From: Macrocystis pyrifera
Lineage: Eukaryota; Sar; Phaeophyceae; Laminariales; Laminariaceae
Direction of reading: 5' to 3'
Length of the DNA: 64,000 bases
NCBI GenBank assembly: GCA_031763025.1
Contig: JASSKH010000003.1
Coordinates: 9,127,078 to 9,191,077, forward strand
The first letter of the stretch is position 1; each line of letters opens with the position of its first letter. Shown one piece after another: positions 1 through 64,000 of this stretch. The notes under the pieces were generated by a model that saw only the letters and a program-made list of their open reading frames with translations, was not told the origin of the DNA and made no database searches. Both the position numbers and the translations under genes were made by a program.

Positions 1-2195
1 CTACACGCGGGAGGGCTCCTCTTTGATTATCTTGCCGGGCAACTTTCTCGCTACGATGGGCCCCAAACAGCACATCAAGTCTGTCACGAGGAGAATAGGC
101 AAATGCTGCAGTAACGTACGACAAACAATAATACGCCAGGGAGGAAGATGGAAACCAACGTCATTATTAGCGCGTCTTTGATAGGATCGTTCGCAAACCA
201 GAGGTAGATAAGTTGACAACGCCAAGAAGGGCAGTTGACAACGGGATGGGAGTTAAAAATCTCGTCGTTTAGTTTTTCACTCTAAAACTGTCCGAAGGAA
301 AAATAATACTTACGCATGAGAGGCCAAACTAAGCCAACATATCTTAAGCGCGCGGTAGCGGGCATCCCGAATATGAAACGTAAAACAAAATGACTAAAAT
401 TTAGCAATGGCAGCCAAAAGTTATGACCGATCAAACGAAAAAAATACACAACTACCGATATTATAAGTAACGTTGAAAATTCCTCCTGGATGATTATTCG
501 ACGCGAAGACATTGCCAGAGGATGGTCAATTTCAGGCGGTGGTATGGAACAGTTGTTTTGGGGTAATCACTCGGGCGGTGAACGGTTTAACCACAACATG
601 GACAACAGACGTCAGGCCGATAGAAAGTTAAACTACACTGCGCCGAGGCTCAGTGAACGATGTAAACACGAAATTTCACGGTTATGGTGGGGCTCGGATG
701 GCCTGCAGCTACAGGGTCGGCCATACGTTGGCGGGATATAGCAGAAGAGGATAACAGAAATTGATAACAGATAAATAACTAGAAATATGATGAAAACAGA
801 CAAGGAACTAAAGGCCCACTACACGAAGCGGGGTTAGATCCTTGGTATCTCTGCCCCCTCAACCAAAATCATAGGGGAAATAGTCCCCCGTAAATCACAT
901 ATATCCGGTCTTTTTTAATTCAGTCAAGTGGCGTCTACATCATGTTTCAGTGGGAGCGGGTCTTGGCGGTAAACACCCATACCTGGTGGCGGCTTGGGTA
1001 AACGGAGGATTTTTGTTCCGCGATACAATTCCTAGCGGAATCCGTGAACACATTTCGGCGGAAAATCCATGATCTACCTCTCTGGCGGAAAATTGAACGC
1101 ATTTTGGCCGAGGGATGGCCTCGAAAGTTCTGCAATTCGAGAAATGGGAGAGAAAAGGGGGACCTTGCGGCCGACCTTGGCGCGCACTACAGTTGTTGAG
1201 GATCAGACTATGCTGCTTTCTTTGCTCACCACTACGGCAAACGAAGTCACACTACCGAAGAAATTATGTCGCATGCTTCACAAGAAGTCGAACTAAAATG
1301 TTATGTTTCCGGTATATCACAAGAGCTCGATCACAAGAGCCCGTGGCGTACAATTCCCCTTCATGCAAAAATAATAACTAAAACGTGCAAAAACGTAGAA
1401 CCAAACATATCTCCGATGCCAAGGGCGACACTGAATTCGTACTATCAGTACGATTTTGAGGTGGCACTACTTACCGTCTGCACGCTGATGATCGGCGTTT
1501 CCTTATCTCCAACCTTGATGTACTGGATGACGACGGTCGCTCGATGTTTGACGGCGAGCGTTGAAACAGAGAAATAAAAAGATCTTCCATCAGTTTCGGC
1601 CGCAGGGAGACTAAACGCATCCGTTGGTCTTTTCCTGGTGATCGCGATGACGCTGGTACTTCGTCGCGCGAAGCCCTCTGCGGTTTTGTTCACTTTTGAC
1701 GCAGTTCTGGGTCTGGTCGCCTTGCACCTGCGCCAAAAAAGAAAACAGGGAGCAGGGGGAATGACGGGGAAGGGCGTAGGTTATGAGGTAAATAAAACGC
1801 GTGTGTGAGGTAGATCCTGTTGTTGTTCGCACATTAACTTATCGCCACAGTGCAAGTCCGTGGTCTACGAAGCCTACTGACCGTCACCAATGGGCGGGGG
1901 GGGACTCTTTTGTTGCACGCATCCTTTTAGAATACGAGGGGCAGCTAGGGTAGGTATCTCCGTAGGGAGCGCTTTACAGCTTATTTCGCGACCAACGTTT
2001 AGAAGAACAAAACACGTGGTCAAAAGATACGCGACCGGCGTAAACATTCATCGATCAAAGGGAGCACAGGTTTAACCTACAATGTACAAACATACAGTTC
2101 CATTGAATCCATATAAGTTCGTAATCCAAGGGTGAGCATCCTTACGTACAACCCCAAAACCACGAAACCACCTTTACACGTACCCTATCCAATAC
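1..2195. other. Gene-poor stretch, nothing recognised
   Basis: Both strands contain only short overlapping open frames of up to about 100 codons. None shows a motif, signal peptide or splice-bounded continuation that I recognise. I saw no repeats shared with the rest of the window. Confidence 0.5.
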
Positions 2196-2429
2196 TCACG
2201 TGTGACAAGAACACTCCATCGATGCCCCCGCACGCGAAGCTCTCACGCAGTAACAGCATCGGAATGTGGGTTGCTTCTCCACCATTTTTACGCATTTCTT
2301 ACATAGCCATATTTTGCAGTTGGTTTCGTCGCAGAGCGCGGCAACAACGTCCGGTACCATGTGACGACCACAGCACCAAGAACGCTTATTCAGAGACTTT
2401 CCGGGTGGTATGGTCACTCGAGTATTCAC
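2196..2429 (-). CDS. Cys-rich zinc-binding-like fragment, unknown
   Basis: The 77-codon frame has closely spaced Cys pairs and one His in its second half (for example LCKKCVKM followed by FRCCYC), in the style of a small zinc-binding module. Such tails occur at the C-terminus of some transposases and in PHD/RING-like fingers, but the spacing fits none that I can name. There is no supporting exon or start context. It is probably a transposon remnant or chance; function is not assigned. Confidence 0.2.
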   Translation of the reverse strand: MNTRVTIPPGKSLNKRSWCCGRHMVPDVVAALCDETNCKIWLCKKCVKMVEKQPTFRCCYCVRASRAGASMECSCHT

Positions 2430-3677
2430 TGGGGGGCTACCAGCGGGGGATATAGCGTCCCCACTGCGTTGTGGAAAACCTGTGGCCGCCGGGCGGGGAA
2501 GAATGTTTGCTTGGGAAAAGGGAACACGAGGCGCTCCGTGGATTCGTCCTGCTTGCCCTCCCCAAGGATTTCCAGCATGGTTGTAGTTGCCGCCGGGGAC
2601 AGCGCCGCCGATACCACCGCCCCCTGCCGCTGCGCCTTACCAAGTTGATGATGCAGCCCCACCCCCTAGCCCCCAAGCAACACCCCTGTAGCAGGAGCCG
2701 TAGGTCCCTGCACCGCTCTCGGAAAACGACGTTGACATAGTCAAACGATTCGCTGTAGGTGGCTGCAACCCGCCTGGGGGACCTCGCCTCCCTTGGCTTG
2801 ACACTTCTGACGCCGCTACCCAGTGATCACCGATGAAGCAATAGCAATGTATGCATGAGCAAGTAACGCCGCAAAAATGGCCTGTACCAGGGAACCTAAT
2901 GTCTGTCGAGCAGGCGAACCCAGGGCACATCGCTGGGTTGAACGCCGATAAATGCGATAACCGCCCCCCCCCCCCCCCCTCCCCTTCCACCGCCTCCACC
3001 CCCACGGCCATCGTCACTGTTGCGACCCCCCCCTCGCTTCCGCTACCCTTTCCTCCGCTATCGCCCCCCCCCACGTCCCCCGACGCGATCCCCAACGCCA
3101 CTGCAGCCACCGTTTACCCAGCTGGTTCCGCCATCCTTCTGGCTGTAACCAACGGATTCTCCTCCCGGTCTCTTGCTTGCGTGCCCGCCCTCTCCACTTG
3201 GAAGGAGATGGTCGTGTATGCACTGTTTAAGGGATCGGCGACGGGTAGGAACAATGAGGAATAGCAAGTCATTGCCGTCAACAATAAAAGCATACTGCTG
3301 TGTAGAGGAAATATTCACTACTAGCTCCCACTACGCGAATTTTGACAGCCACGAATGCTGCATGCAATAGAAACTACAGGTCACACATTTGGTATCGCAC
3401 TGACCGCAATGAACAGAGGAAGAGGGTTACAAAAACAGTTTTTTTTATAGGACCTAGGACTGGTGCTACTGCCGATAATGTGACTAGGCCAATCACAGGC
3501 CTGCGTAGAGGTCAATAATAGTCACGCGTTTCCGCGGGAATATTTTTTTGTGATTGTTTTTTTATAAACGACCCGCTTCCAGGTGGGTCGAGGCATGTTT
3601 GTACTAAGTGTTAGGCAGGTATAACAAGAACCGACTGCATGCGATCAATATCAAGTAACATTTAACGCTAGAAATAT
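2430..3677. other. Low-complexity GC-rich stretch with opposed ORFs
   Basis: A minus frame (2637-3110) and a plus frame (2851-3264) overlap almost fully. Both are kept open by CCN/GGN-rich sequence, including a 16-C run at 2964-2979. One frame is Gly/Val-rich and the other Pro/Ser-rich, so neither is credible as a protein without transcript support. Downstream to 3677 there is nothing further. Confidence 0.4.
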
Positions 3678-3685
3678 ATTTATAT

Positions 3686-4020
3686 GAGGGGTGGACAGAC
3701 CTTGATAGTAGATCTTTATGGGGGTTTTGTGTTGGGCGCCTGAAGCCGGCCCTCCGACCCGAACCCTAACCCTAACCCGAACCCGAACCCTAATGCCAGT
3801 GGTCAGTGCTGGGATGCTGTGCTTGTTAAGACCCTAGGTTGGCTCGGCCGGCGTGGATGCTGAGCTTGGGAAGACTCTAGGTTGACTCGGGATGGCTCGG
3901 GATGCTGTGGCTGGAAAAGACTCGAAAGTTGATTAAGCCGCGTAAAACATACCCCTAGCCAATCAGAGTGCCTAATTGGCTACCCCAGGAAGATCTACTA
4001 TCAAGATTTGTCCACTACTG
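3686..4020. mobile_element. hAT-like MITE with 8-bp TSD
   Basis: The 335-bp element is flanked by perfect 8-bp direct repeats ATTTATAT (3678-3685 and 4021-4028). Its ends are imperfect terminal inverted repeats: the left end contains GTGGACAGACCTTGATAG and the right end is CAGTAGTGGACAAATCTTG when read inward. They pair over about 30 bp, with best identity in the inner 20. An 8-bp duplication and a CAG-initial end are typical of hAT elements. It has no coding capacity. The interior contains a telomere-like tract and several GGCTCGG-type short repeats. A second copy of the right end lies at 8905-8969. Confidence 0.75.
3758..3793. repeat. Interstitial telomere-like CCCTAA tract
   Basis: There are six units of CCCTAA/CCCGAA alternating within 36 bp, inside the MITE. 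TTAGGG-type repeats form telomeres in many eukaryotes, brown algae included. The CCCGAA units suggest either decay or a variant repeat. Confidence 0.7.
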
Positions 4021-4028
4021 ATTTATAT

Positions 4029-5128
4029 ACTGCAGGTAAGTAGTGCCGAGATGACGCCGTAAATATCCACGCAGCTTTTAAGAGATGGGCCCAGAAAATA
4101 TTGCGCACGTTCTATGTACCTTTGCAGAACCGTCGAGGATTTTTTTTTTCTTAGTCGTCGTAAAGTAGAGATTCTCTAAGACCACATAACTATCGTAACA
4201 CATGCCTCCCGACTACTACGGCGAAAAAAAAAAAAAACAAAAAAAAAAACAAACAACGACAACCGTTGATGGGTCGGCAGGGGCACGTAGAACACATGTG
4301 CCAAATTTCAGGGTCTATCTCCCGAAAACGGCGAGGCATTGGACTCTTGACAACTTTGGGGCGCTAAGCCGGAACCCTCCCTGAACAAGCCTGTAGCAAA
4401 AATGCATGCAAACCAACGCTATTCTCGACAAAATGGCAAAACATTTTTATGGTGATTGGGATATGCATACGTCACCACGTTCCTCATGTCAAATTCTAGG
4501 CAATTTGGATTGTTGCTAAAAGCTTGGTAATATATCAAATACAGAAAGTGTTGATGGATAACGCCAGCAAATACCTCATATCAACGCCTTCATTGACCTC
4601 AGAGGGGGGTTTATATAATCCCTTTTAGCGGTAACGATTACGGCCCGGTTCGAGCGTACAATGAATTCATTTTTAGCGTTTTTGTTTCATCGATTTCGAT
4701 CACGAACCCTAACTTATTGCGCGAAACAAAAAGAAGAATGACATATGAACCGGGACTGAATCATGTTCGATGACTGCTTTAAAGCTACAGTATGCACTTA
4801 CCAGGCTGATCAAAGGTGATGGAAAAAAATAGATACAGCTACGTATATGTGCATCTGATGGACTACGTCGCACAGCGTGAAAAGTAGGTGAGTTCGCCGC
4901 ATATTATAACTCTTTGTATACTACGGACAAGTAATTTTTTTCGACCCATGGGAGTGAAACTAGAATACTCATACTCGCATTTACATAGTGCGTCTGCTGA
5001 CACCTTTTCGGGATGCGTTTCGTTGCTGTAAAGCAGTCGTGCTTCAAAACAAAACACACGAAATAATACAAACTTCAAGCAAACGTAAACTACTTTCAAT
5101 GGAAAATGTAGGGGTAATATGAGCCGGA
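4029..5128. other. Intergenic, no gene seen
   Basis: A-rich tracts near 4226-4255 and a short dispersed repeat (4272-4321) are the only structure. Open frames are at most 78 codons and unremarkable. Confidence 0.5.
4272..4321 (+). repeat. Dispersed repeat shared with 32306-32355
   Basis: Both places read GTCGGCAGGGGCAC (or TTCGGCAGGGGCAC), then an ACACNTGTGC core, then AGGGTCTATCTC, with scattered substitutions. Both follow an A-rich stretch. This is likely the surviving core of an unclassified transposable element. Confidence 0.5.
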
Positions 5129-5149
5129 TTACAATCGGGGATACAAAAA

Positions 5150-5672
5150 GTGACTCACCTCGTTTGCCTCGATCTTGGAACGAGCGGCGACGGCTTTCCT
5201 AGTGGAACCAGATACACGACTTTTCCTGCTTTGACCTCTCAGCACGATCTTGATCCTTCTCCTTCTTCCACCTTCCATCTTGCTTTTCCTCCTTCTTTCG
5301 GCCCTCCTCTTCCTGGCCCTCCTATTCCTCCAGCTCAACCCCCCCCCCCTTCAGACGCTGTCGGCCGCCACGCTCGCCCTTCCTCAGGAAAGTCTTTGCC
5401 ACAAAGCTGTAACGGGGGAAACGACGGCCTTCAGCCTCCGCTGCCACCACCACAGTAGGCGGCTCCGCTGCCACCACTAGAGTAGGCACAACAGGACCAT
5501 GGAGACCTACGGCCCACACCATCGTCGCTGCCAACAATGATGCATGCACCATCTTCGCCATCTCCACTGCCACTGCTGTCGCCGCCGCCGAAACAAATGC
5601 ATCCACCACCATCCTCAGCAACATCACCAACAGCGGCACCGTCACCCTCCCCTCCGTCATAGTAGCAGTCAT
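5150..5672. repeat. Pyrimidine-rich and CCN-rich low-complexity tract
   Basis: TTCCTCCT-type and CCACCA-type simple sequence keeps several frames open on both strands (plus 5150-5458; minus 5322-5672 and 5431-5850). The translated compositions (Pro/Ser, Gly/Asp, Arg/Lys) are what such DNA gives by itself. I do not call a gene here. Confidence 0.45.
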
Positions 5673-5850
5673 GATGGCCGCCTCTTGCTGCGGTCAAACG
5701 ATAATAAACAGGGGAGATGGTGCATAGCAGCGTATATACGCGTCGTTTGTATCCGTGTGGCTTCAACACCGTGATCCTCTTCGCAAGAGAGCAAGATTCG
5801 GCCATACACAGCGATTCATCGGCCCTAGTGTCGCTACAAGGATCAATCAT

Positions 5851-7544
5851 TTCTACACAGTTCTAGACAGAAATTACTGGGTACCACGCGAAGTCCGCAA
5901 GAAGTAAAATCACCATCTCGTCCGCGTGGTGGTTCGATCCGGTAATTGTTTCTGGCAGCTCTCTCGATTCACTTGGGGTGGCACCGGGACGACGCTGATT
6001 CAACACTATAGTAAGGCAAAAGTTTAGGCCGCCTGGGCGTTAAATTTTTTCGAGGTATTGGAGATAAGGCCATTGGCATCAATGAGCCTCCGCGGAAATT
6101 CAAACAAGAGTCATCGATCCCGCAAATGGTAAGTCAGGGTACCACGACTACATCGCACCTTCTCGTCGTTCGCCCCGTGAATTCGCCCGCAGCACCCTTC
6201 CGCCATCCACTCTCCATCGCCCATTCTGTCGAAATCTCGCGACATTCGCTAGGTGTACAGCAAGACACCTTGGTCTTCCGTATACACAAATTCAACAAAC
6301 ACGGTGGAAACACTGACATGATTGGGGCGGCGCCTAATATTAATAGTAGTTTTTCAGGGGGGCGGTTGCCAGTCTCTCACGTACTTCGAGCAGGTTGGGT
6401 ACAACAAGTAGTGTGTACGCACCACTCAGCTGCAAACAAATGATGAAAACAGCATCTTGCCGGGTTATAATTTGTCTCACACACATCAATTATTTAAAGC
6501 TACCCTACCCCCTGGTACGATCCGCTACGAAGAGCCCTTTTCCCTTCAAAAGTCAAGGGAAAAGGCTCGTGCCTCATTTCAAAAGGTATTTTTGATCTAG
6601 GAAAAATAAAGGTGCGCGCGTCACGCCTCGTCATTAAACTACGTATCAGGTAGGAAGTAAGAGAGTGGTGAGTAGAGTGACGCACCTCTCTTATTCGGTG
6701 TGTCAACTGCAGTAAACATACAGGTATATTAAATCATAAAAGGGACTGGCGCCTACTGTACACATAAACGGCGATAGGGAATACTAAAGCATGGCGAGGA
6801 GAGCGCAATTATAACAGGAAAGCCTGGCGTACGAAGCCTTTACGAGCCGGCGCGCGGAAGAAATATAAATGGTAAAAATGGGGTTTCTGAGTTATGCACA
6901 ACGGAGTATCTGGGGTAGTCAGTACTCGATATCGAAACGAGTAAATTTTCGATACGATAAGCGCCAGAAAATTCGATAAAAAAACAAGAACGATATTATC
7001 GTTATCGTTGAGTCAATAAAAAAACAATATACCAGGTGAGCACCAGGTATATAACGATAATGAATGCAGTGCGCAGCAGCACCAGCAGCAGCCAGCAGGA
7101 GAAGCAGAATTCAGTGGGTGGAGGAGCGATAACTTATTATCCAGTCCGTATTACACAACGTCAAAACAACAAGGAGAGCAGCTAAGGAGGAAACAGCTGC
7201 AGCTGTGGGTGCAACTGTCACACATATCGACTTTCAACGGCTGCAACATGAGAGATACCTGGTACTGCTGTACGCGGGCGGGCGTGCGTGTGGTGTGTAT
7301 ACATCTATCTGCCTTCGCATCAGAAACACACAAACGACCAGTCTGCAAACGACACACACACCTCGACTGCATCGATCTGATCACACGTACCGCCCGGTGA
7401 GCCCGCCCGTAGCTTACCTCCGTTACTGTCTGCCGCAGCGAGCTACAGCACACCAATAGGGGCGGGCCGTAGCCGGAAAATGGAGAGTTTGCTTCGCGCC
7501 TCTCGACAGCTGCTGGGCTGTCAGGACGGGAGGACCATACGTAC
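5851..7544. other. Intergenic, no gene seen
   Basis: Only short shadow frames occur. Local features are TATCG-rich sequence at about 6930-7010, an ACCAGGTGAGCACCAGGTAT repeat at about 7031-7050 and a CAGCAGC-rich patch at about 7073-7105. Confidence 0.45.
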
Positions 7545-7548
7545 CTAT

Positions 7549-7610
7549 TTTTCTTTTCATTTTTTCTTCTTTTTTTTTCTTTTTTTTTTATCATCACTTT
7601 TACTTCCAGC
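7549..7610 (-). repeat. Possible SINE 3' tail fragment
   Basis: T-rich sequence leads into ATCATCACTTTTACTTCCAG, the same block that forms the 3' (A-rich on the minus strand) end of the SINE copies at 10410-10680 and 48110-49150. The rest of the SINE is absent, so this is a truncated end or a shared tail. Confidence 0.35.
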
Positions 7611-7625
7611 CTATCTTATGCAATT

Positions 7626-8464
7626 TTTTTTTAGGTGATTATATGGCTGTTTACGGAGGCTTCGGGGTATCTAGTCCCGTTTCTGCCGTTTCTGATCAGA
7701 TTTTATCAAAATCACGTCTTATGGGGCCTGTTTGGTGGAAAAAAATGTTCCTCCGAGATTTTATCACTCATGAAATTCCAGGAAGTGATTTTTTTTTACA
7801 GCCTTTTCTGATCAACTCTGAAAGTGATAAAATTTGCTTTTGCACAAGACCTCGGAGGCATTGTACAATTTTGTATAGGTTACAGACAGGGCTCATGATG
7901 GGTCACGACGCTACATGCTTGGTTACTCTTGTACACAGCTGGGCTCCAGCACTTGTGCATCGGCCACTACGGAGAGAGAGGGCATCAATACCTTGGCCAC
8001 CATCGCGTCCCTTGCGGCCGCCCAACTGCAGCTGCTCTAGGCAAAACAACTTTGGATACGAATAGGACGAGACTACAGCAGTATCAAAACAATCTAACGT
8101 TCTTCTTTTCTGACTACGGCGGCCGCAAGCAGCTCATGCTCCGCGAGAGCGAGAGCTCCTTGCTGGTCCAGCGACCCCTTACGCAGCTCCCCAGGAGGTT
8201 CCACGTTCCGTTCCTTCCTTGGAGGAGCTGGTGGTGAAGGTTGATCGCCCAACCCGGCGTGAACGACTCGTTCGTGTCGTGGTCCACGTACGTAGAGTTC
8301 AAGGAAACTTCAAGATCTCGGTTCTGTTCTTTTTTTTTTGTTCTCCCATGAAATAAAACCTAAAACACCATAAGACGGCACATGGCGCACCGATCTGGTG
8401 TGGCTTTTTGCCGCAGGAAAATCCGACTTCCTGCCTTTTTCAATCACTCAAAAAATATTGCATA
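7626..8464. other. Intergenic, no gene recognised
   Basis: Plus frames at 7643-8065 (140 codons) and 7929-8237 overlap a minus frame at 8114-8302. The DNA is of ordinary composition and could hide an exon near 8090-8300, but no domain or consistent splice sites are evident. Confidence 0.35.
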
Positions 8465-8785
8465 AGATCTGGCCTAACTCGTAGGAGGTTTTACCCTCAG
8501 CGATCTTCTAGAAGCCGTGGTCACAGGTGTCGTCCTTTCTCCCCCCCGATACGTGCCTTTATTTTTTGTCGCGCATAGGGTTCAGCATTCCCACTGCTCG
8601 TCGATTTTCATCGAATGTAGCTAACTCACGCTCTCGCGCTATACGCTAATCAATTTTTTATGCAAGAAAAAGTCCGTACGAGCATGCACTCGGTGAGATT
8701 TGAACCACCGAAATTGATCTTGATAGGCACGCGGATCACCCACCAAGCCGCCGAAAACGCCGACTCAGTATATGAGATACGCACT
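8465..8785 (-). mobile_element. tRNA-derived SINE, copy A
   Basis: Read on the minus strand, the head (about 8785 to 8690) resembles a tRNA: an A-box-like GGCTTGGTGGGTGA and, about 40 nt on, a B-box-like GGTTCAAATCTC. These are the internal RNA polymerase III promoter elements. The body continues to 8465 and is shared with copies at 9390-9630, 10410-10680 and 48110-49150. Here the A-rich 3' tail is replaced by unrelated sequence. No target duplication was found. Confidence 0.7.
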
Positions 8786-8904
8786 TGTATAAAACTACGA
8801 ATGATGATTGTCCCGGCCATTTTTAGAAACAATTTTAGAACCTTTTCTGCGGACACTGCTGTCCACTACCCCCATTCCAAATATATATGCAGTGTAATAG
8901 GATC

Positions 8905-8969
8905 GGCCAATCAGAATGCCCAATTAGCCTACCCCAGGAAGATCTACTATCAAGGTTTGTCCACTACTG
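8905..8969. mobile_element. Right-end fragment of the hAT-like MITE
   Basis: The segment GCCAATCAGAATGCCCAATT through GTCCACTACTG matches the right 65 bp of the MITE at 3686-4020 with few substitutions. The left end and target duplication are not identifiable, so this copy is truncated. Confidence 0.6.
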
Positions 8970-9389
8970 ATAAAATACTACTCTGGACGTACACATAAGG
9001 ACCGTTTAACCATTAAAATAAATACAAAACGATCCTTATATTTGCGACCAGAACCTTATGGGCGATCAGGTAAGATCTGAGCGTGCGGCCGAACAAATAA
9101 ATGTGGTACCTGGTATGATTTTTCTACTCCCTTTTTTACGAGTGCAGATATGATACGCAACAGACAGTATCCATACGTACAGTTTCCCAGAATCGATCAG
9201 TACTACAATGATTGACCCCCGACAAAGTAAATGATTTATTTTCCGGATTCGGGGAGAACAAATGATACGCATACTTACGTATTACGGAGATCGTTTCTTG
9301 CTTTCGACAATTGATCTCTTGTGGTGTGGATTAATTTCTCAGTTATATTTTCCTCTTTGTTTGATGGTGTGATCATCACTTTTCAACTC
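8970..9389. other. Intergenic with one short dispersed motif
   Basis: No gene is seen. The motif TTTTCCGGATTCGGGGAGAA near 9239-9258 recurs twice at 10954-11018 and once at 14836-14857. Confidence 0.45.
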
Positions 9390-9630
9390 TTTATTATTAT
9401 TTTTTAGTCTTTTTTTTCCGGCACACACGAGCTGGTTCCACGTACGTACACACACACGTACGATTACACCCTTTTCGCGTGGCTTTTCTGGACAACAAGC
9501 CCTGCTCACCGGAGAGGAGGTGTCGTCTCTTCTTCCCCCGGGTAGGTGCATTCGTTTTCTTCATCGTGCATAGGGTTCAGCATCCATGTCTGTCTTCAGC
9601 TCGTCGATTTCCATCGCGATTTTTTTCTTT
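9390..9630 (-). mobile_element. tRNA-derived SINE, degenerate copy B
   Basis: The order of blocks matches the other SINE copies: a T-rich tail with ATCATCACTTTT, then TTTTCTGGACAA, then GGTGTCGTCTCTTC, then TAGGGTTCAGCATCC and GCTCGTCGATTTCCATCG. It has indels and a diverged middle. The tRNA-like head is missing. It is the oldest-looking member in the window. Confidence 0.5.
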
Positions 9631-10409
9631 TTGGTGCAAAGCGAGAAAGGAGAGAACACATACATCATTATCAGTGACATGGGTGAAGCTCACTCAAAGC
9701 TGGTGTGAGTCTCATAGCATTCCAATCGTCAATGGACAGAACCATCGTAAAATAATCATGGTTGGTTGCGATTGTGTTGTTATTTTTACGTGTAGTATGT
9801 ATGTATATATCCAAACCGTTTCGTCACACACGTTGTTGTTGCCCAGTCTCGGCAGCCGGCAGAGGGACGCGGGCAGCGGGGGGGAAAGCGGGGTGGGGGT
9901 GATACTGACACTATCTCTCGCGTTGCCCTACTCCTCCTTCGCTCGATCGATCGGTTTCGCTCAAACTTCAAGGGGGCCGATTTAGTACACGTACGAGAGC
10001 TTTGATTCAGTTTCTTGGTCGAAATCTATATGTATGTATGTGTGTTCGTAGCCCTCTACCTTTCTTTGGAAAAAGAAAGGATGACAGGATGATGACAGCA
10101 AGCAGCGGTTTTTAGTTATTATTTTTTTTATACCGCTGAATGAACCAAAAAATATATAACATTGTCCTGCAAATAAAAAAAAAGTGTCCTTGTTGCGAAA
10201 ACAGCAAGCAGCACCGAGCAACAAACAGCTTCAGCAGCAGTCCACAACGCACACGGCGCCGTCAACGATGTTGAAGCTGCACCCTGCCAGCCCTCCGCCG
10301 CATATGGCCACATGACTTGGCCGGTCTCGCGTTGACTCGGCTTCGCCAAACGAGCCGTGCGCTTGCTTGGTTAGATAGCTTGGTGGTGTGAGGCAACCCC
10401 GTATGTATA
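9631..10409. other. Intergenic, no gene seen
   Basis: Short frames only. There is an A-rich/T-rich patch at about 10120-10185. Nothing else is recognised. Confidence 0.45.
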
Positions 10410-10680
10410 CCTCGTATTTTTTTTTATTTTTATTTTTTTAATCATCACTTTTTCTTTCCAGCCCACTCGTAGGAGGTTTTTACCCTCGACGATCTTCTGG
10501 ACAAGCCGTGGTCACAGGTGTCGTCCCTTCTCCCCCCCGGTACGTGCCTTTAGTTTTTATCGCGCATAGGGTTCAGCATTCCCACTGCTCGTCGATTTTC
10601 ATCGAATGTACAGCTAACTCACGCTCTCGCGCTTTCCGCTAATCAATTTTATGCAAGAAAAAGTCCCTATGAGCATATAC
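10410..10680 (-). mobile_element. tRNA-derived SINE, 5'-truncated copy C
   Basis: The body matches copies A and D over about 225 bp, including CACTCGTAGGAGG, GATCTTCTGGACAAGCCGTG and the segment with TAGGGTTCAGCATTCC. On the minus strand it ends in an A-rich tail (T-rich on plus, 10418-10440). Homology stops at about 10676, before the tRNA-like head, so it is 5'-truncated as expected for target-primed reverse transcription. It preserves the uninterrupted site that is split in copy D. Confidence 0.7.
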
Positions 10681-10951
10681 TGTATATCATGTCGCCCTCT
10701 CCTTCCGGGTGCTACAACGCTACAACAGCTATTAATATACGCTTTGCGTATGAATACATGACGTATCATGATGAGTCTGGTTTCTTGCCAAGTACGATGT
10801 GTTGTCATTCGCCCGGGGCAACTCGGGGGTTTTATCCTGGCCAATACATGTAGTATTATCCTAATCGAAGCCCAAGAAGCCGAACCCAATCCGAAAAATT
10901 TGTGAAGATAAGGGTTTTGAGGGGTGTTGTTGCTCATGCATAGGTATGAGT

Positions 10952-11020
10952 TGGTTTTCCGGATTCGGGGAGAACAAACACATTTATTATTTATTTTCCG
11001 GATTCGGGGAGAACAAATGT
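10952..11020. repeat. Two copies of a 28-bp dispersed motif
   Basis: TTTTCCGGATTCGGGGAGAA plus CAAA occurs at 10954-10979 and 10994-11018, with single copies near 9239-9262 and 14836-14859. The last copy sits exactly at the right end of an insertion in repeat E1 (13093-14859), which suggests the motif is the terminus of a transposable element. Confidence 0.5.
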
Positions 11021-11502
11021 ATTGTGACGATGAGTTAATAATGTGAGAACTACAACAACAACGAACGGCAGTACAGCAGACACTCTCGTGCTCTCACACT
11101 CGGACAACAAAATGCTATTATTGCTGTGTGTATAACCTCGTGGGCACACAGCCGTTCGTTGTTCATCTCGTTCGTATCTATCTGTACATACCGCACGAAC
11201 CGTTTAACGGCTGGTTGTATGATAGCACTTGGCAGGCGCGATCTTCCTCGAGACCGGAGACCTGCCATCACACAGATCGATCAGTTGTTTTCGAGGCTAC
11301 AACGTATGCGTACCAGTACGCGCTGCCTGTGTGCTGTGTGTGGATGCATCACATCGCATATGAAGAAAGAAAAAAACTGCGAGTATGCTACCCACGTATA
11401 CGCCTTTTTGGTACCACCATACGTACTTATTACTTGTTGTACGTACAACATATTCTTTTCATGACGTTTGGGTTTTCGTTTTTTTCGTTCGAATCTGAGT
11501 AC

Positions 11503-11682
11503 TTCTGTCGAAAGCCTCTTCATCCGGGATGTGTACATGCTTCGTCATGCGTTAAAAAGCCAAAGGCATCGACCAGGTACACAGCAGTAGAGTAATTCTG
11601 TCGAAAGCCTCTTCATCCGGGGTGTGTACATGCTTCGTCATGCGTTAAAAAGCCAAAGGCATCCACCAGGTACACAGCAGTA
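11503..11682 (+). repeat. Two-copy 93-bp tandem duplication
   Basis: The unit beginning TTCTGTCGAAAGCCTCTTCA at 11503 is repeated at 11596 with only a few changes. It lies within otherwise featureless sequence (11021-11961) where I see no gene. Confidence 0.8.
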
Positions 11683-12235
11683 CGGAGGAGAGAGGGGCAC
11701 GATCTTTTGCTTGTGCCAAGTATCACAACACGTGGGACTTGTTGCGTCTCAAGCTGTCTAGGAAAAGGAGAAGAAAATAACTGGTCACGGTGCGGCCGCC
11801 GTAATATGTACGACACTGGTGCTGTGTGTATTTTTTTAACCTGTTGCGGTTGTTTGCGTTGTGAATTAAAAGCCGCGGCGAGATTATCCCGAGACAGCAG
11901 ACACAGAGGAGAAGCGAGAAGCGGAGAGGATGACAACGTCTACCACTTAATTATACGTATGTACAAGGTTCCCCTCCGGGAGGTGCCGTAATAATAGGGG
12001 AGTGGCGCAAGAGCGAAACAATACGAGTAATAATAATCGTATGAAACCCTGCACACTTGTTTAGAAGTAGCACCTGCATCCGCCCATCGTTTTAACGTGA
12101 AAACACACACACAACATATTTTTGAGGACAGACTATCATACTGTTCGCGGAATTAGTGTGGGATCATTACTACAATAATATATAGTAGGGTATCGGTAAG
12201 TGGATATATTATTTGATCCAGCTGATGTGTTGTTT

Positions 12236-12995
12236 GTGTCTAAACAGAATCGAAATCGAAAATCGAAAATCGAATTGATAATAAACAAGGCGCTGATTTG
12301 TCCCTGGTCAAAACATACATGTTCCCCTTCGGTTTTTAGGTTCCGAAAAACTGAACGATGTACAACCCAATGCCAAAATCAAAAAGTTGACGGCTGGGAA
12401 TCGAAAAGGAAATCGAAAGCATGAACAGCAACAATTCAGCTCGTCCTACTGGTCAGCGCAGCCACGTCAAAATATCACATCAGGACCGCCGTACACAGCA
12501 TCCAACCCACAGCTAGCACGGCAACATAGCCGCATAGACCCCCCGTAAACAGCCAGCAGTCGAACCACAGCACCAGCCTCGACGTTCTCGGGCCTTTGTT
12601 TCCCGGCGTTCGAGCCAGAGCGAGCATAGTTTGAGGAAAATTCAGGATGATATACCCTCGAGAACGAGGTCGGAAGTTCGTTCTCAGTATAATTTCAAGT
12701 TTGATCTCGGGGCGTCAACGTTGGACGCGCCACCACCTCCATGGGAGGCCCAACGACCTCCCGGAATCGAATTGCCGTCGCGTTTGCCTGTCTGTGTGGT
12801 GGATCTGTGTTACCGAGCGCTAGATTGCCGGCATGTGTGCACAGATGCGAACGGCCTAGTAGGTTGTGCTCTCCGTTGCTTTTTGCCTGGACTTCTATTT
12901 TCACTTTTCGATTCTGTTTAGACACCTCGGCATATTTTTATCGAAATCGAAATGAATTCGATTTTCGATTGAGCTTTTCGATTCTGTTTAGACAC
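12236..12995. mobile_element. MITE-like element with TIRs, inside E1
   Basis: The left end GTGTCTAAACAGAATCGAAA (12236-12255) is mirrored at the right end by TTTTCGATTCTGTTTAGACAC (about 12975-12995). A second inward copy of the right end lies at about 12903-12926. Sister units E2 and E3 lack this 760 bp but carry about 25 bp (CTCGCGGCGATTAATTC and flank) that is missing here, so insertion was accompanied by loss of target sequence. There are no conserved transposase motifs. The superfamily is unknown. Confidence 0.6.
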
Positions 12996-13092
12996 ACAAA
13001 AAAATTGCGCGAGCTCGAGGTTGCGCCATAATACTTTGTGACCGGCTGAGTAAGGTACAGCACATACATACGTACTGGTACTACTATTGTAC

Positions 13093-14859
13093 AATACCGC
13101 AGGGGATGTGGCAGACAATAAAAAAATCGTGCTAAAGAAGACAAAACACCACTTTACTTACAAACTCAGAGTGAGACTAAGAACCAAGGGAAAACCTTAT
13201 TTGGAGATTTTTCCAGCAAGAAGTTATATATAGTTCGGAGGCTGCTGACCGGTTTGCGCAGAACGAAAATTGAATAGGGTGTTTTCGTCGGTACACTTAT
13301 CCAAAATATGATGTCTCTCCGGCACGCGCTTTATCAATTTTTATCAATTTTTAAATACTAACTGCATTGGCATGAATTTAAGATCTTCTCGGAAAACGAG
13401 AACGGATGGGTGTCGATTTGCAAAAATTTGCAAGTACGTGGTATGCTGTATACCAATCTCGTATACGATGGATGAGCGCGGTGCGCTGTGTACCCGAATC
13501 AAACGTTGCTGCTGTTGTCGTGGTGTTCCTGAATGTGCGGCTTGATACACAGCGCTGCGGCGAGCCCTCCAAAAAAAGGCACCGCGCCGAACCCGACATC
13601 AGCACAGCAAAGCAGCAGACAGAGTGCATACAGTAAATAAACCTTCTGGCGGCCTGCGTTTCATCGCTTCTCCGTGCCCTGCCGCTCTCCCAACACGTAG
13701 CAGCAAGGAACAAAAACAAGCAGTCAGAAACGACACGGCAAGATGCTGCACCTGCTGTATGTACGTGTGTACTCGTACTTTAACCCTAATAAAGTAGGTT
13801 TCGTGGTACCAAGGTTCCAGGTACCGGTATATGATCACGATAGAAGAGCGCGGCTTCGGACACACTACTACGCACGAAAACACGAGACAGAGAGGGAGGC
13901 AGGAGAACCAGCAGAGAGAAAGACAAGCGTACGTGATCCTCAGAGGAGCTGCATCCGGCGACCACAGCTAGACGTGCGTCGCCTGTCTCGTCAGAGCTGG
14001 CCGAGGAAGAGTTTTCCGCAGCCACATCTCTGCACACAGCTATAGCTAGCTGCTGCTGCTGCTGTTGCTACGGGTCTTGTAAACAGCAAGGTCAACGAGC
14101 AAAAAAGGCGCAATAGCGCAGGGAATCCGCCGTTTCCACATCACCAGCCCTGTCCCCAACCGTGACATATGGCTCAGACCGCACGCCTATCGCACGGGGG
14201 CCGTCTCGACACGTGGAGGTCAAACGATGTCGCGAGGCAACGACGCAAGGGCGTGTGGTCACATGCCTCAGGTGGTCAGCCAGCTCCGCGCCTACACAGT
14301 ATTGTTTCGGGTGTGCTTGACCAACCACGGAGGCTCGGGGAGATGTAGACCAACCGTCTAACGTGGTCGTTGTCGTTTTGGGCTCCATGCTCCATGTATA
14401 TTTTTCTGGCTCTCTCTATGTATATTTGCCTTTCAAATATACATAACGCGGCCATATTTGAGTAAATTTGAGTAATTTGGAAATAGTTATTTGCTATCCG
14501 TCGGTAACGGGGGAATACAAGTGGCCGTTGTAGTCAAATTTTCACAAAGCGCTAACACTCTACTCGTACTATCTGATCTGCTTTTTGATACAGTTTTCAG
14601 CAAGAAATTATTTTGGTTCAGACACACATGTGTATCTCTATTTTGCTTTCGGCACCTGAGCGAAAGGTATACATCAGGCTCCATGCGGGAAATACGAGAG
14701 GATCGGAAGTTGTACACTGCTATACTCGTACAGTACAACAAACAAACGAAGACATTCGTACAAACGCAAGATATCACCGTGCATACGCGTGAAAAGTGAC
14801 CGAAATATCCTATCTGTTACCAGGTATTTATTTATTTTCCGGATGCGGGGAGAACAAAT
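13093..14859. mobile_element. Unclassified 1.8-kb insertion in E1
   Basis: In E2 and E3 the sequence runs directly from CAGCACATACAT...TACAAT into ATATGTTCCC. Here 1.77 kb separates the two halves. The right boundary is the dispersed motif TTTTCCGGATGCGGGGAGAA. No TIR, LTR or coding domain is visible. Small frames inside (13378-13719, 13743-14045, 14092-14388) look random. Confidence 0.5.
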
Positions 14860-16078
14860 ATATGTTCCCCCAAAATAAATGTTTCTTGGTGCACAGGGAA
14901 AATGTCAAGATTTTCACAGATGAATGCTCGAGAACAAATCGTAGTCCGAGTACTGAGAGTACTGGAGTACTGGGGCAAAAATATTGCGAGTACGGAGAAG
15001 ACCCAAATACTGAGAGTAATGAGAGTGTGAGCAGCACCGAACCCCGAGAATACAGGTAAGTATGTACCCGCAGTATAATAAGTAGTATCGAAACGCGAAA
15101 TACTTGGGGTAAAGGCAATACGCGCAGTACAGAACCTCGAGATACTGAGAGTATTCGCAGTACATGTATATAATATACAAGGTTCCCCTCCGGGAGGTGC
15201 CGTATTAATAGGGGAGTGGCACAAGAGCGAAATAATACTCGTAGGAAACCCTGTGCACACTTGTTTTAGAAGTAGCACCTGCACCCACCCATCATTTTAA
15301 CGTGAAGAACACACAACATATTTTTGAGGACAGACTATATTATACTGTTCGCGGAATTAGTGTGGGATAATTACTTACGACAAAAATATTTATTAGGGTA
15401 TCGTAAGTGGAGATATATTGACCCAGCTGACTCGCGGCGATTAATTCGTAGTAAGTACAAAAAAGTTGCGCGAGGTCGAGGTTGCGCCATAATACTTTGT
15501 GACCGGCTTAGTAAGGTACAGCACATACATTCATAGTGGTACTACAATATATATGTTCCCTCAAAATACATCGTTTCTTGTCTTGGTGCTCAGGGTAATA
15601 TCAAGGTTTCACAGGTAAATGCTCGAGAACAAATCGTAGTCCGAGTACTGAGAGTATTGGAGTACTGGCGGCAACACTACTGCGAGTACTGAGAAATACT
15701 GAGAGTAATGAGAGAGTGAGCAATACCGAACCCCGAGAATACAGGTAGGTATGTACCCGCCGAAATAAATACTTGGGGTAAAGGCAATATGCGCAGTACA
15801 GAACCTCGAGATACTGAAAGCATTCGCAGTACATTCATATGTCGAAATACTGCCAGACTGCTTTAAGTGCTCAAGTTGTCTCCAGCGAAAGTAATTTGCT
15901 CCAACTCCCACTCGTGTGGGACTATCTGGGTGTATTTTGCGCCGAACGCTGGGCCTGAGACTTGTCGACACGGTGCACAGACGGTTGAAGTATACTTTAT
16001 ACTCGTGTTAAGGTCTTAGTCCGTTGGGCTAAAGGTAAAAGGTTAACCAATCGCGTACCCAATCTAAGCCTCACAACA

Positions 16079-16090
16079 CTCTCCCCCCCT
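16079..16090 (-). other. Polypurine tract of the miniature LTR element
   Basis: On the minus strand AGGGGGGGAGAG lies directly against the downstream LTR, the position where plus-strand priming occurs in LTR retrotransposons. Confidence 0.75.
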
Positions 16091-16146
16091 GGAATCGAAA
16101 CCCATTGCCATTCGACGCGCAGGTTCGAGTCCTGTCGATGACGCCA
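16091..16146 (+). other. tRNA(Ser)-like 3' half with CCA, forming PBS
   Basis: The plus strand reads as a tRNA 3' half. There is a weak anticodon arm with loop ATCGAAA (anticodon CGA), a variable region, a T arm GCAGG-TTCGAGT-CCTGT, an acceptor strand CGATGAC, G73 and a literal CCA at 16144-16146. Eukaryotic tRNA genes do not encode CCA, so this end was probably copied from a mature tRNA. On the minus strand the last 18 nt (16129-16146, TGGCGTCATCGACAGGAC) is a canonical primer-binding site 2 nt from the LTR. G73 and the T arm suggest tRNA(Ser); this identity is inferred from memory of the family, not aligned. Confidence 0.7.
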
Positions 16147-16698
16147 TTTGTTAAGGTCTTAGTCCGTTGGGCTAAAGGTAAAAGGTTGACCAATCGCGTA
16201 CCCAATCTAAGCCTCATAACACTCGAAGTATACTAGGCATATTGAGGGTATTTCATTACTGCGAGTACTGAGTCTCGCAGAAGCAGCAGTACGAACACTA
16301 CCAACGGACGAAATACTGCTAGACTAGTACTGTACTGGTATACTTGTAGTACCCGCGGTACAGAACCCCGAGATACTTGAAGCATAATCCATGCCAGCAG
16401 CAGTAAGTAGCGAACCCCGCATTAGTGCGAGCCCGAAGAAAGTATACGAAGTAGTATCTACAGAACCTCAAAATACTGCGAGTACTCGCAGTATCTCGAG
16501 TACAAAACCCCCGAAATACTGCGAGTGTACGAAGTACCTACGGTAATAGCAGCAGTATTATCTCGAACATACTTTGCTTTACTCCCAAGTATTCGGAGTA
16601 GCTGGGAAATGTTGAGGTATGAACGCACGCCACACGCAAGCGCGCCCAAACTCTTTAATTTGGGCTAAAACACACAAGTGACATGTACTATATCATAT

Positions 16699-18031
16699 TA
16701 CAAGGTTCCCCTCGGGAGGTGCCGTATGAATAGGGGAGTGGCGCAAGAGCGAAATAATATTCGTATGCAACCCTGCACACTTGTGTAGAAGTAGTACCTG
16801 CATCCACCCATCATTTTAACCTGAAGAACACACAACATATTTTTGGGGACAGACTACTATACTGTTCACGGAATTATAGTGTGGGATCATTACTACAAAA
16901 TAATATAAAATAGGGTAGCGGTAAGTGGATATATCGATCCAGCCGACTCGCGGCGATTAATTCTTAAGTATACAAAAAAATTGCGCGAGGTCGAGGTTGC
17001 GCCATACTTTGTGACCGGTTGAGTAAGGTACAGCACATACATGCTGGTACAATAATATGTTCCCCCAAAATATATGTTTCTTGGTGCTCACGGTAACATC
17101 ATTCACAGATAAATGCTCGAGAGCAAATCGTGGTCCGAGCACTGAGAGTATTGGAGTACTGGCGGCGAAAATATTGCCAGCACTGAGAGGGCCCAAATAC
17201 TGAGAGTAATGAGAGTGAGCAGTACCGAACCCCGATAATACAGGAAAGTATGTGCCCGCAGTAGTAGTATCGAAACACGAAAGACTTGGAGTAAAGGCAA
17301 TATGCGCAGTACAGAACCTCGAGATACTGAGAGTATTTGGAGTACATGCATGATATATAGTCCTCGCAAATGCATGTCTCGAAATACTGCCAGACTGCTT
17401 CAAGTACTCAAATCGTCTCCAGCGAAAGTGGTTTGCTCCAACTCCCACTCGTGTGGGACTATCTGGGTGTGTTTGGTACCGAACGCTGGGCCTGAGAATT
17501 GTCGACGCGGTGCACAGACGGTTGAAGTATACATCATACTCGAAGTATACTGGGCATATTGAGGGTATTTCATTACTGCGAGTACTGACTCTCGCAGAAG
17601 AAACAGCAGTACGAACACTACCAACGGACGAAATACTGCTACTACTGTAGACTAGAATACTTGTAGTACCCGCGGTACTTAACCCCGAGACACTTGAAGC
17701 ACAACAGGGTTGAAGCACAACAGGGGGTATCCACGCCAGCAGCAGTAGCGAACCCCGTATTAGTGCGAGCCCGAAAGTATACGAAGTAGTATCGACAGAA
17801 CCTGACAATACTGCGAGTAATCGCAGTATATATCTCGAGTACAAAACCCCCGAAATACTGCGAGTGTACGAAGTACCTACGATAATAATCAGTATTTTCT
17901 CGAGCATACTTTGTTTTACTCCCAACTATTGCGATTGGGAGTAGCTGTGAAATGTTGAGGTGTGAACGCACGCCACACGTAAGCGGGCCCAAACTCTTGA
18001 CCTTGGGTAAAAACACACAACAAGTAACTTG
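16699..18031 (+). repeat. Repeat unit E, copy 3 (uninterrupted)
   Basis: This is the cleanest A-B-C-D unit (about 1.33 kb). It serves as reference for insertions in E1, E2 and E4. It ends GTAAAAACACACAACAAGTA just before unit F1. Confidence 0.8.
16957..17925 (-). CDS. 322-codon ORF within repeat E3, unknown
   Basis: This frame, antisense to unit E as drawn, is the longest uninterrupted one in the array. It is Ser/Tyr/Thr-rich, with short hydrophobic stretches and no recognisable domain. Parts of the same frame are open in E2 (15609-15971), in block B of E1 (14832-15284) and in E4 (20808-21029), for example around THPDSPTRVGVGANYF, but indels shift frames between blocks. It may be an ancestral element protein or the product of a stop-poor repeat composition. 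There is no start, promoter or polyadenylation evidence. Confidence 0.25.
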   Translation of the reverse strand: MGVKQSMLEKILIIIVGTSYTRSISGVLYSRYILRLLAVLSGSVDTTSYTFGLALIRGSLLLLAWIPPVVLQPCCASSVSGLSTAGTTSILVYSSSSISSVGSVRTAVSSARVSTRSNEIPSICPVYFEYDVYFNRLCTASTILRPSVRYQTHPDSPTRVGVGANHFRWRRFEYLKQSGSISRHAFARTIYHACTPNTLSISRFCTAHIAFTPSLSCFDTTTAGTYFPVLSGFGTAHSHYSQYLGPLSAGNIFAASTPILSVLGPRFALEHLSVNDVTVSTKKHIFWGNILLYQHVCAVPYSTGHKVWRNLDLAQFFCILKN

Positions 18032-19735
18032 CATATCATATTATACGTTCAGAAAAGCAAGGTGGATGAATGTACTGGTACAAAAAAAGTCAGAAGTGGA
18101 AAATAAACACACACAACTTGTATTACAGCAGTATATCATACTATACACTCTGAAAAGCAAATGTGTGAACGAATGTATGATTGTTAATACTACTGTTGTA
18201 GTCCTGGTACAAAAAAAGTCAAAAGTGAAATATAAAAAAAGCGTGGATGGTGCGAATCGAACACGGAAGACGGCAAGAACCTCCTAAACCCAGCCCACAA
18301 CTCTGAAAACGCGTCCTGGGCCGCAAATGAGCGGCCGATTACCCAGACCAGTCCCAACACTGAGCGAGGGGGGGTAGGCAGGACAAACCTCGGAAACTAA
18401 AAATTTTTATCGCGCGCAGTATGAATGTCTACGCTAGAACAGTACTCGTACAACTGGCACGTCGTGTTTTTACGCAATCTAAAACACTTTGCACGATCTC
18501 CTACAGCAGTAGAATGGCTCGTACAGGTGCGACTGCATATACAGCAGTACTGCTGTAGAATGCCACGCGAGGAACGTACGTGTACTGACCCCCTTTCAGG
18601 ATCTATCGGTCAGCAAGGTAGGACACACAGCAATGAGAACTACTGCTGCTGTAAGTATGCTTTGTACGAACGCTGCTGCTGTACGAATAATTTGTGGTAC
18701 ATACAGCAGTACGAACGATTTGTTTTTGTTGTATACTCGAGACGACGAATATATCGATCCGGGGATAATGGGTCACACACTGCGGAAGGTACGTGCATCG
18801 GCCAATGAAGATGGCAACAACAACGAACTACAGTAGTAGTACTGAGCTTCCAGCGCGGATCTTCCACATGCGCATAGTACCCTGCCTGCTGCTGCTGTTG
18901 GCGCACTGTGCTGAGCAAAGCTGGAGCAGTGGCAATGTTGGATCACACACAGCAATAAATAGTTACTGCTGTAGTTCGTGGAGTGGTCAAGTGATCGATC
19001 GAATAAACCAACTAACTGGTGTGATAGCCGCAGTACGATCATGCCATACGCGCAAGGTGTGCCCACTGCTGTTGCTGCTGGGCAGCAGGGCAGCAGGGTT
19101 GTGGTGCTGTAGGAAGCTGGAGGTAAGCGCGCTCTGTGCACTGCTGTGTGTATTGTTCTCTAGGCGGTGGTCCGTGCTCCGTGCAACACAAAAAATATGT
19201 ACAGGGATATACCTGGTATACGTCATCCTGGGTATGTACGGATCAAAAAGTATATGGCAAACGGTGGAATGCGGACTGCAGGCTCCGACAAACGCAACCA
19301 ACCACAGCAACACTGCGCATATGGGCGTGCCGCACACGAACGGCGGGTGGGCGGGGGGGCGGCAACGTTGGGACGTTGGGATCTGTGCATGTTGTCTGTT
19401 GTGCACCTGGTACATGTCTGAGCTGTGTGCTCACACAGCTCGTGAGAGCCTATATAGGGGAGAAAACAGATAGCATGAATGACATGTATGTACCGATACG
19501 TACGTACAAAGTAAGGCCTCTTTACTGAAACCAGGGAAATCGTCTTATCCGCTCCCGCCGGAAAAAAAAAACTTTGAGCGCCCGCCACGCGCTTCAGAGT
19601 GCACGGATCGCGCCGAGACCCAGACCAATGTGTCCGGCAGGGCTTCCCGTGTCCGTGCACTTAGTGTTTTGCCTAAAAGTGCTCGTGCGAAGAGAAAAGT
19701 TGGCAAAAGTACGAAAATTTGACAAATATACGTAT
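18032..19735 (+). repeat. Repeat unit F, copy 1
   Basis: The unit begins CATATCATATTATACGTTCA. It shares with F2 and F3 the blocks TTTACGCAATCTAAAACACT, GCACGATCTCCTACAGCAGT, GGTGTGCCCACTGCTG, CTCTAGGCGGTGGTCCGTGC and AGGGAAATCGTCTTATCC. It carries an extra internal stretch of about 330 bp (18690-19025) and a TRIM-like fragment (18262-18386) absent from the others. A 226-codon plus frame (18793-19473) is Cys/Leu-rich but not conserved as a frame in F2 or F3. Function and class are unknown. Confidence 0.7.
18262..18386 (+). mobile_element. Fragment of TRIM-like family inside F1
   Basis: The sequence from ACCTCCTAAACCC to GGCAGGACAAA is absent from F2 and F3. It resembles 50150-50245, sharing CGGCCGATTACCCAGACCAG versus CCCGATTCCCCAGACCAG and GGGTAGGCAGGACAAA versus GGATCGGCAGGACAAA. 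This links it to the element copies at 48210-48892 and 49585-50345. Confidence 0.5.
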
Positions 19736-20880
19736 ACATATACGTTCAGAAAAGCAAGGTGTGGACGAATGTATTATTATTATTATTTTTTGTTGTAGTA
19801 CTTCTGTTGTAGTCCTGGTACAAAAATAATGAAAAGTGAAATTTTAAAAAAAAAACGTGGATGGTGCGAGACGCACCTCGGAAACGAAAATGTTATCCAG
19901 CGCAGTATAAACGTACTGGTATACGCTAGGACAGTGCTTGTACAACTAACTGGCATGCCATGTTTTTTACGCAATCTAAAACACTTTGCACGATCTCCTA
20001 CAGCAGTAGAGTAGCTTGTACAGGTACGAGTGTATATTCAGCAGTACTGCTGTAAAATGCAACGCGAGGAACGTACGTGTACTGATCCCCTTTCAGCTGG
20101 CTCTAGGATTTATCGCATCGGTCAGCAATGTAGGACACACTGCAATCAGAACTATGCTGTACGTATGTTTTGTACGAACGCTGCTGTACGAATGAGCCGC
20201 AGTACGATCATCCATACGCGCAAGGTGTGCCCACTGCTGCTGCTGGGCAGCAGGGTTGGTTGTGGTGCTGTAGGAAGCTGGAGGTAAGCACGCACTGTGT
20301 ACTGCTGTGGGTATTGTTCTCTAGGCGGTGGTCCGTGCTCCGCGCAACAACCCAAAAAAAAATGTATGTGGATATTATACGTGATCCTGTGGGTACATAC
20401 GGATAACAAAATATATGGCAGACGATGGAATGCGGACGTTAGGCTCTGACAAACACAACCAACCACAGCAACATTGCGCTTATGGGTGTGTCGAACACGC
20501 ACGGCGTGTGGGCGGCAGCGTTGGAACGATGGGATCTGTCTATGTTGTCTGTTGTGTATACCTGGTATATGCCTGAGCTGTGTGCTCACAGCTCATGAGA
20601 GCCGGGGGGAGAAAACAGAGAGCATGACAATGTACCGATACGTACGTACAAAATAAGGCCTCTTACTGACACCAGGGAAATCGTCTTATCCACTCCCACC
20701 GAAAATTTGTTTTTGAGCGCCTGCCACTTCAGAGTGCACGGATCGCACCGACACCTAGACCAATGTGTCCGGCAGGGCTACCCGTGTCCATGTACTTCCT
20801 GTTTTGCCTAAAAGTGCTCGTGCGAAGAGAAAAGTTGGTAAAAGTACGAAAAATTGACAAATATACGTATACATATGTTC
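19736..20880 (+). repeat. Repeat unit F, copy 2
   Basis: F2 follows F1 head to tail. It lacks the 330-bp extra stretch and the TRIM-like fragment of F1. It ends in AAAGTTGGTAAAAGTACGAA followed by ATACGTATACATATG. Confidence 0.75.
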
Positions 20881-21479
20881 CTCGTAAATGCGTATTTTCT
20901 CGAAATACTGCCAAACTGCTTTAAGTGCTCAAGTTGTCTCCAGCAAAAGTAGTTTGCTCCAACTCCCACTCGTGTGGGACTATCTGGGTGTGTTTTGTGC
21001 CGAACGCCGAGCATGTCGACACGGTGCACAGACGGTTCAAGGATACTTCATGCTCGAACTATACTGGGCATTACTACTGCGAGTACTGAGTCTCGCAGAA
21101 ACAGCAGTACGAACACTACCAACGCACCGAATACTGCTAGACTTGTATAGTTGTAGTACCCGCGGTACAGAACCCCGAGATACATTAAGCACAACAGGCG
21201 GTGTCCATGCCAGCAGCAGTAGCGAGCCCCGCATTAGTGCGAGCCCGAAAGTGTACACAGTAGTATCTACCGAACCTCAATATACTGCGAGTACTCGCAG
21301 TATCTCGAGTACAAAAATCCCGAAATAATACTGCGAGTATACGAAGTACCTACGGTAATAGCAGTATTTTCTCGAACATACTTTGCTTTACTCCCAAGTA
21401 TTGGGAGTAGCTGTGAAATGTTGAGGTATGAACGCTCGCCACACGCAAGCGCGCCCAAACTCTTTAATTTAGGCTAAAA
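20881..21479 (+). repeat. Repeat unit E, copy 4 (blocks C and D)
   Basis: Only blocks C and D are present. The unit breaks at CTAAAA (21479) where the 7.1-kb LTR element begins. Its last bases, AAAACACACAAGTAACATG, resume at 28578-28596 on the far side. This proves the insertion point and order of events. Confidence 0.8.
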
Positions 21480-21952
21480 TGTTACAGAGTCGAGCGGTGC
21501 GCGTGTCATGCATGATGGTGTAATCTCGTCGGGCTCTCCGACCGAGATAGCTTATATTCCTCGAAAGCTGCTCAGATATACCCACCTCCAAAACATCACG
21601 TATTAATTCGTTCTCAGAACAAACAGGGCCGTTGGGCCGTCCGTCCCACATGCACACACTGAAGCTCTTTCAGTTCGATGCAAAGACTGCCACCTGCATT
21701 CCCGTCGTTCCACCCCGCTTGCGGAACATACGCCTGAGCCAAGTCCTACTTGTCTCAGTCGGTACTCCTCTGGTGTAGGGGGGCACTGCCGGCGGCAAGA
21801 TGAGCTATACAGGAAGCTGAAGGGGTGGAAAAGGGTTGTGACCGTCTGCTCACATCCCCCAGTCTCCGGGTTCAATTCGCATTTTCCCCTTTTGCCTAAA
21901 TGCCGTGTCTACTTTTGGAAACCCCTCGGATCCTTGGATTACCACCGTAACA
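21480..21952 (-). repeat. 3' LTR of the 7.1-kb element
   Basis: Direct repeat partner of 28104-28577, with TG...CA ends. Upstream on the minus strand lies CTGGGGAGGA, the polypurine tract (21953-21962). Confidence 0.85.
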
Positions 21953-22479
21953 TCCTCCCCAGCTGGTTTAGCCGGATAAGGCAAGCCACGCGATATCCTA
22001 GACGGTGGACCCAAGGTATTCTATGCCCGCCAAACTGAGGGAAGCAAACCCGGCTATTTTTTTTTTCCGATAGGGAAGGCCTTCCCCCAATACACACACT
22101 ACATGCGTCGCCTTGTTCTCTTAACGCGGCGTACCCTGTTACGTCCCCTCCAACTACGTTCCTGAATGCTCGCTTGACTCCTAAACTCCCTATGTACAGT
22201 TCCCCCTAAACACTATTGTGCCAATCGATATGAAAGATCACAATCGTCGCGCCTCCGAGGTGAAAACTAGGCAAAAACAGAATGTCAGAGATCGCAAGGA
22301 ACCCCGTTCCTTCGGACAATAGTCTCCTATTGCCCCCTACTCCCGCCATAGATACACAGATCGCGACGGTAATGCGAGATGACAGGGTCTTTTTTGCGTG
22401 ATCAACATAGCAATCACCTGGTGCCTACCAAAAAAAAATAACTCAAAAATGAACTCCTGCAAATTCGTAGTGCTGTTGC

Positions 22480-23770
22480 CGAGCTAAGTGGGGTGGTTTT
22501 TCCAAAGTGCCGCTGGCCTAGAACAACGCCCCCCAGCGGCATCCCGCTCATCCTCCCCCGCTTAGAACAAGCGCTCCCAGAATCGCCCCCCCGGAGCAAT
22601 AGTGTAAGACGCTCCTCGTCCATCAACCTCCCCGAAGCTCCGAAGCCGACACCACCAAGACAGGTTAGCCGGTGTTGCGCGCGGCTGTACTTGAAGATGG
22701 ACCCCGGACGAGCTGCCCGATCTTCGGAACGGCGCGCCCGCGGCCCCACCCTCGCCTTCTCACTCCGAATCCCCTCATTGGACGCCTCAATACAGCGAGT
22801 AAAGTCGTAGACCTGCCCGAGTGGCCCCGCGTGCCCCTTTCCGCCCTCGACCGTCTGACTTTCGTGCCGATCGCGAACTTTCTCAGCGCCTCCTTTCTAC
22901 TCAGCGTGGGGCGTCTTCTCGCCCCCTCGTCTCGGGCTGCGGGGCGGCTCCGCTCGCTGCTCGGATCGTACAAGTTCCACCACGCGTGAAACGTGTCCAA
23001 CTGCGGCGGAGTGAAGCTTGTCCAGTGACTCCGCCTCCGAGACCCAGTGACGCCTCCCCGTCGAGGTACCCGCCGCGGTACCCCCATCTCGCGATCCCGG
23101 TAGCGCTGACCACCCTCCTGACCAGTGACTCCGCCTCCGAGACCCAGTGACGCCTCCCCGTCGAGGTACCCGCCGCGGTACCCCCATCTCGCGACCTCGG
23201 TAGCGCTGACCACCCTCCTGTCTAGTAGCGTGTACACTGATTAGTGCTGCTATAGTCGAGTGCCCTCCGAGCCCCAGGTCCGCTCCCCACGCCATCTGCG
23301 CGAATTGGGGGGTCCAAACGAGCTACCCCAGGGTACTGCCGTGGTCATCCCACGGCCCGTTGGCGACACCGCTGACGATGCCTGCTTCTCTGCACCGCCG
23401 CCCCCTCTTGGACGCTGCCCGTCCACCACCGTCGACGGCGAACGCGCCGACGCCGTGCGGAAAAGAGGGGCCGGGGCCACCGCCCGAGGTGCCCGCACTA
23501 CTCGAGTCACGTGGTCGGGGCTACACGGACGGCGCGCACGCCCGTGTCGATCACCGAAGCGCCATCGCTGGCGTGGCCATCCCTACCGTGGCAAGCCCCG
23601 AGCATGACGGCAAGCCTGTCGTGAAACGCGAGGGTGCCCAGCTGTCTGTCAGTCAAGCCCCCTTCCCCAGATGTCCAACGGGAGACGGCATGTCGTGAAA
23701 CGTGAGGGTGCCCAGCTGTCTGTCAGTCAGGCCCCCTTCCCCAGATGTCTGAAGGGAGACTGTGCCGAGG
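22480..23770. other. GC-rich island inside the 7.1-kb element
   Basis: This 1.3-kb segment is strikingly more GC-rich than the rest of the element. It contains two exact-period tandem duplications: 100 bp at 23023-23122/23123-23222 and 74 bp at 23617-23690/23691-23764. Overlapping frames up to 190 codons (minus 22665-23237) are Arg/Gly/Pro-rich with no known domain. It may be captured host sequence. Confidence 0.5.
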
Positions 23771-25349
23771 TGAGTCTGAGGGATGTTGTCAACAAGGGCT
23801 CCAAGCAGCGAAGGCGCAGGGGGGGGGCGGGCGTGGTCGCAGCATGAGTGGTTTCTGCGAGCATGGTTCGGTGGCGTGCGGCGTGATCATGATTCTCATG
23901 ATAAGTTTCTGGGCGGTCGAGTCGATTAAGAGTAAGGCGATTCATGTCATGAAAAGTCTTGTTGCTGTAGCTATCAGAGTAAAACCGCCGCTCGGTTGTC
24001 CCGGCTACATATTCTTGAACTCGCTAATCTAACCATACTCGCCACCCCCCTTTGTGCACTACCTACGCAAGGGAGAGCACGAACACGCGGTATCGGTTGT
24101 AAAACACCTACATATGTGGACTGGATACCAACCATGATCATGTCTCGACCAACTACTAATTTCTCGACCCTGTAAACCCATCCCTGAACCGGAGTCATTC
24201 AGCCCGTATGAGCGCGAGAACATTGCAACACCACCAAAACACTAAATACGGGTCGGTACATCTGGAAGGGTTTGCACCTCATGCAGGTACCGTGTTGAAA
24301 ATAGTATAAAAAAAAACATCGCGCGCTACAGGGGAACAATACGATTACCGTCCATTGGGCAGTTCCGGCGGGGTGAGGCAACACTGCATTGCAAAACGTG
24401 GCTGCCACGGTTACAGGATGTGGCACAAAGAGAACTGGAGAGCCTGACAGTCAGGTCCACGCAACTGGCGAGCCTAACAGTCAGGCCCAGGCTATAAGAC
24501 ACATATCAGGGCAATATTTTCCTTGATGTGTCCTTCACCCGCCCAAAAATGAAGAGAAAAGAACATAGTGATAAGGAACAACAATAACCACGATGGACAC
24601 GCACGCACAGCGGACACGGGACGGCAGTGAACTGCCGGACACACGCGACGGAGTGCGGGCGCCAGTAAAGGTCACAGCCAGTGCGGTCGGATGCACGGGC
24701 AAGCGGGTTTGCAGCAAACAAATACACAAGCAAACAAACGACCAAACAAACAACAAAAGCGAACAGAACAAACAAGAACAAACAGAGGAGCAAACAAGCA
24801 AACGGACGAACGACATAAAACTAAACGACAAACAGGCAACAAGCCCCGTGGCAAGGCTCAGACCTAGAGGGACCTGGTTGCTGTCTCCTTTTAGCATGAG
24901 CGACAGCAACAGCGGTCCCAATAAGTGCAGGCCCGACCATTTTGGGCATTCACCCCGCCTCAAGAAGGAAACAAGCGAGACACAAACAAAAGAAAACGAA
25001 ACAAACTAACCAAAGCAAAACAAAACTTTGCTGCCCGCACAGTATGCTGAAAGCGGCGGGGCATATCAGCCGAACATTTCAGTATTCCAGAGACCTTGTT
25101 GCTATCTCTCTGCCGGATGGAGACAGCAACAATGGTCCCCCAGGCTGAGACAAAGCCATACATTATGCATGCACCCACAAGATAAACGAAGTAAAATTGT
25201 AGAGAGCTTACCAACAGACCGTGTAGGTAGGACAGGCGCAGACCTCGTGGAAGTTCGTATCTGTCTCCCACGACGGGTAAAGACACAGCACCACTCCCAA
25301 GAGGCACAGACCAATCTCTTCTATACAATAACAAACAGGCACAGGCAGG

Positions 25350-25610
25350 ACAAGCACATACCCTGTGGAGGCTGGGTTCAAGACCATAGCCATGTCCCCA
25401 CAAGGCACTAACCCATCCCAACAACAGGTACAGGTAGGACAGGCACAGACCTTGTGGAGGCTCGGTTCAAGGCCATAGCCATGTCCCCACAAGGCACAGA
25501 CCCATCCCAACAACAGGTACAGGTAGGACAGGCACAGACCTTGTGGAGGTTCGGTTCAAGACCATAACTATGTCCCCACAAGGCACAGACCCATCTCCAA
25601 TAAAAACAAA
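25350..25610. repeat. Tandem repeat, about 87-bp period
   Basis: Three close copies of a unit contain GGACAGGCACAGACC, GTGGAGG, GGTTCAAG and CATGTCCCCACAAGGCA. More diverged units flank it at about 25220-25330 and 25620-25760. It lies inside the 7.1-kb element; no product is inferred. Confidence 0.75.
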
Positions 25611-26894
25611 ACGCATGCCAGATAGGTAGGATAGGCGCAGACCTCGTGGAAGCTCGTGGTTGTCTCCCACGACTGAAAATACATCACTACCATTCCCACC
25701 AGGTACAGGCCCATCTCTTTTAATCCATCATAATGCAAGCACAGGTAGGACTGGCACAGACCCCGTGTAAGCTTAGTTGACGAAACTATTCGCTTTCCAC
25801 GAGGCACTGGCCTATCTCTCCTTTCTGACACCATGAGGGCATAAAGGTATAACGCGAAAAACAATAGGAAACAAAACACAACATGAAACAAACAAAACCC
25901 AAAGCAACCACAACACATACCAGGTGCCGGGTAAAATACTATTATTGAAGACGTACTCTCCGCGGAGCGCCTCATCTCGATGCAATTCTTGGCGTCCCTA
26001 GAAAACGTGAGCCTCAAGTTGTTTCTGTCAGGTTCTTATTCATGTGGTGGGTCTATACCGCTGTATACTTGAGTACTAATTAACCAGTACTTTACCAAGG
26101 TATTTTCGTGTCCTGACCACGGCGATGAGTTGAATGTGAGAACCACGACAACAACTTAGAAAAACAAAACAGCAGGACTACTATTTTAATACTGCTGTAG
26201 TACAACAGCACAGCAGCAAGTATCGTATGATACTGCTGTACGTATCCTCGTGTGCATAAAATCCAGAGAGATCTCAGGGTCCCGCACAGTGAAAAAACAA
26301 AACAAAGTGGGATGCGTAGAACGATCCCCAGTGCGTGCAAACGCGTGTCTCGGACTAGATCGAACACGCGACTAACAAGTTATCCATGCGTGAGTACATC
26401 GTTGAGTGTTCGTTAGTCGGTACATTATTACCAATGCAGTACTACGTAGCCAGTTGTTGAAATTTCGTGCAGTATGCCGGTATGTTCGAGACAAGTGCAA
26501 CACTGGACGTTGTTGCAAATTGCGCAACATGCCGGTAAGTTTCTAACTAGACCGCACATGCGGCTAACGAGTTCTGACAACGAAAGTTGGAAAACCACGC
26601 CGAGTCTTATTAATACTACTGCTGTACAGTCGATGCGTATCCGGACGAACCCCGAGCATGACTGCCTGCGTCTCTACATGACCGTCAAACATCGAATCAC
26701 TAAAACGAGCAAGCGACATCGACCCGTCCTTGCAGCCGTATGATACCTAAGTACCGAGATAAGGTATCTAGCGTGCTACGGGTTCCTGTAGGACTGCAAG
26801 CGCTTCTGTATGGGAGTGGGCATCAAGTATGGATACGAAATATGCAGCTTGTGGACGGGGTTAGCGACGTTCGACGTTCATGCGGTAGGTGGTG

Positions 26895-27206
26895 CCGTCA
26901 GCAGCGGATCTTATTCGTCTCTTCTCATCCCCCTGCTTCTCTCTGCGGGCCCTCTGGTGAGAAAACCGGCGGTACGGTCTCCTCTCACCTCCCTGCCCTG
27001 TCCCCTCGGTCCTTCGCTGGCGTACGGAGGGGGCTGCTCTCATGCCTGCGCCGTCAGCAGCGGATCTTATTCGTCTCTTCTCATCCCCCTGCTTCTCTCT
27101 GCGGGCCCTCTGGCGAGAAAACCGGCGGTACGGTCTCCTCTCACCTCCCTGCCCTGTCCCCTCGGTCCTTCGCTGGCGTACGGAGGGGGCTGCTCTCATG
27201 CCTCGT
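26895..27206. repeat. Two-copy 156-bp tandem duplication
   Basis: Units 26895-27050 and 27051-27206 are nearly identical, each with CGTCAGCAGCGGATCTTATT and GGTACGGTCTCCTCTCACC. The repeat keeps frames open on both strands (for example minus 26861-27199), which explains those ORFs without a gene. Confidence 0.85.
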
Positions 27207-28079
27207 GTGCGAAGATTGTCTGCGTTGTTGCTGGTTAGCGTAATATGTACTTTTTGTATAAATTGCAGTAGTTTTTAATACGGTGCCTATATCATTAATG
27301 AGCGTGTTGTTCACTGCTCGGGTGCTGTCTTCTTCTCATGCTTTATACCCGGTATATATGATTTAGTATGATCCGTATGGGGGACATTATTTCATCTAGC
27401 GGGGCGTCGCGACTTGCCCCCCCTCCCTCGCCTGAGTTTGCAAAGCTCACATGTGACGAGGGGTGGGCGCTGCGCACTAAAAAGAGACTATGTGCCTCGG
27501 CAGACTGCAGGATACCTCCATCCACTAAACAGACCTGCGTTGAAAACATGAAAGGAGTGTGTGGGGCTACTACACTCACGCATACCGAAGCTCAGCAGAC
27601 GACGGACTCTGCTAAACGAGGCGTAAGCCACCCCCCCTCACGGGGGGCGGAGTCAGCTCTCGTTCACCCACACTAAACCTCCCACGGCGTGCAGCCGCAA
27701 GACCCACACGGTGTCCGCCCGCGGTCCCGCTTGGGGACCGTGGTGCGAACCGATCGTGACTTACCGAAGGTTCCTCTGAACGACGGACTCAGTCACGACC
27801 TCCCCGTTGCACGTACCGTCGAACTCTTTGCTCAAAGCAAGGGTTCACTACTGCTGTTTACGCTGTGGTTACTCTCCGTGTCTATGAGCATATTAGTCTA
27901 GGATTCGGCATAGGGAACCAAGAACAACCTCGCCCCCGTCTGAATCAATCAGAGAGGGCTTGGCGCCGAAACACGGCGCAGAAACATGATGCGATACACG
28001 GGATGCCGGAAAAATCCATCGACCAGCATCCCGTCGGACGCGTGTGAGATGTGCGTGAGACTACTACACTCGTACCCCA

Positions 28080-28103
28080 GTTCGATTCTCGGATTGGACA
28101 CCA
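28080..28103 (-). other. Primer-binding site of the 7.1-kb element
   Basis: The plus strand here reads GTTCGATTCTCGG then ATTGGACACCA, which is a tRNA T loop, T-stem 3' strand, acceptor strand, discriminator A and CCA. On the minus strand TGGTGTCCAATCCGAGAA directly follows the LTR. Complementarity extends past the T loop, longer than the usual 18 nt. The primer tRNA is not identified; its acceptor 5' strand should be GTCCAAT. Confidence 0.7.
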
Positions 28104-28577
28104 TGTTATAGAGTCGAGCGGTGCGCGTGTCATGCATGATGGCGTAATCTCGTCGGGCTCTCCGGCCGAGATAGCTTATATTCCTCGAAAGCTGCTCAGA
28201 TATACCCACCTCCAAAACATCACGTATTAATTCGTTCTCAGAACAAACAGGGCCGTTGGGCCGTCCGTCCCACATGCACACACTCAAGCTCTTTCAGTTC
28301 GATGCAAAGACTGCCACCTGCATTCCCATCGTTCCACCCCGCTTGCGGAACATACGCCTGAGCCATCTCCTACTTGTCTCAGTCGGTACTCCTCTGGTGT
28401 AGGGGGGCACTGCCGACGGCAAGATGAGCTATATAGGAAGCTGAAGGGGTGGAAAAGGGTTGTGACCGTCTGCTCACATTCTCCCAGTCTCCGGGTTCAA
28501 TTCGCATTTTTCCCTTTTGCCTAAATGCCGTGTCTACTTTTGGAAACCCCTCGGATCCTTGGATTACCACCGTAACG
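28104..28577 (-). repeat. 5' LTR of the 7.1-kb element
   Basis: Same sequence as 21480-21952 apart from roughly a dozen changes. Its terminal A is replaced by G at 28577. On the minus strand this copy comes first and should carry the promoter. Confidence 0.85.
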
Positions 28578-28596
28578 AAAACACACAAGTAACATG

Positions 28597-30912
28597 TTGT
28601 TGTTGTCTTCGCATTAAATCGTTCTTTCTAACCAGCTTCATCAGTGCACCCAGTGTCCGTCCTGATTCCTTATCCTAGAGAGATACTGATTCCGTAGTCA
28701 CAGACTGTGGGACAGAGGAAGACCAAAAATAAGAAATAATCGCAAACCCAAGCGTCAAGCAATTGAAATGTCAGCGTACCGGGTACGAGAAACACAACAA
28801 CACAACAGGACCAAAAAATAAGAGCAAAAAGACAATAAAAAAAATGAAATGAAAACAGAATACAAACGACGCAAGGACTTCAGAAAGGCTGCCAGACGGA
28901 CAGCATACGTACTCAGGAAGGACAGATATCTGCTGCGCGGATGAAGCGACACGAAAGAGAAGGAGCTACAGGCAACAGTCTATATGAGCTAGCCGAACCG
29001 ATACCTATCCACCCGATCTATCATTTCGTTTCTGCATTCATTGACAGCTGTATCAGTACGGCTGCCCTTCCCCCCTCCCCCCCTCCCGTTGTCGCCGTTC
29101 TTGGCGTCCTCAGCTGTGTGGCGTAGCCAGCTCCTCTGTGCCTCGTCCCTGTGCCACCTCGCCATGAAACAGTCCGCCACGTCGACGACCCCCCGGTACC
29201 ACTTCCCGCTCTTCTTAGCCGCCCTCGGCCATAACACTGTTTCCACTCCGAACAGCAGAGGGGAGCTTTCCGTGGACCCCTCGGTGGCTTGGAAAACCCT
29301 GAGGTCGTCCGCTAGACATTGGGCCCAGGTCTTTTCCGGTCGGCCTGGTCCTGGGTTCTCCCCACCAGCCATCGTCCCAAACATCACCCGGCGAGTCAGC
29401 CACTCATTGGTCGCCCGCTGTACGGCCCCCGCAAAGAGGAGGCGTCTTTTACGGATGGTCGTCTCAACGCTCTCGCATTGTGCTTTTTTTAGGGCCTTGG
29501 CGTACGACATGAGGTGGTCAGTGCGTTGCCGGCGCTGGAAGCCAATGATCCGTAGGAGGAGTTTGTGGTGTGCCGTTCGGAGTTCAGCGAAGTGCTCCTG
29601 ACCAAGAGTCCACGTCACGCACCCGTACAGCAGGGTCTCCATGTCTCCATCACCTCGGCCTTTAGCGTGCGCACTTTTAGAGTGAACGGGGCATCCTCCA
29701 TATCATACAGTTCCCGTTTGAACCGATTGTAACATGCCTATGCGAGTCGGATCCGTCGTGTGATCTCTGGCATAACGTCAGCGCTTGCGACAACAAGACC
29801 GCTCTGACACAAAAGCTGCGTCGTCCGTCTATATCTCTGTCCCGCCGTTTCGATGACGAGTGGTGAGGTCTGGGGTGCCTGATTCGGTGTCCGCAGCAGC
29901 ATGGTCTCCTTTTCTTTTCGGATACGGTGAGGCCTGCTGCTTCGAAAACGGTCACAATGACGGTCATCATCTTCGCAAGGCCTTCCGCCGACTTAGACAC
30001 AATGCCTGCATCGTCCGCGAACAGCATGTCCCATACTGCCCTCCGTACGCAAGTTAGTGGGTCAACCTTCACCCCGTCCTCGCCGAGGTCCTCCTCGAGG
30101 TGAACCATGTTCCTCAAAATATCTGGGTCTTCACTGAAGCGTACCAGCACGGCGTGTATCACAGCAGCGAAGAAGACATTGAACAGAAGTGGTGACAAGA
30201 CACATCCTTGCCGCAGCCCCTGAGTGACGTCGAACCATTCCGAGTGCTCGCCGTCATCCGCACGCACGCGGGCTCGCATGCCTTCGTGGAATTGGCGGAT
30301 AACGGTTAGCATCTTCTCTGGTACACCGAAGCGTGCGAGCACCACCCACAGCAGCTCACAGTCGACGGAGTCATATGCTTTCTGCAGGTCGATGAAGCAC
30401 ATGTACAGGGGTTTTTTTCTAGCTCGTCCGAGTTCTTGCAGTCGGCGCACGACGAACAGCATGTCGACCGTTGATCGTGCTGGGCGAAAACCGCACTGTT
30501 CCTCGGGAAGTATCCCTTCGGCCTCGCAGTAGTTGCTGAGGCGGGACGCGACCAATTTTCAGCAAAACCTTGCCTGAATGGGCAACAAGCGAAATCCCCC
30601 GGTAATTGTTGCAATCAGAGCGATCCTTCTTTTTATGGAGGACCTTAATGATCGCATATTTCCATTGCTGGGGGACGTTGCCCGTTCTTCACACGTTGAC
30701 AAGTAAGTTGTGACAGTACCGGATGAATTCGGGGTGGTCGATTTTCAGTAACTCGGCCGGAAGGGAGTCTGGTCCCACCGCTTTCCAGTTTGGCATACCC
30801 TTAATTACCGCCGTCATATTATCCATGGTCGGTTCATCTCCAAGCGATGGTGCCAACGGCCGTTGTGGAAATAGAGCGCTGATGGTTGGGTCAAGCTTAG
30901 AAGATTGCGTGG
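28597..30912 (-). pseudogene. 5'-truncated LINE with reverse transcriptase, frameshifted
   Basis: Minus-strand frames in order are 30916-30689 (KAVGPDSLPAELLK, the start of non-LTR RT), about 30614-30556 (NNYRGIS), 30555-29677 (RT core) and 29642-28989 (C-terminal region). RT landmarks are [39 protein letters not shown] and the catalytic [11 protein letters not shown]. The C-terminal frame has LLYGCVTWTLG and HHKLLLRIIG, typical of the region after RT in RTE/CR1-like and related LINEs. At least two frameshifts make it dead. The 3' end (28597) carries a short AAC-type tail. The element separates the end of unit E4 from F3, which are adjacent in E3-F1. Confidence 0.85.
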
Positions 30913-32105
30913 TCATATCATATTATACGTTCAGAAAAGCAAGGTGGATGAATGTACTGGCACAAAAAAAGTCAGAAGAAGTGGAAAATAAACACGCACA
31001 ACTTATTGTATTACAGCAGTATATCATGCTATACGTTTAGAAAAGCAAGGTGTCGACGAATGTATTATCACTGCTGTGTAGTACTGTTGCAGTCTTGGTA
31101 CAAAAAAAATCCAAAGTGAAATAAAAAAAAGCGTGGATGGTGCGAGTCGAATCTCGGAAACGAAAATGTTATCCAGCGCAGTATTAATGCCTACGCTAGA
31201 ACAACAGCAGTGCTCGTACAACTGCCACGTCGTGTTTTTTACGCGATCTAAAACACTTTGCACGATCTCCTACAGCAGTAGAGTAGCTTGTACAGGTACG
31301 ACCACGCGACGAACGTACGTGCGCTGATCCCCTTTCAGCTGGCTCTAGGATCTATTGGTCAGCAATGTAGGACACACTGCAATCAGAACTTACTGTACCG
31401 CTGTAAGTATGTTTTGTACGAACGCTGATGTACGAATGAGCCGCAGTACGATCATCCATACGCGCAAGGTATGCCCACTGCTGCTGCTGGGCCGCGGGGT
31501 TGTAGTGCTGTAGGAAGCTGGAGGTAAGCACGTTCTGTGCACTGCTGTGGGTATTGTTCTCTAGGCGGTGGTCCGTGCTCCGTGCAACAACCCAAAAAAA
31601 TGTACAGGGATTGTACGTCATCCCGTACGGATAAAAATATATGACAGTACGGAATGCGGACCGACCCGCTCCGACAAACACAACCAACCACAGCAACCCT
31701 GCGCATATGGGTGTGTCGAACACGCACGGCGTGTGGGCGGCAGCGTTGGAACGATGGGATCTGTGCATGTTGTCTGTTGTGTACCTGGTATATGCCTGTG
31801 AGCTGTGTGCTCACAGCTCATGAGAGCCGGGGGGAGAAAACAGAGAGCATGTACCGATACGTACGTACAAAATAAGGCCTCTCGTACTGAAACCAGGGAA
31901 ATCGTCTTATCCACTCCCGCCGGAAAAAAAAAAAAAAGTTTGGGCGCCCGCCACGTGCTCCAGAGTGCACGGATCGCACCGAGACCTCGACCAATGTGTC
32001 CGGCCGGGCTTCCTGTGTCCGAGCATTTCGTGTTATTATGCCGAAAAGTGCGTTGTATGAAGAGAAAAGTTGGCTAAAGTACGAAAAATTGACCAATATG
32101 CGTAT
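30913..32105 (+). repeat. Repeat unit F, copy 3
   Basis: Same blocks as F1 and F2, starting CATATCATATTATACGTTCA at the LINE boundary and ending near GACCAATATGCGTATACGTA. It lacks the 330-bp extra stretch of F1. Short frames on both strands are not maintained between copies. Confidence 0.75.
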
Positions 32106-33016
32106 ACGTATGTGTAGGATTCTACCAGTAGTACGCAAGGCACTCTTACTTCTTGCGAGAGACTATCTTGCCTCATTTGAACACACAAGGAAGGACCTGC
32201 ACATATTAATAATCTTTCTGATTATTATGTCTCGTAGACAAAAACAACAAAAACGAGAGACACACGAGCCGATTTTTCGGCGAAAAGAAACAACATTCGT
32301 GAAAGGTTCGGCAGGGGCACACACAACACGTGTGCAAAATGTTAGGGTCTATCTCGTATCAAGGTGTTAAACATCGGATTTTCGTGTGATAAACGGCAAA
32401 AATTACGGCAGCGTATCGTCACTTACTACTTTGTTTCAGCATATGTTCGATTTTGGGCATTAAATATTACCAGTGCTTCACATTGGTCCTACGCAGTCAA
32501 TTCTTCGGATGTTTGCGCCAACCTTTGTGCAGATATGCCCTGGAGCATCTAGAAGCGGCTCGTTCAGAAAACATGCGGGTTTTTTTTTTCCTTCCTACGG
32601 AAGCGCCTTATCATTTATGACTTTTATGAAAAGGCCTGTGGTTGGTCGGGACACATTTTGGGTGCTAGCGCCAGTCCTAGATCCTTACCAAACAAAAGTG
32701 GCTACGTCACCTTTTCCCACTGTTCATGGCGGTCAGTAACACACCAACTATGTCACAGTCGAGTTGACACTGCATGCGGCATTCGTGGCTGACGAAATTA
32801 GGTGTGATATGCTTGAACCAGTTCGTAGAGTGCCACAATACCCTCAACTTGGGGAGGCGTCGAGGCCAGCCCTATAGTATCAGACGGGGACAACAATGGA
32901 GGCCCGTGGACGCGGTGGGAGCCCGTAATAGCGATTGGCCAAAATGTCAAAAGGCTATTAATAGCTCTACAGCACAACGGCACTAGAGTAGGCGATTTGC
33001 CTGTGTGTCAAACAAT
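32106..33016. other. Intergenic, one dispersed repeat
   Basis: The segment 32306-32355 matches 4272-4321. A minus frame at 32798-32983 (61 codons) could be the decayed downstream end of the OTU-like gene at 33017-33881. No other structure is seen. Confidence 0.4.
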
Positions 33017-33881
33017 CAAAGAATCGATCATGGCCGACAAAGTTACCCACCTGCACCTTGAAGAGGGGTGGCGCTGCCTCGTGCAGTGGAAACGGGCAGG
33101 AGCCACCGTTCTTGTTCACCACAGCTACAAATGGCCCAACTTGGAGTAGGTGGGGTTCTGGTCTACCTCAGTTACCGCGGTGAGTTCGGCTTCGAGGACG
33201 GTCACTTGGCGACCTTCTGTGATGGGCGTCATGGCGACCACGGCCTCCTCGCGAACGACAACACCCTTGCCATCCATTACAGGAAACTGCCATGCACAAC
33301 GTGAGTTGTACGGCTCAAGGGTGGCGACAATCCTCGATCTTCGAGCCGTCCCTTCCCGTGCCGTGGGGTGGAATTTTCCTCTCCACGTCGTTCTTCGTGC
33401 GAGCCTTCTTGTCGGACTGGACCACGACCTTAACCGCGATGCTGAATGCCTCAGAGACCATTAGGGCGGTAATGTCCCCACCCCAAGCCCCAAATTTGCA
33501 AAGTTTTCCAATAGACTCCAAGAGCATCTTGTCATAGCTGCCGGCATCGGCGGAGCGGTTACCTTTGTCGTCAAAAACTGAGTGCCTGCTGTAAAGTTCG
33601 TTCGAGACGTATTTTACCTCGGCATCGTCAAGCAGACCTTTACCGTACACTGCGGTCCACCCGAGCACCACTATTAATAGCTTCACCTGGCGCCAGTACT
33701 GGTCGGAACCCCATAGAGCCTTCGCAATTGCACGCCAGAAGCAGTTCCCATCACCACCCACCCAATACGCCACGTACGTCTTGCGCAACTCCGCCGTGAG
33801 AACCGAAGTCGAGAAACGGTCGTACCTCTGTTCGTGCAGCAAATGTGGGAACCATTCATGCAGGTGCCGCGTTACGACGTG
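33017..33881 (-). pseudogene. OTU-family cysteine-protease-like remnant
   Basis: The frame open from 33881 to 33315 contains VGGDGNCFWRAIAKALWG, the D-G-N-C catalytic-cysteine signature of OTU deubiquitinase-type proteases. It also has FGAWGGDITALMVSEAF and IAVKVVV, matching the family's Trp-Gly-Gly helix and following beta strand. Homology seems to continue in two other frames (33314-33150, then about 33148-33017 with GNFVGHDRFF where the catalytic His is expected), implying two frameshifts. There is no in-frame ATG upstream; a TGA precedes the frame at 33882. OTU domains also travel in transposable elements and viruses. I infer a dead gene or element fragment. Confidence 0.55.
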
Positions 33882-34157
33882 TCACAGGTACAATACAACT
33901 GCACCATAAGGGAATGTCTGCTTGTCGGGAGTGTAATTCTAGATTCCCAACACGCCGCGGTGTTTACACACATTTATGCTACGATAATGTACCTCGCAGC
34001 TTGCCCCACAAACAATAAGACGTTGTCATTGAGTGCGATATTGACGAAGTTCGAAGGGACTCACACATATCGCATTAATCGAGTATTAATCGTGGGTTGT
34101 TTGGATTGCTCACGTAGCTCCCACAAGCTTGGTCCCAACGCACCCCATAATCAAATA

Positions 34158-34780
34158 GGGTAATGCTATTTGCGACACCGGTGTCGTAATTTCTTATTTG
34201 CGACACGGTGTCGCAAATAAGCGGCTTATTTGCGACACCGCATCACGTTCGCGGCACATACCTCAGACTGGCCCCGCACCGCCAGTGATGTGTTGACATG
34301 GTGCAGGGCCATCATTTTAGCTATCGCATTGCCGAAACGGGCCAGGACTCGAGGAGATATCTGGCCTCTTGGTCCACCCGCAAAACGTTCAGATCGGTGT
34401 CGCAAATAAGCCTTATTTGCGACACCGCGACGTGGTTGCCGCACACGCTCCGGATCGGCAAAGTGCTATGAGTGGAGTCGCAGCATGGCATAGGCTACCA
34501 TTGCGGCCATCGTGTAGCCAAAACGGGCCAGTACTCGAGGAGATATGGGGTATCTTGGTACAACACCCGCAGAACCTTCTGGCTGTCGCAAATACCGTAT
34601 TGGCGACACCGCGACGTGGTTGCCGCACACGCTCCGGATCAGCGACGTACTACCCGTAGAGTCTCAGCATGGAGTAGGGCTACCATTGAAGCTATCGTGT
34701 AGCCTAAACGGGCCAGTACTCGAGGAGATATAGGATATCCTAGTACACCCAGGCTGATGTCGCAAATAAGCCTTATTTCG
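34158..34780 (+). repeat. Left compound inverted arm
   Basis: Subrepeats share CGGGCCAGNACTCGAGGAGA and TTGCCGCACACGCTCCGGAT. Junctions carry inverted repeats such as 34397-34427, with 15-bp arms around one base. Confidence 0.7.
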
Positions 34781-35586
34781 CGTGTATCCAGAACGAGCCA
34801 TTGCAGTAGTAGATGCTGCTGTGTGTTGTATCCTGGTCATCCTGGTGCACTGTCAGAATAGTCAGACTGGTGTCGTAAAGCCGCATTTGACGACATCGCA
34901 CGGCGTGCGTCGCGCGCGCCCCGTTTAGAGCTCGGACTATACCACTGTACAGTTGTACGGCATGTTTCCACGAGTACATCGATCGTTAGCCACGTCATCG
35001 TGAATCAATGGATTTGAAATTAACTTAGTTATATTGCCGCGCCGTAAGTCGTACGTACTATAATTGAGAGCGCTGGTATCGTTCAAAGCGCCGGGTGCTC
35101 TGTTTACGCGTCTATTAACATGGGTACAAATGAAGGGCACAGAAGTTTGTGCACGCTGCGCTCTGTATAGGGTTTTTGCACTTGTCTTTGGATGCTATCG
35201 AATTAGGTGGGTGTATGTCATCCACAGCAGCATCATAGTACCGCAGTAAAATCGGCGTTCGTTCCGTGCAACCATCAGCACCCACCAATGCGGTTGTTTA
35301 ATTGCCCTTGAACAGCCGTGTAAAAGCGCCTATCCCTCAGGCGTTTACCAACGCCTATCGTCCTGCCGCACAGAACTGAACAAACTTTCGAAACGCTGTG
35401 CACAGTTTGTGTCGGGTTAGTTAAGGCAACGAACACACCCCATAGATGCACAGAGGGCGACCATACGTGCAGCTTGCCTAGCTATCTATGCGTCATGTTC
35501 GTTGTACGCGATCGTTCCGACACATTATCCTGCTTGTTGTTGCACCAACAGCAGTCCACAGTATCCGCACTGCTGTAGTATTGACA

Positions 35587-35610
35587 TATACTATTAATAT
35601 TAATAGTATA
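35587..35610. repeat. Perfect 24-bp AT palindrome
   Basis: Half-site TATACTATTAAT is followed directly by its reverse complement, near the middle of the foldback element. It could extrude a cruciform; no function is assigned. Confidence 0.8.
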
Positions 35611-36179
35611 ACTTAGGGCACATGCGTAGCACGTAGTTTGTAAACGGATTACCGATGTTTATCTCTAACGGTTGTGAAACATACAATAGAAACCTACAGC
35701 GGACTGCATGAGTTCAATGTAAGCGGCAGAGGGGTTAGCCGCCTTGTTCATGGTGACGAAGAAATCGGTATGTGTAACGCGTGTAGAAGGTCGTGGAGTT
35801 CGTATGCTGCTTGGAATGTGTCCTTCGATGCCCTGCAGTATTGTGTAGAGTTCCCACCGTGCTATTGTATGCTTTACACACTGGTGCGCGGGTTGGAGGT
35901 TTTTCCATAAGTTTAGGCAGAATGTTTGCGGAGAGAAGCCCAACCATTATGGATACGCACCAACATGCCGCAACTCCAGCAGATTGTGCGCACTGACGTG
36001 CCCCACTCAAATCATGCGTAGTCTCCTCGTCCAGCTACGCAGTCAATTCCCGAATATTCTGGATGCCCTGGTCGGCGAGGCAGTCTGATGGATTATGTAT
36101 AGTTTTCACACTCCTACAATGTAGCCTATCGTGTTTGTATGTTTACTCTGTTGTATGCAGCACAGCAGCAGTAGTAGAA

Positions 36180-36796
36180 GAGCCACGTTGAATATTCTGA
36201 CCGTGTACTAGGATACTCCATATCTCCTCGAGTACTGGCCCGTTTTGGCTACACGATAGCTTCAATGGTAGCCCTACACCATGCAAAGACTCTAATGGTA
36301 GTGCGTTGCCGACCCGGCGCGTGTGCGGCAACTACGGCGCGGTGTCGCAAATTCGGTATTTGCGACACGCGTGTCGCAAATAAGGCCTATTTGCGCACCA
36401 GCCAGAAGATTCTGCGGGTTGTACCAGGATACCCCATATCTCCTCGAGTACTGGCCCGTTTTGCGGCTACACGATGGCTTTAATGGCAGCCCTACACCAT
36501 GCTGAAACTCTACTGGTAGTGCTTTGCCGATCCGGAGCGTGTGCGGCAACTACGGCGCGGTGTCGCAAATTCGGTATTTGCGACACGCGTGTCGCAAATA
36601 AGGCTTATTTGCGACACCGATCTGAACGTTTTGCGGGTGCACCAGGATGCCAGATATCTCCTCAAGTCCTGACCCGTTTCGTCCATGCGATAGCTTCAAT
36701 GATGGCCCTGCACCATGCCAACACATCACTGGCGGTGCGGAGCCAATCTGAGGTATGTGCCGCGAACGTGATGCGGTGTCGCCAATAGCATCACCC
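36180..36796 (-). repeat. Right compound inverted arm
   Basis: Reverse complement of the left arm, with the same subrepeat order read inward. Palindromic junctions lie at about 36346-36392 and 36561-36618. Confidence 0.7.
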
Positions 36797-36805
36797 AATC
36801 AGGGA

Positions 36806-37300
36806 ATAGTACTAGAAATCGACTTACGCTACCACTGCCACTGAATTCGACAAAGTCGCACCTTGTCGTTCATCTCGGAAACTTCCGAGACGGGGGGCAT
36901 TTCCAGACCAGAACAGCCGAACACCCTCTTGAAAGTGCAGTGGCCCAGGTACCACCTATGTAGTGCCTGCTCGGGGATCCTCTCAGGACGTCGAAGTTGA
37001 TGAATCTGGATCATAGATGACCTTGAGTTTGTTGCGGAGATCGTGCAGCAGCGTATCCGCCACATCGTCAGCGATAACGCGACGGTGACCCTGTTAAAAA
37101 AACGTCAAGCGACACGAGAGAATGCTTGCCATTGCCTCGTCTCCCAGAACACACGATTAATTCTCCTTTGAAAAGCAAGTACAACCCACCTGGATGCGTG
37201 AAATCACCAGGGTCGTATCATAAGATGCCGTCAAAGCTCAGACACGACCCCTATCGTTCTCGAACACCCTTCAACACTTAACTGAATACGCACGCCAGCT
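36806..37300. other. Intergenic, possible minus-strand exon
   Basis: On the minus strand GTTTTTTTAACAG (ending at 37093) resembles a splice acceptor. It is followed by an open frame (to 36829) with no known domain. A GTAAGT sits just after its stop. Support is weak. Confidence 0.25.
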
Positions 37301-37505
37301 GTGCAAGCACAACAGCAGCTCACCTACTTACTTTTTCGGGTGTCAGGTACAGGAGTTGAATATTCCGGAGTAGGTAGTTCACCCACTGAGCCACTGACTG
37401 CTGAGGATGAAGGTTTGGAGGCAGATGGACCACCCCGGCCTCTGCCTACGGTACTCCACATAGTACCGACGCCTTTATGCTCAAGTCCTCCTGCTTGGCT
37501 ATACC
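37301..37505 (+). pseudogene. 5' part of an ORF split by the copia element
   Basis: Sixty-eight codons are open up to the target duplication ATACC (37501-37505). Removing the transposon and one ATACC joins this frame, without a shift, to 45374-45648, giving about 159 codons. A pyrimidine tract ending TTTTTCGGGTGTCAG at 37346 could be a splice acceptor, so the true exon may start at 37347. The domain is unknown. The in-frame join is suggestive of a broken host gene but could be chance. Confidence 0.35.
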
Positions 37506-37792
37506 TGTTCGATGCACTCACTGATATGATAGGCCAAGCCTGAGTCAGTTCATAGAAGCCCCTCCAGGGCATATATATTATCGCTTAGAATACACAAGAC
37601 AAGGAAGAAAGGGGGGGAGAACATGAAGTACACACGCAAGAAGTAGAACAAGAAGAAGAAATGAGAAAGCGGCGGACAAGATACGTCCCCACCCGCTGAC
37701 CGTTCCACACAGAACACGCAGATTTTCTGTGTGGAACTCCCAAATACCGTTACACATGAATCCGTACACCAAGTACGTGAGCACTCCGAACA
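37506..37792 (-). repeat. 3' LTR of the copia element
   Basis: This 287-bp partner of 45078-45368 is preceded on the minus strand by the purine-rich GAGATCAGAGGGGC (37793-37806), a plausible polypurine tract. Confidence 0.9.
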
Positions 37793-37806
37793 GCCCCTCT
37801 GATCTC

Positions 37807-38857
37807 TACTTGGTGAATGGGATAACCAAACATCGCTCACGATAAAGTACCATGCCATGATGATAAACCACGATCATCCAAAGTCCAAATCCAAGGTATT
37901 GTACTCAAATATTGATAAGTATATGTCAAGACCACCAATGCCTCAAATCAGAATATCGCGAACACAAATATCAAAGTCTCAAATCTCACAAAGAAAGAAA
38001 CTTAATCTTCATATCTCAGAAAATAGTACCACAAGAACAGCTGCTCAAAACCCGAAAAATGATAAATCGGAGAAAAACAAAAATCAACTCCTCAAATTTC
38101 GACTGTGCAGAAAGATCAAGCCCGCCAAGCCCAGAAAAGCCCACAAAGCAACTCCTCAAAATCTCAGAAAACAATCAATCGAATCCTTGCACCATTTATA
38201 TAGTACTGCAGTCCCTTTTTGGGTTAGGCTCTCCATCTCAATCAAACACCAATCCGATATAGCCTCTCTACAGGGGACACACTAAATCCAGTCAAATGGC
38301 AACGAAAGCCCCGACTTTCGTCTCTGAAACAACGCCCCAGTTTAGTGCGGTCGACTTAGTATACTACAGATTTCAATTCCGCATTACGTACGTAGATACG
38401 TATTCAGTATAATAATGTTATATAGTAGTTCCAAATATTTCAGCTTTCCTGCTACGTACAGCAGTCTTCCAGCCCCAACGGAACGGGATAAAAAGCATCA
38501 CTCATGAATCACGATCGACTCCTCAACTCAAACCAGAATGGTACATAGTGGCATGTCGGATTCACTCCCTCGTCCCCACAAGAAAAATTAAATAACAAAT
38601 CATAGGACCGCATGAAGTCAGAGCTTCAAACCCCAAAACAATTGAAGAATAGTGACAAAAATAATTATCAGAGTGTCAAATCACCCCCAAAAAACAATTA
38701 ACTCTTCAGATCTCAGCAATAAATTATCATGACCTCCAAGCTCAATAAAATCCATAAACTATCTTCCCAAATCTCATGAAATTTGTGATAATTTCCTCGA
38801 ATTCCCTCAAATCACAGGAAGATACAAAAATCGGCCGGGTCAGACATAAAAATCGAC
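37807..38857. other. Non-coding 3' region of copia element
   Basis: A/T-rich sequence with many CTCAAAT and ATCTCA-type words lies between RNase H and the 3' LTR. The plus frame 37857-38285 (142 codons) is Lys/Ser-rich and looks like composition only. Confidence 0.5.
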
Positions 38858-39640
38858 TCACAAACAAAACAAAACAAAACAAACAAACAAATATATACTC
38901 ATGTTCATGATGAAGTTCCTGTGGAAACGGAAAGCGTCTTTCGGAAGGGGTTTCGTCAAGAAGTCGGCATGTTCGTATTCCGGCCTCATATGCGTGATTT
39001 CAAACTCTCCCTTTTCGACAAGTTCTCGGAGGAAGTGGTGGCGGACATCTATGTGCTTCGAGTTAGAGTTCGTCACAGGGTTGACCGCTATTTGGATCAC
39101 ACCCTTGTTGTCCTCAAAAACCTGGATGCACGGATCCCCAAAATCAGGCAACAGGAAACGCCACACTGACCGTAGAAAAAGAGCCTCCTTGAAACCCTCT
39201 GCCATCGCAACGTCCTCTGCTTCACTCGTGGAGAGTGTGGAAGTCTTCTGCGTCCTAGAAATCCATTGAATGGCCGCACCCCCACACATCACGGCTGCAC
39301 CCGAGACAGACTTCCTCCTAGTGTCTCGGGGGGTATAGGCTGCGTCTGCATAAACCACCAACTCTAATCCACTGCCCCTCTGGAAAGTAATACCGTAGCT
39401 ACTTGTCACCTTCAGATACTCCAAAATCCCTCTCGCAGCCAACCAGTGTTTGAGTTTGGGGGCATGCATATACCTCGCGACCGCCCTTACGGCATTTGAG
39501 ATATCAGGTCTCGTCTGGTTAGAAAGCCACAACAAACTGCCTACTAGTTCACGATACGGCCAGTCACCAGTGGGCTCCTCCTCGTCAAACACCTCCAGGA
39601 AAATATCAGGCGAAAGTGGGGTGTCCCTACCAGCTGTCAC
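38858..39640 (-). pseudogene. Copia RNase H / connection domain
   Basis: The open 260-codon frame begins within the RT-RNase H connection (YRELVGSLLWLSNQTRPDIS). It contains the Ty1-type RNase H with VVYADAAYTP, RKSVSGAAVMCGGAAIQW and STLSTSEAEDVAMAEG, then FEDNKGVIQIA and KHIDVRHHFLRE. The acidic residues (Asp, Glu, Asp) expected for catalysis are visible. It ends with a hydrophobic stretch not typical of the family. It is separated from RT by frameshifts, so it is listed as part of a dead polyprotein. Confidence 0.85.
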
Positions 39641-39774
39641 GCCAAATTGCTTGACCGTCTTCTCCGCGAAAGATTTCTGCGAAATTGTCAGTAAACCCGC
39701 GACCTTGTCTCTGGAATAGTGGCAACCGGCATACCATCGCAGCTCACCAAGGTTATTGATGGGGACTACGCGGT

Positions 39775-40500
39775 TCAGGTCCTTGCAAAAACGGTCACAT
39801 CTCTCCTTACGGACCTACCGCAAAAATGTCGTCGACGTGAACCACAGCAATGATGGAAACAGACCCCGCCTCGATTAATCGAAAACACACACGGATCTGC
39901 GAGGCTCTGTTCAAAGCTAAGACTCTTCAGGCGGGTGACCAAGTGTCTATGCCAGGATCTCGACGCCTGTTTCAAGCCGTATAGGCTACGATTCAAGCGC
40001 ATTATTTTACCGCTCAGATCGCCACAGCCCTGTGGCATCCGCATCAAAACGAGTTCCTGTAGTGCGGCCTGGACAAACGCTTGTTGTACATCGAAATGGC
40101 ATAAATCTAACTGTAACTCGCAGGCTATCGCAGCCATCATACGGATACATGACGCGGCAGGGGCGGGGGCAAAAGTCTCATAGTAATCAACTCCGGGGCG
40201 TTGGCTAGATTCTCTCGCCACTAGTCGCGCTTTCGCCTTCATTACCTTACCATGCTCACCTGCCTTCCAAGTGAACACCCATTTGGCCGATACCACGTTC
40301 CCTCCCTTTTGTTACTAAGCATCCCCGAAAGTCCCAGCTCCCTCGAGTCCGGCAATCTCCGTCTCCATTGCATGGGACCAGTTCGCATGGTATGGCGAGA
40401 GCATCGCTCCCTGGTAGGTCGCGGGTTCCGAAAGTTGTCCCGCGTCACATGTTGGCAGAGCAGGGGCTGGTTGGTTGGGCGGGCGCTGGTTGAAAAGTGC
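39775..40500 (-). pseudogene. Copia reverse transcriptase, frameshifted
   Basis: The RVT_2-type domain starts in the frame ending at 40315 (NWSHAMETEIAGLEGAGTF). It continues in 40296-39775 with KWVFTWKAGEHGKVMKAKAR, RPGVDYYETFAPAP and DVQQAFVQAALQE, then LNRSLYGLKQASRSWHRHL. The catalytic box appears one frame over (VVHVDDIFAVG, about 39825-39855), showing a second shift. The protein would copy element RNA into cDNA. Confidence 0.85.
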
Positions 40501-40777
40501 GTGGTCAGCTGGCTGCGATGTACCAGTAGACGCCTGGTGGTACGCCCTCGTCCTTGCGCGCGTCCGCCCCGGTTGGAGAAGCTCGTTGTCCGGGGGACCC
40601 TCGTCGTCCTCGATCTGAGGGTTCTCGGCCCCCGGTGGGGATGACGGTGACATCACCCCCGGCGGCGGCGGCATCTCCGGTGGCGCCGGCATCATCACCG
40701 GCGGCATCCCCACTTGAAGCGGCGCCGTCGTCATCGCCCGTGTCCTAGCGCGCGTCCGCCCCAGTTGAAAGCGATCG

Positions 40778-42160
40778 CTATCCCGGGGGCCCTCGTCGTC
40801 CTCGACGTCGTGGTTTTCGGCCCCCGGTGGGGATGACGGTGACGTCACCCCCGGCGGCGGCGGCACCCCCGACATCGCGCGTCGACGGTGGCGGCACCTC
40901 CGGTGGCGCTGGCGTCATCGCTGGCGTCGGCGGTACCGCCGGTGGTGCCAGTGACATCATCGGTGGTATCCCCGGTGACACAGTCGCCAGCTCCGGTGGT
41001 AAATACCTGATGTGCAGATCGGCCTCCCACGGCTCCGCCACGGAGTCCTTCCTCGCCTGAGGCGCAGCCTCGATGATCGGCTTGCGCTCCACCTCCCAGG
41101 TGACGTCCCGCGAGTTGCTCGTACGCCCGCATGCCATGACCACCTTGACGCAGTCGCGCGGATGGTTTCTCCCCCTGTTGAGGTAAAAACACCGTTCGGC
41201 CTTGGGGTCAGACTTGTGGGTGCGGTGGATACGGTGGGATCCGGGCTGCATGAAAGCGAGTGTGTTGGGCGGCGGCAGTGTCCCAAAAAATGACTCGTGC
41301 GGCGACTTGAAATGGGCGTTCACCGACGTCGCCGTGGTGTTCAGGCAGTCGTTCATGTAGATGACTGCTTCCACCCAGTAGCGGTCCAGGTTCGGGAGCT
41401 GCCCAGGGAACAGCCGGGGGGCCTCAAGGCAAGCGGCCATACCGCCTTCCTGGATGAGGCCGAGTCCACGTTCGACCACGCCGTTGTGTTTCGGTCCGTC
41501 GACCCCGGTGTGCTCGTGTCGGATTTTCTCATTGGCGCATAAGTTCGCGAAGAGTGCGTTGACGAACTCTGTGCCGTTGTCCGTCCGGAAACACTCGACG
41601 GCTCCGCCGACGTCAGCCAGGATTTTTCGGGTCGCCGCGGTCACGTCGGTGGCGCTCTTGCTCTTGAGGGGGTACAGCCATCCCATGCGTGTCGCGTCAT
41701 CCTTGAACTGGATGAGGTACAGAGCCCCCCCAGCAGACGCGATATTCCTGGGGCCGGCAAGGTCAACAAAAACGCGCTACAGGGGGAGTGCCTTCCGAGA
41801 CGATGTAGTCGTAGGTATAGACACACGCCTGCCTTTCGCCTGCACACATCTACTGCAAGTGACCAGAGTACCAGTGAGCTTGACGCCTTGCTGTTTGGCC
41901 GTCTCGCGCAAAAGGCCCTCGTGGGCGTGGGCGTTGCACACGTGAAAGACGTTAACATCCACCTCCTTGAAACGTCTAATGCCGGGGACGAGCACGGCAG
42001 CAGCAATCGCCGGGCGGAACGCGGGGGGGTGCGGGGGAAGGCATTCTTCCGGGGGATTAGCTGACGATGGCGCTGGCTCACTACGTTCCGGCACTGTCGC
42101 AGGGTGTGTGTGAGGGGTTGCTACCGCTATCGTTGGTTCTATCGCTACCGGGGGGTCTAC
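40778..42160 (-). pseudogene. Copia integrase, frameshifted
   Basis: The N-terminal zinc-binding HHCC region is recognisable at about 41830-41950 (VNVFHVCNAHAHEG and VTCSRCVQAK). The catalytic core has the first Asp region in another frame near 41700-41780, then FRTDNGTEFVN and HNGVVERGLG for the second Asp and Glu of the D,D-35-E triad (41686-41400). A Pro-rich tail follows, with repeated PPGAEN and RTRARTRA. The shift between HHCC and core breaks the frame. Integrase inserts element DNA and makes the 5-bp duplication seen at the ends. Confidence 0.8.
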
Positions 42161-42388
42161 CGCTACCATCACCCCTGGCGACAGCGGCATAGCAGATATT
42201 CCCGGCGTCCTCACCGGTTGTAACGTCACAGGCACCGGCGCATGGGGGGGAGGGGGGGGGGGGTTGCAAAACCGTTGTACCATCCATCGCTACCGGCGGG
42301 CCTACCGCTACCATCACCCCCAGCGACAGCGGCATGGCAGATACTCCCGGCGTCCTCACCGGGTGTACCGTCATAGGCACCGGTGCAT

Positions 42389-42433
<45 letters not shown>

Positions 42434-42493
42434 GCAACAAGGCCATCAAAGCTAGTGTACCCTGTACGGGGGGGGGGGGGGGGGGGGGGGGGG
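42160..42493. repeat. Two tandem units with giant poly-G tracts
   Basis: Two units of about 120-160 bp share TCACCCC(T/A)GCGACAGC and CCCGGCGTCCTCACCGG. They carry homopolymers of 43 G (42389-42431) and 26 G (42468-42493), plus G7AG12 at 42244-42263. On the coding (minus) strand they give Pro runs in the linker between protease and integrase. Such tracts can form G-quadruplexes and slip in length; sequencing error in the exact count is likely. Confidence 0.8.
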
Positions 42494-43577
42494 ACGCGTG
42501 GCGTTCAGCCTGGATCCGGCTCGGTCTTTGGGGAAAAACAAGCGGCCACCCATTAGGTGGGCACTAGCAGCATCTAGAGTGATCGCCTCTTTGGCCTGGA
42601 CAGTGTGCAGCGAAAGCAAGTTTACCTTCAAGCTAGGGATAAAAGAGACACTCTCTAAGGTTACTCGTACGTCTTCCGTGCTATGAAAAGTCAAATCCAC
42701 GCTGCCTACGTACTCCACTGCTAATTCTGTTCCGTCACCAATAAATATTTTGGCGTTCTCAGGGGAGGGGGGGCGCTTGTTTTACAAGTGATCCGGGTTC
42801 GGGGTCATGTGCGTTGTCGCCCCGTTGTCCGCAATCCAACTCTCTATCCCCCTTCCCAAAACATCGTACTGACCGACCAAAGCAGACTGTGTTGTGAGTA
42901 GATGTGATGGCTCTTCAGGAACCAAGTAGTGCTGCGGTGGCTGCTGGCACTGCTGTGCCTGCTGCGCCTGCTGCGCCTGCTGGGCCTGCTGGGCCTGCTG
43001 CGCCTGTTGCGCCTGCTGGGCCTGCTGCGCCTGTTGAGCCTGCTGCTGTGAATGTTGGTAGTACTGCTGCTGCTCACGTTGGTAGTACTGCTGTTGCTCA
43101 CGTTGGTACTGCGGTAGTTGCTGAAGATATGGCTGCTGTTGTGGCTCGTGGTACTGTGACTGCTGTTGGAGCTGCTGCTGTTGGTACTGTGATTGGTACT
43201 ATGATAGCTGGTGCGACTGTTGCTGTGGCTGGTACTGTGGCTGCTGTTGGTACTGCGGCTGCTGCTGCGGAATGGGGTCTAGGGGGGGGAGGAGCGGTGT
43301 TGTAGACTGGGCGGTATTCGCCGCGAAGTGGCTCTGGTAAACTTCACGAGGTGGATTCGGGTCATCTACCAACGTCACAATAGCGCGGCAGTTCGCAACA
43401 AAATGGCCTATCCGGCCGCACCTGTAACATCTTGGGCGGGGGTCAGCGGCGTGGATTCCCGACTCGGTGCCTTGCGGCCGACGTGGGTTAGGGGGGGGGG
43501 GGGTACCGGACGGCGTCGTACATTCGGTCGGTACCTGGTGGGTGTCCTCCGGGTCCGATGAAACGTGCGTCGCGTAC
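42452..43577 (-). pseudogene. Copia zinc knuckle, poly-Gln linker, protease
   Basis: One frame contains the CCHC knuckle CYRCGRIGHFVANC (about 43400-43440) and a long Gln/Ala-Gln tract (43260-42925). It then has the aspartic-protease-like motif WIADNGATTHMTP (about 42800-42840) and the pre-integrase segment VSFIPSLKVNLLSLHTV. It carries an in-frame TAG at 43199 inside the Gln tract (one change from CAG) and TAA near 42790. The protease motif has Asn where families usually have Ser or Thr (D-S/T-G-A), so activity is doubtful even without the stops. Confidence 0.75.
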
Positions 43578-44978
43578 CTACGGCCACGACTGGTTCCCAC
43601 CTCTGCCGCGGCCGGCGTATGGCGGCCACGGTTGATGTCCACCACCGCCACTGGCGTGCGAATCCTGCCTCTGCTGATTTTTCTTCGGCTTCCCGTTCTT
43701 GTTCCCCGAACGGGTTCCTCCCCAGTCCTGGCCTGACCATCCTTGACCATGCTGGTGTTGCTGTTGGTGTTGACGCGGTGGCTGATGTTGATTGTGTGGT
43801 TGCTGCTGTTGCTGCTGTTGCTGCTGTTGCTGCCCCCAGTGCCCAGTGGCGCCACCACTCGCCGTGCCACCTCTGCCGCCCGTGTAGTGGCCAGGGCTGG
43901 GACCGGGGAAACTCCCCTGTCCACCTGCTTCACCTCCGCCTGTGGCTATCAAGACCTGTGCTGAGCCATCGATCATTTTCCTCTTACTCGCTTCCAACTC
44001 CCGGTACGTTACGCGAACCCGGTCCTCGATCATGTTGAGGGTCAAGTTCTGGGCGTATTGCAGGATTTTCTTGTCCACCTCGTATTCGGACGTCAGGCAT
44101 TGCAGTAGGTGGAGGTTGGCTTCCTGATCCGTTTTCGGGATCCCTACTTCGGAGAGCTTTTCTCGGATGATGCTTATCCTCTCGAAATAAAGGGTGGGAT
44201 CCTCCCCCTCTTTCATATGGGCATTGATGCATTCTCTCTGGTATGCCTGCTTGTCGAGGTCGTCGCTTGGGACGTAGTGCCGACGTACCTCGGCCATCGC
44301 AAGACTAGGGCTGCCTATGTCATAGGTCTTGTATAACAGAGACGAATTAGTCAGTGCGTTGGTGATACCCTCGTATGCCCTGCGAGCAGCGGCTACCCTT
44401 GCCGTTCCGAAACGGTAATCGAGGTCTTGTTGACTCCTTCTATTTGGGCCCTGCAAGACTATCGGGTCGCTAATTTCCTTCAAAACATCGTCGCAGGTGT
44501 TAGTAACAGCCCATGATATAAATTGCTTCGACCATTTAAAATAATTCCCCTCCTCACTGCCGTCAAGTTTCGGTGAAGGCTTACCATGTGGCTCCGGTGG
44601 GCGCATTCCTCCTCCAGCCCCCTGCTGTAGCCTCTCCATCCTCGTTCGTTCCTCCTCTCTGATCTCCAGCCGGAGTGACATCTCGGCCATCTCTCGTTTC
44701 AGGCGGGCGATCTCATCATCGCGGCCTGCGGCTCCGTCCTCCCGCGAAGCCTCGTTCCTCCTACTCGTTTCTGCTCCGGCCTCTGGCGGAGCAGTTCCGC
44801 CCTCTGGCGGAACAGGGTTTCGCGCTCCTGCGATACTAGCCATTTCCGCGGCCTCTGCCGCGGCGTTGCTGACTGCCTCTGCTGCCGCTGAAATCGCCAC
44901 TCCTGTAGCTCTCCTGGCTCTGTCGACCTTGTTGTCGCCAGTGCCTCTGCTCGGTTGAGGTCCCTCTGGCCTCTGCAT
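43578..44978 (-). CDS. Copia gag polyprotein
   Basis: This 466-aa frame encodes the capsid precursor that packages element RNA into virus-like particles. The frame is open back to 45059, but the first ATG is at 44978 (MQRPEGPQPS). The N-terminal third is Ala/Glu-rich with a predicted coiled coil (DEIARLKREMAEMSLRLEI). The middle is the copia-type gag domain (UBN2 family), with YFKWSKQFISWAV, YEGITNAL and QAYQRECINAHMKEGE. The tail is Gln/Gly-rich. The frame stops before the zinc knuckle, which lies in an overlapping frame (43933-43199), so gag and knuckle are separated by a mutational or programmed shift. Confidence 0.85.
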   Translation of the reverse strand: MQRPEGPQPSRGTGDNKVDRARRATGVAISAAAEAVSNAAAEAAEMASIAGARNPVPPEGGTAPPEAGAETSRRNEASREDGAAGRDDEIARLKREMAEMSLRLEIREEERTRMERLQQGAGGGMRPPEPHGKPSPKLDGSEEGNYFKWSKQFISWAVTNTCDDVLKEISDPIVLQGPNRRSQQDLDYRFGTARVAAARRAYEGITNALTNSSLLYKTYDIGSPSLAMAEVRRHYVPSDDLDKQAYQRECINAHMKEGEDPTLYFERISIIREKLSEVGIPKTDQEANLHLLQCLTSEYEVDKKILQYAQNLTLNMIEDRVRVTYRELEASKRKMIDGSAQVLIATGGGEAGGQGSFPGPSPGHYTGGRGGTASGGATGHWGQQQQQQQQQQQPHNQHQPPRQHQQQHQHGQGWSGQDWGGTRSGNKNGKPKKNQQRQDSHASGGGGHQPWPPYAGRGRGGNQSWP

Positions 44979-45077
44979 CCGAAAAACTGAAAATCTCTCG
45001 CTCGTCCTCGAACGGGGAGTTGCTCTCCCGGCGTAGCCCCAACCAGCAAGTGCGTCCAATTGGAACAGACGCTAGCG

Positions 45078-45368
45078 TGTTCGATGCACTCACTGATATG
45101 ATAGGCCAAGCCTGAGTCAGTTCATAGAAGCCCCTCCAGGGCATATGTATTATCGCTTAGAATACACAAGACAAGGAAGAAAGGGGGGGAGAACATGAAG
45201 TACACACACAACAAGAAGTAGAACAAGAAGAAGAAGTGAGAAAGTGGCGGACAAGATACGTCCCAACCCGCTGACCGTTCCACACAGAAACACGCATATT
45301 TCCTGTGTGGAACTCCCAAACACCGTTACGCATGAATCCGTACACCAAGTACGTGAGCACTCCGAACA
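45078..45368 (-). repeat. 5' LTR of the copia element
   Basis: This 291-bp TG...CA repeat is followed on the minus strand by CGCTAGCGTCTGTTCC. I do not see a standard TGG-initial primer site there, so priming may use an internal tRNA region, as in some copia elements. Confidence 0.9.
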
Positions 45369-45373
45369 ATACC

Positions 45374-45648
45374 TACTGTATGACAAACACGAAATCCCGA
45401 CGACCACAGCGTTGCGGATATCGAAGTATCGCGATACAGGTACGTCGAAGGAGTGGGGCTCAGAGCACGCTAGGCAACCTCTCCACAGCAAGAAACCAAC
45501 GAGGGGGGCGGTGGGATCAGTTAGCCCCTGCTCTGACCAATCAGCGGATTGTCGTGCTGTAATCAACCAGCTGCCAGCAGCCGTACTACCTCGTCATCAT
45601 GTACCAGCGCGGCCCCAAGTACGGCCCGCCGTAAATAAGAATTGTTGA
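45374..45648 (+). pseudogene. 3' part of the ORF split by the copia element
   Basis: This continues the frame interrupted at 37505: 90 further codons and a TGA. It contains ISKYRDTGTSKEWG, which looks protein-like but matches no family I can name. Homology to expressed sequence would decide whether a gene was inactivated. Confidence 0.35.
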
Positions 45649-45659
45649 AGGCTCATTCC

Positions 45660-46085
45660 TTAAGACACTAAAGGAATTGGGCGTAGGGAACGGTACCCAA
45701 ATGCTCCATAGAGAGAGTAAACGGCGGAATAAGAAACACGTACCGTCAAGCATCAGTAAAAGAAGAAACAGGGTGGCCGCTGTTCGTCGGGGGTCAGCAG
45801 GCCCGGACAGGCGCTGCCGTCGAAAGTTCGACACAACAAGCTTCCAGTATATATTCTCAGCCATATACTTACAAATTGGTAAAGGCTAGTTTGTTAAGAC
45901 ACTAAAGGAATTGGGCGGAAAACACGGCGCTCAATTGCCCCAAAGATGGAACAAGCGGCGGAACAAGAAACATGTACCGTCACAGTAAAATAAGAAAGAG
46001 GAAGGGCGCTGCCTTCCAACGTTCGACACAAAAAGCTTTCAGCACATACTCCCAGTCATACAACAAGATAAGCGGAAATGCTGTA
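45660..46085 (+). repeat. Two-copy tandem repeat, 234-bp period
   Basis: Units start at 45660 and 45894 with TTAAGACACTAAAGGAATTG and share GGCGGAA(T/C)AAGAAACA, GTACCGTCA, TTCGACACAA and AAGCTT. The second is shorter (a deletion near 45990). The minus frame 45586-45864 runs through the first unit and is probably not a gene. Confidence 0.75.
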
Positions 46086-48109
46086 CTAAACTGCTGCTAA
46101 TAAGCGTAAATGTGTATAAATACCGGAACGTACCACGGTAAAGACGCGCGATTCTACCCCTGGTTTTCCCCAAATAAGAAATATGAACGTTAACATTTAC
46201 ATCGATTCCCGGAATATACCAGGCACATTTGAAGTAAGAACGTACAAATAGTACCACCTGGCTAAGTAGGAAAACACTGCTGTTTGCGGCACACAACAGC
46301 ATAACAAGGTATAGGACCTTTGGCCGAAAACTCGTCTGTTATTAGAGCGCTCGTACTGCCCAAGTCTATAGAGAGTGCGATCGTACTATTATTAACCGTA
46401 TGTACACTTTACGGGTCGTTGAGACTCCCGGTACATCTGCAGTACCATTATTATACCGGGAGCTATTTGAAATTGCACTGCTGCTTTCTCAACCCGGAGA
46501 AAAGCGCGCGCTCGGTGTCTCGAGAGATGTGACAGCTGCAGCGACAATATTTGACGGGTCTATGGCGTGATACACACTTCGATAGACGGTGGAGAGCTTC
46601 TCTGTGGTCGTGCGGTGATCGCTGGGAACTGGCTATTGTGCGGAGGTGTCGGGTTTAAATGCTACTGGTATCATGGTACCTGGGTATATACGATGATGAT
46701 ACGTACTCGCAGACTGCGTGCTGTCTTCTTCCTGGAGCGCGCGCTTTGTGTCGGTCTTGAGGGCTGTGAGGGCTGCAGCAACGGAATTTGATGGTTCTAT
46801 GGCGTGATGTACACCACAAGGGACGTTGAGGGACTTCGCTGTCGTCACCTACTGGTCCCTGGGAGCCATCTGGGGTGCTGGAGAGGACGGATACTACACG
46901 CGTTGATCGTGGATGCGGCGGGTTTGAATATGAGAAACGCTAGGCCGGAAACCGGGGGATGGATCTTAAATGTCCCCGTAGTAGTGATTTAAATCTCGAC
47001 TACATAGTAGCGACTATCAGTCCCCTCACCCTGCGTGTGTGCGCTCCAGCGAGGTCATATAATACTGCACAGCTCCACGCATGCTCTTTAGTCTGCTTTT
47101 GGTCTGGCCCATCTACCCGTCCCCGCTTCGTGCAGTTGCGAACCCAGAACATATATGGGCCAATTCTAGAACCGGTCGGGTAATCCGACATTACTATTAT
47201 AACAGAGTACAGTAGACACAGCAGTAACACTGCAGATTCTCACCTACGTATCATACCGCGCGTACCTAAGTATAATATCATACTATTAATACTAGTGCTT
47301 GCTGTACAACCAACCACCAGTAGTAGTAGGTACCACCGTGTAATGACAAGGTTGAAAGCACACCCCGGTGATAATTTTTTATCTTCAAAAATATCGTCAC
47401 CGGAGGTGCTTTTTCAGGAGGTGTGGTATCTAGTGTACCCTCCGGTGGAAAGCACCATGCACAGGAGCCCCGCAGCTGGGGGGGCGTGACAATGATGGGG
47501 TGGGATAAGGAGGGTGTGTGTGATAACGGGACGTCGGTTGCTAACGAATGCGAACAGACTTGGCCAGATGACAGGAGGGTGTGATAACGAGGGTGTGTGA
47601 TAGCGGTATCTTGAATTGCTATGGAGTGTGAACAGACCCCGGCAGACTGCAGGGGGGGGTGATGTGTTTCCGGGGGTGTACCAATAAAAGGGGGCGTGTT
47701 CACAAAGGTGTGTGATACTTATTGCATAAGGGTTTTTAGAACCATTTTTTTTTTTCCCCATTCCCGTGCAATACCGGTGGTAGTAAGGCCCACGCTTATA
47801 CCGGTAACCCGGAGATAACAGCAAGAAACCCCGCCTTCTGTGATCTTGCAGATTGGGTACCGGAACCGGTACAGTTAGAGTACCACATTCAATGACAAAA
47901 CTCCCGGTCGCTGTACCTCAGGGGCCTTGTCTCGCTGAAAAACTGATTGCTGATATGTTGGTATGAATTTTTTGTCTTAATAATACACGTAGCCCACACC
48001 TTGCCCACAACATTAAATTCTAAATACCGTTACCGAATACCGGTGCCGCAGCAGTACGCGTTATCGTAACGACCTATTATCACGTGGTTGGCCACAAAAC
48101 TACCGTACG
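46086..48109. other. Intergenic, weak internal duplications
   Basis: GGTCTATGGCGTGATACACAC (46558) and GGTTCTATGGCGTGATGTACA (46794) mark a diverged duplication of about 230 bp. Short AGGAGGGTGTGTGTGATAAC-type repeats occur at 47507-47610. Minus frames 47000-47230 and 47278-47824 have no recognisable domain. Confidence 0.4.
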
Positions 48110-49150
48110 TACCGTTTTTTGTTTGTTTTTGTTTTTAATCATCACTTTTACTTTCCAGACTAACTCGTAGGAGGTTTTTTTACCCCCAGCGATCATCTGG
48201 ACAAGCCGTTGTTAAGATCAAGCAGGCAGGGACACTTTGTATCCCTGGACAGGTTCGCCTATTAAGTCGGTACTCGTTGGTACTCGCGTGTGATGCTTGC
48301 TTAGAGATAGAAGAAGAGCAGTTTTATTCCTTTCGCGCGCGCGGAGACTGAGACCAAGCTCGTGTCCCTTTGGGAAACCCTTCGTTTTCCACTTAAGATA
48401 CGCCTTCCAAGTATTACAAATACGATCCCAGTACCTGAACCCAGGTAATTACCGGGCTTTCAACCTCATTCAAGGCAGTATCATAACACTAGCCCACTCT
48501 GATGAGCCGTATATACATGCAGAATTATGGGAAATTCATGCAAACCCCGATTCCACGAACTAGAACATGAGTCGAAGGTGCGGCTCCTCAAAACCCACTC
48601 CCACACCTCTGAACGGCAAGGCAACGAAGCCGGCAAAATACGTTAAAAAAAATGGAAGGAAGACCTAGCCTTAAGGGGCAGGAAGAAATCGTCAATGAAA
48701 GCCATCGCCATGCCATCCGCAACGGGGGGGCAAGGCGAGGAAGATGCATGGAAAAGCGTAAAGTGAATACAAAAAACGAGAAGAAAAATTACACGGAAGA
48801 CACCTTCCAAGTATTACAAATAAATACGATCCCAGTGCCGGAATCCAGGTAATTGCCGGGCTTTCAGCTTCATTCAAGGTAGTATCATAACACCGTGGTC
48901 ACAGGTGTCGTCCCTTCTCCCCCCCGGAACGTCCCTTTGTTTTTTTTTTGTCGCGCATATGGGTCAGCATTCCCACTGCTCGTCGATTGTCATTGAATGT
49001 AGCTAACTCACGCTCCCGCGCTTTCCGCTAGTCAACTTTTTTATGCAAGAAAAAGTCTCTGCGAGCATGCACTCGGTGAAATTTGAACCGACGGAATCGA
49101 TCTTGATAGGCACGCGGACCACCTGCCAAGCCACCGGGGAAGCCGGCTAT
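48110..49150 (-). mobile_element. tRNA-derived SINE, copy D, split by insertion
   Basis: The 3' part (48110-48209) has the tail TTTTTAATCATCAC and body ACTCGTAGGAGG...GACAAGCCGT. The 5' part (48893-49150) resumes CCGTGGTCACAGGTGTCGTC and runs to the tRNA-like head (A box TGGCTTGGCAGG, B box GGTTCAAATTTC on the minus strand, about 49130-49080). It is the most complete member of the family. Between the halves sits a 683-bp element; copy C (10410-10680) gives the uninterrupted sequence. Confidence 0.8.
48210..48892 (-). mobile_element. TRIM-like LTR element inserted in the SINE
   Basis: The 683-bp insertion starts TGTTAAGATC and ends ATCATAACA, with CCGT duplicated on both sides (48206-48209 and 48893-48896). 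The last 92 bp (48801-48892) repeats 48399-48488, which ends the same way. The left terminal repeat would be 48210-48488 (279 bp), and the right one has lost its first part. On the minus strand TCAGAGTGGGC precedes the left repeat as a possible polypurine tract. No protein is encoded; the plus frame 48652-48852 is not credible. Confidence 0.7.
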
Positions 49151-49584
49151 AAGATATGGCAACTTTTTGGCAAGTTCTGGATTTTTTCAAAATAGAAATT
49201 GTTTTGCTAATATTTCATTCGGTCGTTAAAAACACTCCGTATACGTGGAAGTGTGGTTCAAGCTTATCTTCACCAATCTGTCGGAGGATAATACATGTAT
49301 ATTTTAATGAGTGATCCCCCTATAGTGCCGGTTCCGTATCCGTACGTAGCCGTTACCGGTATCAAAATTCAAAAAGGAAACACAATCAACTCTGATTCAG
49401 GCTGTGATACTGGGATCCATACCGGTGCGTGCGTGTTTTGGGTGAATGGAGTCCACCAACGGACGGGTGTGATACTTCGGAGTTTGATATGTTTTCAGGC
49501 GGTAGTCCGAAGGGGGTGTGGTATTCAACGTACCCCCGGTGATGAAGTGGCGGTCGGCATTTTCTTTTTTAATACCCCGGATGT
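49151..49584. other. Intergenic, nothing recognised
   Basis: It contains GTGTGGTATTCAACGTACCC-type sequence resembling 47421-47445, and no gene. Confidence 0.4.
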
Positions 49585-50345
49585 GCTTTTGTAGGGGTAT
49601 AACGATTGCTTAAAAATAAAAGAAGAGCAGTTTTTTTTTCATTTCGAGCACGATGAAAGACTGAGAGGAGGCTGAGCCCCTCGCTGGAAACGTTTTGGTT
49701 TCCATCTAAAATACGCCTCCCAAGTACTACAAGTACGATCCCAATGCCTGTGTCTAGGTAATTACCGGCCTTCACATCATTCAAAGGAGTATCATTACAT
49801 TAGTCCACTCTGAGGAGTCGTATATGCAGAAATATGGGAAATGCATGGAAACCCCGATGCCACGAACTAGGACATGAGTCGAATATGCGGCTCCTCAACG
49901 CCCACTCCCACATCTCTGGGCCGCAAGGCTACGAAGCCCACAAGGAACGCCATCCCAACCGTAAGGAGGGGTGTTGGGCGAGAATGTGTCGGCGGAAACG
50001 CGAAGGTTGGGGACCAAACGTCATGCAGTCCTCTACCCCAGTGTAAGTAGTATATTTTATCCAGATCGCTCCCGGTTTTCGAGCGGGGGGGGTCGGCAGG
50101 ACGAAAAAGAAACATACTACGGAATACGCCATGAACCTATTCCCGGCTCCAAAACTCAGAAAACGTGCTCTGTGCCACAAACGAGTGGCCCGATTCCCCA
50201 GACCAGCCCCGGCACTGAGCGGGGGAGGATCGGCAGGACAAAAATACGCAAGAACCATCCCCCACGCGGCCCAGAAAAACATACCGAGAAGAAAAACCCC
50301 AGCCCCAAAGCTCGGAAAACGTCAACAGAAAAGCGTAACAAAATA
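49585..50345. mobile_element. Diverged copy of the TRIM-like family
   Basis: Collinear with 48290-48620 (AAGAAGAGCAG, then CAAGTACTACAAGTACGATC, then CCCACTCCCAC). It is followed by an inner repeat in which TCGGCAGGACAAA/GAAAAA and CCCGGCTCCAAAACTC recur (50090-50160 and 50225-50330). The latter block also occurs at 18262-18386. Its left terminus is not clear and no duplication was found. Confidence 0.5.
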
Positions 50346-50439
50346 AAAGCGAAACCCAGGAAAACGTAAAGAAAAAATGTCGAGGGCAGCGGCGACGCGG
50401 AAATCAGTTATCCACGGCTGCGCCTCGATATTAATTTAC

Positions 50440-51823
50440 GTTACGTTGGACCCCCCGTGCAAACGCGCTTGCTAAGCGTACTTGTAGACATATCTCGCAC
50501 AGCTCCCGTTGAATTTGTGTAGCGCGCGGGAGAAAGAAGAATCCTGATCGGTCCCGGGTGATCCAAAAGTCGGACCAACTATACCCATCCGTCGTTTTGG
50601 TCGCGCTGATTTCCCAAGCCACCACCGATCGTCGTCGCTCTTGCACCAACAGTGATCCCCGTTGGGACGCATGGTGATGCTGTATCGACGAGAGTAGGGC
50701 TTGCAATCTGTGAGCCCAGATCAGATCTTTAGGGGTGTTTTAGACTTCAAAATTGCGTAGCGCGGTCTGCACTTCGGAATCGTCATCCGCATTTTAGAAA
50801 ATTCCTGGTTCGATGCTAACTCGGCGCAGCCGCGTTTCAGGCCAGGTTTGACCCGTTTTGGCTGCGGTTTGGGGTAAGGGTTGGGTTAGGGTTAGGGGTT
50901 AGGTTGGGCCTTCGCCCGTACCTTGGTCCCAACAAGAAGCAAAACACCTGAACAGCCTATCAACCTAAACATCCGGGCTCACAGATTCCAAGAGGACCTC
51001 ATCGGCGAAGCCAAACAGCGTGCGGTACGCAGCCAAAGACTGATGCCAGGAAACGATCGCCCTTATTCCGGAAAGCTCCCGTTGTGTCGCACCAATTCGC
51101 ATCCGGCTGTACAGGCGATGGTTTGGTGGTGTTGGTTCGCGGTGTCGGTCCAGTAGCGCAAAAAACCGTGGCGAGAGAGCTGAAAGTCAATTTTCCGTTC
51201 CCAGGACGGTCGAGAAAGTCCCGTCCAAGGTGTCTCGTACATCACCGCGATGATCCCACCTCGATCCCGAACCGATTGGAGTCCAGGAAATCTTCTCCAC
51301 TTCGAGTCGTTGAAGAGGCGTCGAGACACCGTCTTGGGTGACGTGGTACGGGGGGGGAGGTCTTGGAGAAGTTGTAGGGCACATATTTCGTCAACCCCGC
51401 TAGCAAATACTTCGGCATGTCGCCACGGTCGTGGGGGTTGACACAGGGTTTGCAGCGTTGTACCGACACGCGCCGGCGAGCATCAGCGCCGGGCGTATCG
51501 GAAGTCAGATGTAAATGCAGGAACTCAGCACCGAGAGAGGATCCGTCCGGGGTGTCTGCGGAGGAGCATGGGGCCAACTGCGTGGACTTTGTAGGGGCCC
51601 ATCCAGTTGAGCGAGAGTTTGGCCTTGAGGACCTTGGCGTCCGTGTCAGGCTTCGCGCCCAGACGGTTGGTGGCAGCCGTATTGTACATCCCCGCCTAGC
51701 CGCCAACGGTGAATTTAGGGACCGGACGCAGCGCGTTAGAAAGGGCGGAGTTGCGGCGGTTCACGCGAGCAACGGTGAGGGCATGGTGTTCCGGCTTAAC
51801 ATCAATCGACTCCTCCTTCAACA
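50440..51823 (-). pseudogene. Ty3/gypsy polyprotein C-terminus with chromodomain (fossil)
   Basis: Pieces in all three minus frames line up in order. The integrase tail comes first (VLKAKLSLNWMGPYKVHAVG, about 51590-51650). After MPKYLLAGLTKYVPYNFSK (about 51370-51425) comes a chromodomain-like segment (LQRLEVEKI, then GGIIAVMYE, then LSRPSWER, about 51190-51310). Then come QSLAAYRTLFGFADEV (about 51000-51050) and a further C-terminal module (DDRWWLGK and LSPARYTNST in shifted frames, about 50520-50640). Chromodomains in gypsy integrases steer insertion to modified histones. There are many stops and shifts; nothing is found upstream of 51823, where a CCTA microsatellite begins. Confidence 0.65.
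50871..50909. repeat. Interstitial telomere-like TTAGGG tract
   Basis: GGGTAAGGG, TTGGG, TTAGGG, TTAGGGG and TTAGGTTGGG are packed in 39 bp. The tract interrupts the gypsy fossil between two coding blocks and lies in the opposite orientation to 3758-3793. Confidence 0.65.
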
Positions 51824-52455
51824 CCTACCTACCTGCCTACCTACCGACCTACCTGCAGCCCGTATTGCTCCACCAATCCCCCTTATTGATTAACAGCACC
51901 ACTAGGGTATATTATGTACGTCGTATCGAGCGCGGAGAGAGGTATCGAACGAATGCATTGATTGCATTTGCTACAGACAGGCCCTCGACACGGTTATTGG
52001 TTTTTATTTCATCAAACAAAAATCTTTGGGTCAACTATTATATTTTTTGTGTGACGGATGCAAGAGGTCAGATTGACAGATTGAGCTTTTTAACCTAAAC
52101 AAAACAGAGAAAACGAAATGGTGAAGCAAGAGAAGCAGGTAAGTAGGTGGCGCAGATCGACGTCAACCCGGAAGTATGTACGCAGGTACGTACAGAATGG
52201 AGCTTGACTACGCTGAGTGCAATAGGCTTCTCTTGTTTGGTTTCCCTTGTTTTTTTTCGCGTTTCTGGGAAGTGTTTGTTTCGTGGACGACGTTGAAGCT
52301 CATGCTGCAGCCTCGTCGAATGACAAACACAACGCTAGTATACATGGCTAAACTCTTTGCTGCTGCCGGCGGTATACCTCGGGCCTGGGACCTCAAAGGG
52401 TAACATTAAAAAAAGCTGAGACTGATGGGAGAACTCAAAAGATAGAGAGACTACA
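51824..52455. other. Intergenic; CCTA microsatellite at left edge
   Basis: CTACCTACC-type simple repeat spans about 51823-51855. The rest shows no gene; plus frames of 129 and 75 codons have no domain. Confidence 0.45.
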
Positions 52456-53350
52456 CTAAGAAAGCAGCACAAAAAATAGGTATTTGAAAATAATGCAATC
52501 AACAAGAGAATTGTATGCGATGCTCAAAGAAGTAACACCTTCCTGTGCGACCCTGTGGTCCTTCAAATTTAAAAGCTTCTCCAAGTGTACTTTCAACTCA
52601 GGTAAGAGTTTGTTCCCTTGCGGACGGACCCCGTACCATGTCCAGCGTCCTATTAGTGCTCGTCGTCGACGCCGATCTCCGGTCCATGCCGGCCTTTTCC
52701 ACTTCCCCGTCATATTCTGGAAGTCAATATTTCCACCTCCCCACTCCCCCCATATATGTTTGCAGCTCATGAACGCCAACATCGCCTGTATCTTGTTTGC
52801 CTACACCACTATCTATCCTGTCCGCTCGTCGAAGTTTTGTCCAACGAATTCTTCATCAGGACACCTGCCGGAATCTGTTTTCTTAAGTACAACACGAGCC
52901 TCTAGCAGGAATCTCGTGATGAGCGCCCGGGTGTTTACGACCCATCTATTGTTGTTGAACTCGGTGATAAATTGCCTGTCAATGCTGCCGCTCTTCGGTA
53001 AGTTTTATCTTCGTTACGTACACCACAAGCCATGGCTTGCCCCTCCTAATCGTTTGGGCACAAAGAGTTGGTCGTATAACACGTAGTCTCCTTTGGTCAT
53101 CTCGACCGCCTCTGACTAGTAACTCAGCGATCTCCCCCATCAATTCCTCTCGTTGATATGTTTCAATGTTTCTCCCCTCAAGCTCCGCGAACATCTCTGA
53201 ACCCTGCATGCTTGTCCTCCACTCTCCTTCTTCTTCGTGTACAGCTCTTTTGGTCGAGCATGAAAAACACTTAGTATCGAACGAAAGCCAGTATTTTTTG
53301 TCTTTCATGCACTCTTCCGAGTACAGTAGTGGTCCTTCTGTAGTGCCCGT
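52456..53350 (-). pseudogene. Coding-like remnant, family unknown
   Basis: Minus-strand frames change in order but look protein-like. 53350-53130 has FDTKCFSCSTKRAVHEEEGE and EELMGEIAELLV. It shifts to GDYVLYDQLFVPKRLGGASH (53095-53030), then FITEFNNNRWVVNTRALITR (about 52990-52910), then CKHIWGEWGGGNIDFQNM (52782-52456 frame). No domain is recognised. A CxxC pair is the only landmark. The shifts suggest a decayed gene or element; alternatively some junctions are introns (an ACAG acceptor-like site precedes the third block). Confidence 0.3.
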
Positions 53351-53897
53351 TAAGTAGTGCCGGCTATCCGCTGGAGTGCCTGTGGGATTCGCTTGGCATA
53401 AACGGGATTACCCAGTGTGGCAGTAGTGCCGGTTGCCGCTGCATATACAGTAGTGCCGTGATTGTCGGCTGGCGCATATGATACCGGCACTATGGAGGGA
53501 CCACGACTGTACTCGAGAAAACCCCTCCGTTATATACCGTGCAGTACTTGGCACGCCATACAGTATTAAACGTAAAGCAGCATCGTAGCGCGAGTGTACC
53601 GTGCGAGCATTTTTTCGAACCACCTTGCTTTTGATTTATTTACTGCCTAAGCAACGACGTTCACGCGCTTTCTCTTTTTTATCATACGCAGTACCCTCGT
53701 TGTACGCTACGCTATATACTCCACCCAGCACCCCCATTTTTTTACGCCCGCTTTCGAGGGGGGGGAAACTTTATTCGTTCCTTCCACTCACCATGCATAT
53801 CTCGATGCACATCGCCCCCTGCAGGACACTACGTGACCGAGACGAGGTGTTGGTTTGGCGGTCACCAAGACAAAAAACGAACGTAGAAAACAAAATA
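53351..53897 (+). promoter_or_regulatory. Upstream region of the POMP-repeat gene
   Basis: It contains at least three AGTAGTGCCGG-type words (about 53352, 53422, 53449), TATA-like TTATATAC at about 53530 and CTATATACT at about 53711, and a CAAT-free C/T-rich stretch before the ATG. The transcription start cannot be fixed from sequence. Reading the frame back to 53601 adds 99 codons that lack a signal-peptide start, so this stretch is probably leader. Confidence 0.3.
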
Positions 53898-56800
53898 ATG
53901 GTTCGACGCGGCATCGCCAGTTTTTTTTTTTCTGCCATGGTCGCCCTGTCGTGCTGCCTCTGTGGCAGCGTTGCTCAATACGACAGCTGCACGAACGGCA
54001 CGATCACCGACATAGGGAACGGGCTGTGCGATGCGGCCAACAACAACCCTTCCTGCGGCTACGACGGAGGCGACTGCTGCCCGTGCACCTGCGCCGACGG
54101 CCCTTCTCACTCATGCACCGACAGCGATTTCAACTGCATCTTCCCCGAGTGCGATGACACGACAGCCTCCTCCTCTTCCTCCTTCGAGGAGTCGCCGTCG
54201 TCGACCTGTGCTGAGGGGTGGCTGGGTGACGGTTTTTGTTCGGACGAAAACAACAACGCCTCCTGCGATTACGACGGGGGTAACTGCTGCGGGTGCACCT
54301 GCGATCCCGACCTCCCCGGGGCTGTTTGCGGCTCCTTCGGCTTCGACTGTCGGGACCCGGCCTGTTTCGACCCCGCCGTCGTCGCCGAGTTCCCCGATTG
54401 CGATACCAGGGGTTGGCTGATGCTCGGTGACGGAAAGTGCCAGGCGGAAAACAACAACCCTTCGTGCGGCTACGACGGGGGTGATTGCTGTGCGTGCACT
54501 TGTAACGGTAGCGTCTGTGCGTTTAACGCTTTCGACTGCTTGGACCCCGAAGTTGGTGACGAGTTTTACGAGTGTAAGGCGCCGCGGCCCCCCGGCGCGG
54601 CCCTGCCTTGCTCAGCGGAGGTTCAGCGGACGTGGGTGGTGGACAATTCGTCACAGGCGCAAGCTCTGGCCGCGGCGGTCAACTGCTCTGGGGGCTCGTT
54701 CGAGGCGAAGTGGAGAGGAAACGTAGTCGTGGATGGGACGATATACATCGCCGACGGGACCGTGCTCACCGTGACGGGTGTCGGGCCGAACGCCCTGATG
54801 AACGGAAACGCATCGACGCGGCTGTTTACCGTTGTTAACGCCGCCCTGCACGTGAGCAGCGTCACAATCGGCTATGGCTCTAGCGCCATTGGTGGGGCGA
54901 TAGCTGCGACAGGGTCCAGCTTGACGTTCAATCAGACGGATTTTGTCGGAAACAGAGCGGATGGCAACGGGGGCGCCATGTATGTGTCCGGCGCCTCTAG
55001 CGTGTCCTGTGCGGGAGGAAGTTTCGTCAACAATAGCGCAGGGTCCAATGGTGGCGCCATGTACGTGACTGGCAGCTCCGTGGTTTCATGCGGCGGTTCG
55101 TGGTTGGGCAATGTGGCCGGCAACACTGCGGGCGCGCTTAGGGTAGACGATGGGTCCAGCGTGTCTTGGAACGACGACGCCGTTTTCAGCTTCAATGTCG
55201 CGGAAAGGAGCGGCGGCGCCGTGTTCGCCTTCAACGGCTCAAGCGTGTCGTGGAAAGCCTCTGCTACTCTGTTCTACTCCAACAGCGCTTGGTTCTTCGG
55301 TGGAGCTGTGTACATCCACGACAGCTCGAGCATTTTGTGGATCGGCGCGACAACCTTCGATTCCAACAATGCAACCGGCGGCGTAGGCGGAGCTCTGGCC
55401 ATTACCTGGGGCTCCAGCGCCTCGTGGAGCGGTGTCGCGACGTGGATGAACAACGTCGCCGGAGGCAACGGAGGAGCTATGTTTCTAGCTGAGAGTTCTC
55501 AAGCGTCCTGCAACGAAGAGACGACCACAACGTTTTCCGGCAATTCAGCTTCTTTTGGGGGTGCACTGTCGGTGGAGTCAAACTCCATAATTTCCTTTCG
55601 CGGCGACTCCTTCTTCGACAACAACAGCGCCATAGAAACTGTTGTTCATGGCACTGGGTATGGCGGCGCTGTCAACATTATTTTGAGCTCCACCGCTACG
55701 TGGGACGGGTTTTTGGCGTTCACTGAGAACACTGCCGTTGAGGGAGGTGCCTTGTTTTCGCGTGACTCAAGCGTCTCGTGGAGTGGTTCGGCGATGATGA
55801 CACGCAACAGCGCTTCTGAGGTAGGTGGAGCCCTCTGCGAGTATTTCTCAAGCGTTTTTTGGACTGGTGAGACAATGTTTTTGGAAAATTCGGCTGGCGA
55901 AGGCGGTGGCGGCTTCTACGCGCTCTCTTCGAGTGTTTCATGGAGTGGGGAAACATATTTTTTTAGTAACTCGGGCAGTGAGACCGGTGGCGCCTTCGAC
56001 ATTTTTTCTTCAATTGTGTCGTGGAGTGGCGAAACAGAAATTTCGAACAACACAGGCGGTGCTTTGCATATTTCAAATTCCTCGACAGTTTCGTGGAGTG
56101 GAAATACGACGCTGTCGTACAACCACGCGGCGGACGGCACAGCTGGTGCTTTGACGGCGTTTGGAGGCTCCCGCGTGTTTTGGAGCGGAGGGGGCACGCG
56201 ATTCATCGAGAACGTTTCGATCGTGTCCGGGGATTCCTCTGGAGGTGCCCTCCTCGTCGGGAACTCGGAACTCTCTTGGACCGGAGACACAGATTTCGTC
56301 GGAAACACTTGCTCTTTTCAGGGAAGCGCTCTCCGCGCGACAAATAGCTCTCGCGTGTCCTGGGGCGGAGGGACGACGAGGTTTACTAGGAATCGTTCCT
56401 TGTTTGATGGGACGCTATCGGTGAGCAGCGGATCCAAGGTTTCTTGGAGCGGAGCCACGGAGTTTGTTGGTAATACCGCTGACATATCCGGAGGGGCTGT
56501 TTACATGGACAACGAGGCTCACGTGAGCTGGACAGGAGATACCAGTTTCACGTCGAACGAAGCACTGACTGCAGACGGAGGTGCGATAGCATCAACGGTG
56601 TCATCCTCCGAAATTAACACCGCAGACTCGATCCTCGTCATAAACGGAACCACCACCTTCTCGAAAAACACAGCCGGAGCAAGCGGGGGGGGCTTAGCTC
56701 TGCTGGGAGCGTGCACTCTGACCATCGGCCCAGCAGTGGATGTCAGCTTCGTTGGAAATTCCGCGGCAGTTTCGGGAGGGGCCATCTTCCTATCAGGTAC

Positions 56801-57298
56801 CAACGTTGGCCCGGCGTTCACGGGCGTGATTTTAGTCTCCAACTCGGCTGAAATTGGGGGTGCTGTTTCGATATTTGGCTCTGGTACTAAGCAGCCCAAC
56901 GATTATTCCACAACATTCGACCAGTGCCGGTTCATCGACAACCGGGCAATAGCAACAGGCGGAGCCATAAACAGCGCGGCTGGAAAAGATACTATTTTCA
57001 GCAGCGTCTTCGAGGGCAACTCGGCGGGGGCTGGGGGGGCTCTGAGACTGGCAGGCACGGCGTCTATCTACAATTGCTCGTTTGTGGAGAACACTTCGGA
57101 TGACGGAGAAGGGGCAGTCGTGTCTAACATCGGCTTCATTGCGAGGGTCGAGAACATCTCTTTCGACGGCAACCGGTTCGACTGCCCATCGAGCATGTTC
57201 CAGGATTACAACACGGTATGGAGTGATTCTCGTGTGCGAACTTTAGACGACGTAACAACGCCATGGAGCTTCTTGTGGACGAGAGTTTCGACAACATA
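53898..57298 (+). CDS. Exon 1: signal peptide, LNRs, POMP repeats
   Basis: The LNR modules (about residues 31-66, 103-137, 167-203) share NGLCDAANNNPSCGYDGGDC-like spacing, with Cys and Asp residues that bind calcium in Notch LNRs. Here each ends CC.CTC, an extra Cys pair. From about residue 225 to the exon end, repeats of about 30 aa carry GGA(M/V/L) and (F/S).(N/G)NSA, often with SSVSWSG; this is the chlamydial-type POMP beta-helix pattern. Many N-glycosylation sequons are present. The exon ends at a GTACGT donor (57299). Confidence 0.85.
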
Positions 57299-60200
57299 GT
57301 ACGTAAAGCATGCCCACGTTTGGCCGCTATATGAGCTTCACTCACGCGGGACACCGTGTAACTGCAATACTAGGGTACGACGGGTTTCGGTTATTGTAGC
57401 AGGATTCGGTGTTAAAAACGCAGGGGGCGTGGTTCATGTGCGTGCATCTTAAATATATGCTGCTCTGGTTGTGCTGTCGTCTGACTCAACAGATCTGACG
57501 TACATACTGCTTCCGTAGAATTTTCGTGGCAGGAAACGCTAAACATTTACATCGAACCGAGAGTACAGCTCAACCACACGCCCCCTCCAAGACAGCTCTT
57601 TTGAAGAATCACACAAGCTCATTATCCTGAAGCCATCAGAACTGCACGAAATCTCATGTTTTTATCTCAATCTCAATGCCTCGGAACGTAATTGTACCTG
57701 CTCTCTTGTATGGCAGTCGAGCGATCCATTCGAGGTCGCCTGCCACGGGTGCCATACCGCGTGCGAAGGGTGCAACTTCGTCGAAGGGCTCCGGGCTCCG
57801 ACATGCACGGATGCCATGGACCACTCCACAAGCAACGGCGGTAACGTTACCCTGCAAACACTTTCGATCCAGAGGGGGTTCTGGCGAGCCACCGCGTCCA
57901 GCACAGAGGTCCTCGCATGCTATAACGCCGACGCCTGTCTGGGAGGGATCACGGGGACATCTGGCTACTGCCTCGACGGCTATGAAGGACCATGTGGGTG
58001 CTTGATATTATATGTCGATTTAATTCGAACGCTTTGAGGAGTAGTAGGATATGTATTATAGTCCATGTGTGGGCATTCATCATTGAACATAAGACGTCTT
58101 GGGGGAGCTTTGCATGATGTTCCGCCCAACGCGCGTTGTACAGTGTGTTAATTTCAATGCTTGGTCGCCGGTGATCGCCCCTTTGTAGACGTCGCACACG
58201 TTTTGTATGATAGGCAGTTGTTGACAGAACTACGTAGCCTTTCGCCGACTACCGGTAGTTAGTTCGAAGCACTGCAGCAAGTATCGTTGTTTGGTAGCTT
58301 GACTCGTTCCAACATTCCGGCCACTCAGTGCACGGGTACCAGTAGGTAACGAATCCGGGCATTCACGCCGTAGTAAGCTGTGGCAGAAGGGGGCTGTCAA
58401 TTAGCCGGACGCTCTATATCGGCTGTTTCCCCGCTAGAACCGGCCTGAATATGGACAAGACCCTCCTTTATGTCACGTACCCGTGCAAAACCTCTTGTTT
58501 CTACTCCTCCCCCGGGTTGGTTGTTGGCTCGTTTTTTTTTCCGTTTCGCCCAGATTGCAGCGTTTGCAGCGACGGGTACTCGGCACAGCTAAGCTTTACG
58601 TGCAGCAAGTGCTCGGATGCCAGCGCCGTCGGCATCGTGGTCGCGGTCGCCCTCGGGATCGGGACCCTCCTCGTGGCCGTTGCCGTGGTTTCGTACGTGA
58701 TGTCGGGGGAGGCCGGCTTGGATGCGGGGCAAGGACTCGTAGAGCGCTTGACGTGGTATGTACCGCTCCAATCCGCGAAGATCGTGATCGTGGCTTGGCA
58801 AATACTGACACAGGTTAGTGGGGTCATGCTTTTTGTTTGGGTTCACGCGCGGTTTGTGTACACGTATCTGTATGGGCTCAATTTCCCATGGCGTAGGTGC
58901 GTTTAGTCTGCACTTGTAGCTTGCTGTGGACACCATAGTTCCGTGGTGCCGCAAGATAGGGAAAAAAAGGTCACCGATCTGCTTCCGCCGCCGAGTGGTT
59001 TCCAGCTGTAGCTGCTGTAAATGTGCTGGTGTAGTATTTTTGTCTTGCGAAAAGGTCACTCGTCGATGGGATGACAGATGGCGTTAAAATACGCCAAAAC
59101 TAGCTGTATACAGGACTTACAGACAACCCGACGTGAGGCCGTTTGGCATGGTATTCGATGGTTCGATTCGAGAAAATCCCCCGAATATTTCCGCTCGAAC
59201 CCCTGAGTTCGTTAAATATCTGGTATATATTGCCTGGTATATCACGAAGAAGGTTAGGCAGTGTTGCCACTTTTCACCGCATAATTTTCGCCGGGGAGAA
59301 CCCTATACACCAGCCCGGCCACAACATTCGGGGCACAAACCGGACGATAACCACCAACGCGTGTGCCGGCTCTAGAGTCACCAAACAGCCCGTGCATATA
59401 CTGCGGAAATATTCTCCAAGATTTAATTTCGTCTGACAAAGTTTGGCGTTTTTTTTCTGCGCGGAAAATCTGAAACTCATGAGCCGATTCGTACAAGTAT
59501 TTATTTTGTCTCATAAACAAAACTTTGTTCCGACAGCAACCTTTGTGTGCCTGCGTACGCATGCATGTGAACCCCCTATCGTCGTTTATCGCACCAGTTC
59601 GCTTCTGTGGCAAACGTAATTTACCCCGACGTCTACCAGCACTTCTTGGACGGTCTGGACTTCTTCAACTTCGACCTCAGCTGGGCTCTGTCGGTGGGCT
59701 GCGTCGTTGACATCGACTTCCACGACCGACTGCTGGTTTCCACGATCACCCCCATCGCAGCCTTGCTGTTCCTGGCGTGTACCTACGCCGCCGCCGTCCA
59801 CGTCAACCGCGGACAGTCCGAGAGCCTAAAAATCGTCCAGAAAAAGCACGTGACTATGGTGCTCCTGCTGACGTTTATGGTGTACTCGAGCGTCAGCTCC
59901 ACCCTGTTCAAGGCGTTCGCGTGCGAGGAGCTGGACGGCGACAAGTACTACCTTCGCACGGACTACCGCATCGAGTGCGACTCCTCGAAACACAGAGCTT
60001 TCCAGGCGTACGCGGGCGTCATGATCGTCCTGTACACGGTGGGCATTCCTTTTCTCTACTCTTGCCTTCTGTTCAGGGATCGTAACGTGTTGAAGATAGA
60101 CGAAGCCAAGCGAGGAGAAGACCCTCCGCGCGTCACTGCGACCTCAAGTCTATGGGAGCCGTACACGTCGAAGGTATTCTACTACGAAGTGATCGAGTGC

Positions 60201-60656
60201 GGCCGGCGGATCCTGCTCGCCGGCGTGGTAGTGTTCATCTACCCCAACACGGCGGCGCAGGTTGCCGTGACGCTGATGATCGCCTTCGCCTTCGTCGTCA
60301 TCTCCGAAGTTCTGGCCCCCTACACGTCCCCATGGGACACCTGGATCAGCCGTATGGGGCACGTGGTCGTGTTTATCAGCATGTACGTCGCCCTCCTACT
60401 CAAGGTGGACGTGTCGAATGAGCGGGTCGGCAGTCAGAAGACCTTCGAGGCCGTCCTCGTGGCTGTCCACGGGTGCATGATTCTGGTGGTGGTGGTCGAG
60501 GCCGTCGTGGAATCTTGGCACCTGAAGGCGGGCCTTACGATCGGACCGGCGGTCAGAAGGCGCCTGAGTCCGTCCTCGTGGTTGGTGCCCACGCGCGCGT
60601 GCTGCTGGCGGTGCTGGCGGCGGTGCTCGAGGCTGCCGTGTTGTCGCACTCGCTGA
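53898..60656 (+). CDS. LNR/POMP-repeat multi-pass membrane protein, 4 exons
   Basis: The model joins 53898-57298, 57596-57993, 58554-58813 and 59598-60656 (5118 nt, about 1705 aa, in frame throughout). The chosen ATG gives a signal peptide (about residues 1-26, hydrophobic core ASFFFSAMVALSCCLCG). Then come three Notch/LNR-type modules, roughly 25 POMP-type repeats, a Cys-rich region and 7-8 membrane segments, with a short Arg/Cys-rich tail. It is therefore predicted at the cell surface with a huge extracellular beta-helix. The ligand and signalling role are unknown; similar LNR/POMP/multi-TM proteins are familiar from brown algal and other stramenopile genomes. No frameshift or stop was seen, so it is likely functional. 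Exon 4's end is the least certain part. Confidence 0.75.
57596..57993 (+). CDS. Exon 2: Cys-rich region
   Basis: An acceptor after CCCCCTCCAAGACAG joins in phase to exon 1. The frame is open and contains CHGCHTACEGCNF and NGGNVTLQTLSIQRGFWRA, then ACYNADACLGGI, the EGF-like Cys-rich block that follows POMP repeats in this family. Donor GTGGGT at 57994. The acceptor choice is inferred; alternatives at 57561-57569 would add a few residues. Confidence 0.7.
58554..58813 (+). CDS. Exon 3: Cys-rich end and first TM helix
   Basis: The acceptor TTTCGCCCAG joins exon 2 to give EGPYCSVCSDGYSAQLSFTC, restoring the expected Cys spacing. Then comes a clear membrane segment, VGIVVAVALGIGTLLVAVAV. The exon ends AWQILTQ at a GTTAGT donor (58814). 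Confidence 0.8.
59598..60656 (+). CDS. Exon 4: multi-pass membrane domain
   Basis: The acceptor TTATCGCACCAG gives a phase-0 join to exon 3. At least six further hydrophobic segments are visible, among them ITPIAALLFLACTYAAAV, VTMVLLLTFMVYSSVSS, YAGVMIVLYTVGIPFLYS, AVTLMIAFAFVVISEVL and AVHGCMILVVVVEAVV. The loop between segments has conserved-looking YRIECDSSKHRAFQAYAG. The last 45 codons (Arg/Cys/Ser-rich) may be over-read past a missed splice site. Confidence 0.8.
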   Translation, partial: FASVANVIYPDVYQHFLDGLDFFNFDLSWALSVGCVVDIDFHDRLLVSTITPIAALLFLACTYAAAVHVNRGQSESLKIVQKKHVTMVLLLTFMVYSSVSSTLFKAFACEELDGDKYYLRTDYRIECDSSKHRAFQAYAGVMIVLYTVGIPFLYSCLLFRDRNVLKIDEAKRGEDPPRVTATSSLWEPYTSKVFYYEVIECGRRILLAGVVVFIYPNTAAQVAVTLMIAFAFVVISEVLAPYTSPWDTWISRMGHVVVFISMYVALLLKVDVSNERVGSQKTFEAVLVAVHGCMILVVVVEAVVESWHLKAGLTIGPAVRRRLSPSSWLVPTRACCWRCWRRCSRLPCCRTR

Positions 60657-60669
60657 AAGAGGTGATGTT

Positions 60670-60945
60670 GGAAATGATGCGTGTCGTGAAGCTCTGTCTC
60701 TTTTTTTGGAGAAGTGATGTAAATTTAGCGAGGCTCATAACCTGAGGTACAGATGCTCTGTCTCTGTGAGGAGAGATGTAGATCAAAGTGTGAGGCCCGT
60801 AATCTGTGGGGTCGACGCTCTGAAGAGACATGTCAGATCAGAGAGCAACGCTCATAATCTTTGGGACAGAGGCTCTGTCTCTGTGAGGAGGCATGTAGAC
60901 GAAAGAGCGAGGCTCATAATCTGTTAGACAGAGCCTCAACACGCA
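60670..60945 (+). repeat. 3'-UTR tandem repeat, about 65 bp, four units
   Basis: Units contain GCTCTGTCTCTGTGAGGAG, ATGTAGA and GAGGCTCATAATCTG with differences. They start just after the stop codon of the POMP-repeat gene, so they probably lie in its 3' untranslated region. No clear poly(A) signal is fixed. Confidence 0.6.
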
Positions 60946-62528
60946 CCATTCCAGCAAAATCAGACACAGCGGGAGGACCCTATGCCGCCCTGGTTCCGCG
61001 GCGGCAAGTCGTTAAGCTGCAATGATGGCAGATTAAGAGGGGGGGGTAGGTTTGGGAAGACAGCAATAGTAGTTGCATGCCGAGCTTCCCCTGCGATTAT
61101 GTGGCCGTGCATTTTATTTTACTTTGGCGCTAACGTCCTCGGGGTTTTACACTGCTCTACCGTAGAGATCTGTTGTAGAGCAAAATGACGACTAGATATA
61201 CCGTGCGTTCAAGCTTGTGGAACTCGGTGGTAATGCGTTCCTGTACGCCAACTCAAAGGAGGGGCGGGGTGGGGTCGTGGGTGAAGGGGGAACAATTTTT
61301 CGTAGTTTTATTTTTTGGATAAATCGCTAAAACAAAATACGTGGCGAGCAAGAAAATCGGCAGATTTGTTGAAAGCAGCAAACATGTTACACGTAAGTAC
61401 GGTAAGTTAAAATTAATAGCACTATAATTTTCGAATTGCCCGGGCTCGTGTGCGGAATACGAGTTTGTCTTTCAGTCAACAGTCTGTGACATCAATTCCC
61501 TAGGTTTACCTAGGGTACAGTTAGGCATGGGAATGGATTTGTTTTAGACATATGAAAATGTCCAGTCTATTCGAGAAGTCTGCCACCACCCTATTTACTT
61601 GGTTTTAGAATACATTCACGTGTAGCACCGAGCACCTGATTTCTCGACACGGGAAACGAATTAAATGATAAAGTTCGACAGACATCTCCCGTCGATGGAG
61701 AATGATCAACTGACTCGTTGTGTTTGATCTGCAGATTTATGCTCCGTTAATTTTTTGTGGAAATACACGAGAAAAATCTATTTTTCAGGTTGTATTCGTA
61801 TCCTCCTGTCTATTTAACTATACTAGAAAATATAAACCAGTCAATCGATGCGGAAGGATTTTGCGCGCACAGCAATGCAATCCGCCTGAATCCGACAAGT
61901 AGCCGACATGAAATCCGTTGCACGAGTTGACCTTATTTTGAAGAGTCAATTGTTGATGGGAAATTCGACAAGAAATATCCCGAGATAAAAACAAAGGACG
62001 TCCAGTCTTCATGGTATCGGGCAAACGGTGCCGGGCATGAAAGCGGCCGCACGCCGAGTGATCGCCATCACACCCGGTGTCATCGCAGCAGCGAAGACCA
62101 TCTGCGATCAGGCCTTGATGCAGCAGGAAGCGAGTTATCCCTAGCGTTCAGACATGAACGCATCACTATTGTTGTCTCACGTGAGACAACGATCGAGTAA
62201 AAATACTCTACCGTACCACCCTGTCTGGACATTTAGGAATGATTTAATCATTAAATGTGAAAATACGCTGATCTTTACATTTCCGGACAGAGTGGTAGGT
62301 ACGTACGAATACATACAGCAGCAGCATGCAGATTTCAGGCACGTGGTGAATGCAGCCTTGGCCGCAAGGCTCAAGCCTAGCTGCACGCACAGCAACAACT
62401 TACTCGTGAGCTAGAAGTGGGGCGTGCTGCCACGGAGGTGCAGGCAGCGCCGTCAAACTCCCGGTCTCGGCGAAGTGCAGTATAGCAACACGTGGCCGAG
62501 TGTCGATGCTGTGTGTAGGTACGAGGTG
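60946..62528. other. Intergenic, one strong palindrome
   Basis: A perfect 20-bp palindrome GTTGTCTCACGTGAGACAAC lies at 62171-62190, containing the E-box CACGTG. Frames up to 86 codons have no domain. Confidence 0.5.
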
Positions 62529-62863
62529 CAAGGCGCTTCGCTCCGCGGGCGGCCTACGCCGCCCGCTACGCTCGCTCAGGAAGGAAACGTACATCAAATT
62601 ATGCGAAGGGGACCAAGGCCCATGATTGAATATTGCTTTTTTCATGACCGTAGTTGCAAACTGGCGACTTGATATTGCCAAGAGTCCCCCCCCGCCGCCA
62701 TGCTTCAGGAGAAAACAGCTCGGACGCCACATACGCTTCGCGTCGCGGGCGGTTTTCCGCCACGCTTGCTCACATGTCGTACGCACGTACACACCTCAGG
62801 TGGATACTTATTTTCTTCTTTCGATATGCTCTATGTCTGTACTCGTATGTACGAAAGATAAAG
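62529..62863 (+). repeat. 330-bp direct repeat, copy 1
   Basis: From CAAGGCGCTTCGCTCCGCGG to TATGTACGAAAGATAAA, it matches 63674-64000 with small indels. Near the start, GCGGGCGGC and GCCGCCCGC form a 9-bp hairpin with a 4-nt loop; a second GC-rich patch reads CTTCGCGTCGCGGGCGG. Confidence 0.85.
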
Positions 62864-63673
62864 CACAGCACGGCACAGCAAAACAGCAAAAACAATGAAA
62901 ATGAAACCGAAAAGTTCTGAAGGAAAGAAAAATCCCCGTCCTCTTCCGTGTAATAATTTACTACCTGATTGGAACACCTTACACCGGTCAAGAAGAAAAA
63001 AAAGAAAAAAAGAAAAAATCAAACAGCAGAGCTTCTCTCTCAGCCTCGTACCCCGCCCGCCCCTCTCGCGACCATCTCGCTACCGATTCGGTCCGGGTAA
63101 AGTTTTCCTTCCTCTCTTCCACAATGAGCCCCGTCGCCCGCCTCGCGTAAAGCCCGGTGCTCCCCGTGGACCTCGTTCGCCAGCTCGACAATGTTGGTGC
63201 TCAGACTGGGTTTAATGTTCAGTCCGGTCGCAAAAATAAGCACTGCTTGCATATTATCTTACAATCCCGAACGACCCTTAAATACTCGTACGTACTCTAT
63301 CAAAAATCACAAGTGGAGGCCAGACAGAGCCTATTGATGTATCCCTCGTGTCTCGAGGCACACGCGACGCCTAGGCACGAAAGCGGCGACTGCGCTCCTT
63401 GCAACTCCCTCTCTACCCGTCAGCACCCGGTGACACCCACGACGGTGCCGGCTTCGCCTGCCGCGCCGTGCTCGGAGTACACGCACGTACACAAAACGAA
63501 AGAAGAAAAGGGAAAGGAGGACTGAAAGTACGAAGAGAAATGGAGAAAACAAAGACCCGCTGGAAAGGTCCGGCAAGTAATAAACGGAGGCGATTTCCAA
63601 GCGGGAGTTCTGAGAGGCCAGGGATGTACCAACCGAGCACGCTCAGAGATCGAGATATCTACAAGTAGTTCTA
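62864..63673. other. Spacer between 330-bp direct repeats
   Basis: A-rich then CT-rich sequence of 810 bp without a recognisable gene. If the repeats are LTRs this would be a small non-autonomous interior, but the copies lack TG...CA ends. Confidence 0.4.
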
Positions 63674-64000
63674 CAAGGCGCTTCGCTCCGCGGGCGGGCT
63701 GCGCCGCCCGCTACCCTCGCTCAGGAAGGAAAAGTACATCAAATTATGCGAAGCGGACGGAGGTTCATGAATGAACATTGTTTTTAATTGTACAGTTGCA
63801 AACTGGCGACTTGATAATGCCAAGAGTCCCGCCGCCATGCTTTAGGAGAAAACAGCTCGGACGCCACATACGCTTCGCGTCGCGGGCGGTGTTCCGTCAC
63901 ACTTGCTCACATGTCGTACGTACGTACACACCCCAGGTATGATACTTATTTTCTTCTTTCGATGTGCTCTGTGTCGGTCCGCGTATGTACGAAAGATAAA
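63674..64000 (+). repeat. 330-bp direct repeat, copy 2 (reaches window end)
   Basis: Same sequence as copy 1; the hairpin arms are preserved although the loop differs (GGGCGGGCTGCGCCGCCCGC). The window stops where homology is still running. Confidence 0.85.

Follow-up and report, generated by a model that had tools for sequence, protein, structure and literature searches.

The 216-bp insertion at positions 16006-16221 of the window (the whole 64-kb stretch of DNA analysed here) is, by its structure, a non-autonomous miniature LTR retrotransposon of the TRIM/SMART type, known here from one insertion. Apart from 2 nt, its interior is taken up entirely by a tRNA-like part and a polypurine tract (PPT). 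The explanation that we consider best, with a probability of roughly 0.55, is a TRIM/SMART-kind element on the minus strand that would be primed by tRNA-Ser(CGA) and provided with reverse transcriptase and integrase in trans, and whose interior would consist of an over-extended PBS and the PPT. The initial annotation had likewise described an element reduced to LTR, PBS and PPT, and our analysis supports that description.

Structure and orientation of the 216-bp element

The insertion consists of two direct LTRs around a 70-bp interior and has no coding capacity. Each LTR is 73 bp long (16006-16078 and 16149-16221), starts with TG and ends with CA; the two copies are identical except for transitions at 2 of the 73 positions. 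The insertion is flanked by a CTCG target duplication (16002-16005 on the left and 16222-16225 on the right). Two sister repeats lack the element, each with a single CTCG running across the site, and they match the flanks of the element at 80-88% identity in the longer BLAST matches. These empty sites show that we are dealing with a genuine insertion, which occurred after the sister repeats had separated. The repeats with their 2 differences, the duplication and both empty sites had been reported in the initial annotation, and all were confirmed with exact coordinates. A self-BLAST of the window gave 52 direct pairs, and we tested the 19 with at least 85% identity and at least 50 nt. Two of these 19 combined TG..CA ends with a matching 4-6 bp duplication, namely the 216-bp element and a copia-type element described below. 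Short-word BLAST found no further copy of the LTR or of the interior in the 64-kb window, the other matches being 10-11 nt long. The element is a well-formed single insertion with an unusual interior. The surrounding region (14854-21479) is made up of diverged sister repeats, with 80-88% identity in the matches seen and with many GAGTACTG-like motifs, and a second LTR element of 7.1 kb is inserted there as well.

The element had been described on the plus strand, but its sense strand is the minus strand. A PBS usually opens with TGG shortly downstream of the 5' LTR, and a PPT usually adjoins the 3' LTR as a run of purines. On the minus strand, TGG begins 2 bases past the 5' LTR and G7AGAG abuts the 3' LTR; on the plus strand there is no TGG beside the left LTR and no purine run beside the right one, and we rejected that orientation. 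The sense order is therefore the 5' LTR (16149-16221), a 2-nt AA spacer (16147-16148), the putative over-extended PBS of up to 57 nt, which starts with TGGCGTCATCGACAGGAC (16090-16146; its first 18 nt, 16129-16146, form the conventional PBS), the 11-nt PPT GGGGGGGAGAG (16079-16089) and the 3' LTR (16006-16078). The earlier three-part division of the interior stands, with its lengths of 2 + 56 + 12 nt corrected to 2 + up to 57 + 11 nt. Given this orientation, what reads as tRNA on the plus strand represents the complement of a PBS of great length. In this arrangement the element has the direct LTRs, TG..CA ends, 4-6 bp duplication, PBS by the 5' LTR and PPT by the 3' LTR of an LTR retrotransposon, and at 216 bp with a 70-bp interior it is as short and non-coding as TRIM/SMART elements are.

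The tRNA-like interior

Read on the plus strand with a tRNA numbering that we assigned ourselves, 16090-16146 comprises positions 28-31 (TGGA), an anticodon loop ATCGAAA with the anticodon CGA, positions 39-43 (CCCAT), a 13-nt variable region, a T arm (GCAGG-TTCGAGT-CCTGT), an acceptor strand (CGATGAC), G73 and CCA. All five pairs of the T arm can form (5/5, including one G-U), while 31 and 39 do not match and pairing in the variable stem is poor, suggesting that the anticodon part has diverged or is different in the host. The long variable region, the anticodon CGA and G73 together presumably denote a serine tRNA. For alignment we used three tRNA-Ser(CGA) sequences (human, Arabidopsis and yeast), all foreign and possibly different from that of the host. 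The local alignment of the whole interior beat 2000 of 2000 mononucleotide shuffles with each of these three references; for the stretch upstream of the T arm alone, the score was reached by 4 (human), 87 (Arabidopsis) and 376 (yeast) of 5000 shuffles. On these results, the T arm, the acceptor strand and CCA can be considered securely tRNA-derived by sequence, and the anticodon and variable part probably so. The proposal of a serine-type tRNA with a literal CCA is thus borne out by the anticodon, G73 and the alignments. The initial annotation had also made its reading depend on the interior aligning to a nuclear tRNA beyond the T arm, and with the foreign tRNAs that were used here it does so.

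Measured against the tRNA consensus and the foreign reference tRNAs, the complementarity beside the PBS passes position 58, the usual stop at A58, as had been claimed. It appears to extend past 18 nt across the T arm and, with less firm support, as far as the anticodon arm, for a length of up to 57 nt (52 nt when counted from U33). The PBS is of the plain tRNA type, so that the self-priming suggested earlier is unsupported, and nothing else points to it. A scan of both strands of the 64 kb for GTTCRANTC followed by CCA 12 nt later, with at most one mismatch, found 3 sites, and both perfect ones adjoin LTRs. ARAGORN called no tRNA in the 216-bp element and Rfam gave no match even at E up to 1 on 15990-16240, both programs looking mainly for whole tRNAs. 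The full patterns had 0 matches in collections of viral contigs and genome contigs, which are not expected to contain this eukaryote. A shorter T-arm pattern found 65 stretches in viral contigs, many of them tRNA-gene-like by eye, and the acceptor sequence of the element occurred in 0 of these 65.

Origin of the element and candidate helpers

We propose that the element would be mobilised by the reverse transcriptase and integrase of an LTR element that makes 4-bp target duplications, acting in trans, with tRNA-Ser(CGA) priming minus-strand synthesis on the element RNA. Plus-strand strong-stop synthesis would at some point have passed m1A58 of the primer tRNA and proceeded as far as the anticodon arm. 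The cDNA end, now too long, would then have been extended on the polypurine end of the minus strand, so that all coding sequence would have been lost and LTR-PBS-PPT-LTR would have arisen in one step. A single jump is favoured over more gradual routes because no nucleotide separates the tRNA part from the PPT. We tentatively regard such read-through with a template jump onto the polypurine end as the most likely origin. Once present, the long PBS could pair with plus-strand products ending anywhere in the 3' half of the tRNA, and since products of many lengths would pair, read-through would cease to be an obstacle to the second strand transfer. During retroviral plus-strand strong-stop synthesis, the tRNA is copied while still attached, in most cases up to a halt before m1A58, and extra sequence should interfere with the second transfer (PMC1785368). 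Minor retroviral products reach positions 55, 54 and 37, and lentiviruses and spumaviruses carry an over-extension sequence by the PBS (PMC13191261); tRNA-derived inserts of 63 and 65 nt in place of a hairpin have also been described (recounted in PMC12220202). Against read-through stand the sequenced proviruses of HIV-1 made with A58U tRNA, reported as lacking tRNA sequence beyond A58 (PMC1785368), and the statement that products ending at position 37 are inactive as templates (PMC13191261).

Two other histories were considered. The insertion may be a one-off with the same chemistry: an autonomous element with 73-bp LTRs may have given rise to one aberrant cDNA (LTR, read-through tRNA copy, PPT, LTR) that integrated once and never moved again, so that there would be no family. 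The single copy within the 64-kb window and the aberrant retroviral cDNAs with copied tRNA on record (PMC12220202) speak for it, and nothing of weight speaks against it, the 2 LTR differences merely meaning that the insertion is not brand new; we consider it a real, if lesser, possibility. Alternatively, a TRIM may have arisen stepwise from an ordinary PBS with a short over-extension that lengthened over many cycles, the internal region being deleted separately. The 7.1-kb element, with at least 24 nt of tRNA-type complementarity, is a possible intermediate of such a series, but the direct junction of the tRNA-like part with the PPT is more simply explained by the single jump, and we find the stepwise course unlikely.

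By coincidence, parts of this structure might also be imitated by a tRNA-derived SINE or by a tRNA pseudogene fragment with a tandem duplication around it, given that tRNA pseudogenes and SINEs are common in eukaryotes. The TG..CA ends and the 4-bp duplication stand against this, as do the CCA placed 2 nt from one LTR and the purine tract against the other, and on the strength of the two empty sister sites we rejected a tandem duplication or SINE; a coincidental origin is hardly credible. The read-through origin that we favour bears on which tRNA modifications halt reverse transcriptases: both window elements with a primer site from a tRNA 3' end (2 of 2, the 216-bp and the 7.1-kb element) are complementary past A58.

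The 7.1-kb element lies at 21480-28577 on the minus strand, with repeats that are 97.5% identical and an AAAA duplication (21476-21479 and 28578-28581). One of its LTRs ends with CG, not CA, and for this reason it failed the automatic TG..CA test. An empty site is found in a sister repeat near 16660. Its PBS, TGGTGTCCAATCCGAGAATCGAAC, comprises 24 nt of tRNA type and runs past A58 to nt 53; beyond this point, in our reading, the T stem is matched at nucleotides 52, 50 and 49 but not at 51. Like the 216-bp element, it has TGTTA..TAACA-like termini and a target duplication of 4 bp, yet no ORF of at least 200 aa is listed between its LTRs (the longest among the 30 stop-to-stop frames listed over the element is 191 aa), and we rejected it as an autonomous helper. 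A 154-bp tandem pair lies within it at 26894-27203.

The copia-type element at 37506-45368, also on the minus strand, has an ATACC duplication and LTRs of 287 and 291 bp, with a gag match above and an integrase match below the Pfam cut-off. No TGG directly follows its 5' LTR, and the primer site may thus be one for an internal part of a tRNA. With its 5-bp duplication and different LTRs, it is unlikely to be the helper. No helper of the 216-bp element was found within the 64-kb window. Ectocarpus has a chromodomain LTR element with 4-bp duplications (PMC11541908), and should the host be a brown alga, the helper might be an element of this type. At 29677-30555 on the minus strand there is a fragment of a reverse transcriptase (Pfam RVT_1), which may come from a non-LTR element.

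Possible promoter signals and comparison with known elements

The sense strand of the element also carries strings that resemble the internal promoter of Pol III, for which we assume the consensus strings TRGCNNARYGG (box A) and GGTTCRANTCC (box B). The putative box A, TAGCCCAACGG, matches its consensus perfectly at 16164-16174 in the 5' LTR, with a second copy at 16021-16031 in the 3' LTR. The putative box B, GTTTCGATTCC (16091-16101), lies 73 nt downstream with one mismatch and is formed by the complement of the anticodon arm. A TTTT at 16037-16040 in the 3' LTR could serve as a Pol III terminator; it has a copy at 16180-16183 in the 5' LTR and is the only TTTT on the sense strand of each LTR (LTR position 39-42). 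On both strands of the 64 kb, the strict box A occurs at 3 sites, 2 of them in the LTRs of this element, and box B with at most one mismatch at 13, of which 2 are in the 216-bp element, one per strand. The only pair of a strict box A and a box B 25-110 nt apart in the window is the one inside the element. Among shuffled LTRs, 0.15% had the strict box A on the sense strand (0.31% on either strand) and 2.5% had the looser TRGYNNARNNG (8.9% on either strand), and 1.1% of shuffled interiors had box B with at most one mismatch. The consensus strings are assumed and the strict form of box A was picked after inspection of the sequence, so that we take these matches as a lead only, a hint of a Pol III promoter split between the LTR (box A) and the tRNA-derived part (box B). 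On the plus strand, the T arm contains a perfect box B, and the nearest box A, TGGGCTAAAGG, has one mismatch to the loose form. It is conceivable, though we think it rather improbable, that one copied tRNA stretch would serve both as the PBS and, through the complement of the anticodon arm, as box B next to the box A of the LTR. A single accident of read-through would then have equipped a new parasite with its priming signal and with some of its transcription signals, in a genome in which reverse transcriptases would routinely pass A58.

Among known elements, the closest likeness is with SMART and TRIM elements such as FRetro129 (292 bp, 85-bp LTRs, 5-bp duplications; PMC3281118) and CcaRetroS9 (233 bp, 52-bp LTRs; PMC4717578, where 233 bp is also given as the smallest TRIM across the 48 plant genomes surveyed), which are similarly tiny and non-coding and have two short LTRs, a target duplication, a PBS and a PPT. 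In contrast to these two, which are present in many copies, the element described here has 216 bp, a 4-bp duplication and an interior that is almost all tRNA complement. Helenus and TRIMp3 are miniature LTR elements as well; they contain sequence related to tRNAs and may have a Pol III promoter, and animal Helenus elements have 4-bp duplications (PMC10886601). In Helenus, however, both boxes are located in a tRNA-like LTR that is described as having no complementarity to its PBS (PMC10886601), whereas here the tRNA part is the PBS itself, with box A in the LTR and the imperfect sense-strand box B in the interior; Helenus LTRs retain GGTTC in box B, and the same site here reads GTTTC. In the over-extension sequence of lentiviruses and spumaviruses, which also lies beside the PBS, complementarity with the primer tRNA likewise goes beyond A58, but this sequence is used by products that end in the T loop (55, 54), while the complementarity here would reach up to the anticodon arm (PMC13191261). 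A circle of MMLV with a tRNA between the LTRs likewise places reverse-transcribed tRNA next to LTR sequence, though that aberrant cDNA is unintegrated, and the element here is integrated with a target duplication and a PPT (recounted in PMC12220202). A retrozyme was rejected, as Rfam gave neither a hammerhead ribozyme nor any other match at E up to 1 over 15990-16240.

An LTR element with a PBS from the tRNA 3' end to the anticodon loop was not encountered among the open-licence matches listed, as judged by titles and the openings of abstracts. In one large plant survey the PBS was sought as a perfect match of at least 12 nt to tRNA 3' ends (PMC6317226), a rule that does not by itself report over-length. 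The Ectocarpus LTR elements reported range from 3.9 to 14.5 kb, and in the available part of that report no TRIM is named and the word 'tRNA' occurs 0 times (PMC12477816). The origins of TRIMs are only partly known: a plant survey from 2016 called earlier knowledge of their origin and transposition ambiguous and reported 11 large partner elements (PMC4717578). An element composed of LTRs, an over-long PBS and a PPT could preserve in its sequence the traces of a primer read-through and of the template jump after it, and would offer a concrete and testable route to such elements. Elsewhere in the window, at 53601-57299 on the plus strand, lies a 1232-aa ORF with LNR (Notch) repeats and Chlamydia polymorphic-membrane-protein repeats.
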